Of a DNA stretch of 40,058 nt, positions 1 through 40,058 are shown piece after piece (position 1 is the first letter of the stretch; each line of letters starts with the position of its first letter). A model generated the notes under the pieces. The model did no database searches. It was not told the DNA's origin and saw only the letters and a list, made by a program, of their open reading frames with translations. Source of the stretch: Bacteroidota bacterium (GTDB lineage: Bacteria; Bacteroidota; Bacteroidia; Bacteroidales; UBA5342); contig QKHT01000289.1 of NCBI GenBank assembly GCA_003249935.1, forward strand, positions 1 through 40,058, given 5' to 3'. Made by a program: the position numbers and the translations under genes.

Positions 1-1335
1 TTTTAGTACTAATGCTTTATCGTTGTGGTCGAAGGCTATTTTTTTGCCTGAACCAAGATGCGTGATTGATTTAATATCGCCTTTAGCAAGTTTGAATGCC
101 GAATTGAGTGCCCCAATCTTTAAATCGCCATCGGGTTTGCCCAGACAAGTTGCATATAAGTTATTTCCTTTTGTCGTAAAACGGATGTCATCTTTGGTGT
201 AAGAAATCTGCGCATAGTGGTTGTTGTGGTGATAGGTGTAGTTTCCTTCGGCAATTTTGCACGGACCTTCGCCATATAAAAACCAGGGAGATGTTCCGTA
301 AATAGCTTCGCCATTTTTTTGTAACCATGCGCCCATTTCAGTTAGGTTTTTTTGTACTATTTGCGGGAATGAACCATTGGCCAACGGCGGTACATTTAAG
401 AGGAAGATGCCGTTTTTGCTGACTACGTCCACCAACATATCTACCAGCGCATCGGCCGAACGAACGGGGACGGTTGCGCGCCAGAACCATCCGTGGGTAG
501 CCCAATCGGGAGGAAGGTTCATGTCCATATCGGTCATCCAAACATCGTATGGTAAATCGGATAAAATGCCGTTTTCGAAATCGCGCATGCCCACGCATGG
601 CGGTATGTCGTGCGATTTGTAGGTAAATTCGACCTCTTTGTTTTTTTCGGCGGCTTTGTTGTAAAAATAGGTAATCAGGTCGCGCTGGTACTTTTCGGGA
701 TTCACCCTGCTCATTTTGGTTCCGGCACCAATGTATTTGCCGCCATCCACCACTTTTTCGTTTTGTGCGCCTTTGGTTCCGCCAAAACTGGCATCTACCC
801 AAAAAATATCGGGACTGTATTTGTTAATTACCTCTTTGGCAAAGGGGAGATAGCTCGAATCGCTCATGGAATGAAACGAAGTGAGAAACTTCATGCCGTG
901 CTTACGAACAGCCGTAGAAAGTTCGCCCACAATGTCGATTTTTGGTCCCATTTTGGCCGAGTTGTAATCGGATAAATCGCTGTCCCAATGTTTGAAATCG
1001 CTACCGTGCCAGCCAATTACGCCACCGAATTTTGCCCCTGCCGTTTCGAATAGCTTTGCCCAATTGTCGGCATTGAACTTTTCGCCTTTAAACAAAGCAA
1101 TGCGCTCATCGTTCGAAAGATTGGCATATTCGGGAATATATTGCAGGGTTTGAATGCCCCAGTGGCAATAGATTCCAAACTTTGCATCGGCTAACCATTG
1201 GGGTGTTTGGTGCTGGCGCAGCGAAGCCCAATCGGATTGATATTTGCATTGGCAAGTCGATTTTACTTTTGCACCAATTGTTAAGCAACATACCGATATC
1301 GAAAAGGATATTGCAATAAACATTTTTCTTTTCAT
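1..1335 (-). CDS. GH29 alpha-L-fucosidase-like protein, 3' end cut by window edge
   Basis: Retaining exo-glycosidase predicted to remove terminal alpha-L-fucose (or L-galactose) from glycans in the periplasm or outside the cell. The frame is open from ATG at 1335 to base 1, giving 445 residues without a stop; a short C-terminal piece lies outside the window. Residues 1 to about 22 form a signal peptide with a basic start (MKRK) and a hydrophobic core. The GH29 barrel is seen in KFGIYCHWG near residue 50 and in DIFWVDASF, whose last Asp (D181) fits the catalytic nucleophile. The usual His-His-Asp-Gly substrate motif is altered here to WHGSDF (H110, G111), so specificity may differ from the two other GH29 genes in the window. 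A second ATG lies four codons in; the first is chosen because it adds the basic residues of the signal peptide. The family call is firm; the substrate is not known. Confidence 0.88.
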   Translation of the reverse strand, partial: MKRKMFIAISFSISVCCLTIGAKVKSTCQCKYQSDWASLRQHQTPQWLADAKFGIYCHWGIQTLQYIPEYANLSNDERIALFKGEKFNADNWAKLFETAGAKFGGVIGWHGSDFKHWDSDLSDYNSAKMGPKIDIVGELSTAVRKHGMKFLTSFHSMSDSSYLPFAKEVINKYSPDIFWVDASFGGTKGAQNEKVVDGGKYIGAGTKMSRVNPEKYQRDLITYFYNKAAEKNKEVEFTYKSHDIPPCVGMRDFENGILSDLPYDVWMTDMDMNLPPDWATHGWFWRATVPVRSADALVDMLVDVVSKNGIFLLNVPPLANGSFPQIVQKNLTEMGAWLQKNGEAIYGTSPWFLYGEGPCKIAEGNYTYHHNNHYAQISYTKDDIRFTTKGNNLYATCLGKPDGDLKIGALNSAFKLAKGDIKSITHLGSGKKIAFDHNDKALVLK

Positions 1336-1815
1336 CTGTATTCTTAATTAATATGTTTCAATTTGTAACACCAATCTTGCATTGGGCAACACCTTTAAAT
1401 GAATACAAATATGAATGATAAGAGGTTTATTATTAGGGTAATTATTGGAGTAAAATAAGGGGTAAATAATTATTTCTTACAATATTCTAAAGTAGTGTAT
1501 TGGTATAGTCAACAAGTAATACCTTTCGGGCATTCATTTCGGGGTACACCTGTAATAATAATTCAAATGAATACTTGAAAAACAACTTCAAAACGGTACA
1601 AAAAGGAACTTGTGCAATGTGCAATGTACAATGTACAATGTTTAATGGAATGTTTAGGCTGCAAATTCTGATGGATCACTTAAAATGACCCTGATATAAA
1701 GAAATTAAACTGTATTGTAGCCTGATACATTCATTCAGTCGATATTTTAAAATGAAAAGCCCGCAGAAGATAAACAGTTTGGAATACTTGAAAATTAAGG
1801 TGGGATAGCAAGGCA
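1336..1815. other. Intergenic region without a recognisable gene
   Basis: This 480-base AT-rich stretch lies upstream of the leftward GH29 gene and downstream of the leftward nucleosidase gene. A minus-strand near-match to the -7 box (CATATTTG, bases 1406-1413) could be the fucosidase promoter. A five-unit heptamer repeat lies at 1611-1645. I see no open frame with coding character, no RNA gene and no clear hairpin terminator for the nucleosidase gene. Confidence 0.5.
1611..1645. repeat. Short tandem heptamer repeat, five units
   Basis: Five consecutive 7-base units read TGTGCAA, TGTGCAA, TGTACAA, TGTACAA and TGTTTAA. The first pair and the second pair are identical, and the last unit has decayed. 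It lies in a gene-free stretch. Such heptamers can change copy number by replication slippage, but nothing here shows a regulatory role. Confidence 0.75.
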
Positions 1816-2370
1816 TCAAAAATACTTATCACAATATTTTTGCAGTCCTTCCTGTGCCTCTTCCAATTTTTCTTCCCAATGTTTAACCGAATTTTCCCCG
1901 ATTATGTCGGTGACGTATTTTACCGCAGCAAACGGCAGACCCAAGGCTTTACAAACCCGGGCAATAGCAAAAGCTTCCATATCGAAAATGTCGCCTGTTC
2001 CATCCATTGTGGTCAAAAAGGTATCGCCCGAATTGCAAATAGAACTAAATGTCCGGCTTTTAAAAAATACGTGGTGATTTAGTTCTTCTTTAAATTCTTC
2101 CCTGCATGTCAGCCCGAATTCAACAAGCTTTTCCATGTCCCTATCCACAAACGTATGGCAACAGTGAATGCTTCCAATGGCCTGATGCACCGAACCTGAA
2201 GTACCAATATTTAAAACAATATCGGGTTGATGATGGTAGATGGCTTGTTGTACCGCAATGGCTGCATTTACTTTGCCTACACCTGTCCGGCAGTAAACAA
2301 AGGTGTATCCATCTTTTTTTAGCAATACTTTTTCTGCTTGAAGTGCGTAGGCAATCAAAACTTTATACAT
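1816..2370 (-). CDS. Nucleoside phosphorylase-like protein (MTA/SAH nucleosidase family)
   Basis: Predicted cytosolic hydrolase that cleaves the N-glycosidic bond of methylthioadenosine, S-adenosylhomocysteine or a related nucleoside such as futalosine. The 184-residue protein shows the PNP/UDP family signatures: GVGKVNAAIA near residue 33, NIGTSGS in the ribose/phosphate loop, DMEAFAIA with the Met-Glu that grips ribose, and VTDIIGEN with the catalytic Asp. It is shorter than the usual 230 residues. The ATG at 2370 is preferred over an in-frame upstream ATG at 2394, because a perfect -7 promoter box (2392-2399) overlaps that codon and it would not be transcribed. The gene stands alone. Which nucleoside it uses (MtnN-like or MqnB-like) cannot be told from sequence. 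Confidence 0.75.
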   Translation of the reverse strand: MYKVLIAYALQAEKVLLKKDGYTFVYCRTGVGKVNAAIAVQQAIYHHQPDIVLNIGTSGSVHQAIGSIHCCHTFVDRDMEKLVEFGLTCREEFKEELNHHVFFKSRTFSSICNSGDTFLTTMDGTGDIFDMEAFAIARVCKALGLPFAAVKYVTDIIGENSVKHWEEKLEEAQEGLQKYCDKYF

Positions 2371-2391
2371 GGAGTATTTATTTTTTTTTTG

Positions 2392-2399
2392 CAAATATA
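2392..2399 (-). promoter_or_regulatory. -7 promoter box of the nucleosidase gene
   Basis: The minus strand reads TATATTTG, a perfect match to the Bacteroidota -7 element TAnnTTTG, 21 bases before the chosen ATG at 2370. The leader between them is almost pure A. No convincing -33 box was found. The element decides the start codon of the gene. Confidence 0.6.
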
Positions 2400-2704
2400 G
2401 TAAGCAAATTTTGTGGTAATGCTTAATACCACTTCATATTTTGGTTGAACCAATGGCCATTTGACTAAACAATCAATTTTTAGCGTAATGGCAGCAGTGT
2501 TTTCTGAGAAACCAATCAATCATATCACTGTGCCAATTGATGTAATTTTACCGGAATAACTTTACACTCCTAAAACTTAACCTCACAGATTCATTACACC
2601 TTTGGCTCATTCACATGGTTAGGCCACAATCATTATTATGCCGAAAAAATGGTTCAGACATATAAAAAATGAGGCAAATATATTTGGTCGAAACAATGCT
2701 AATA
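2400..2704. other. Intergenic region without a recognisable gene
   Basis: Together with the HTCS terminator, this fills the gap between the regulator gene and the nucleosidase promoter. It holds a short palindrome (TTGGTTGAACCAA, 2441-2453) and otherwise unremarkable AT-rich sequence. No gene or RNA is supported. Confidence 0.5.
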
Positions 2705-2738
2705 CAAAAGCCCGGGCTTATTTGGCATCGGGCTTTTG
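2705..2738 (-). terminator. Terminator downstream of the hybrid two-component gene
   Basis: A perfect 10-base inverted repeat (CAAAAGCCCG and CGGGCTTTTG) with a 14-base loop lies 25 bases after the stop codon of the regulator gene. The GC core is flanked by T-rich sequence on the minus strand, as expected for an intrinsic terminator. Confidence 0.75.
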
Positions 2739-2762
2739 CATTATATTTCAAATGGAACAAAA

Positions 2763-5700
2763 TTACGTGTCGGCATCCATCTCATCCTCATCATCGGGCA
2801 GATTTACTGCGTTGGCATTAAACTTTTTTCGATATTCTGTTGGGGTCATATTAAACGCCTTTTTAAAACAACCTCTAAAGTATTTGGCATCATTGTACCC
2901 CACTTCGTACATTACGTCGTTTACCGAATACATGTTTTTTTGCAACAATTGCGCGGCACGCTGCAATCTAAAGTTGCGGATAAATGAATTAACGGTAAAA
3001 CCGGTAACCGCTTTCAGCTTTTTATTCAGGTTCAACAACGAAATACCACAATAATCGGCAAGCATTTCAACAGTAACGTCCGAATTGCTGATGTTTTCTT
3101 CGAGGTATTTTTTAACCCGTTTAATAAATTTTTCGTCGATACTGGTAAGTGTAACCTCTTCGGGCGTAACGTTTACATTTTTTTGAAACTTATGAATAAT
3201 TTTTGTCCGGCTTTTTAAAATTCCACTCATTATTGTTTCAAGCTCTTTTACCGAAAATGGCTTGGTTACATAAGCATCAGCTCCTACGGCATATCCCTTA
3301 ATCCGGTCTTCCTGAGCTTCTTTGGCGGTGAGTAGTATTACCGGAATATGATTTATTCTATCGTCGCGTTTAAGCCTTGAGCAAAATTCCAAACCATCCA
3401 TTCCATCCATCATGATATCGCTAACAACCAAGTCGATGGTATTTTGCAGACAAATATTAAGAGCTTCGTTGCCATCGGTGGCCAAAAATATATTGTAAAT
3501 ACTTTTAAAATTTTCTTCGAGAAAATAGAGAATATCGTTGTTATCCTCAACCAAAAGAATGGTATAGGCTTTATCGTTATCTTCAACCAAAGCACTTTCG
3601 TGAACATGTTCGACCATCGAAGAAATAGAATTATCCACAAAACCATGCTCGGTATCGAAAACCATTTCCGATTCGCTATAATCATCGGATGTAACAGGTA
3701 AAACTACTTTAAAGCTGGTTCCCTCTCCCACTTTCGATTGGTAACTTATTTCGCCGTGATGCAGTTCTACTAAACTTTTTGTAAACGACAAACCAATACC
3801 ATTGCTAAGTTCCTTCGAATTTTTTCCTTGATTGAACCTTTCGAAAATATGCTTTTCAACCTCTGGAGGTATTCCCGAACCGGTGTCGCGTACAATTATC
3901 TCAACATAGGTGCCAGCCTTTTCAACCTCTAAGGTCACATGGCCCCCGTTTGGCGTAAACTTAAAAGCATTGGAAAGCAAATTATAAATTATCCGTTCTA
4001 CAATTTCCGCATCGAACCATGCATTGAGGTTGGTTTTATCCTTTACACTAAATAAAATTTCCTTTCTGTTGGCGATTTCGTAAAAGCTATCGCCAAGCAT
4101 ACTAATATAATTGGAGATATTGCCATAGGCCACCTTGAGCTTAATTTTACCCTGTTCTACCTTTCGAAATCCAAGCAACTGATTAATAAGATTAAGTAAC
4201 ACACGTGAATTACGTTGAATATTTCGGTAATACTTTTGCCTGTCTTCTTCACTAAGTCCCGATGGATTATTGATTAGCCTGTCGGCAAATCCAATAATTA
4301 ATGTAAGCGGCGTTCTGAACTCATGAGAAATATTGGTAAAAAACTTAAACTTCATAGAATTAAGTTCTTCTACCTTTTCTTTTTCCATATAATCAAGAAT
4401 GAGTTCATTCTTTAGCGTTGCTTTAATAAGGGTGTACTTTCTAAAGAACAAAATCACAAAAATCATAACCCCAAAATATATTAAAAAAGCCCACGCCGAA
4501 CGCCAATATGGGATACCAATTTTTACCGGTAAGGCCAGTTCGTTTTTACTCCATACTCCAACGCCATTAGTGGCCCTTATCCTCAAAATATAATCGCCCG
4601 ATGGCACATTGGTGTACTTGGCAACACGGTTTACCGCATCGGTTCTGGTCCAACCATCATCGAAACCTTCGAGTTTATATTCGTATTTATTTTGAGCCGG
4701 TGCAGCAAAATGAAGTGCTGAAAACTGAAACGAAAAACTATTTTCGTCATATTTTAACACCAGTTTATCGATACAATTAATCGACTTTTCAAGCACTTTT
4801 CGACCATTGTACTTACCCGATGCCGTTAAGTCCTGATTAAACAGTGTAAAACCGGTAAGAACGACATGCATCGACGACGTATCCACAAAAATGTCATTGG
4901 AATAAAATGCATTAAACCCATTTACGCCACCAAAAACCATTTCGCCATCGTGTCGCCTTACGGCAGCCATTTCACTAAATTCCATATCCTGCAATCCATC
5001 GGCAGAACCAAAATTATGAATTGTTCCGGTTTTCTTGTTTAAACAACTTAGCCCTTGGTTGGTACTGATCCACAAATTACCCGATTCATCTTCGAGAAGA
5101 GCTTTAATTACATCATTTGGCAATCCATCTTTACTCGATATTACTTCAAACCGACCGGATTTATCGCCTTTTTTTTGTATGTATTTATTCAGTCCCCCGC
5201 CAAATGTACCTATCCACAGTGTGCTGTCTGAACCTACAAGTAATGGCAATATATAATTATGCGATAATGAATTAGAATTATTATCGTCATGCAAAAACCT
5301 ATCAAACACAATGATTTCCGAATTGTCTTTAGCCAAAATTCTGTTAAGGCCATTATCCGTGCCAATCCAAATATTTCCCAATTTATCTTCAACAATACTT
5401 CGTATAATCTTCGAACTGATACAATTATTTTTACCACTTTGTGGCAAATAGTGATGATAACCGATCAATTCTGCATTATCATTGTATTGTATCCGAAACA
5501 AACCAGCACCATATGTGCCAATCCAAAGGTTTTTTTTCGAATCAACAAAAGTACAAAACACCGCTTTAGTACCCATTATCTCGTGCAACTTATTCTCGGC
5601 AGCAGGAAGCCGTCTCAACTTTCCATCCCGATCCAGTTCAAAAATCATTTCGGCCCTTGAACCCAATACAAACAAGCTCTTTTTTGCAAATTTTAGCTCG

Positions 5701-7019
5701 GCAATAGTTTGTATATTATCGGCCCCCTCGGAGTTTGGATCTAAAACAATATTCTCAAAATTTTGGTTATAGCTATTTCCGTACTTCCCTTGCAAAAAAT
5801 TTAGGTGTCCATCTTGTGTAATCACCCAAAAATTGTGTTTACTGTCCTCAAAGAGAGAACGGATTGCGTTGCTCGAAATACTGGTAGAAATATTGGTTTT
5901 TTTGAAGTGCCTGAAATTATTTCGATTCGGATTGTACACATTAATACCACCACCAATCGTTCCGATCCAAATGAGTCCGGTCATATCACGCATTATACTA
6001 ATTGCCTTATTATTACTCAGACTATTGGAATTATTTAAATCGTATGTAAAGTGTTCAATTACTTCAAAAGTCCCGGTTTTAAAATCGGCACTGCGAGCTA
6101 CAAATACACCCTCGAAATTAATACACCATAGTTCATCTTTCACAGGTAATACCTTGCTGCATCGAAGGTCCAGAATCAATTCCGGCATTACATCACTATT
6201 CTCGTAATATGTAAAAGGTATGGCATGCACCTTGCCATTTACAATTATCAACTGACCATTTAACTCATTTATACCGGACACAACGGTTTGAAAAGTATTT
6301 GGATATCGTACGAACCGTGGTTCGGCATCATTGTTCTTTTCATCCATTAACCTGTTTAAACCATTACTTGTACCAATCCAGAAGTTGCCATTACTATCCA
6401 AAAACAGCGACATAATGCTATTGTCATACAAACTCTCGCTATTATTGTTACTGTAATACAATTCAACACGGTACTTCCCATTGGCTAATGGTACAAAACG
6501 GTTCAACCCATTTGCAGTACCCACCCAAATATTCTTGTATCGATCTTCCTTTATACAGGTAATTGTATTATCGGTAATTTTTGCTTTTACAGCGGGCTCA
6601 TTAAAAAAATTAGTAAACTTTTGAGTTCCTATATCAAACTTACTCACCCCCCTATCGGCAGTGCCAATCCATATATTGCCATCGCTATCTCCGGTAATAC
6701 AGTGTATAAGACCAGATGAAATACTGGTACTATCGCCTATGATATTGCGAAAAACGGTAAACGTATACCCATCAAAACGGTTCAATCCATCGTGACTACC
6801 AGCCCAGATAAACCCTGAGCGATCCTGATAAATAGTTCGCACATCGTTTTGGGAAAGACCATTGGAAGAGGAATAATGCTGAAAATAATTGTTTGAAAGT
6901 GCAGATACCTGTCCAATTCCATATATTAAGCCCATTGTCGCCAATGCAAAAAACCTGACATTGCACCGATACATTAAAGCCTTACATTGTAAATAGATAA
7001 AGTGTATTTTTCTAATCAT
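2763..7019 (-). CDS. Hybrid two-component system sensor/AraC-type regulator (HTCS)
   Basis: Single-protein signalling system of the kind Bacteroidota use to sense glycan fragments in the periplasm and switch on nearby degradation genes. The 1418 residues show, in order: an N-terminal hydrophobic signal or anchor; two seven-bladed reg_prop propellers with many repeats such as GNIWIGTADRG (about 45-740); a Y_Y_Y domain (KYEYKLEGFDDGW, about 760-830); a transmembrane helix (FLIYFGVMIFVILFF, about 845); HisKA with NISHEFRTPLTLI (H899); HATPase with NLLSNAFKFTPNGG, DTGSGIPP and GIGLS; a receiver with DIMMDGMDG (D1201) and a TKPF lysine; and an AraC-type HTH pair (about 1295-1400). A second ATG 15 codons in would give a cleaner signal peptide and is a real alternative. 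The gene is divergent from a GH29 gene, its likely target. Domain content is certain; the ligand is inferred to be a fucosylated glycan. Confidence 0.96.
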   Translation of the reverse strand: MIRKIHFIYLQCKALMYRCNVRFFALATMGLIYGIGQVSALSNNYFQHYSSSNGLSQNDVRTIYQDRSGFIWAGSHDGLNRFDGYTFTVFRNIIGDSTSISSGLIHCITGDSDGNIWIGTADRGVSKFDIGTQKFTNFFNEPAVKAKITDNTITCIKEDRYKNIWVGTANGLNRFVPLANGKYRVELYYSNNNSESLYDNSIMSLFLDSNGNFWIGTSNGLNRLMDEKNNDAEPRFVRYPNTFQTVVSGINELNGQLIIVNGKVHAIPFTYYENSDVMPELILDLRCSKVLPVKDELWCINFEGVFVARSADFKTGTFEVIEHFTYDLNNSNSLSNNKAISIMRDMTGLIWIGTIGGGINVYNPNRNNFRHFKKTNISTSISSNAIRSLFEDSKHNFWVITQDGHLNFLQGKYGNSYNQNFENIVLDPNSEGADNIQTIAELKFAKKSLFVLGSRAEMIFELDRDGKLRRLPAAENKLHEIMGTKAVFCTFVDSKKNLWIGTYGAGLFRIQYNDNAELIGYHHYLPQSGKNNCISSKIIRSIVEDKLGNIWIGTDNGLNRILAKDNSEIIVFDRFLHDDNNSNSLSHNYILPLLVGSDSTLWIGTFGGGLNKYIQKKGDKSGRFEVISSKDGLPNDVIKALLEDESGNLWISTNQGLSCLNKKTGTIHNFGSADGLQDMEFSEMAAVRRHDGEMVFGGVNGFNAFYSNDIFVDTSSMHVVLTGFTLFNQDLTASGKYNGRKVLEKSINCIDKLVLKYDENSFSFQFSALHFAAPAQNKYEYKLEGFDDGWTRTDAVNRVAKYTNVPSGDYILRIRATNGVGVWSKNELALPVKIGIPYWRSAWAFLIYFGVMIFVILFFRKYTLIKATLKNELILDYMEKEKVEELNSMKFKFFTNISHEFRTPLTLIIGFADRLINNPSGLSEEDRQKYYRNIQRNSRVLLNLINQLLGFRKVEQGKIKLKVAYGNISNYISMLGDSFYEIANRKEILFSVKDKTNLNAWFDAEIVERIIYNLLSNAFKFTPNGGHVTLEVEKAGTYVEIIVRDTGSGIPPEVEKHIFERFNQGKNSKELSNGIGLSFTKSLVELHHGEISYQSKVGEGTSFKVVLPVTSDDYSESEMVFDTEHGFVDNSISSMVEHVHESALVEDNDKAYTILLVEDNNDILYFLEENFKSIYNIFLATDGNEALNICLQNTIDLVVSDIMMDGMDGLEFCSRLKRDDRINHIPVILLTAKEAQEDRIKGYAVGADAYVTKPFSVKELETIMSGILKSRTKIIHKFQKNVNVTPEEVTLTSIDEKFIKRVKKYLEENISNSDVTVEMLADYCGISLLNLNKKLKAVTGFTVNSFIRNFRLQRAAQLLQKNMYSVNDVMYEVGYNDAKYFRGCFKKAFNMTPTEYRKKFNANAVNLPDDEDEMDADT

Positions 7020-7094
7020 ATTTTCCTATATTAACACATTTAGCACCAAACCTTATAATCAAAAACACCAAATAGATTGATAAATTAAAACATT

Positions 7095-7126
7095 CAAATA
7101 TAGTAAAAACAACATCTTCTGGCAAA
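7095..7126 (-). promoter_or_regulatory. Promoter of the HTCS gene
   Basis: On the minus strand TTTG (7123-7126) is followed after 20 bases by TATATTTG (7095-7102), matching the Bacteroidota -33/-7 consensus. It places transcription start roughly 70 bases before the first ATG of the regulator. Confidence 0.6.
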
Positions 7127-7503
7127 GATGACTGAATTTGAACAAAACATAAAAAAATTCAAAAACACGAACATCTTATTTTAAAATTAATTATGAACTA
7201 AATTTTTACATTATACCTCTATCTTTTTCAACTATTCATGCAATTGTAATCTTTTAATTAAACCTGCAGATTAAAAATACCACCCAACAAACTCACAAAT
7301 TTTCACTCAATGCCTTTGGTTTTTTTTCACAATCATTTTACCCCCTCTTATTTGACAGACATCAACCCTGTAAAAATGCGAATTGGTTAATAAATTTGTC
7401 TGCGTAAAAAAGCTCTCCCGACAGTACAACAGGCAATACATATAGGTAAGAGTTCTTTTAGGTAAAACGATAATATTATTAAAATAACTAAATATTGAAA
7501 AGG
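7127..7503. other. Divergent regulatory region between HTCS and GH29 genes
   Basis: This very AT-rich stretch has no open frame of coding character. It must hold the fucosidase promoter and probably the binding site of the AraC-type domain of the regulator. A plus-strand -7 box TAAATTTG lies at 7391-7398, about 106 bases before the fucosidase start, with only a partial -33 (TG at 7369-7370). I could not identify a clear direct-repeat operator by eye. Confidence 0.4.
7391..7398 (+). promoter_or_regulatory. Possible -7 box for the GH29 gene
   Basis: TAAATTTG fits TAnnTTTG on the plus strand upstream of the fucosidase. The -33 half is weak, consistent with, but not proof of, an activator-dependent promoter. 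Confidence 0.35.
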
Positions 7504-9039
7504 ATGATTTTTCTTAAGAAAGCGATCTTAGCTTCAGTGGTCATTGGATTTTGTTTAAACGCCAATGCTGGCAAAACGAAAAAATCGGGCGCAGATTTTA
7601 AACCATACGAAGAAAATTGGGAGTCGTTGCAAAGATACGAAACACCGGAATGGTTCAGAGATGCAAAATTTGGCATTTTTATTCACTGGGGCGTGTACAG
7701 TGTTCCAGCTTTTGGCTCGGAATGGTATCCACGTCACATGTACATGCCGGATGGTCGCATAGACCAAAATACAGGTCTAATAAAAGATTCGGTACCAACT
7801 GCCGAGTATTTGCACCATATTAAAACCTACGGGCCTTTAGAAAAATTTGGTTATAAAGATTTTATTCCAATGTTTAAGGCAGAAAAATTTGATGCCAACA
7901 AATGGATGGATGTCATTGTAAAATCGGGTGCTAAATATGTGGTTCCTGTGGGTGAACATCACGACGGATTTGCAATGTACAACTCGCACGTTACGGAATG
8001 GAATTCGGTTAAAATGGGACCGCACCGCGATATTGCAGGAGAATTAGCCGCAGCAGCGAAAAAACGTCATATTAAATTCGGTCTGTCTTCGCATTTGGCA
8101 TTTAACTGGAACTACTATAATCGAAAAAAAGGTTGGGATACAATGGATCCAAAATATTTTGGATTATACTCCAGAGCACACGAACCTAACGGCAAAGTCG
8201 ATTCAACGTTCCTCGCCTATTGGTGGGATCGCACAAAGGACATGATAGATTCGTACAAACCAGATATTTTATGGTTCGACTTTTACATGGACAGAGCCGA
8301 ATTTGCCAACTACCACAAGATAATGGCAGCATACTACTATAATCAGGGCTTAGCCTGGAATAAACAAGTATGTCTTCAAACTAAGAATATGGGCTACCCA
8401 TCGTTCCCTAAAGGCACCCAAACTTTGGATATAGAACGTGGCAAAATGTCGGACATATACGATGAATCCTGGCAAACAGATACATCTATTGGCGAAAACT
8501 CCTGGTGCTACGTAACCAATTGGAAATCGAAAACATCAAAATCGCTGATACAGGATTTAATTGACATTGTGAGCAAAAACGGCAACCTCTTGCTAAATAT
8601 GGGACCAAAAGCCGATGGAACTATTCCCGACGATCAGCAGCAAATTCTTTTTGAAATGGGGCAATGGCTTAAAATAAATGGTGAAGCCATTTACAACACC
8701 CGCCCTTATAAGATATTTGGCGAGGGCCCGACAAAAGTAGCTACCGGCCATCATAGCGAAGGAAAAAACAAAGAGATGACCAGCAACGATTTTCGCTTTA
8801 CCGCTAATGGCAAAAATATTTATGTTATAGCGATGGGTTTAGGCAGTTCGAACGAATACAAAATAGAGTCGTTTAAACTCAATAATACGTACATGGGGTC
8901 TCAGAAAATAAAAAAAGCAATATTGCTTAATGGCAATAAAAAAATTGCCTTTACTCAGAAAGCCGATGGACTCTATTTGAATATCAACAACACAAAAGCA
9001 TTACAAGCACCATTTGCCATTAAACTCGTAATGAATTAA
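7504..9039 (+). CDS. GH29 alpha-L-fucosidase, secreted
   Basis: Retaining exo-alpha-L-fucosidase exported by a signal peptide (hydrophobic stretch ending at ANA, residue about 22). The 511-residue protein has full GH29 features: KFGIFIHWGVYS with the conserved His, VGEHHDGF with both substrate-binding His residues, DILWFD with D259 as likely nucleophile, and NGNLLLNMGP near the end of the barrel, then a C-terminal beta-sandwich. ATG at 7504 is preferred to an in-frame TTG at 7495, which would add three residues (KRM context); both give a signal peptide. The gene stands alone between the divergent regulator and a strong terminator, so it is probably under direct control of that regulator. Of the three GH29 proteins here this one has the most classical active site. 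Confidence 0.93.
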   Translation: MIFLKKAILASVVIGFCLNANAGKTKKSGADFKPYEENWESLQRYETPEWFRDAKFGIFIHWGVYSVPAFGSEWYPRHMYMPDGRIDQNTGLIKDSVPTAEYLHHIKTYGPLEKFGYKDFIPMFKAEKFDANKWMDVIVKSGAKYVVPVGEHHDGFAMYNSHVTEWNSVKMGPHRDIAGELAAAAKKRHIKFGLSSHLAFNWNYYNRKKGWDTMDPKYFGLYSRAHEPNGKVDSTFLAYWWDRTKDMIDSYKPDILWFDFYMDRAEFANYHKIMAAYYYNQGLAWNKQVCLQTKNMGYPSFPKGTQTLDIERGKMSDIYDESWQTDTSIGENSWCYVTNWKSKTSKSLIQDLIDIVSKNGNLLLNMGPKADGTIPDDQQQILFEMGQWLKINGEAIYNTRPYKIFGEGPTKVATGHHSEGKNKEMTSNDFRFTANGKNIYVIAMGLGSSNEYKIESFKLNNTYMGSQKIKKAILLNGNKKIAFTQKADGLYLNINNTKALQAPFAIKLVMN

Positions 9040-9080
9040 ACTACACAATTTCGAGGAATAAACCTTTAGACTAAATTTCA

Positions 9081-9128
9081 ACGCAGGTATCATTGTTCAG
9101 GAACAATGGTCCCTGCGTTTTTATTTTA
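9081..9128 (+). terminator. Strong intrinsic terminator after the GH29 gene
   Basis: A long hairpin starts 42 bases after the stop: ACGCAGG pairs with CCTGCGT and CATTGTTC pairs with GAACAATG, separated by a small internal loop, followed by a T-rich tail. It isolates the fucosidase from the next operon. Confidence 0.9.
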
Positions 9129-9233
9129 CACAAGGGCCGGTGTATTTTACTATCGAAAAAACTGTTTAGGTAACCATACAAATTATATAACATTTTATAC
9201 GGATTTTATAACACCATTGATAACTGCATCATC

Positions 9234-9241
9234 TATTTTTG
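9234..9241 (+). promoter_or_regulatory. Possible -7 box of the PqqD/ATP-grasp operon
   Basis: TATTTTTG fits TAnnTTTG 26 bases before the first ATG. The nearest TTG (9217-9219) is only 14 bases upstream, shorter than the usual spacing, so the -33 half is doubtful. The position right after a terminator supports a promoter here. Confidence 0.4.
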
Positions 9242-9267
9242 TTTTGTATATTTAACGCAATCAAATT

Positions 9268-9525
9268 ATGAAATTAAAATCGAATATAGCCATTAGCGAC
9301 AATGGATTTCTGTTTAATCCCGAAACAGGCGATTCGTACACGGTTAACCCCGTAGCTCGCGACATTATCAGGCTCATGCAAAACAACATGACCTTCGACG
9401 AGATAAAAATGATTATAATGGGTAAATATGAAGTATCGGACCTTGTACTCGACCGGGACTACCACGACCTGATTCGGATGCTTGAGATTTTCAATTTAAC
9501 AGTTGAGCCACATGAGCATGAGTAA
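9268..9525 (+). CDS. PqqD-like small protein (RiPP recognition element fold)
   Basis: The 85-residue cytosolic protein matches the PqqD pattern: a short beta-rich start, then NPETGDSYTVNPVARDIIRLM (read as two motifs, residues about 16-36), a TFDEIKMIIMGKYEV helix, and a final D-x-x-x-L-I-R-M-L helix. PqqD-fold proteins usually bind a peptide substrate and present it to a modifying enzyme. It is the first gene of a seven-gene run and its last codons overlap the start of the ATP-grasp gene, implying coupled translation and a shared job. No precursor peptide gene is visible beside it. It ends in alternating His and Glu, with a terminal Glu. The fold call is moderately sure; its partner is inferred. 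Confidence 0.7.
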   Translation: MKLKSNIAISDNGFLFNPETGDSYTVNPVARDIIRLMQNNMTFDEIKMIIMGKYEVSDLVLDRDYHDLIRMLEIFNLTVEPHEHE

Positions 9526-10564
9526 AATAAAACTGACAATTGGTGTTACCGGACTAAATAACACCGACAACCCCGGCCCCGGAGTTCCGGTAATTCGCGG
9601 AATAAGAGAATCTGATTTTTTTGAATGCCGTATAATAGGACTGGCCTACGAAAATATGGAACCTGGCATATACATGCCCGATCTGGTTGATAAAACATAT
9701 CAGATTCCATATCCTTCATCGGGGAGTGATGCCTTACTCGAACGGATTTTGGAAATAAATGAGATAGAACATCTCGATCTCATTATTCCGAATTTCGATG
9801 CCGAACTACAAACTTTTATGATGAGCGAAAAACATCTGAACCAAGCAGGCATCAAACTATTTTTACCAACAACCGAACAGTTTGAAGAACGCCATAAAAT
9901 GGTTTTAGATCAATATGGTAAAAAATACGGCGTTCTTGTTCCTAAAAGCATGTCGTTGACTACACTCAACGATGTGGCAGGGATTCGCGACGAATTCGAG
10001 TATCCGGTATTGGTAAAAGGGAAGTATTACGATGCTTATGTCGCTTACAATTCCGAGCAGGTAATTAGTCATTACAACCGTATTTCGGCCAAATGGGGGT
10101 TACCCGTAATTATTCAGGAATTTATTCGGGGTACTGAAGTTAATGTCATTGCCCTTGGCGACGGCCATGGCAACACCATGGCGGCAGTGCCCATGCGCAA
10201 ACAATTTATTACCGATAAGGGTAAAGCGTGGAGTGGCATAACCATTGCCGACGAAAAGATGCTTGAGATAACACGTTCGCTGATAAAACAAACAAAATGG
10301 CGGGGCGGCATGGAGCTCGAGATGATAAAAACAACAGCCGGAAAATACTATCTCATCGAAATAAATCCACGCATTCCGGCATGGGTCTATTTGGCGGTTG
10401 GTGCGGGCCAAAATATCCCCGAAGCACTCATTAAGCTGGCCCTTGGATTAGAAATTAAACCACTCGAAACCTATAAGGTTGGCACCATGTTTATACGCTA
10501 CTCTTACGATATTATCGGCGACATATCGCAATTCGAGAAACTCTCAATTTACGGTGAATTATAA
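9518..10564 (+). CDS. ATP-grasp ligase (carbamoyl-phosphate-synthase-like)
   Basis: ATP-grasp enzymes join a carboxylate to an amine or thiol through an acyl-phosphate. The 348-residue protein has an N-terminal Rossmann-like part (TIGVTGLNN), a central lysine strand (YPVLVKGKYYDAYVAY, about residue 165), the hinge region IIQEFIRGTEVNV, and the metal-binding EINPRIPAW near residue 285. It resembles the CPSase large-subunit-like branch rather than D-Ala-D-Ala ligase. Starts at 9503 (TTG), 9512 and 9518 are possible; 9518 gives ATGAGTAA overlapping the PqqD stop by 8 bases and is chosen. The overlap suggests that the PqqD-like protein delivers or is its substrate. The substrate itself is unknown. 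Confidence 0.8.
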   Translation: MSKIKLTIGVTGLNNTDNPGPGVPVIRGIRESDFFECRIIGLAYENMEPGIYMPDLVDKTYQIPYPSSGSDALLERILEINEIEHLDLIIPNFDAELQTFMMSEKHLNQAGIKLFLPTTEQFEERHKMVLDQYGKKYGVLVPKSMSLTTLNDVAGIRDEFEYPVLVKGKYYDAYVAYNSEQVISHYNRISAKWGLPVIIQEFIRGTEVNVIALGDGHGNTMAAVPMRKQFITDKGKAWSGITIADEKMLEITRSLIKQTKWRGGMELEMIKTTAGKYYLIEINPRIPAWVYLAVGAGQNIPEALIKLALGLEIKPLETYKVGTMFIRYSYDIIGDISQFEKLSIYGEL

Positions 10565-10586
10565 CTTAAAATCGATGCATACTATT

Positions 10587-11390
10587 ATGAAATCAATCCT
10601 TGCAACAATAGCGATTCTAACGCTTTCGATGGTCACTCAAGCTCAGCTTACGCTCGAAAAACACTACGATTACTCGGCCAATACAGTAAAAATAAACAAT
10701 ACCGATTATAAGCTTTACATTATGGATGTACCAAACAGTCAATGCCGGATATACAATCCCGACCATTCACTGTATAAAACCATCAATTTGCCTGTGCCTG
10801 CAAACAGTTATTTGTACGACATTAAATTTGTATCGCAAAACATGTTTAATTCCGACACAAAAATTGAGCTTTTATACACCTATTATGCTTATATCACAAC
10901 AGATACTGCCGGAAACGGCTATTACGAATATAATACAAAAATAATTAACGAATCGGGAACCGTTTTGGTATCGGCCCCAAAGGTGGTGTATTCTTACATT
11001 AAAGAACATAGTGCCGGTGTTTACAAGTTGTACCTTTATTCGACCGATTATTCATCGTGGCCCTATAAAGTGGGAACCGACATTTACAACATTCCGGGTA
11101 CAGTGCAAACCAGTGTCATAACCACCTCTGCCGATAATGCCATAAAACCGGCATTCCCCAATCCGGCCACCTCATTGGTTACTTTGCCTTATGCATTGAA
11201 CCACGGTTCAACCAAAGGTATAATTAAAATTTTGGACACGAAAGGCAATGAAGTGGCACAATACACTGTGGATAATGCCTTTAACAATCTTATAATACCG
11301 GTAGAAACAATGCCCAAGGGCACATATTTTTATTACCTCGAAACCGAAAATCATTTAAGAAATACTGTTCAAAAATTTATTATTAACTAA
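10587..11390 (+). CDS. Secreted protein with type IX sorting tail
   Basis: The 267-residue protein starts with a clear signal peptide (MKSILATIAILTLSMVTQAQ, cleaved after about residue 19). The middle (about 20-180) is rich in Tyr, Thr and beta-type patterns and is not recognised. The last ~80 residues form a Por secretion tail: AFPNPATSLVTL, a GIIKILDTKGNEV strand and KGTYFYYLE, then a final IIN. It would therefore be sent across the outer membrane by T9SS. The ATG at 10587 is used; an ATG at 10575 would add four residues, and frames reaching further upstream overlap the ATP-grasp gene. It sits between two enzyme genes of the same run, which makes it the exported member of that system. Confidence 0.8.
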   Translation: MKSILATIAILTLSMVTQAQLTLEKHYDYSANTVKINNTDYKLYIMDVPNSQCRIYNPDHSLYKTINLPVPANSYLYDIKFVSQNMFNSDTKIELLYTYYAYITTDTAGNGYYEYNTKIINESGTVLVSAPKVVYSYIKEHSAGVYKLYLYSTDYSSWPYKVGTDIYNIPGTVQTSVITTSADNAIKPAFPNPATSLVTLPYALNHGSTKGIIKILDTKGNEVAQYTVDNAFNNLIIPVETMPKGTYFYYLETENHLRNTVQKFIIN

Positions 11391-11407
11391 TTTAACGTCT
11401 ATTAATT

Positions 11408-12754
11408 ATGAGCAAACAAATATATGAACGCCCCATTATTAACCGCATAAACGCAGGGGTGCCGGACAAATTTGGCATGAGAAGCCGTATTAAAACGATG
11501 AACAACATAGATGGTGTTGCAATAAATACCATTACCGAAGAATTTGGATCACCGGTTTTTGTGGTTTCGGAACGAACCATTCGCGATCGCTATCACGAAG
11601 CATACCGGGCGTTCAGCACCAGGTATCCATCGGTAAAATTTGCATGGTCGTACAAAACCAACTACCTCGATGCAGTATGCCGTGTTTACCATAGCGAAGG
11701 TTCGTGGGCCGAAGTAGTATCGGGTTTCGAATACGAGAAAGCATTACAAAACGGGGTCGAAGGTAAAAACATACTTTTTAATGGCCCCGACAAACAACCA
11801 CACGAAATTAAAAGGGCCATCGAAAACGGGTCGTACCTGCATATCGACCATTTCGATGAGCTATATCTTGTTATAGAAACCGCCCGAAACCTCAACAAAA
11901 AAGCACTTGTCGCAATTAGAGTAAACATGGACACCGGCATTTACCCCATGTGGGACCGTTTTGGGTTCAACTACGAAAATGGGGAAGCATGGAGTGCCAT
12001 TTGTCGTATTATGTTACAGGAAAATCTCGAATTTGTTGGTCTGCACACGCATATCGGAACCTATATCATGTCGCCGGGAGCTTATGGCGTAGCGGCACAA
12101 AAATTGGCAGCCTTAGCCATTAAAACCAAACAAAAATACAACCACAGTATAAAATACATTGACATGGGCGGTGGCTTTGCTTCGAAAAACACATTAAAAG
12201 GGGCCTACCTTAGCGGAGCCGATACTTGCCCTACATTCGACCAATATGCCGAAGCCATTACTTCGGCTTTAATTACCAGCGACCTCGACCCGGCCAATTT
12301 GCCAACCCTGATTCTCGAAACCGGGCGGGCACTCATTGACGATGCAGGCTATCTGATTGGCCGCGTAAAAGCAAACAAACGCCTAAGCGATGGACGCAAA
12401 GCGATTGTGGTGGATTTTGGCATCAATAATTTGTTTACATCATTTTGGTACAACCATAATGTATTGCCGGTTCAGGTTCATACCCAAACCACCGAAGCCA
12501 CTACCATTTACGGCCCGTTGTGCATGAACATTGATATTATTCGCGATGTGGTTCAGTTTCCACCTCTCGAAACCGATGACCTTGTTGTGGTTGAACGCGT
12601 TGGCGCATACAATATGACACAATGGTTGCAGTTTATAACCTATCGGCCAAATATTGTTATGATTGATTCTGAAGGACATACTCATCTTATTCGCAAACGC
12701 GAAACCATCGAAACGTTTAATGCACAGGAAGTTGTTCCGGAAAAGTACAAATAA
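11408..12754 (+). CDS. Fold-III PLP-dependent decarboxylase, diaminopimelate-decarboxylase-like
   Basis: Alanine-racemase-fold enzyme of the LysA/ornithine decarboxylase superfamily; it would decarboxylate an amino acid in the cytosol. In the 448 residues I see the PLP lysine in AWSYKTNY (K83), EVVSGFEYEKAL for cofactor contacts, GLHTHIGTY, the glycine loop IDMGGGF, ILETGRALIDDAG (Thr where LysA usually has Pro), the second-subunit Cys in YGPLCMNID (C372) and a substrate-loop Tyr in GAYNMTQW. All catalytic parts are present, so it should be active. The unusual N-terminal 35 residues and the operon partners argue against plain lysine biosynthesis; it may act on a product of the ATP-grasp enzyme or supply its substrate. 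The start is 17 bases after the previous stop. Confidence 0.82.
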   Translation: MSKQIYERPIINRINAGVPDKFGMRSRIKTMNNIDGVAINTITEEFGSPVFVVSERTIRDRYHEAYRAFSTRYPSVKFAWSYKTNYLDAVCRVYHSEGSWAEVVSGFEYEKALQNGVEGKNILFNGPDKQPHEIKRAIENGSYLHIDHFDELYLVIETARNLNKKALVAIRVNMDTGIYPMWDRFGFNYENGEAWSAICRIMLQENLEFVGLHTHIGTYIMSPGAYGVAAQKLAALAIKTKQKYNHSIKYIDMGGGFASKNTLKGAYLSGADTCPTFDQYAEAITSALITSDLDPANLPTLILETGRALIDDAGYLIGRVKANKRLSDGRKAIVVDFGINNLFTSFWYNHNVLPVQVHTQTTEATTIYGPLCMNIDIIRDVVQFPPLETDDLVVVERVGAYNMTQWLQFITYRPNIVMIDSEGHTHLIRKRETIETFNAQEVVPEKYK

Positions 12755-12769
12755 CAGCAAATACATTCA

Positions 12770-14992
12770 ATGAAATTCATCGGGGTTCGCACCTTATGGG
12801 CTAATTTTACTGAAGCAGGACTCAACAGTTATGCTCAGGTTTTCTTTTCGAAAAACAAGGTTCTGGCCATTTTACTGCTTGTTGTTAGTTTTTTCGACTA
12901 TACAGCCGGATGTGCAGGCCTGCTGGCAGTAGTGGTTTCAATTTTGTTTGCCAATATGCTGGGATTAAGTACTGTAACCACACAGAGCGGTCAATACGGC
13001 TTTAACAACCTACTTATGGGATTGGCTTTGGGATTTACCTTTGAACCATCCATTCCGTTATTCGCAACGGTGGTCATAGCATCGGTATTCACCACTTTTG
13101 TAACCATTGCGATGCAGGGATGGCTGACAAAATACGGATTGCCATACCTCAGTTTGCCGTTTATTGTGGGAACCTGGATTTCGCTTATCGCAGCCTCGCG
13201 ATTTACTGTTTTGGGATTGAGTGCCAGAGATATATACAACGAAAACGCCTTGTATGCACTTGGAGGGAAATGGTTGCACGAGATGTTTTACAATTTCGAA
13301 ATGCTATTTCCCCAGATAGTAACCATCTATTTTAAAGCATTAGGTGCCATATTCTTTCAATTTAATGTGGTTGCCGGTGTACTAATAGCTATCGGATTGC
13401 TTATTTACTCGCGAATGGCGTTTGTATTGTCGATTCTCGGTTATTTTGTAGCCCTTGCTTTTTATAAAGTAATGGGGATTGACCTGCCAGGCATTTCGTA
13501 CACTTACATCGGGTTTAACTATATACTCACCTCCATTGCTTTAGGTGGCTACTACTTGGTACCGGGCAGAGGATCGTTTGCTGTTTCGTTTGCGATGCTA
13601 CCTATTGTAGGCTTAATTACGCTGGCATCCGAATCGATATTTGCAGTATTTCAGCTTTCGGTTTATTCATTGCCGTTTAATGTAACGGTTTTACTCTTTT
13701 TATACATTCTGAAATATCGGACAAAGGAAACATTCGGTATTACAGAAGTACCTTACCAGCACTTTAGTCCCGAAAGAAATTTTTACTTTAACTATTTAAA
13801 TCGCGATGAAAAAAAGAAAACAGGTTTTTTTAATCTGAGCCTCCCTTTTTACGGTGAATGGACGGTGAGTCAGGGCCACGACGGGGAATTTACCCACAAG
13901 AACGAATGGAAACACGCATGGGATTTTGAGATTTATCAGGATGGCAAACAGTTTGCCAACGACGGAAATGTGGTTACCGACTATTTTTGCTATGGCAAAC
14001 CGGTTTTAGCATCGGCCGACGGTATTATAGTGGAAGTGGTTGATGGTATTGCCGATAATGCCATTGGAGAAATGAATATACTTCGAAACTGGGGAAACAG
14101 CATAGTCATTTACCATCTACCCGGTGTTTATACACAACTCAGCCATCTCAAAAACGGTTCAATAAAAGTAAAAAAGGGCGATTCGGTAATTAAGGGTCAA
14201 CCTCTGGCAACATTGGGAAATTCGGGCCGTTCGCCCTATCCTCACCTTCACTTTCAGGTTCAAGCCTTTCAGTACGTTGGTTCAAAAACCATAAAATACC
14301 CCATTGGCAACTATCTTACCAACGACCGGGGTAAGTTTGATATGAAGTTTTTTGACTTACCACAATCGGGCGAAAAGTTAATAAATCCTACCACTTCGCC
14401 TTTGCTTGTATCGGCCTTTACGTTTGTACCCGGCCAAAGTTACCGGATAAAAGTTAGTGGCGAGGGGAGCATTCCGGTCGATTACAAAAAACTATTAGGA
14501 CTACAAAACATTGAAATTCTAACAGACAGCTACAACAATTCTTGTTTTTTCGACACAAACACAGGTGAAAAAGCTTATTTTGGCAACGATGGTTCATTTC
14601 ATACTTTTCTTAATTTCGATGGTCGATCCGGAAGTTTTTTAAAGTTATGGTCGCTGGTATTGAAAAAGGTTTACATGGGGTATTATCAACAGTTAGAATA
14701 TACCGACTCCATTCCGGTTCATTTTATGTTTCGCGGGCCTTTAAAAATACTGCACGATATTATAGCACCGTTGTATTCTTTTATTCGCACCACCTACTTT
14801 ATCCGTTATGTCAATTTGAATGAGGACTTTACAGGAGGAAATGCCACAATTGAAGGCGAAATATTCAATAATGTGTTTAACGTTAAGCGAAGTGTATGCA
14901 GGTTCAATATACTTTTAAACGAAAACGGAATCCAACAAATTGTCTTAGTTTATAGTAAGTTTATACTCAATTTTGAATGCAAAAGATCTTAA
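12770..14992 (+). CDS. Urea-transporter-like membrane domain fused to M23 metallopeptidase
   Basis: A 740-residue fusion. Residues about 25-310 are a polytopic membrane domain with urea transporter signatures, seen twice as internal repeats: QYGFNNLLMGLALG, LPFIVGTWISL, and IGFNYILTSIALGGYY. Residues about 360-510 form an M23/LytM peptidase: HAWDFE provides His and Asp zinc ligands and SPYPHLHFQ the second His pair, with GNSIVIYH and LGNSGRS between them. Residues 510-740 are an unrecognised beta-rich region. The membrane part should be a channel in the inner membrane with the peptidase outside or attached to it. The gene follows the decarboxylase by 15 bases and its end overlaps the next start by 16. 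Urea itself may not be the substrate: no urease genes are present, and the channel may carry another small amide or amine. Confidence 0.85.
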   Translation: MKFIGVRTLWANFTEAGLNSYAQVFFSKNKVLAILLLVVSFFDYTAGCAGLLAVVVSILFANMLGLSTVTTQSGQYGFNNLLMGLALGFTFEPSIPLFATVVIASVFTTFVTIAMQGWLTKYGLPYLSLPFIVGTWISLIAASRFTVLGLSARDIYNENALYALGGKWLHEMFYNFEMLFPQIVTIYFKALGAIFFQFNVVAGVLIAIGLLIYSRMAFVLSILGYFVALAFYKVMGIDLPGISYTYIGFNYILTSIALGGYYLVPGRGSFAVSFAMLPIVGLITLASESIFAVFQLSVYSLPFNVTVLLFLYILKYRTKETFGITEVPYQHFSPERNFYFNYLNRDEKKKTGFFNLSLPFYGEWTVSQGHDGEFTHKNEWKHAWDFEIYQDGKQFANDGNVVTDYFCYGKPVLASADGIIVEVVDGIADNAIGEMNILRNWGNSIVIYHLPGVYTQLSHLKNGSIKVKKGDSVIKGQPLATLGNSGRSPYPHLHFQVQAFQYVGSKTIKYPIGNYLTNDRGKFDMKFFDLPQSGEKLINPTTSPLLVSAFTFVPGQSYRIKVSGEGSIPVDYKKLLGLQNIEILTDSYNNSCFFDTNTGEKAYFGNDGSFHTFLNFDGRSGSFLKLWSLVLKKVYMGYYQQLEYTDSIPVHFMFRGPLKILHDIIAPLYSFIRTTYFIRYVNLNEDFTGGNATIEGEIFNNVFNVKRSVCRFNILLNENGIQQIVLVYSKFILNFECKRS

Positions 14993-16362
14993 TATTACTC
15001 ATGCTATTTGCACTATCGGCTAAAGCCGCCAGGCCGGTAAAATACAACTACACCGCCGATACATCGAGTTATAACATGTATTTAACGGGCCAATGGCATA
15101 GCATTATAAAACTGGCGAAGCATGACAAAGCGATCAATTTCTATTATTACAATCTTCGGGTTGCAATAGCCTATATGAACCTTGGCGATTTTAGCAAAGC
15201 CACCCAATGGTTTCGCCGGGCCGAAGAACTTTCAGCACATCAGGTTGAAACAGCAGGTTATCATTATCGTTCGGCCATCGCATCGGGCGAATTGTTCGAT
15301 GCACAACGATTGGCCGCACGCTTTCCGCAATTCGGGTTCAACAAAGCAAAGCCTCTAACCTATCTGGCAATCGATGCGGGGTTTAGTACAAATTCGGATT
15401 ACAACAATAATCTGAAGCGTAGCATTATCGCCAGTGGAACCGACGAATCGCAACAATTACTCACTAAGAACATGGATTTTAAAAATTTTTATGCCGGACA
15501 AAGGCTGAGCCCAACCATTTCGTTCAACGAAGCTTTCGGAACACTTAATTTGAACAAAACTCAGTGCTATACCTATTCTACGGGTGGCGACACAAACATT
15601 TCGGTTAATACCACCCAATGGCAAGCGTATTTCAACACACAAATATCATTAAACGACCGGTTCAGTTTTACACCTGCCATATCGGTTCTTGGATTAAAAA
15701 TCGGTTCGATACAAAAAACGTCCAATACCAAAACCATCATCGACAGCACCTATGTGGTTCAACCACCCAAAAAGCCATATTGGCAAATAAAATCGCGCAA
15801 TGTAACAACAAACTCGTACAACAGTTTCGAAAACACAGCCACACAATATATAGCATCGGTACGCGCCGACTATCGTTTGCCACATACAAATATGTGGATA
15901 TGCGGGTCAAAAAGCAACTTTAACACCCAAAAACAAACCCAATACGGGGCAGGCATCCGACAATATATTGGATCAAAAATATATATCGAGGGTGCTCTGG
16001 TTCATCTTAAAAACAACAAAAATCAATTTGTTAACGAAAGCAATGCCTGGATTTACAACGCCAGCACAGGTTTTCGGCTGAACCGCGTGAGCGCAGATTT
16101 GAGCTTTACCACGGGCGACATGCGCAACTACGCATCTAATAACGGCCTTGTTCTTTATAATAGCCTCGATATGGCAAAACAAATGATTGGCGGCAATATA
16201 AAATATCATATCATTCAAAACAAATTACTATTTTCGGCCTTTTACAACAGCAGCGTTATGGAAGGGTATGATTATAATTATATGAATGCTGTGTACAACA
16301 ATAAGAATACTTTTAATTACACAATGCATACAATTGCGGGAGGTATAACATGGATTTTTTAA
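14977..16362 (+). CDS. TPR plus outer-membrane beta-barrel protein
   Basis: The 461-residue protein has a signal peptide (MQKILILLMLFALSAKA), then two or three TPR-like helical pairs (FYYYNLRVAIAYMNLGDFSKA, residues about 50-110, given here as one repeat), then about 330 residues of alternating amphipathic strands rich in Asn, Thr and Tyr. It ends in a Phe after ITWI, the usual C-terminal signature of Bacteroidota outer-membrane barrels. It overlaps the transporter/peptidase gene by 16 bases and the next TPR gene by 13, so the three are likely translated together and may form an envelope-spanning unit. No specific barrel family is recognised; it could be a channel or a structural barrel. Confidence 0.72.
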   Translation: MQKILILLMLFALSAKAARPVKYNYTADTSSYNMYLTGQWHSIIKLAKHDKAINFYYYNLRVAIAYMNLGDFSKATQWFRRAEELSAHQVETAGYHYRSAIASGELFDAQRLAARFPQFGFNKAKPLTYLAIDAGFSTNSDYNNNLKRSIIASGTDESQQLLTKNMDFKNFYAGQRLSPTISFNEAFGTLNLNKTQCYTYSTGGDTNISVNTTQWQAYFNTQISLNDRFSFTPAISVLGLKIGSIQKTSNTKTIIDSTYVVQPPKKPYWQIKSRNVTTNSYNSFENTATQYIASVRADYRLPHTNMWICGSKSNFNTQKQTQYGAGIRQYIGSKIYIEGALVHLKNNKNQFVNESNAWIYNASTGFRLNRVSADLSFTTGDMRNYASNNGLVLYNSLDMAKQMIGGNIKYHIIQNKLLFSAFYNSSVMEGYDYNYMNAVYNNKNTFNYTMHTIAGGITWIF

Positions 16363-16967
16363 AGCATTTGATTATTGTAGCAACTTCTTTTTGCTATATG
16401 GCCATTCAGGCACAACCGAGCGACAAAACCATTGCTGCGTTTTCAAAAAGTTTTCAGTTAGAATCTGAAAAAAAATATGCTCAGGCCGGGTCGGCTCTTA
16501 CCGAAGTTTATAATAAAGATACGTATGAAATAAATTTGCGATTGGGTTGGTTGTTTTATAAGGCGGGCATGTATCCTGAATCGGAATCGTACTACCAACG
16601 TGCTGTTGAATTAATGCCTTATGCGGCGGAACCAAAATTAGGATTGGTTCAACCCAAAGCTGCCATGAACAAATGGGCCGAAGTTGAGGCACTTTACAAA
16701 AAAATATTAGATGTCATGCCCGACAACACTTATGTGCTATACAATTTATCGTTGATATACTACAACAAAGGCGATTACAGCAAAGCCAATCCACTATTGC
16801 AAAAGGTTATAAATCTGTATCCAACCGACTACGACAGCATGTTGCTGTTTGGCTGGAACAATTTGAAATCGGGCAAATATCGCGAGGCAAAACTCATGTT
16901 TCAGAAGGTTTTGTTGCTTTATCCGTCTAACGAATCGGCTACCGAAGGTCTTAAACTAATAAAATAA
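16350..16967 (+). CDS. Periplasmic TPR protein
   Basis: The 205-residue protein begins with a signal peptide (about 22 residues, ending AIQAQ) and consists of four to five tetratricopeptide repeats: AQAGSALTEVYNK, LGWLFYKAGMYPESE, YNLSLIYYNKGDYSKANP and GWNNLKSGKYREAKL. TPR proteins act as scaffolds. It is the last gene of the run, overlapping the barrel gene by 13 bases and ending 19 bases before a perfect terminator hairpin. Probably an assembly partner of the barrel or of the transporter/peptidase protein. The partner is inferred from gene order only. Confidence 0.8.
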   Translation: MDFLKHLIIVATSFCYMAIQAQPSDKTIAAFSKSFQLESEKKYAQAGSALTEVYNKDTYEINLRLGWLFYKAGMYPESESYYQRAVELMPYAAEPKLGLVQPKAAMNKWAEVEALYKKILDVMPDNTYVLYNLSLIYYNKGDYSKANPLLQKVINLYPTDYDSMLLFGWNNLKSGKYREAKLMFQKVLLLYPSNESATEGLKLIK

Positions 16968-16986
16968 AATTTAGGCAATATAATCC

Positions 16987-17018
16987 AACAATGCCGGGTT
17001 TCCCCACACGGCATTGTT
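16987..17018. terminator. Shared hairpin between convergent operons
   Basis: A perfect 10-base stem (AACAATGCCG and CGGCATTGTT) with a 12-base loop lies between the plus-strand TPR gene and the minus-strand NifX-like gene. It is positioned to end transcription from both sides. T-tracts are short on each strand. Confidence 0.75.
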
Positions 17019-17031
17019 AGATTATTTAAAA

Positions 17032-17400
17032 TTAATGCGAGCACACGTGCCCATCATCGTGGGTATGATCGCAAGTTTCTCCACTATCGGCCACTAAACC
17101 ACTGGCATAACTGTTTATAAGCTGTAATACATCGCCACTGCACCCCCGCACAACTTCAATACCGGCTGCGGTTACCTTATTTACGGCTCCCTGCCCCATG
17201 TTACCGGCCAAAAGAACAGAAACACCCATCTCTTTTAATTCGGTAGCAACATTGCTTTTGCATCCGCATCCTTTGGGCGCAGTAAAATGTGTAGTGGACA
17301 ATACCGCTCGGTTATCCGATAAAGTAACGATTGTGTAATAATCGCAATGACCAAAATGGTTATCAACCATACCATTACGTGTTGGAACTGCTATTTTCAT
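17032..17400 (-). CDS. NifB/NifX-family (dinitrogenase FeMo-cofactor domain) protein
   Basis: The 122-residue protein has the small RNase-H-like fold of the Nitro_FeMo-Co family: MKIAVPTRNGMVDNHFGHCDYY at the start (residues 1-22 in two motifs), PKGCGCKSNVA in the middle, LLAGNMGQGAVN and GIEVVRGCSGDV near the end. Such proteins bind iron-sulfur or iron-molybdenum clusters during their transport. The C-terminal tail is rich in His and Cys (DHTHDDGHVCSH), a likely extra metal site. Last gene of the DUF134 operon. No nitrogenase genes are in the window, so a nitrogenase role is not implied; similar stand-alone proteins occur in many anaerobes. Confidence 0.85.
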   Translation of the reverse strand: MKIAVPTRNGMVDNHFGHCDYYTIVTLSDNRAVLSTTHFTAPKGCGCKSNVATELKEMGVSVLLAGNMGQGAVNKVTAAGIEVVRGCSGDVLQLINSYASGLVADSGETCDHTHDDGHVCSH

Positions 17401-17421
17401 AATTTATTCTTTTTATATCGT

Positions 17422-17886
17422 TTATACTTCGAACCGTTGCAGTGAATGGTGGTTCAACTTCCGGTCCTTTACGACCAAAGTGGTGGTTGGCACACACGAT
17501 TTGGCGTTAAAAACCATATCGTGCCCCAAACAAAGCCCCATCACAATATTCATATCGGTATTCTTTTCGGCAAGATAAAAAGCCTGTCCGGCCGGATTGC
17601 ACGAAACGCCCTTATACCCCGGCAAAATTTCGTCATTAGGCATGCGACCCAATTTACAATTCGCCCGACTAACCACAAAACCTTCATCCTCAAGCATTTT
17701 AACCAACGCTTCGCCTTGCCTCTCGAAACTGATACAATTGGCAACACCAATGTGGGTAAAACCAGCACCTTTGGCAAAATTTACAATTTCTGCCACACGA
17801 TCGTCTTTCGGATTTAACGTATCTTCGACAATCTTCATTATCGTACGATCTTTTTCGTTGTAAAGCACCCCAAAATTTGACTCCAT
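17422..17886 (-). CDS. DUF1847-like cysteine-containing protein
   Basis: The 154-residue protein resembles DUF1847 metal-binding proteins of anaerobic bacteria and archaea. Visible motifs are GFTHIGVANCISF, VVSRANCKLG, GVSCNPAGQA, MGLCLGHDM and a final TTTLVVKDRKLNH, with conserved Cys residues in each of the first four. As I recall the family, members start with an additional Cys-rich stretch; that part is absent here, and the protein begins directly with ESNFGVLYNEKD. The gene lies between two NifX-like genes, 21 and 5 bases from its neighbours, so it likely works with them in handling a metal cluster. The function of the family is unknown. Confidence 0.72.
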   Translation of the reverse strand: MESNFGVLYNEKDRTIMKIVEDTLNPKDDRVAEIVNFAKGAGFTHIGVANCISFERQGEALVKMLEDEGFVVSRANCKLGRMPNDEILPGYKGVSCNPAGQAFYLAEKNTDMNIVMGLCLGHDMVFNAKSCVPTTTLVVKDRKLNHHSLQRFEV

Positions 17887-17891
17887 CGTTA

Positions 17892-18218
17892 TTATCTTTT
17901 TGCTAATATTCTGTCTGTTAACTCTTTTGGCCGAACCAGATGATCGGCAAGCAACACAATGCGTATGTCTCGTTCCATAGCCATTAGCTGCACTTTATAT
18001 CCAAGTTCAAACGCGATAAATGTATCTGCTTTTTTTAAATCGACTAAATACTCCACCACCTGAGGTCCGGCATCGGTATCCAAACGGCAATAGGGATTTT
18101 CGACATACTCCACACGGTTCAAACCCTTATTTACAATAGCAAACCAAGGACTTCGGGCAAATTTTTTACTCAAAACACAAGATTCATTTCCAACCGAAAC
18201 AGGCAATACAACAATCAT
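17892..18218 (-). CDS. Second NifX-like FeMo-cofactor-domain protein
   Basis: The 108-residue protein has the same small fold as the gene at 17032 but is divergent: it begins MIVVLPVSVGNESCVLSKKFARS, continues with FAIVNKGLNRVEYVENPY, and has KKADTFIAFELGYKVQ in place of the usual glycine-rich loop. The ATG at 18218 overlaps the DUF134 stop as ATGA, which decides the start; an upstream GTG at 18224 is less likely. It forms a pair with the other NifX-like gene in one operon. Confidence 0.72.
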   Translation of the reverse strand: MIVVLPVSVGNESCVLSKKFARSPWFAIVNKGLNRVEYVENPYCRLDTDAGPQVVEYLVDLKKADTFIAFELGYKVQLMAMERDIRIVLLADHLVRPKELTDRILAKR

Positions 18219-18625
18219 ACACACCCCTCCATTTTAACTATTTCGGTTGAACCACATAAAACGCATTCATTGGTAACGTTACCTTTTGGATTATTGAACC
18301 GAACCTTACATCCTGAACAAAAAAACCAGTTACAATTTAAAAATCCATTACCACTTTCAATTTTCACTTCCACGCCTTCAACCAATGCCTTCGCAATAGT
18401 TGCTCTTGCCCGTTGATAAATACGGGTAACCGATGATCTCGATCGCTGCATCAACCGGGCCGCTTCTTCCTGCGACAATCCCTCATAATCCAACAGTCTT
18501 ATTACCTCTAACTCTTCGAGATACAATAAAAGTGGTTCGCATTCGCCATTACAATAGCCTACTGGTGTAAACCCCTTAATTCGGGGTGGAATCTGAACGC
18601 TGTTTGCGTGTCGCGGTCGTGCCAT
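18215..18625 (-). CDS. DUF134 helix-turn-helix protein with zinc-ribbon-like tail
   Basis: The 136-residue protein fits the DUF134 family: MARPRHANSVQIPPRIKGF at the start, then a sigma-70-region-4-like helix-turn-helix (LEVIRLLDYEGLSQEEAARL and SRSSVTRIYQRAR, about residues 38-78). The C-terminal part has C-x-x-C pairs (CSGCKVRF and CVLCGS), a likely metal-binding ribbon. Probably a DNA-binding regulator of its own operon that reads metal or redox state. The start at 18625 is set by the promoter: an upstream in-frame codon at 18685 lies before the -7 box. It is the first gene of the operon with two NifX-like genes and DUF1847. Confidence 0.85.
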   Translation of the reverse strand: MARPRHANSVQIPPRIKGFTPVGYCNGECEPLLLYLEELEVIRLLDYEGLSQEEAARLMQRSRSSVTRIYQRARATIAKALVEGVEVKIESGNGFLNCNWFFCSGCKVRFNNPKGNVTNECVLCGSTEIVKMEGCV

Positions 18626-18642
18626 ATTGCAAAATTTCGATA

Positions 18643-18674
18643 CAAATATAATGCACTTATGTTCATATCTGCAA
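18643..18674 (-). promoter_or_regulatory. Promoter of the DUF134 operon
   Basis: On the minus strand TTG (18672-18674) is followed after 21 bases by TATATTTG (18643-18650). The start codon lies only 17 bases further, giving a very short leader. Confidence 0.65.
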
Positions 18675-18797
18675 GAAAAATCCAAATAATTTCAAACTAT
18701 TTGTTATAAAAACAATTAGTTGCAAGAATTAAATCACATTTAAAGAAAATTATCAGATAAATTCAGTCAACAGTTTCATTAATTATTAAACAATTAC

Positions 18798-18805
18798 TAT
18801 ATTTG
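18798..18805 (+). promoter_or_regulatory. -7 box of the rplY gene
   Basis: TATATTTG is a perfect -7 element 81 bases before the rplY ATG; a weaker -33 (TTTC, 18774-18777) is 20 bases upstream. The roughly 75-base leader has no recognised riboswitch. Confidence 0.6.
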
Positions 18806-18886
18806 CACCCGCCAAAAAAGGCATATTTGTGTAATGGGAAACAGGAATAAATTCTGTTTTGAGTAGCACGTTTAACAAAAGAAAAG

Positions 18887-19453
18887 ATGAAATCATTTGA
18901 ATTAAAAGGCGTTGCACGCCAGGATGTTGGTAAGAAAGCTGCAACTGTAGTTCGTGGTCAGGGTTTAATTCCTTGCGTTGTTTATGGTGGTGAAGATGTG
19001 GTACATTTTTCGGTAACCGAAGAAAGCGTACGCGGCTTAATCTACACGCCCAACGTTTATGTTGTAGAATTAGTGATTGATGGAAAAAAGATCACATCGA
19101 TCATGAAAGATATTCAGTTTCACCCGGTATCGGATAAAGTTTTGCATATCGACTTTATTCGCGTTTCTGCCGATAAGCCGGTTATTGTAAATGTTCCTAT
19201 CGAAGTTTCGGGTTTTGCAGAAGGGGTAAAAGCCGGTGGTAAATTACAAACAGAAATGCGCTACCTTAAAGTAAAAGGTTTATACAGCAACATACCCGAT
19301 CGTTTACATATCGATGTTACAACGTTAGGTCTCGGCAAAACCATTCAGGTAGGTGCATTGAGCTACGAAAACATCGAACTTTTGAACACAAAGAATGCTG
19401 TTGTGGTATCAGTAAAACTGACACGAGCTGCACGCGCAAAACAAGAAAGCTAA
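18887..19453 (+). CDS. rplY: 50S ribosomal protein L25/Ctc
   Basis: Ribosomal protein that binds 5S rRNA. The 188 residues include the N-terminal L25 beta-barrel (ELKGVARQDVGKKAA, LIPCVVYGGEDVVHF, about residues 1-95) and the C-terminal TL5/Ctc domain (PIEVSGFAEGVKAGGKL, TTLGLGKTIQVG) found in the long form. Length fits the Ctc form. It is followed 54 bases later by pth, a common gene pair in bacteria. Confidence 0.95.
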   Translation: MKSFELKGVARQDVGKKAATVVRGQGLIPCVVYGGEDVVHFSVTEESVRGLIYTPNVYVVELVIDGKKITSIMKDIQFHPVSDKVLHIDFIRVSADKPVIVNVPIEVSGFAEGVKAGGKLQTEMRYLKVKGLYSNIPDRLHIDVTTLGLGKTIQVGALSYENIELLNTKNAVVVSVKLTRAARAKQES

Positions 19454-19507
19454 TTGTAATACACAATGCGCTTTTTCAGGTTCAAAGAAAAAAAGCAACT
19501 CAACAAA

Positions 19508-20086
19508 ATGAAGTATCTGATTGTGGGCCTTGGAAACATAGGTTCGGAATACGAAAATACACGCCACAATATTGGCTTCGATATATTGGACGCTCTTGCC
19601 GGAGCGTCCAATATTGTTTTTGCACCAGCCCGATATGGCGATGTAGCCACAATGAAACATAAAGGCCGTACGCTTATTTTGCTTAAACCATCGACCTACA
19701 TGAATCTGAGTGGAAAAGCGGTTCGCTACTGGCTCGAAAAGGAAAAAATAGAAATCGAAAACCTGCTGGTTATTGTCGACGACCTGGCACTGCCCGTAGG
19801 ATCATTGCGCGTGCGTGCCAAAGGCAGCGACGCAGGTCATAACGGACTAAAAAGCCTGCGTGAACTATTAGGCACCGATGTTTACCCAAGGATACGAATA
19901 GGCATTGGTAACGATTTTGGTCCCGGCCAACAGGTAGATTACGTACTGGGTAAATGGAGCAAGGCAGAGCAAGCGTTATTGGCTGAACCGATTAACCAAT
20001 GCAAGGAGATTATACTTTCGTTTGTAACGCAAGGCTGCGAAAGAACCATGAACCTCTATAACAAAAAAGGGAATGGAAGAGGTTAG
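19508..20086 (+). CDS. pth: Peptidyl-tRNA hydrolase
   Basis: Releases peptidyl groups from tRNA dropped by stalled ribosomes, recycling the tRNA. The 192-residue protein has the complete family signature: [22 protein letters not shown] with N10 and catalytic H20, [21 protein letters not shown] with the catalytic Asp, and [10 protein letters not shown]. The ATG at 19508 aligns with the family start; a longer frame from 19466 would add 14 non-homologous residues. Its 3' end overlaps the S4-domain gene by 14 bases. Confidence 0.96.
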
Positions 20087-20474
20087 AATTGATAAGTGGA
20101 TGTGGTCGGTAAGGCTCTTTAAAACACGAAGTATTGCTACCGAAGCCTTAAAAAAAGGCAGAGTAACCATAAAAGGCATTACAGTAAAGCCCTCGCGCAA
20201 CATAAAAGTTGGCGAAATAATTCAGATAAAACGGCCCCCGATAACCTATTCATTTAAAGTTTTGGCACTGTGCGACAAACGCATGGCCGCCAAGCTTGTG
20301 CCGGGGTTCATGGAAGATGTAACACCTGCTGATCAGCTCGAAATATTAAAACTACAAAGTCTGAGCGGATTTATTGACAGAGCCAGAGGTACCGGACGCC
20401 CAACAAAAAAAGACAGACGCGATCTCGAAAACTTTGTCGACGATTGGGATGGCTGGGAAGACCTGGACGATTAA
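20073..20474 (+). CDS. S4-domain RNA-binding protein, Hsp15-like
   Basis: The 133-residue protein has an S4 domain at the start ([42 protein letters not shown]) and a basic-then-acidic tail ([14 protein letters not shown]). Hsp15 proteins rescue 50S subunits carrying free peptidyl-tRNA; the overlap with pth, which acts on the same problem, supports that role. The acidic end ([11 protein letters not shown]) is common in Bacteroidota versions. Confidence 0.88.
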
Positions 20475-20495
20475 AAAAACGATAATAAAAACGTT

Positions 20496-21041
20496 ATGTT
20501 GATTGCACGCGAAAGAAAGGATAAAAATATTGCAGAGTACCTCCTATACATGTGGCAGGTAGAAGACATGATTCGGGCTATGCGTTTCGACCCGGAACTT
20601 ATACGCAAATATATAGCCATGCAATACGAACAGCCGGCAGCGGTTCAGAACGAAATACAACAATGGTACGAAGACCTGATTAATATGATGCGGATTGAAG
20701 GCGTTACCGAAAAAGGTCATCTTCAAATTAACATTAACACACTGCAACAAATAGAAGAGTGCCACAACACCCTACTTCAAATACCGGAAGAGATTGAATA
20801 TATCACTCTGTTTTACAAAACATTACCCACTATAAATGCTTTCAAAAATCAATCGCCCGAAGGTTCAAGTCTGATAGAAATCAGTTTTACTGCACTCTAC
20901 GGATACATGATGTTAAAGATTCAAAAGCGTGAAATTTCTGAGGAAACAAAAACAGCGGCGGGCATAATATCTCGATTTTTAGGTAAACTTGCTTATAAAT
21001 TTGCCCATGCTAACGACGGCGAAATAATTGGCGTTAACTAA
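20496..21041 (+). CDS. DUF4924 family protein
   Basis: The 181-residue cytosolic, mainly helical protein matches the Bacteroidota DUF4924 family by its start (IARERKDKNIAEYLLYMWQVEDMIRA, residues about 3-28 as a single helix pair) and by length. No catalytic motif is visible. It follows the S4 gene by 21 bases, so it is probably co-transcribed with rplY-pth. Its function is unknown. Confidence 0.75.
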   Translation: MLIARERKDKNIAEYLLYMWQVEDMIRAMRFDPELIRKYIAMQYEQPAAVQNEIQQWYEDLINMMRIEGVTEKGHLQININTLQQIEECHNTLLQIPEEIEYITLFYKTLPTINAFKNQSPEGSSLIEISFTALYGYMMLKIQKREISEETKTAAGIISRFLGKLAYKFAHANDGEIIGVN

Positions 21042-21053
21042 AGCAAAAAAAAA

Positions 21054-22067
21054 TTAACCGGGGTATTTTGTCGTTACAAAATGCTTTAACATCCTCATAA
21101 TATTTATCGGCTTTTCCATATCGCAAATTAACTCCTGACGGGTATATTCTCCCGGCAAAAATCGCCCATGTGAAGATTCCTGAAGTTTTTCGTACTGATT
21201 CAGTGCTACAAATACCCGGCATGCTACCGCCATATGAACGATATTGATAAACCTCTGAATATTTTTTTCAGGATAATCCAAACCCCTAACCAATTCGTAC
21301 GCTTTATTTAATTGCCGCAAATAGGTTTCGCGTAATTGCGAAACGGTACCGGTTGTTGTTGGAATGGTATATATTTTATCACGTGAATCTTTAAAAACAT
21401 CGAAAATATCGTTACCAAGTTGCATTGCTGCACCAAGTTCGTAAAGTGCTTCCTTTTCACCCATAACCAAGGTATGGTTCATTGCCGAACGATAAAACAA
21501 TACAGAGTACCCCCCCTTTTGCCAAGTAATAGATTCGAGGTCACTGGCCGATATTTGAGGCAATTTTTGTTTATGACTTTCGATCTGAACTTTAAATATA
21601 TTTCGTGACATTCTCAGATATAACTCTTTAAGAGAGATTAATGATAGTGCCTGAATTAGATTTTGTTGGAAGAGTTTTTGATTATCGTTTCGGGGTACTA
21701 TGGTGTCGGGGTGTTCCATAAGTTGTTCAATCTCAAAATTTTCCAGTGCATGCTTATCAAAAAAATCATCAAACAAGCCCGTAATTGCGCCTAACGAGGT
21801 GGCACATTTACGCTCATTTTTTGTCATGGGTGTACCTCGTAACATACAAAAAGCTTCACCAAGTACAGCAGGAACACCTAACCCGTAATATTTCAAAATT
21901 TTATCCACATCGGCCTTATCGACCGAACCATCTCCCGAATGAAGAAGCTGATTCAATGCGGGAGCCACTTTTCGCTGGAGATAATTTTTCTGACTACCTA
22001 CAAATTGTATCATCCGAAAAACGGTAAGAGGCATCTGAATAATTCTTCGTAATCGAATTCGGTTCAT
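21054..22067 (-). CDS. Class 1 isoprenoid biosynthesis enzyme
   Basis: The 337-residue all-helical protein looks like a class 1 terpenoid-fold enzyme. An Asp-rich motif LFDDFFDKH (about residue 95) fits DDxxD, and a second metal motif appears as GNDIFDVFKDSRDK (about residue 230). The N-terminus (RLRRIIQMPLTVFRMI) is basic and hydrophobic and could touch the membrane. It is not a canonical trans-prenyltransferase, since the usual GGKRxRP region is missing; it may act on a polyprenyl diphosphate or make a terpene. It lies alone, converging on DUF4924 with only 12 bases between stops. Confidence 0.7.
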   Translation of the reverse strand: MNRIRLRRIIQMPLTVFRMIQFVGSQKNYLQRKVAPALNQLLHSGDGSVDKADVDKILKYYGLGVPAVLGEAFCMLRGTPMTKNERKCATSLGAITGLFDDFFDKHALENFEIEQLMEHPDTIVPRNDNQKLFQQNLIQALSLISLKELYLRMSRNIFKVQIESHKQKLPQISASDLESITWQKGGYSVLFYRSAMNHTLVMGEKEALYELGAAMQLGNDIFDVFKDSRDKIYTIPTTTGTVSQLRETYLRQLNKAYELVRGLDYPEKNIQRFINIVHMAVACRVFVALNQYEKLQESSHGRFLPGEYTRQELICDMEKPINIMRMLKHFVTTKYPG

Positions 22068-22314
22068 TAAACAACTAATTTAACGTAAAAGTACTCATTT
22101 TTTCTATAAAATCTAAATACGAAACATTGGTTGTCTCAATTTACCTGTACTTTTTTATGTAAAATATGAATAGCATATCAACCCAATACAGCAAGTTACA
22201 ATGCGATGAACCGAAATAAGACAAAGAAAGTACGGTCTGACAATAATGGATAAAAATAGTTGGCGGTTTAATGAAAAAAATCTTTAATTCGGTGTGCATT
22301 AATAATAAAAGGGT

Positions 22315-22322
22315 TAATTTTG
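22315..22322 (+). promoter_or_regulatory. -7 box of the mutA-mutB operon
   Basis: TAATTTTG fits TAnnTTTG, 33 bases before the mutA ATG at 22356. The -33 half is only TG. It overlaps an in-frame TTG at 22320, which rules that codon out as the start. No cobalamin riboswitch boxes were seen upstream. Confidence 0.55.
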
Positions 22323-22355
22323 CAACCTGAATTTCTGAAAACCAATTTAAAGAAT

Positions 22356-24284
22356 ATGGCAGATACAGTTAATAACAAATTGTTCGGAGAGTTTCCCGGG
22401 GTGTCTACCGAGGCGTGGATGCAAAAGGTCGTGGCCGACCTTAAGGGTGCTGATTTCGATAAAAAACTGGTCTGGCGCACCAACGAAGGCTTCAATGTGA
22501 TGCCTTTTTACCGCGCCGAAGACCTTGCAGAGGTAAACTACCTCGATGTTCTTCCGGGTGAATTTCCTTACACCCGCGGCACTTGCAGCAAAAATAATGA
22601 GTGGCGTGTGCGTGAGGATATTCGCGTAACCGATGCAAAGGAAGCGAATAAAAAAGCATTGAATGTTTTGGGACGCGGCGTGGATTCGTTGGGTTTTTGC
22701 TTTTCGAAAAATGTGGCTATCACAGCTGAGATGTTCGAAACCTTACTCGACAACATTTGCCTTCCGGCCGTTGAAATCAACTTTAGTGTACCAAAAGGCA
22801 ACAAAGGCTTTCTTAGTCTTTTTGTAGCTTATGTCGAAAAACATGGCTATGCAGCTGCCGATGTACGTGGTTCAATCAATTTCGACCCGATGGGCCGTTA
22901 CCTGAAACACGGCTATGCATGCAGCGAAAAAGGTGATATCGAACCAGCTTACATGGCCGAAATGCTAAAAGCAGCAGCCAATTTGCCCCATTTCAGGGTA
23001 ATTACGGTTAACGCCCGTCATTTTGCTAATGCAGGAACCTATATTGCTCAGGAATTAGGCTATGGCCTTGCCATGGGCGCAGAATATATGACCATGCTAA
23101 CCGATGCCGGTGTAAGCGCATACGATGCCGCAAAAAATATCAAATTCAGCTTTGCAATAAGCTCTAACTACTTCATGGAAATTGCAAAATTCCGTGCAGC
23201 ACGTATGTTGTGGGCAAAAATTGTTGAAGCATACAAACCATCGTGCGAATGTGGCGAAGGCTGCAACTGCAAAAAAGACGACAAATGTTGTTCGGATGGC
23301 GTTTGCAAATGCGTGGCTAAAATGAAGGTTCATGCCGAAACAGCCAAATTCAACCTATCGCTTTACGACCCGTATGTAAACATGCTTCGCACACAAACCG
23401 AAGCCATGAGTGCGGCAATTGCAGGAGTGGATTCGATGACCGTTTTGCCTTTCGATGTGACCTACAAGGCATCGGACGACCTTAGCGAACGTGTTGCCCG
23501 CAACCAACAGTTGTTATTGAAAGAAGAGTGCAACATCGAAAAAATCGTGGATGCCTCGGCAGGTTCGTACTATATCGAAAAGCTTACCGCTTCGATTGCA
23601 GATCAAGCTTGGAGCATTTTTACTTCGGTAGCCGAAAATGGCGGTTTTGTAGCTTCACTCAAAGATGGCAGCATTCAAAAAGCCGTTAAGGCAAGCGCAG
23701 CAAAACGTCGCGATAATATAGCACGTCGCAAAGAGATTTTGTTAGGCACAAACCAATACCCCAATTTCAACGAAAAAATGGCGGGTAAAATCGAAGAAAC
23801 CGGCTGCTGCTGCGGTTGCGGCGAGGGCAAAAAAGTGGTTGAACCACTTGAATTCTTCCGTTCGGGCGAGATTTTCGAAGGTTTGCGTATCGACGTGGAA
23901 AAATCGGGCAAACAACCGAAAGTATTCATGCTTAAATTGGGTAACGTGGCGATGCGTCAGGCAAGGGCACAATTCTCGGCCAACTTTTTCGCATGTGCCG
24001 GTTATGGCATTATCGAAGATTTGGGACACAAAACCATCGAAGATGGTGTTGCTGCAGCCATAGTATCGAAAGCCGAAATTGTGGTTATTTGTGCTTCGGA
24101 CGACGACTATGCCGAAATGGCTCTTCCTGCTTACGAACAACTTAAAAATCAGGCGATTTTTGTGGTTGCCGGAGCTCCTGCCTGCGCAGACGCATTGAAA
24201 GAAGGTGGCATCGAAAACTTCATCAGCGTAAAATCCAACGTGCTCGAAACACTTAAAGGATACAATAAAATGTTATCAATTTAG
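22356..24284 (+). CDS. mutA: Methylmalonyl-CoA mutase small subunit
   Basis: Non-catalytic partner of MutB in the heterodimeric, B12-dependent mutase that interconverts succinyl-CoA and (R)-methylmalonyl-CoA in propionate metabolism. The 642 residues show the TIM-barrel part (TRGTCSKNNEWRVREDI, INFDPMGRYLKHG, AGTYIAQELGYGLAMGAEYM) and a C-terminal Rossmann-like domain without the DxHxxG cobalamin motif, as expected for this subunit. Two Cys-rich patches stand out: about residues 299-322 (eight Cys, for example CNCKK and CKC) and about 483-488 (CCCGCG). They lie in loops or linkers and could bind metal. The ATG at 22356 is chosen for promoter position. Usual length is near 620-640. Confidence 0.94.
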   Translation: MADTVNNKLFGEFPGVSTEAWMQKVVADLKGADFDKKLVWRTNEGFNVMPFYRAEDLAEVNYLDVLPGEFPYTRGTCSKNNEWRVREDIRVTDAKEANKKALNVLGRGVDSLGFCFSKNVAITAEMFETLLDNICLPAVEINFSVPKGNKGFLSLFVAYVEKHGYAAADVRGSINFDPMGRYLKHGYACSEKGDIEPAYMAEMLKAAANLPHFRVITVNARHFANAGTYIAQELGYGLAMGAEYMTMLTDAGVSAYDAAKNIKFSFAISSNYFMEIAKFRAARMLWAKIVEAYKPSCECGEGCNCKKDDKCCSDGVCKCVAKMKVHAETAKFNLSLYDPYVNMLRTQTEAMSAAIAGVDSMTVLPFDVTYKASDDLSERVARNQQLLLKEECNIEKIVDASAGSYYIEKLTASIADQAWSIFTSVAENGGFVASLKDGSIQKAVKASAAKRRDNIARRKEILLGTNQYPNFNEKMAGKIEETGCCCGCGEGKKVVEPLEFFRSGEIFEGLRIDVEKSGKQPKVFMLKLGNVAMRQARAQFSANFFACAGYGIIEDLGHKTIEDGVAAAIVSKAEIVVICASDDDYAEMALPAYEQLKNQAIFVVAGAPACADALKEGGIENFISVKSNVLETLKGYNKMLSI

Positions 24285-24364
24285 CCATAAATAAAAGAGC
24301 TGCGGCTTACGGTTGAACCGTAGCAACAAGGTTCTTTCAATTTTTTGGCAGTAATGAATGTATT

Positions 24365-26512
24365 ATGAAACCGAATTTTAAAGATATAAATATTAAAAGT
24401 GGCAGTTGTTGCAAAGCCGACGGCAAAGCATGGGCCACCGAAAAAGGAATCGGGAAAGATTGGATGACCTCCGAGCAGATTCCTGTAAAGCGTGCTTATA
24501 CCGCCGAAGACCTCGAAGGGATGGAGCACCTGAATTATGCCGCCGGTTTAGCGCCTTACTTGCGCGGACCCTACTCGGTAATGTATGCCATGCAGCCATG
24601 GACCATTCGTCAGTACGCAGGATTCTCGACTGCCGAGGAATCGAACGCTTTTTACCGTCGCAACCTTGCATCGGGACAAAAAGGTTTGTCGGTGGCATTC
24701 GACCTTGCTACACACCGCGGTTACGACAGCGACCACGAGCGTGTAATTGGCGATGTGGGTAAAGCCGGTGTGGCCATCGACTCGGTTGAGGACATGAAAA
24801 TCCTTTTCAACCAGATTCCACTTAACAAAATGTCGGTATCCATGACCATGAATGGCGCGGTATTGCCGGTTTTGGCGTTCTATATTGTAGCAGCAATGGA
24901 ACAAGGTGCAAAACTCGAAGAGTTAAGCGGAACCATCCAAAACGACATTCTCAAAGAATTTATGGTGCGCAACACCTATATCTATCCACCGGTATTCTCC
25001 ATGCGCATTATCGCAGATATTTTCGAATACACTTCGAAAAACATGCCTAAATTCAACTCTATTTCTATTTCGGGATACCACATGCAGGAAGCAGGTGCAA
25101 CTGCCGACATTGAGTTGGCCTACACATTGGCCGATGGTTTGGAATACTTACGCACAGGGGTTAAAGCCGGTATCGATATCGATGCATTTGCACCACGCTT
25201 GTCGTTCTTTTGGGCTATTGGTATGAACCATTTTATGGAAATTGCCAAGATGCGTGCGGCTCGTATGCTTTGGGCGAAAATCGTAAAACAGTTCGAACCG
25301 AAGAATGCCAAATCGATGGCATTGCGTACACACTCTCAAACTTCGGGTTGGTCGCTTACCGAACAGGATCCATTCAACAATGTGGGTAGAACCTGTATCG
25401 AAGCCATGGCTGCGGCGTTGGGTCACACTCAAAGTTTGCATACCAACGCACTCGATGAGGCCATTGCATTACCAACCGACTTTTCGGCACGTATTGCACG
25501 TAACACTCAGATTTATATTCAGGAAGAAACCGATATTTGCAAAGCAGTTGACCCATGGGCAGGTTCGTACTATGTAGAGTCGCTCACCAACGAATTGGCA
25601 CAAAAAGCCTGGGCACTGATTGAAGAGGTAGAAGAACTCGGTGGTATGGCAAAAGCAGTAGAAAGCGGATTACCCAAAATGCGCATCGAAGAAGCTGCAG
25701 CACGTACCCAGGCTAAAATCGACAGCGGTTCGCAGACGATTGTGGGTGTAAACAAATACCGTCTCGAAAAAGAAGACCCGATTGATATTCTCGAAATCGA
25801 CAATACTGCGGTTCGTCTCTCTCAGATAGAGCGCTTGAAAGAGGTTCGCGCAAACCGTAACGAAGTCGAGGTTCAAAAGGCATTGGCAGCCATTACCAAA
25901 TGTGTGGAAACCGGCGAAGGCAACCTGCTCGCATTGGCTGTTGAAGCAGCTAAATTGCGTGCAACACTTGGCGAAATTTCGTATGCTTGCGAAACTATTG
26001 TAGGAAGATATAAAGCAGTAATCAGAACTATATCAGGCGTGTACAGTTCAGAATCGAAAAACGATGGCGATTTCCAACAGGCCAAGGAACTTGTTGAAGC
26101 CTTTGCTAAAAAAGAAGGCCGCCAGCCACGTATTATGATTGCCAAAATGGGTCAGGATGGTCACGACCGCGGTGCGAAAGTAGTAGCAACCGGTTATGCC
26201 GACTGTGGCTTCGATGTGGACATGGGACCATTGTTCCAGACACCTGCCGAAGCAGCCAAACAAGCTGTTGAAAACGACGTTCACGTAATGGGTGTATCGT
26301 CGCTCGCAGCAGGACACAAAACATTGGTTCCGGCCGTAATCGAAGAGCTAAAAAAACTGGGTCGCGAAGACATCATTGTTATCGCAGGTGGTGTAATACC
26401 GGCACAGGATTATGCTTTCCTTTACGAGAATGGTGTTGCAGCTATTTTTGGCCCGGGCACTTCGGTTGCCAAGGCAGCGGTTCAGATTATGGAAATTCTG
26501 TTGGAAGAGTAA
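24365..26512 (+). CDS. mutB: Methylmalonyl-CoA mutase large (catalytic) subunit
   Basis: Catalytic, adenosylcobalamin-binding subunit. The 715 residues include the substrate barrel ([20 protein letters not shown], given as the key stretch near residue 65, [24 protein letters not shown]) and the B12 domain with [12 protein letters not shown], where H600 is the lower cobalt ligand, plus [14 protein letters not shown] and [12 protein letters not shown]. Length and all motifs are normal. It follows mutA by 80 bases containing a palindrome (24308-24322) and should be co-transcribed. In anaerobic Bacteroidota the enzyme runs toward propionate, here paired elsewhere with the epimerase and decarboxylase, which are not in this window. 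Confidence 0.97.
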
Positions 26513-26551
26513 TTTTACAGAAATAAACAATGAACCCAATGGTTCACAACT

Positions 26552-26595
26552 AAATACAAAGCGGGATGCAATTGAATGGCATCCCGCTTTTGTAT
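26552..26595. terminator. Bidirectional terminator between mutB and the GH16 gene
   Basis: A 9-base GC-rich stem (GCGGGATGC and GCATCCCGC) is flanked on the left by an A-rich and on the right by a T-rich arm that also pair (ATACAAA with TTTGTAT). It can end transcription of mutB on the plus strand and of the GH16 gene on the minus strand. Confidence 0.88.
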
Positions 26596-26616
26596 TATAT
26601 TTAACCTTAGAACAGG

Positions 26617-28446
26617 CTACAGCTTTTGAAACCGCGTCACAAATTGCCCACCTTCGGTTCGTACATAAACCAAATACCAACCTTTTTCAAGATGGGAAAC
26701 ATCAATTGAATTTCCCGATTCCATTGCACCAAAGTCGTACATGATTTGGCCGGTGATACCGGTAACCCGACAATGCGCAATGGTGGCATTATTGGACAGA
26801 CCCAATTGAAAGGATTTTGAAACAGGATTAGGAAACACACGCAACCCTGGTTCAGCCGAAACCACTCGATTTACACCAACGGTTGAAGCCACATCGCGCA
26901 ATGCTGTTAAACTGTTTATAGCGTTGTACGTATTACCACCCACAGGCCTTATTTGAACTAAAAGCGAATAATCTTTACCTGCCGTAGTCGGAAACAGCAA
27001 TGTTAAAGGCACGATTGCAGTACCAACGCCCTTGGGTACTTTTACGGTGGTGGCTCCCATATAATAACCAGCCGGATGACGCATTTCCACGTAAATCTCA
27101 CGTTCGGCCGAGGCAGAATAGGCTATGGCCACAGTTTGCTTTAATCCAATGGCCAATACGGCAGGCAGTTCCGATTCAAACACCGAATCGCTATAGACGA
27201 GTTTATCCGACGAAATATTTACAACAGATTTGGCCAAAACTGTTTCGACACCATTAACGGAAGTATACAATATGCATTCTGCAATGTAGTTGGCAATGGG
27301 TAGCACACTTGCAGGGATAACTTTTGCATCAAATAGTTGCACCCCGGTTTCTAATGGTTGAACCGTTTCGCCCATTACAGTGCCATTTTCGTTTTTAATA
27401 ACAATCTTGGCGAAGCAATTCTGCTTAGCGGAATAGACCAATGAGAAATTTACAGGTGAATTTACAGGCAAAGTTACCGGTTTAGAATAAAAATCGATGT
27501 TGTTTTTGGTATCGTTAAAGGCATTACCATCTACATCTACCAATTTCCACGTCCGTAAATAATCGAACGTAACAGCACGCTGGGCTTTGGTTCTGAAATT
27601 ATCCTGAAACATATCAGCTTCGGGCTTTGGGTTACCAGCATTATTTGCATCATTATCGCCCCAGGTGTAGGTTTCCGAAACCAAAATAACCGGCATGGGA
27701 ATATTAAAAATCCGCTTAGGCACAATAGTCTGAAAATAGACATCATCAAGGTAAAACAGACATGAATCTTTGGTTTTCCACCAGGTAGCCACCGTATGAA
27801 ATTTATTGCCTGTACCTGTCGGAAACTTTTTACCCAAATTACCATTAGTAGAAATATATGCTTGTTCAACACAATTTTCATCGGTTGGTTTTACATGCGA
27901 ATTAATGTGCATGGTATTGTTCCAACCGGTATTGGCCCCGGGACCCGTATACCCCATATTTTCGCAAATATCCAATTCCGTTTTATATTTTTCGCCACAT
28001 GGTTGATCGGTATAAGATCGCGAATTCATAAAAATACCGGAACCCATGGGAAAGTCAGATGGTTTAACCCGAATCTCAAAATAGCCATTAACGGCCATTT
28101 CGGCTGTTTCGAACAAACCACCAGCAAAATAGTAGGTTCTGCTTCCTTTAGTAAAAACATCATTGGCACTATACCACATCGGATTAATAGTTACGGCATA
28201 ATTACCAGTTGTACTATCAATCAATGTGGCTTCAATGGCACGTTTATCGAAAGCAGCAGTACGATTCCACGAATCATTTTTATCAGCAATTCGCCACTTG
28301 GAACCCGGGCTTTTTGCATCGAATTCATCGGTCATTCCCTCAACCTTAACCCATGCCTTACCACGTGGCGGCTTTGGGGGCGATGCGTACAATACAATCA
28401 CAATCATCCATAAGGATATGAAAACAAATAAAATCTTATTCTTCAT
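26617..28446 (-). CDS. GH16 family glycoside hydrolase with type IX sorting tail
   Basis: Endo-acting beta-glycanase of the GH16 laminarinase/agarase clan. The 609 residues start with a signal peptide (MKNKILFVFISLWMIVIVLYA), then a concanavalin-like catalytic domain (about 35-310) with GYFEIRVKPSDFPMG and the active-site motif ELDICE: E157 nucleophile, D159, E162 acid/base. A middle region (about 315-515) has two beta-sandwich-like parts. The end carries a Por tail (LRVFPNPVSKSFQLGL, GWYLVYVR, FQKL) for T9SS export. It is 21 bases downstream of a GH29 gene, in one operon, suggesting joint attack on a fucose- or L-galactose-bearing polysaccharide. The exact substrate (agar, porphyran, other) cannot be read from sequence. 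Confidence 0.87.
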   Translation of the reverse strand: MKNKILFVFISLWMIVIVLYASPPKPPRGKAWVKVEGMTDEFDAKSPGSKWRIADKNDSWNRTAAFDKRAIEATLIDSTTGNYAVTINPMWYSANDVFTKGSRTYYFAGGLFETAEMAVNGYFEIRVKPSDFPMGSGIFMNSRSYTDQPCGEKYKTELDICENMGYTGPGANTGWNNTMHINSHVKPTDENCVEQAYISTNGNLGKKFPTGTGNKFHTVATWWKTKDSCLFYLDDVYFQTIVPKRIFNIPMPVILVSETYTWGDNDANNAGNPKPEADMFQDNFRTKAQRAVTFDYLRTWKLVDVDGNAFNDTKNNIDFYSKPVTLPVNSPVNFSLVYSAKQNCFAKIVIKNENGTVMGETVQPLETGVQLFDAKVIPASVLPIANYIAECILYTSVNGVETVLAKSVVNISSDKLVYSDSVFESELPAVLAIGLKQTVAIAYSASAEREIYVEMRHPAGYYMGATTVKVPKGVGTAIVPLTLLFPTTAGKDYSLLVQIRPVGGNTYNAINSLTALRDVASTVGVNRVVSAEPGLRVFPNPVSKSFQLGLSNNATIAHCRVTGITGQIMYDFGAMESGNSIDVSHLEKGWYLVYVRTEGGQFVTRFQKL

Positions 28447-28467
28447 CCTAATACATCGAACCCATTG

Positions 28468-29958
28468 TTAGTTTATTTTGAAGGCCACAACTTGCCATAC
28501 CGGAAGCTTCGCAGGTTTAGAGATTACAAGCGCGTCAGCATTTTGCTTCCAGCTCAATTTTTGCTTACTACCCAGCATTGTAACATTAGAGATTGTTTTG
28601 CCAAACAATTTCGAATCTTTTCCTAATGACGAAATAGAAATATCGGCATTAGGATGCAACATGCAAAATGCATACACAGAATTACCTTTTTGGGTGAACC
28701 GGATATCGGTAGATTCGTATGCCCGCGTATCTTTTAATCCACCGAACCGGCCTTTTTCCTGCTTTTTTACAGTGCTGGGGCCTTCGCCGTACAACTTCCA
28801 TGGTCGGGTTCCATAAATACCTTCGCCATTGGCTTTAGTCCAGATCTCAATTTCTTTTAGAATATTTATTACATCCTGCTCAAGATCACCTTCGGGGGTT
28901 TGAACCACATTGATAAGCAGGTTCCCATTTTTGCTTACGATATCAACCAGCATTTGCACCACTTCGGTACCGGTTTTGTATTTCTGCCCGGTTTTGTAAT
29001 ACCAATCGCCTATAGAAGTATCGGTTTGCCAGGGAAATTCGCTAATGGTATCGGCCACACCACGTTCAATATCCTGAACCCAGCGTCCTTCGGAAGCTTT
29101 GTGTTTGCAGTTATAAACAGCAGACAATACACCACCGTTGTGCGCGATATCACTGTTGTAGTAATGGGCAAGCATGGTGCGACCAACTTCGCCGAAAGGC
29201 AATTCGCTATCTGAATAAAGCAAATCAGGGTGATACATATCAATAAGTTCGGTGATGCAAGCCAACCAGTTCTTTTGATTTTCGGGATCGGTGGTAAGCC
29301 ACTCTTTGTCTTCGGGAGCCGCTTTCGGATGGTATAGGTCCTGATAAGCCGGATTTGCACCATCGTAGGGTACGCCGGCATATTTACCGACCTTATCGGC
29401 ACCATGACTGGGTTGATACCATGTGTAGCTGGCACCTAAATGTTCGGAAATGCCAAAGCGCAACCCCTGTTTTTTGGCTTCGGCCTGCCATAGGCCAACA
29501 ACATCTTTCTTAGGCCCCATATTTACAGCATTCCATTTGTGAATCTTAGAATTCCACAAAAAGAAGTTATCGTGATGCGTTCCCATACTTACAAAGTATT
29601 TTGCACCAACTTCTTTATAGAGCTTCATTAATGCAGCGGGATCCCACTTTTCGGCCTTCCATAACGGAATGATATCTTTATAACCAAACACCGACGGATG
29701 TCCATACGTTTTCAAGTGGTAATTGTAATCATCACTCCCCTCCTGATACATTTTTTTTGCATACCAGTCGCCTTGTCGAGGCACAGCTTGCGGCCCCCAA
29801 TGCGACCAAATTCCAAATTTTGCATCGCGAAACCAATCGGGATATTGATACTGTTTGAGCGATGCATCGGATGTATCGAACTTTTGGGCATCTGCAACAC
29901 CAGCCGAACCCAATCCTAACAGAGCTGAAATAAACAGAGAATATAAAACCTTTTTCAT
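28468..29958 (-). CDS. GH29 alpha-L-fucosidase-like enzyme
   Basis: Third GH29 protein of the window, 496 residues with signal peptide (ending GVADAQ). Conserved parts are KFGIWSHWGPQAVP, SMGTHHDNFFLW (both His kept), DLLYSDSELPFG with D250 as likely nucleophile, and SKNGNLLINV. The DNF and YSD variations differ from the gene at 7504 and suggest another GH29 subfamily. It is the first gene of a GH29-GH16 operon. Such enzymes can also act on alpha-L-galactose, which would fit an algal galactan substrate; this is inference. Confidence 0.92.
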   Translation of the reverse strand: MKKVLYSLFISALLGLGSAGVADAQKFDTSDASLKQYQYPDWFRDAKFGIWSHWGPQAVPRQGDWYAKKMYQEGSDDYNYHLKTYGHPSVFGYKDIIPLWKAEKWDPAALMKLYKEVGAKYFVSMGTHHDNFFLWNSKIHKWNAVNMGPKKDVVGLWQAEAKKQGLRFGISEHLGASYTWYQPSHGADKVGKYAGVPYDGANPAYQDLYHPKAAPEDKEWLTTDPENQKNWLACITELIDMYHPDLLYSDSELPFGEVGRTMLAHYYNSDIAHNGGVLSAVYNCKHKASEGRWVQDIERGVADTISEFPWQTDTSIGDWYYKTGQKYKTGTEVVQMLVDIVSKNGNLLINVVQTPEGDLEQDVINILKEIEIWTKANGEGIYGTRPWKLYGEGPSTVKKQEKGRFGGLKDTRAYESTDIRFTQKGNSVYAFCMLHPNADISISSLGKDSKLFGKTISNVTMLGSKQKLSWKQNADALVISKPAKLPVWQVVAFKIN

Positions 29959-30334
29959 AATTAATAATATAATAAATACAGCTACAATAATAAATTATAA
30001 AAACAAGAAAAACAGGGTTAAATAGGCAGTAAATCAGGGGGTACAAGATTCCTGTCAATTGCAATTGTTTGAGAGAACAATAATTAATTCGCTCTGAAAT
30101 ATTACAAAATTTTCAATTTGTTCTTTTTTCGCACAAAATATCTCTTCACCACCCATTTAAGGACATTAACTTCGCACAACAACCAATCCATATTTAGCTA
30201 AAATTCCCCAAAATAACACCTATTAGTTACCACGATAATTCTGATTACGATATTGTGCTTCGACCAAAAATGCCTATCTTTAACCTTAGGTTCAAACTAT
30301 ATTTCAAATAAAAGCAGCTTTTACATTTAAACAC
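29959..30334. other. Divergent intergenic region
   Basis: It separates the leftward GH29-GH16 operon from the rightward PKD gene. The half next to the PKD gene holds a good promoter (30253-30282). The half next to GH29 is extremely AT-rich, with no clear -7 box. A short palindromic run CAATTGCAATTG lies near 30056. No gene or RNA seen. Confidence 0.5.
30253..30282 (+). promoter_or_regulatory. Promoter of the PKD-domain gene
   Basis: TTG (30253-30255), a 19-base spacer and TATCTTTA (30275-30282) match the Bacteroidota consensus at all but the last base, 52 bases before the ATG. Confidence 0.5.
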
Positions 30335-31267
30335 ATGGCCGAAAACACAGCTTCGAAACCACGATTCGACAACACCACGCTTTGGAGTGTGTTTATTGCT
30401 TTGATACTCTCTTTTGTGGCTGGTTATTATATCCGGTTTCCCGGCGTACCACTTTTAGCTACTGTAAAAGTGCTAAGTATTGATGGGGTAATGCCAACGC
30501 AGGTTGACTTGCAAATTGAATTGCCTGAAAGCGATGGCACTGCACGTTTAGATTTTGGCGACAATACACCTTCGGCATCGCTCCACAAAGGCATTCAACA
30601 AGTTACGCACAACTATTCACATCCCGGCGTATATCAGGTATCCGTTCGTTCGGCGGTAGCGGTATTATCCGAACCAACAAAAGTTTACTGTGAAACCAAG
30701 GGTTGGGAACTCTTTGCGTCCGACAACAATTGCTACAATGAGATTAAAAAACTACCTTACGATCTGGCATTAGACACCGGAATAATGAGTATAACCAACC
30801 CGTTTCTTATGCGAAATGGTGTCGATACCAACACGTTAAAATTACGCACATTATGCAACTACCAACCCATTAACAATACAAGCAACGACTTTACATTTAC
30901 ATCGGCATTTTTGCCCGAAACCAATTGCAACTGTATTACCTGGTGCATTACAGGCGATAAAAACACAATTTATTTTGTTTTGGGTGAACCTCTTGCAGGC
31001 AATGGGTTCAATTGTTCGAACGGCAGCAACACATCTCGTTCTATTCGTGCGATAACCCCCGGAATATGGCAAAACTTTTCGATTGACGTGGTCGGTAACG
31101 AAGTGACTGCATCACTGGACAGTCTACCGGTTATTAGCCTCCCAATTGGCACAAAAATCGGTAATATACTTGGCGTTGAGGTAAAATTTAACGGCAGCCT
31201 GCACCTCAACGACATTAAAATAAAAACGCCGGACGGCCTCTCGCCTATGTTCGAAACCTTCGACTGA
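30335..31267 (+). CDS. Membrane-anchored PKD-domain protein
   Basis: The 310-residue protein has a short cytosolic start, one transmembrane helix (LWSVFIALILSFVAGYYI, about residues 16-33) and a periplasmic rest. Residues about 45-115 form a PKD fold, shown by TARLDFGDNTPS and VTHNYSHPGVYQVSVRS. The remaining ~190 residues look like a beta-sandwich with several Cys (NCNCITWC, NGFNCSNGS). Such proteins often bind glycan or protein at the cell surface. The gene is alone, between a promoter and a terminator-bearing insert. Role unknown. Confidence 0.7.
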   Translation: MAENTASKPRFDNTTLWSVFIALILSFVAGYYIRFPGVPLLATVKVLSIDGVMPTQVDLQIELPESDGTARLDFGDNTPSASLHKGIQQVTHNYSHPGVYQVSVRSAVAVLSEPTKVYCETKGWELFASDNNCYNEIKKLPYDLALDTGIMSITNPFLMRNGVDTNTLKLRTLCNYQPINNTSNDFTFTSAFLPETNCNCITWCITGDKNTIYFVLGEPLAGNGFNCSNGSNTSRSIRAITPGIWQNFSIDVVGNEVTASLDSLPVISLPIGTKIGNILGVEVKFNGSLHLNDIKIKTPDGLSPMFETFD

Positions 31268-31280
31268 GGTTCAACCAATA

Positions 31281-31310
31281 AAAAAGCCCCTCCGCGAAGT
31301 GCAGAGGGGC
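31281..31310 (-). terminator. Terminator of the four-gene cassette operon (copy 1 of a 30-bp repeat)
   Basis: GCCCCTC and GAGGGGC form a 7-base GC stem with an 11-base loop, next to an A-tract that becomes a T-tract on the minus strand. It ends the operon whose last gene stops at 31350. The identical 30 bases occur again at 35522-35551. Confidence 0.85.
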
Positions 31311-31349
31311 AAAGAATGGTAAACACTTTAATAAGGACAAAATTAAATT

Positions 31350-32549
31350 TTAAATTACTGTAACGAATTTCACTTTATTTGGAACAGGTGAGTTATTAAA
31401 ATAGTATTCGATTTTAATAACTTGATTAGATGTAAACTTAAGTTTAATATCGGGTTGACCATTATTCGATAGCAAATTAAAAGTCTGAATCTTGTCAGAC
31501 ATACTGTACGAATCAATTGACCAACCGGAAACACTACCAACAGAATACATCCACAAGCCATTAGATACCACAACCTTAAGATGTGATCCGGCAGGCAAAT
31601 TTGCTGTCATAGAATAATATCCATCTTTAGTAGTTGTTGTTAATATTCCAGAATAGATAGTATCAACATCGTAATTTAAAATATTTAACCCATAGATACC
31701 CGATATTGGAAAGTAGGTTAAAAATTTCGGCTTGTACGGCGATTTTGTCAAGAACATTTCGATATATTTTGAATATTCAGGTAAACTGATTGTCTTGTTT
31801 ATAGAATTGCAATAAGCAATAATATTCGAACCAATTTTACTGATATTTTGCATCGATATATCTTGTTTTATTGTTTCACCAATAATAGCATTATTCAGTT
31901 CCCCATCTTCACGCATATCGGATGCTATAGACGAAAGAAGGGCCGATGTTTCGGATGCACTTCTAAAGCCTTGAAGAATTGCTGATACAGCCAACAATAC
32001 GCCATTTTGGTCGCCAGATTCGAAAAAATTAAGCGTATATCCTGCACTCATTTCGGGGGATGTAATATAAAGCATCTTTAAAATTTCACTTTCAGCCTTT
32101 TTTCTTGCATCTGCATACGCCAAATTATTATTCTTCATCAAAAACTGAATGCGCTGATACGTTAAATGTGTAATAACATTTACATTAACCGAAGATAAAT
32201 CGCTAATATCGGCAATAGCATTGAGTGTAATTGGGGCTTGAGATAATACATTCAGATTCTCGTTAAAATAGAATCCATCGGCCTTTAATAGCACGTATGG
32301 CGATATTAAACTTACATTTTCAAGCAACCATTTGCCCGAATTATCGGAAATTATTGCAGTGTAGGTTTTACCGGTTTGCGTTAATTTCGCATCAAGTTCA
32401 AAAACTGTTACCGTAGACCCAATTTGAAACGGCCCTTTCTGAACATAACCGCTAATCTCTTTCTTTTCTAAAGATGACATTTCATCTTTTTTCTCGCAGC
32501 TGCAAAGTAACCCTATTGCAGCGGCCAAACTTAATAGTAAAATTTTCAT
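31350..32549 (-). CDS. Predicted lipoprotein with carboxypeptidase-like beta-sandwich repeat
   Basis: The 399-residue protein has a lipoprotein signal (LLLSLAAAIGLLCSC, with Cys18 followed by EKKDE, an acidic stretch like the surface-export signal of Bacteroidota lipoproteins). Residues about 30-110 look like a small Ig-like fold (SGYVQKGPFQIGSTVTVFEL) typical of proteins that decorate the surface. The rest is not recognised. It is the last gene of a four-gene operon, starting in an ATGA overlap with the GH16-like gene, and it ends before a terminator. Function unknown. Confidence 0.68.
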   Translation of the reverse strand: MKILLLSLAAAIGLLCSCEKKDEMSSLEKKEISGYVQKGPFQIGSTVTVFELDAKLTQTGKTYTAIISDNSGKWLLENVSLISPYVLLKADGFYFNENLNVLSQAPITLNAIADISDLSSVNVNVITHLTYQRIQFLMKNNNLAYADARKKAESEILKMLYITSPEMSAGYTLNFFESGDQNGVLLAVSAILQGFRSASETSALLSSIASDMREDGELNNAIIGETIKQDISMQNISKIGSNIIAYCNSINKTISLPEYSKYIEMFLTKSPYKPKFLTYFPISGIYGLNILNYDVDTIYSGILTTTTKDGYYSMTANLPAGSHLKVVVSNGLWMYSVGSVSGWSIDSYSMSDKIQTFNLLSNNGQPDIKLKFTSNQVIKIEYYFNNSPVPNKVKFVTVI

Positions 32550-33544
32550 TGTGTTGTGTTGTATTCTATTGGATTAATATTTATTTCGAACCCTGCTCCT
32601 ACCGGAACGGTAAAATTCGCCTCGATTGTTGCACTTCGACTAACCAAAAAATTGTAGTTACATTGAGAACTTAGGTAAGGACCATTTAAAACAACGTCTC
32701 TCAATTTTATCGTTTTATTGCCATTATACTCCCAAGTTAAATAATCATAGATAACCGGAGGGTATCTAATATCAGAAATTATGTATTCAATAGTTTGGTC
32801 ATTTATGGGCACCATATTCGCATTTAACCATAAATTCAAATGAATAAGCAACCGATTCTGTGCATTTGGAATTAGTTGATGATATAATTCCCATTCCTCG
32901 GGATGGTCCGACAGTTTATAGTACGAATTCTCCACCAAAAAGTTAGGAGAAGGAGGCGTTAAATAATGCCCATGTATAAGTTGAAAAGTAATGTCATTGG
33001 GCTCCCATTTCCAATAGGCCGTAAACCAATTACCAGTTAATGTAGTAACTGAACTTGTTCTAAAATCGTTATTATTACCTGCATCATCGTCAGCATGTAA
33101 TGAATAAAATGTATTAATGCCATTCTCATCCCATCCGGTGGAAAATTCGATATCTATTTCGCCAAAAGGAACAATAGGTGGATTGGAAACCCAATATCTA
33201 TCACTATAAATAAATGGAGAGAAAACTACACTTGGATCTTCTAAATCGGGGCGACCAATACACATAAACTGATATTCGCCAAACGAACCATGTTCTAAAG
33301 AGTAAACTTCGGAACAATACCATTTATTATCAATCCCTTTTTTAATCGTTAAATGTAATGCACCTGATTGATCTACAAATACATTGTCGTTGCTATTCGA
33401 CCAGTTATTCGGAGGCAAATCATTTCCCGGAGGTGCATGCAATCCGCTTTTCACATACCACTCCCGACCTGCAAAAAATATTTTTCTTTGACCATAACTG
33501 ACAGAGGAAAGCAGAACCAATATAATAATAAAGACACGTTTCAT
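32546..33544 (-). CDS. GH16-like concanavalin-fold protein
   Basis: The 332-residue secreted protein (signal peptide MKRVFIIILVLLSSVSYGQ) has a beta-jelly-roll with the GH16 signature GEIDIEFSTGW: E129, D131 and E133 fill the nucleophile, helper and acid/base places. A C-terminal part from about 240 is not recognised. Its residues support an active glycan hydrolase, although sequence outside the motif is divergent from the GH16 gene at 26617. It lies in an AT-rich operon between a LamG protein and a lipoprotein. Confidence 0.72.
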   Translation of the reverse strand: MKRVFIIILVLLSSVSYGQRKIFFAGREWYVKSGLHAPPGNDLPPNNWSNSNDNVFVDQSGALHLTIKKGIDNKWYCSEVYSLEHGSFGEYQFMCIGRPDLEDPSVVFSPFIYSDRYWVSNPPIVPFGEIDIEFSTGWDENGINTFYSLHADDDAGNNNDFRTSSVTTLTGNWFTAYWKWEPNDITFQLIHGHYLTPPSPNFLVENSYYKLSDHPEEWELYHQLIPNAQNRLLIHLNLWLNANMVPINDQTIEYIISDIRYPPVIYDYLTWEYNGNKTIKLRDVVLNGPYLSSQCNYNFLVSRSATIEANFTVPVGAGFEININPIEYNTTQ

Positions 33545-33556
33545 GTTAGATTTTGT

Positions 33557-34693
33557 TTACAGTTTATTAAATTTAAGCGCGAACACTTTTCCCGCTTTAT
33601 TTTGGAATCTTATGATATACATTCCTTTTCGCAATTCCGAAATATTGACCGGATTGGTATTACTGACACCAAAACTTGTTCCGGTTAAATTTAAAATTTC
33701 AAAACTATTTAAAACATCTAATCCTTCTACATATATACAGTTAGAAGATGGATTTGGGAGTATCTTATATTTTACATTTAACTTTTCTGCGGTATTAATG
33801 CCATTTTCACTTTCTCCGTTTTTTAGGGTGCTAACCTCCGCATTAGACAAATACCGATTATAAATTCTAATTTCATCCAAATTTCCAAAGAAATATCTAC
33901 CAATATTATTAGGATCAATGCTATAATTGTGTACAGTGCTAATAGTTTTTCCAATATAAGTTGTAACAACCTTGCTCAATTTAAAATTTGGAGAAAATTT
34001 CCAATATCTTTCCGGGAAAGTCTGGTAAAGTCGTTTCCACCTGATTTCCGTCGAATCGGCTGTAGACGAACACGAATCGGCTGTAAATATGGTTTTACGG
34101 TAATAAGAGTCAACAGTAGTTGTTGAAATGAGTTTCGTAGGAGTGTACTGAATACGGAAGGACGCAAAATGCCATGCATCTGGATTGTATTCTTTCGTAT
34201 AATTTGAAATACCGCCAACAGCTAAAGGGGTATAAGGCCTATTAAAATGGTTGAGTCGAAAATAAGCAGTACCATTCATCGTACCTAGCAACTCGACCGC
34301 ATGCATAATTTCAAATTTAATTACTGAGTCATTTTCAACATTACTAATCAAACACATCGGGTATTTATATGCATGTTGGATGTTTATCTTAAACCATAAC
34401 GTAATAGTGAAAGCAGAATCTGTATCATTCAAAACCTTATCTTTTATTTCAATATAATGATCCGTACCATTGAAAAAGGCCGAACTATTTGCATTCCCAT
34501 GTCGGTCTTCTACAAACGTTACATTGTGCAAAACACCCTGTTTTGCATTACTTAAACTATTATCTGCATTTCCGTTTAAGTTGTAGTAAGCTACCAAACC
34601 ATTGCTTACGGAAACCTGACTGCACAAGTCTGCAAGTTCGAAAACATTTAGGATCAAACTACAAACTATTATTTTAAAAACTATAATTCTCAC
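33557..34693 (-). CDS. LamG-like secreted protein with type IX sorting tail
   Basis: The 378-residue protein has an N-terminal signal sequence, a LamG/concanavalin-like domain (GLVAYYNLNGNADNSL, DHYIEIKD, FTITLWFKI, and the closing GNLDEIRIYNRYLSNAEV, about residues 30-295) and a Por tail (ILPNPSSNCIYVEGL, KGMYIIRF, FNKL). LamG domains usually bind glycans or proteins; T9SS would place it on the surface. It is 10 bases after the S74 gene and 12 bases before the GH16-like gene. Confidence 0.78.
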   Translation of the reverse strand: MRIIVFKIIVCSLILNVFELADLCSQVSVSNGLVAYYNLNGNADNSLSNAKQGVLHNVTFVEDRHGNANSSAFFNGTDHYIEIKDKVLNDTDSAFTITLWFKINIQHAYKYPMCLISNVENDSVIKFEIMHAVELLGTMNGTAYFRLNHFNRPYTPLAVGGISNYTKEYNPDAWHFASFRIQYTPTKLISTTTVDSYYRKTIFTADSCSSTADSTEIRWKRLYQTFPERYWKFSPNFKLSKVVTTYIGKTISTVHNYSIDPNNIGRYFFGNLDEIRIYNRYLSNAEVSTLKNGESENGINTAEKLNVKYKILPNPSSNCIYVEGLDVLNSFEILNLTGTSFGVSNTNPVNISELRKGMYIIRFQNKAGKVFALKFNKL

Positions 34694-34703
34694 TGTGTTT
34701 ATT

Positions 34704-35378
34704 TTACTTTTTCAATGTTTTTTCCAATGCACTTATTCGATCATTTAGAATGGCAATTTGTTGCTGTTGCTGCTGGCAAACAGATACAATTATTGGAATA
34801 AACTGAAGCGATTTTATGGACAGAAAACCCGTGACACTATCTTCTACCACCAAATTAGGAAATATTTCCTCAACTTCCTGAGCAATAAAACCTAAAGAGT
34901 TATCACAAGTATAGGGTTTAATCTTTTGGCCTGGATATTTTTTTGCCAGAATCAAAGAATCTGATATTGAATATTGTGTCGGCAAAAGCAGGTTGAATTT
35001 ATCAAGATCAACTTTATAGCGTTGAATATTCTTCTTGAATCTCTTATCACTACCTTGAGTAAAGTCCACAATATATGCAGAAGCAAACCAACCATTTCGG
35101 CTAACAATTGATTCGAATGGAAAATTTGTACCAATATTACCTTCAGTTTCATTACCGCTATTCGGAGATAAATCGAACCAATTGTAAACTGAGTTTAATT
35201 GCAAAATAGACTCATTTTCAGGGCTCCGAAAATTGGTATTACCTTTAACGGTTAAACCAAAACCATTCGTGGGTACTAGCGTACCAATACCTACTTTACC
35301 ATTAGTATCCACTTTAATCTGAGAAATAGCACTCAAAACAGACAGTAGATTAAAAATCGCCATAAAATAATGCTTCAT
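34704..35378 (-). CDS. Tail-fibre-like protein with S74 intramolecular chaperone domain
   Basis: The 224-residue protein begins with a signal peptide and a GKVGIGTLVPT repeat typical of surface fibres. Its C-terminal half is an S74 domain: SDKRFKKNIQ, then LGFIAQEVEEIFPNLV with catalytic-type residues, and a coiled coil (QQQQQIAILNDRISALEKTL). In phage fibres this domain trimerises the fibre and then cleaves itself off; Bacteroidota carry many secreted versions. It is the first gene of the AT-rich operon. No other phage genes are near, so this is not evidence of a prophage. Confidence 0.8.
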   Translation of the reverse strand: MKHYFMAIFNLLSVLSAISQIKVDTNGKVGIGTLVPTNGFGLTVKGNTNFRSPENESILQLNSVYNWFDLSPNSGNETEGNIGTNFPFESIVSRNGWFASAYIVDFTQGSDKRFKKNIQRYKVDLDKFNLLLPTQYSISDSLILAKKYPGQKIKPYTCDNSLGFIAQEVEEIFPNLVVEDSVTGFLSIKSLQFIPIIVSVCQQQQQQIAILNDRISALEKTLKK

Positions 35379-35402
35379 ATTTATATTTTTTTAATTATTA
35401 TA

Positions 35403-35410
35403 CAAATATA
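35403..35410 (-). promoter_or_regulatory. -7 box of the four-gene cassette operon
   Basis: The minus strand reads TATATTTG, a perfect -7 element, 25 bases before the first ATG of the operon. No clear -33 box is seen. Confidence 0.55.
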
Positions 35411-35521
35411 GCATGTTCAACCAGTCACACATATTAACTTATTATGACACTTAAAAGACAATCAAAGCATAACATACCAATAGTTACAATATATATATTA
35501 TTTTAACCTACAAATAAATGC

Positions 35522-35551
35522 AAAAAGCCCCTCCGCGAAGTGCAGAGGGGC
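35522..35551 (-). terminator. Terminator of the small secreted-protein gene (copy 2 of the 30-bp repeat)
   Basis: Same 30 bases as 31281-31310, with a 7-base GC stem and an A-tract on its left (T-tract on minus strand). It ends the gene that stops at 35604. The two copies bracket the four-gene operon as direct repeats. Confidence 0.85.
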
Positions 35552-35603
35552 CGACAGAGTTGTTGCTTACTACTATTACTAAAAATCCAATTCAAATACC
35601 TTT

Positions 35604-36059
35604 TTAACCCACTATTTCGGGCAGATAACATGCAATGAGTCCGAGCGCACTGCCGGTGGTTTGCGGCCCATCGGTAGCCAGAACTTTTTGCCGGTAAAAC
35701 GCTTCGCGATTGATATCGTTAAGTGCCTGATCCTGTGGTAAACGGCTTAATTTTTTATCAATTCGTCTGGCCCCGAAAATACCCTTACTACAGGTATACA
35801 TCATTTCCATTTTTTCGCCGTACACCACATAGTTGCAGCATTTCTTTTCCTGACAGACTTTTACTGTGAATGTTTTACTGCTGTTGGCATATTTAAGTTC
35901 ATAAACAGGGGTTGAACCAGATTCGTTGCTTACCAGTGTAATGGTATAACTACCATAAGGTGTGTTCGACTCGCCCTTGAGGGCTTTTGCTGTTGCGCCG
36001 GCTAAGAATGTCATCGACATGGCCACGCATAAACTGAAAATAACTGCTAAACGTTTCAT
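35604..36059 (-). CDS. Small secreted protein of unknown function
   Basis: The 151-residue protein has a signal peptide (MKRLAVIFSLCVAMSMTFLAGATA) and a mature part with a beta-rich start (YGSYTITLVSN), a CQEKKCCNYVVYGEK segment with three Cys, a further Cys in YTCSKG and a helical end. I do not recognise a family. The gene is alone, just downstream of the Anbu operon terminator and upstream of its own terminator. Confidence 0.6.
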   Translation of the reverse strand: MKRLAVIFSLCVAMSMTFLAGATAKALKGESNTPYGSYTITLVSNESGSTPVYELKYANSSKTFTVKVCQEKKCCNYVVYGEKMEMMYTCSKGIFGARRIDKKLSRLPQDQALNDINREAFYRQKVLATDGPQTTGSALGLIACYLPEIVG

Positions 36060-36191
36060 ACTTGTGCTTTTTTGTTTGATTTTGTATTATCAATACGTCG
36101 CAGACATAAAATGGTTACCCGAATTTTTCGGGTTTTCAATGAATGGAATATTATGGTCGGTGAATGGCGAAAAACAGTCGGTAAACGGGTA

Positions 36192-36221
36192 TAAAAAACC
36201 CGATGCCAATGACATCGGGTT
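36192..36221 (-). terminator. Terminator of the Anbu operon
   Basis: A 9-base stem (AACCCGATG and CATCGGGTT) with a 7-base loop lies 23 bases after the Anbu stop, with an A-run on its left that becomes a T-tract on the minus strand. Confidence 0.82.
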
Positions 36222-36243
36222 CAGAACAAAATAGAAAAATTCT

Positions 36244-36960
36244 TTAATCCGGAAATTTATCCATCCAATCGTCGGGGACTTTACCAATGGCTTCGGTAAG
36301 CAGGTCGCCCCACATTTTGCCGATGGCCAACATTTCCGCATGCTCATAACGCTGAACTTCAATTTTGCCCGAATCACGCTTATAAATGAGTACATCTATC
36401 GGATAGGCCACATCGTTACTGCTTACACGGGTTGAATCGAACGATAGAAAACCTGTTTTAAGTGCAAACTTAATACTCGATTCGTACGAAATGGTTCGGC
36501 GCAAAATCGGCTTCCCATAACCCGAATTTCCAATAATGGTAAAAGGGTATCCGTTCCCTATTTCAATCCAATTTCCTTCGGGATATAGCATAAACAACTT
36601 ATGCTCATCGTCGTTACTAAAACGCCCACCCACAATCACGTGAATATTAAAGGCCAATCCCGATTTTTGCAACGATTCGCCATCTTCGCGTGCCACTTTT
36701 TTTATTTGTTCACCAAAAAGGTTTACCACCTGATACAATTTGTCGTGCTTATCGAACTCCTCATGCATCACTTCCGAAAAATAGGTCACCACTTTATCGC
36801 GCACCGATCGTAAGCCGGATGCCATAATAAACAAACCCTGCTTCTCATTTTGATAAATCTGATACTTTTTTGCTGTAGACGTTTCGGTGCCTGAGGTCAA
36901 CCGCGTATCGGCAATGGCTACAAGTCCTTCTTTGAGTTTAATTCCTAAACAATATGTCAT
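36244..36960 (-). CDS. Anbu-type bacterial proteasome homologue (peptidase T1 fold)
   Basis: The 238-residue protein has the Ntn-hydrolase start MTYCLGIKLKEGLVAIADTR, where Thr2 becomes the N-terminal nucleophile after Met removal, with the conserved D18 (AIADTR) and K31-type residues. Anbu (ancestral beta subunit, also called BPH-like) forms ring- or lock-washer-shaped peptidases. Its neighbours (transglutaminase, alpha-E, circularly permuted ATP-grasp) are the known Anbu operon set; the last two are proposed to make and handle a peptide tag. The start is 4 bases after the transglutaminase stop. Identity is firm; biological substrate in general is not known. Confidence 0.92.
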   Translation of the reverse strand: MTYCLGIKLKEGLVAIADTRLTSGTETSTAKKYQIYQNEKQGLFIMASGLRSVRDKVVTYFSEVMHEEFDKHDKLYQVVNLFGEQIKKVAREDGESLQKSGLAFNIHVIVGGRFSNDDEHKLFMLYPEGNWIEIGNGYPFTIIGNSGYGKPILRRTISYESSIKFALKTGFLSFDSTRVSSNDVAYPIDVLIYKRDSGKIEVQRYEHAEMLAIGKMWGDLLTEAIGKVPDDWMDKFPD

Positions 36961-36964
36961 TTAT

Positions 36965-37819
36965 TTACTGATTTTGCTGTTCTTTTACCTCAACGGTATA
37001 ATGGGTAATACCCGAAACACCTGCTCTGATAATGCCTTTAAGCGGCATACAATCGGAATAATCGGCACCATGTGCCACTTTGATATAATTCTCGTTGGTA
37101 AAATTGTTATTCGTAGGATCCATGCCCATCCATTCCGAACCCGGAATCCAAACTTCAACCCAGGCATGCATGGCCATTGCGCCTGTAAAACCCATTTCCT
37201 GGTTCAAATAACCGGAGACATAACGGGCAGGCATGCCATTTGTTCGCATAATGGCAATGAAAAGATGGGCAAAATCCTGACAAACACCTTTACGCAAAGC
37301 CAGAACATCCTGTGCAGTTGTTGACGGAAAGGTTACCCCGGTTTCATAAAACAGAAAATGCCGCACAAAATTAGTCATACGCTGAACGTACTGAAAAGCA
37401 GGTTCATTCACCGCTTTTTTTGTTTCCGGTGGCAGAGCATTGGCATCGACAGCGGTAAGCAACGTTTGTCGTAATGTATCGCGGTGTGCAATAATATGAT
37501 TAACATTTTGCAAAATAGATTGTTCTTCTTTGAGTGAGATCTGTTTATAAACATTATTAGAAAAGATACTTTTTTCGACTGAGGCTGTAAGGTTCAACCC
37601 AAAATGGGTAAAAGCTCCTGTGAGATGAAAACGCAAAATTTTAAACCCATACAACGAATGGTTAATTTGCGGGATTAAATTGAGGCTGTTATTTATATCG
37701 AACCACGAACAAAACTGGTCGTCGTTACTGCAAGGCATGACCATATATTCGAGATAAGCTTCGTGCACAGGCACCTCGTAAAAGTTTTCGGTGCTGTATT
37801 TTATTGTATATAATGCCAT
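36965..37819 (-). CDS. Transglutaminase-like cysteine protease of the Anbu operon
   Basis: The 284-residue protein has an N-terminal beta domain (MALYTIKYSTENFYEVPVHE) and a papain-like transglutaminase core with C180 (GVCQDFAH), His (MHAWVEVW) and Asp (GMDPTNNNF). In this operon type it is proposed to act on peptide or isopeptide bonds made by the ATP-grasp partner. The start overlaps the alpha-E stop by one base, so translation is coupled. All three catalytic residues are present. Confidence 0.92.
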   Translation of the reverse strand: MALYTIKYSTENFYEVPVHEAYLEYMVMPCSNDDQFCSWFDINNSLNLIPQINHSLYGFKILRFHLTGAFTHFGLNLTASVEKSIFSNNVYKQISLKEEQSILQNVNHIIAHRDTLRQTLLTAVDANALPPETKKAVNEPAFQYVQRMTNFVRHFLFYETGVTFPSTTAQDVLALRKGVCQDFAHLFIAIMRTNGMPARYVSGYLNQEMGFTGAMAMHAWVEVWIPGSEWMGMDPTNNNFTNENYIKVAHGADYSDCMPLKGIIRAGVSGITHYTVEVKEQQNQ

Positions 37820-38754
37820 TAGTAACTAAAATACTCCTCTTGAATAAGGATATTTATATTGTTAATCATGTTTAATGTATCGTGTAAAAAACGCATGATA
37901 TCCGAATCTAACTCTTCAATTTCGAGGTATCGCAGGTGGTTAATAATTTTACCCACATTGTAATTTATTTCGCCACGAACCTCTGGTTTACCACCATTAA
38001 TTAACTTAATGTGGTTGTGAGCATGGTTAAGATTATAAATTACCGATCTGGGAAAAGTACTGATAAAAAGGAGAAATTCTAGCGTATTGCGCCGGTTTGG
38101 TAACGAATTGTAATATTTTCGGCACATATCCTTGGCTTCAATACAATCGAGCAACGTAATCCATTGCTGCAATTCGAGCGATGCACCAAGTTTAAGCGTA
38201 TCCAAAAACTGAATCTCTTTCTTTTTGCTTAAAATTATTCGGGCGACCTGGGTAGCCCGTTCGAGATGAATACCAAGCTGTAAGAAATGAAAGGCCTCGT
38301 CGTTGAGTAACGTCTGATAAATTTTGCCCTTTACAATGTTGTTATGATTAATAGACTTAGAAGTAAAATCGTGCAAGCCCCGTAATTTATATTGTTCTAC
38401 CGGATAGGCCGACACAAAAAGATAGTAGGTATTTATGGCTTCCCACACTTCGGTAGAAATACTATCGCGCACACTGCGGGCATTTTCGCGGCAGTTAAAA
38501 ACAGAGGTCACAATCGACGACGGATTTTGATCGTCCAAGGCAACTAAAGTAAGGATCTCTTCTTCTTCGGTCAGAGGCTTTTCTGCAATAATACCCGCCA
38601 TATCGAGAATCGAACGCATGGCCATTTCGCGCAGTTGCGGATAGGGCACGTCGATTGTCGAAAAATATTGCACATTAAGAAAACGGGAAAGGTGTTCGCT
38701 ACGCTCTAAGTAACGCCCCATCCAAAATAAATTTTCTGCTACTCTCGATAACAT
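37819..38754 (-). CDS. Alpha-E domain protein
   Basis: The 311-residue, almost wholly helical protein starts with MLSRVAENLFWMGRYLERSE, the diagnostic alpha-E motif, and contains repeated Asp/Glu/Arg helices (HLERATQVARII). Alpha-E proteins occur only with circularly permuted ATP-grasp and transglutaminase partners and are thought to act together with them. It lies 12 bases after the ATP-grasp fragment. Confidence 0.93.
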   Translation of the reverse strand: MLSRVAENLFWMGRYLERSEHLSRFLNVQYFSTIDVPYPQLREMAMRSILDMAGIIAEKPLTEEEEILTLVALDDQNPSSIVTSVFNCRENARSVRDSISTEVWEAINTYYLFVSAYPVEQYKLRGLHDFTSKSINHNNIVKGKIYQTLLNDEAFHFLQLGIHLERATQVARIILSKKKEIQFLDTLKLGASLELQQWITLLDCIEAKDMCRKYYNSLPNRRNTLEFLLFISTFPRSVIYNLNHAHNHIKLINGGKPEVRGEINYNVGKIINHLRYLEIEELDSDIMRFLHDTLNMINNINILIQEEYFSY

Positions 38755-38766
38755 ATTGTTTAAGAT

Positions 38767-39663
38767 TTAAGCACCAATAACCCATGTATCTTTTGAACCG
38801 CCACCTTGCGACGAATTCACTATTAAACTCCCTTTTTTTAATGCCACACGCGACAAACCGCCTTTGAGCACATAATCACCATTGGCACCCAATAGGGTAA
38901 ACGTACGCAAGTCGATATGCCGTGGCTGAAATGTTTTGTCGCTTTCGATATAGGTTGAATGAAGCGACAAACTCATAACCGGCTGGGCAATAAATCCGCG
39001 CGGATTGGCTTTTATTTTATCGCATTGCAATGCAAGTTCAGCTTTTGTTGCATGCGGCCCAATAATAATGCCATATCCGCCGGATTGATCCACCGGTTTT
39101 ACTACCAACTCGTGGATGTGTTCTAATACATACTTCTGGTCACTTTCAATATCGCACCGATAGGTGGTTACATTTTGAAGAATCGGATCCTCACTCAGGT
39201 AATATTTAATAATTTGGGGCATATAAAGGTACACCGCTTTATCGTCGGCAATACCGGTGCCTATGGCATTTAATATCGTGATATTGCCCTTGCGATAGGC
39301 CGACATTAATCCGGGCACGCCCAATAACGACTCGGGCTTAAAGACCAACGGATCGAGATATTCATCGTCGACCCTACGGTACAACACATCAACTTTTTTC
39401 GGACCAAAAACCGTACGCATGTATACCATGTCGTTTTCGGTAAACAAATCGCGCCCTTCCACTAATTCAATTCCCATACTTTGAGCCAGAAAAGCATGCT
39501 CGTAATAGGCCGAATTATACACCCCCGGTGTAAGCAGGGCACATACCGGTTTATCGCTGTTTAGTGGTCGAACCGAATGCATCACGCTCTGTAACGCATC
39601 GGGATAATCGGTAACGGGACATACCTGAAAATCGTAAAACATGCCCGACATGGTCTTTTTCAT
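38767..39663 (-). CDS. Circularly permuted type 2 ATP-grasp, C-terminal fragment
   Basis: The 298-residue open frame holds the C-terminal two-thirds of a CP_ATPgrasp protein: LTPGVYNSAYYEHAF, ELVEGRDLF, VYMRTVFGPKKVDV, LYRRVDDEYLDP, LNAIGTGIADDKAVY, ELVVKPVDQSGGYG and the end motif NSSQGGGSKDTWV. In homologues these are joined to the upstream part as one protein. Here an ATG inside an ATGA overlap with the stop of the N-terminal fragment could allow restart, so two polypeptides might assemble, but a frameshift by an 8-base duplication (39665-39680) is the simplest cause. Joined at one copy, the reading would run R-E-A-M-K-K-T-M-S-G-M-F, as in intact family members. Confidence 0.85.
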   Translation of the reverse strand: MKKTMSGMFYDFQVCPVTDYPDALQSVMHSVRPLNSDKPVCALLTPGVYNSAYYEHAFLAQSMGIELVEGRDLFTENDMVYMRTVFGPKKVDVLYRRVDDEYLDPLVFKPESLLGVPGLMSAYRKGNITILNAIGTGIADDKAVYLYMPQIIKYYLSEDPILQNVTTYRCDIESDQKYVLEHIHELVVKPVDQSGGYGIIIGPHATKAELALQCDKIKANPRGFIAQPVMSLSLHSTYIESDKTFQPRHIDLRTFTLLGANGDYVLKGGLSRVALKKGSLIVNSSQGGGSKDTWVIGA

Positions 39664-40058
39664 TGCTTCACGGCTTCACGATTGGCCAACACATAACTTA
39701 CACCCGATGGGCATCGCACATTATCTTCGAGCACATAGTAGCGACCATCCTTGTGTTTTATAATATCGGTTCCCGAAATATGGTTATAAATACCGCCGGG
39801 TGGGCTCACACCCTTCATATACCTGTTGTAATTCGGGCACGAGAAAATAAGGTCGGCTGGCACAACCTTGTCCTTCAAAATTTTACAATCGTGGTATAAA
39901 TCGTGAATAAAATGATTAATGGCTCTGTTACGCTGAATAAGGCCTTTTTCGAGCATCGTCCATTCGCCCGATGCAATAATACGCGGAAACAGATCGAACG
40001 GAAAAATCCGTTCGTTGCCTTTTGGGTTTTCGCTATAGGTGGCAAATGTAATACCCCG
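39660..40058 (-). CDS. Circularly permuted type 2 ATP-grasp, N-terminal fragment (cut by window edge)
   Basis: The frame is open from the window end to the TGA at 39660-39662. It contains GITFATYSENPKGNERIF, FPFDLFPRIIASGEW, GIYNHISGTDII, and YYVLEDNVRCPSGVSYVL, all family motifs, so the gene starts beyond the window. It then breaks off at N-R-E-A-V-K-Q. The sequence just before the stop contains the tandem 8-base duplication; the following fragment is in the other frame. An internal ATG at 39956 is not the real start. Whether the break is real, reversible or a sequencing error cannot be told from one sequence. Confidence 0.85.
   Translation of the reverse strand, partial: RGITFATYSENPKGNERIFPFDLFPRIIASGEWTMLEKGLIQRNRAINHFIHDLYHDCKILKDKVVPADLIFSCPNYNRYMKGVSPPGGIYNHISGTDIIKHKDGRYYVLEDNVRCPSGVSYVLANREAVKQ
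39665..39680. repeat. Perfect 8-bp tandem duplication that splits the ATP-grasp gene
   Basis: GCTTCACG occurs twice in direct succession on the plus strand. Eight extra bases shift the reading frame. Removing one copy restores an unbroken frame with family-like residues across the joint. Confidence 0.9.

Follow-up and report, generated by a model that had tools for sequence, protein, structure and literature searches.

RREs serve the genome mining of RiPPs and are assumed to bind precursor peptides; those of the lasso type bind a leader motif, YxxP. In butirosin biosynthesis, the ATP-grasp enzyme BtrJ loads a carrier protein. The grip of an RRE on its leader is exemplified by LppB, in which D70 hydrogen-bonds the leader Tyr and N33 fixes the kink at the leader Pro (PMC13381572). 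The decarboxylases FigC, SbnH, AcsE, MccE and BtrK act on conjugated substrates, and BtrK decarboxylates a Glu held on a carrier protein (PMC7857480).

Here we compare with these systems a run of genes in the window, by which we mean the whole stretch of 40,058 nucleotides analyzed. Among the discrete lasso and LPP RREs (TbiB1, TfuB1/FusB1, LppB), the product of gene A is kin in sequence to TbiB1 and TfuB1 and shares with LppB a contact Asn and Asp at equal spacing; its ligand, too, shows a [Y/F]xxPx[I/L/V] motif; here, however, the motif sits on D, an enzyme of 448 residues, and not on a short precursor. The core also differs from lasso systems in having neither a lasso protease nor a lasso cyclase, a domain search of the window having found no lasso B2 protease or asparagine-synthetase-like cyclase among its genes. 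As in the butirosin BtrJ/BtrI/BtrK system, an ATP-grasp ligase (B) accompanies a decarboxylase of the class that acts on a bound amino acid, but no acyl carrier protein gene is seen in the core, which has an RRE instead.

The conserved gene unit, the tail of D, the RRE kinship of A, the A–D covariation and the intact catalytic residues can be read from sequence comparison; that A links D to B, what the substrate is, which way transport runs and what F and G do are matters that we infer beyond it. We posit that A has the same groove in which RREs of the lasso type take up YxxP leaders and would hold the flexible tail of D there. It would thereby join D with B, which would produce an amino acid conjugate with an amide or acyl linkage. 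D would decarboxylate this conjugate in the manner of FigC, SbnH, MccE and BtrK, and E would let the small product across the inner membrane by its channel of urea-transporter fold and engage peptidoglycan by its M23 domain, while F (a barrel) and G (TPR) would finish the route across the periplasm and outer membrane. To the whole chain, in which the RRE recruits D to B, the conjugate is decarboxylated and the product is moved by E, F and G, we assign a probability of about 0.45, a little short of even odds. If true, it points to an undescribed metabolite and to a dedicated urea-channel/M23 route of export or uptake in environmental Bacteroidota.

Organization and conservation of the gene run

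The seven-gene, same-strand run of the preliminary description is real: A–G are all open reading frames of the plus strand (Table 1), and they are as tightly packed as it had said, A/B, E/F and F/G overlapping and the remaining gaps measuring about 10-22 bases. Judged from the gene overlaps, a single transcript is plausible. For B, the ATG at 9512 is a likelier start than the TTG at 9503. Domain search upheld the families that had been named (PqqD, ATP-grasp, Por_Secre_tail, Orn/DAP/Arg decarboxylase, UT with Peptidase_M23, and TPR), and the two hairpins said to flank the run are both present. A simple terminator scan, whose loop limit and T-run rule differ, lists neither flanking hairpin in full and gives a shorter stem within the downstream one.

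Table 1. Coordinates of the gene run, its flanking hairpins and selected residues in the window
Feature	Position	Strand	Basis or remark
Upstream hairpin and U tract	9080..9119	+	End of the preceding fucosidase gene; -22.1 kcal/mol, z -6.65
Gene A, discrete PqqD-like RRE, 85 aa	9268..9525	+	PF05402 above cut-off; profile matches to solved RREs
A Asn27 codon	9346..9348	+	Equivalent to LppB N33
A Asp64 codon	9457..9459	+	Equivalent to LppB D70 by alignment and spacing
Gene B, ATP-grasp ligase, about 350 aa	9512..10564	+	Domain search; nearest solved 2pn1
Gene C, exported and optional, carrying a T9SS C-terminal sorting domain	about 10575..11390	+	Por_Secre_tail
Gene D, alanine-racemase-fold PLP decarboxylase, 448 aa	11408..12754	+	Domain search; model comparison to 7kh2
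Leader-like tail of D, residues 1-26, YERPII...DKFG	11408..11485	+	pLDDT, conservation
Gene E, urea-transporter fold (4-346), M23 peptidase (about 352-529) and uncharacterized C-terminal domain (about 545-740)	12770..14992	+	
Gene F, exported, N-terminal TPR, probable outer-membrane barrel	14977..16362	+	Weak TPR matches; barrel inferred
Gene G, exported TPR protein, 205 aa	16350..16967	+	TPR_2 E 1e-19; export read from N-terminus
Downstream hairpin	16980..17025	.	Between G and the next operon, which converge here; 16980-17030 folds with -20.0 kcal/mol (+), -25.8 (-)

A neighborhood search across Bacteroidota found that the genes do stay together. The order A-B-D-E-F-G is complete in 95 of 140 E-anchored loci, drawn from two collections with some genomes in both; the 95 full loci hold 86 distinct E proteins. 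Of the 45 incomplete loci, 29 are cut by the locus end, leaving 16 of the 140 in which a core gene is absent despite available sequence: F alone is gone in two, G alone in two (apparently one genome) and A/B/D in 12. Eight genomes were searched for D, five of them from the A/B/D-less loci; in these five it lies on another stretch of the genome, and in the three others in the cluster. When D is the anchor, B precedes and E follows it in 30/30 loci, the window's own counted. In one Bacteroidota order, 153 of 393 sampled genomes have a D orthologue; across the phylum, the pathway is present in 34 of 395 genomes sampled. Cultured environmental hosts include Mariniphaga, Marinifilum and Prolixibacter bellariivorans. 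Since the same gene order recurs in diverged genomes, the run is more than a chance arrangement. All of its parts come from known families, and the open-access literature yielded no description of a system of this composition, in line with the earlier impression.

A lasso-type RRE and the tail of an enzyme

Gene A scores 31.7 bits against the PF05402 cut-off of 23.4, and its profile matches the solved structures of TbiB1 (5v1u, E 1.4e-11), TfuB1 (6jx3, E 1.4e-8) and PbaB1 (9x90, E 4.3e-4); its nearest solved relatives are lasso RREs. N27, D64 and position 68 of A are spaced as N33, D70 and F74 of LppB, with 37 residues from 27 to 64. These leader-groove residues (Asn, Asp, Phe) are conserved in the A family: position 27 is Asn in 179/179 non-gap rows (2 gaps), position 64 is D/N in 129 of 181 A–D pairs and covaries with the D tail, and position 68 is Phe in 176/181, with Leu in the window's own A.

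Residues 1-26 of D are disordered in the AF2 model (pLDDT under 50) and nearly invariant in sequence, reading [Y/F]E[R/K]PxI...KFG. P9 and K21 are unchanged in 99/99 sequences, the set on which the Lys invariance rests, as the loose-motif regular expression used for the larger set demands a Lys near +15. The pattern YxxPx[ILVM] is present in 102 of 137 distinct full-length D orthologues, the remaining 35 all having FERP; when the set was enlarged, the loose motif was found in all but one of 245 readable N-termini, hence in 244 (first residue Y in 184, F in 59, L in 1), the sole outlier, locus L330, reading FEVP. LysA controls lack the motif save for one chance match in 30. D-ornithine/lysine decarboxylase structures align from D residue 11-12 if low-confidence residues are kept; because the top rows start at 29-38, we take the placement of this disordered stretch to be accidental.

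The tail and the groove change together. After omission of six loci without a D N-terminus, one without the motif (L330) and 31 without a same-strand A, 213 A–D pairs were reduced to 181 distinct ones, in which A64 is D/N in 129 of 131 Tyr-tail pairs versus 0 of 50 Phe/Leu-tail pairs; Phe-tail species carry Tyr/Ser at this position. The two Tyr-tail exceptions have His at A64, which speaks against docking. A64 predicts the tail class (D residue 6) with a balanced accuracy of 0.992, the next A column reaching 0.803; in the reverse direction, none of 1516 columns from B, D and E predicts the A64 class as well as D residue 6 (0.986 versus 0.905 for the next), the value of 0.905 being reached by columns without a contact reason, presumably through shared ancestry. 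On a FastTree of B there are 10 tail-residue changes and 9 A64-class changes. Only three contrasts are well supported, so a sign test on independent pairs has no power; in 191 of 200 pairings of these contrasts, two agree, one shows no difference and none is contrary. A second set, in which the test is likewise underpowered, gives five changes each and three supported contrasts, mostly all agreeing.

The YxxP-type tail of D, the lasso RRE kinship and the A64–D6 covariation thus argue that A very probably docks on the N-terminal tail of the enzyme and does not grip a free precursor. The PqqD fold had been taken for a peptide binder, and this stands, but the likely ligand, D's own N-terminus, had been missed. 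By covariation, then, the most likely ligand of a lasso-type RRE is here the tail of an enzyme instead of a precursor; if true, the RRE groove has a second use, enzyme recruitment, along with a simple test for it.

Docking of this kind could also mean that B acts on the tail itself: A would present it, and B would load an amino or other acid onto Lys21, making it a built-in carrier arm with which D would bring its own substrate to its active site. K21 is invariant although AF2 shows no fold there, it lies 15 residues past the motif Tyr, which approximates the end of the LppA leader if Tyr -16 is counted from the core, and BtrK (PMC7857480) provides a precedent for decarboxylation of a carrier-bound Glu. 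Yet no carrier-like release enzyme is evident and K21 could be a mere contact residue; we regard this reading as rather doubtful. It is likewise unlikely that D is its own precursor and carrier, decarboxylating a Lys21-tethered group whose product exits via the urea-channel/peptidase fusion. If the tail were a carrier arm, leader-guided chemistry would take place on an enzyme, with carrier-protein logic but no carrier protein.

An ordinary RiPP pathway, graspetide-like or other, would require a separate, overlooked precursor, with the D tail as a second ligand or competitor. A lasso-type RRE adjoining an ATP-grasp ligase is a pairing familiar from RiPP clusters. ATP-grasp has been used as a RiPP marker (PMC12710340), and graspetide loci with an ATP-grasp enzyme and precursors that change fast are found in Bacteroidetes (PMC8939145), which would favor such a pathway. 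Against it, A64 covaries with the D tail, genes for a lasso cyclase, a protease of that kind or a radical SAM enzyme are absent from the core, and no motif-bearing short ORF recurs: a search for [YF][EDQ][RKST]P.[ILV] no farther than 25 residues from the first Met in ORFs of 18-120 aa, called in one way, returned four scattered cases in 141 loci for this motif. We consider a RiPP pathway very unlikely.

The ligase and the decarboxylase

That A joins D to B, as we propose, would place a ligase next to a decarboxylase whose relatives act on conjugates. B is nearest to 2pn1 among solved structures (E 5e-11) and, in NCBIfam, to carbamoyl-phosphate-synthase-like models, below cut-off. The D model superimposes best on N-citrylornithine decarboxylase (7kh2; Z 46.8, rmsd 2.1, 399 aligned), and its catalytic residues are invariant in 99/99 sequences. 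With 7kh2 it shares Cys-Met where diaminopimelate (DAP) decarboxylase has Cys-Glu in the alignment, a CMNID loop replacing the Glu-containing loop of LysA. D falls below the NCBIfam cut-offs for both enzymes (224.1 bits versus 297.9 for LysA; 215 versus 500 for FslC). In fold, Cys-Met loop and conjugate-type subfamily it thus resembles FigC/FslC, SbnH, AcsE and MccE, from which its low FslC score and leader-like tail set it apart.

The kinship to N-citrylornithine decarboxylase could make D an N-acyl amino acid decarboxylase of a rhizoferrin-kind siderophore or metallophore pathway. Upstream of the cluster, 26 of 76 loci have a gene for an AraC-type regulator (H), and the N-terminal half of H looks by eye like a metal-binding, HMA-like domain, though Pfam gives only an HTH in the two members scanned. 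A NIS synthetase (IucA/IucC), which would be expected beside such a decarboxylase, was found in 0 of 14 cluster-bearing genomes, the core has no TonB receptor, and a UT channel would be unusual for a charged chelator; this pathway is improbable.

The envelope proteins

The product of the A-B-D chain would be moved by E, which matches PF03253 with E 6.6e-54 and shares the urea-transporter fold over residues 4-346 (Z 37.8 to 9j22; model pLDDT 89). E differs from UT and Yut proteins in scoring 131.5 bits against a Yut equivalog cut-off of 274.6 and in its fusion to an M23 domain and a further domain. In the second 'GEVMFQ' motif, the Glu of Desulfovibrio vulgaris (D. vulgaris) UT aligns with Ala in E, so selectivity may differ from urea. 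The M23 part reaches Z 15.2; H376, D385, H459, H492 and H494 are invariant in 34/34 sequences and H382 is kept in 24/34, the metal ligands probably being among these residues. The C-terminal domain is barely covered by the VIA-align structure comparison. A urea or polyamine recycling operon, with D making a diamine or agmatine-like compound and E moving urea, would suit the fold of E and the arginine/ornithine/DAP decarboxylase fold class of D, but urease alpha (PF00449) was found in 0 of 14 cluster-bearing genomes searched and A and B are left unexplained, making it the least probable reading.

F had been described as an outer-membrane barrel, but it also has TPRs. It is poorly conserved (mean column identity 25%), and the best 60 of 87 profile matches in the PDB are, with few exceptions, TPR proteins or designed TPR fusions. 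Pfam gives no barrel match, and we infer a probable barrel from the pattern of the sequence and an aromatic residue at the C-terminus.

Variable neighbors

Gene C, which carries a T9SS C-terminal sorting domain (PF18962, E 1.7e-9), had been counted as part of the system. Its family lies near the cluster in only 11/61 and 14/80 loci and has copies elsewhere too, and we dropped it from the core as optional. In other loci, genes for an acyltransferase, an IF-2B-like protein, an aminotransferase, a histidine kinase and others are inserted between core members, each in one or two loci; read by sequence, and three of them by domain scan, they gave no hint on the substrate. A GcpE gene lies downstream and a cytochrome bd gene upstream, with similar genes in other loci; one of each was scanned, and they look like regional synteny.

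Conservation of the gene cluster

The system is real and widespread. In the window, the strand, spacing and domain content of the seven genes match the preliminary description, only start codons needing slight correction, and folding confirmed both hairpins flanking the run. Neighborhood searches bore out the expectation that the genes would stay together. The query E, a urea-transporter/M23 fusion, matched 88 of 198 Bacteroidales genomes (in 4 of the 88 through its M23 part alone), and the order A-B-D-E-F-G recurred across 60 fetched E loci. When the best 80 named-contig loci among the matches were added, including Mariniphaga, Prolixibacter, Marinifilum, Draconibacterium, Cyclobacteriaceae and many metagenome-assembled genomes, all six core genes stood in this order in 95 of 140 loci; of the remaining 45, 29 were end-clipped on every side with a missing gene and 16 were not. 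Searched for independently, D, the PLP decarboxylase, was present in 34 of 395 genomes across Bacteroidota, with the ATP-grasp ligase B preceding and E following it in all 30 D-anchored loci (the window's own included) and the PqqD-like RRE protein A visible in 27, the short flank stopping near A in the other three. Within Bacteroidales, 153 of 393 genomes carry D. In five genomes where E lacks neighboring A, B and D, D lies on another stretch; in three more searched alongside, it lies inside the cluster (8/8 with D).

Histidine kinase and aminotransferase genes are inserted between D and E in L074 and L086. The open frames around D are unusually long in L268 (G595:C52; 1187 aa) and L279 (G659:C28; 837 aa), possibly natural fusions of D.

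No described system of this composition was known beforehand, and we found no description of it in the titles, abstract openings and some passages of the open-access literature. Neither "Bacteroid" nor "decarboxylase" occurs in the available text of PMC12710340 or PMC7470986; PMC8939145 covers Bacteroidetes graspetides, and the available text contains neither "decarboxylase" nor "urea".

Probable docking of the decarboxylase tail

D residues 1-26 are nearly invariant in places, with P9 and K21 present in all 99 aligned proteins, and the tail is kept across the phylum even at 47% identity. AlphaFold2 assigns these residues a pLDDT below 50; beginning at residue 31, ten-residue blocks score 82-98. 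The closest structural neighbors align only from residues 29-38 (untrimmed rows of one enzyme group from residue 11-12), and the top sequence-profile matches begin at residues 28-34. The tail motif [Y/F][E/D]xPx[I/L/V] occurs in 137/137 distinct full-length D orthologues (102 by regular expression, 35 FERP forms by eye); of 1746 other ORFs, 24 show its Y form among their first 40 residues, and 30 Bacteroidales LysA loci yielded it once, as a chance match upstream.

The profile of A matches the lasso-peptide RREs TbiB1, TfuB1 and PbaB1 in the PDB. PMC13381572 describes how LppB binds its leader: N33 fixes the Pro, D70 forms a hydrogen bond with the Tyr, and F74 touches the motif. N27, D64 and position 68 of A are spaced like these three residues. 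Among 181 distinct A/D pairs, those with a Tyr tail carry D (108), N (21) or H (2) at A residue 64, and those with a Phe/Leu tail Y (34), S (12), A (2), H (1) or F (1). This pairing is the lone outlier of 1804 column pairs (corrected score, 54.8), the runner-up (16.1) joining the same A column to a different tail position. Across all 1516 well-filled columns of B (180 rows), D (137 rows) and E (97 rows), the tail residue ranks first as predictor of the A64 class (0.986; next, 0.905). This covariation suggests contact between A and the D tail of the kind an RRE makes with its leader. Judged from sequence, A very probably docks the D tail, although well-supported independent changes are few. A recurrent small ORF with the tail motif was not found in 141 loci; a separate precursor, if any, may be of another kind. 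We adopt a pathway built on A-D docking as a working hypothesis.

A second, weaker PqqD-like match in the window's own genome (21.9 bits, under the cut-off) lies at the N terminus of a 386-aa protein without a Pfam match at 0.001, which reads like an HPr-kinase-related protein and adjoins a nucleotidyltransferase-like gene; this locus is an unrelated kind of cluster.

Chemistry and transport

The PLP lysine, Lys83, is invariant in 99/99 D proteins, as are His213, the Gly triplet, Glu304, Arg307, Cys372 and Tyr401, with roles taken from the decarboxylase family. The nearest solved relative of D is N-citrylornithine decarboxylase; NIS synthetases matched in none of the 14 cluster genomes searched. 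Solved ATP-grasp enzymes are only remote relatives of B. FigC, SbnH, AcsE, MccE and BtrK form one clade with diaminopimelate (DAP) and D-ornithine decarboxylases; the substrates of the five are citryl amino acids, a peptide-nucleotide and a carrier-bound Glu (PMC7857480). By analogy with these conjugated substrates, D probably acts on a conjugate made by B.

The urea-transporter fold is complete in E (312 aligned residues; Z, 37.8; rmsd, 2.4), and the His/Asp set of its M23 domain is invariant (34/34). Urease alpha matched in none of 14 cluster genomes searched, making plain urea use unlikely. By TPR content and sequence pattern, F (TPR plus probable barrel) and G (TPR) look like periplasm/outer-membrane parts.

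Coordinates of features in the window and in related loci
Feature	Sequence	Positions	Strand	Remark
C-terminal domain of E	window	14402-14989		residues about 545-740; well predicted in model
Hybrid two-component sensor/AraC gene	window	2763-7019	-	upstream neighbor; large; putative, by reading
Alpha-L-fucosidase gene	window	7495-9039	+	upstream neighbor
Convergent operon	window	17032-18685		downstream; two Nitro_FeMo-Co domain proteins, DUF1847, DUF134 regulator-like protein
AraC-type regulator (H)	L044	10898-11500		upstream of A; N-terminal Cys-containing domain
Second PqqD-like match	L002 (contig C286)	571-1731

Optional genes and flanks

The T9SS-tailed protein C, initially counted as a member of the system, proved optional: it lies near the cluster in 11/61 and 14/80 loci, ahead of A, between B and D or behind G, and its family also occurs away from the cluster in 23/149 genomes. 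Of 76 loci with sufficient sequence, 26 have the regulator H no more than 4.5 kb upstream in the same orientation; it may serve in metal or redox sensing. In the window, the fucosidase and sensor/AraC neighbors are an ordinary glycan-use pairing; the second Nitro_FeMo-Co protein of the downstream operon scores just under the Pfam cut-off.
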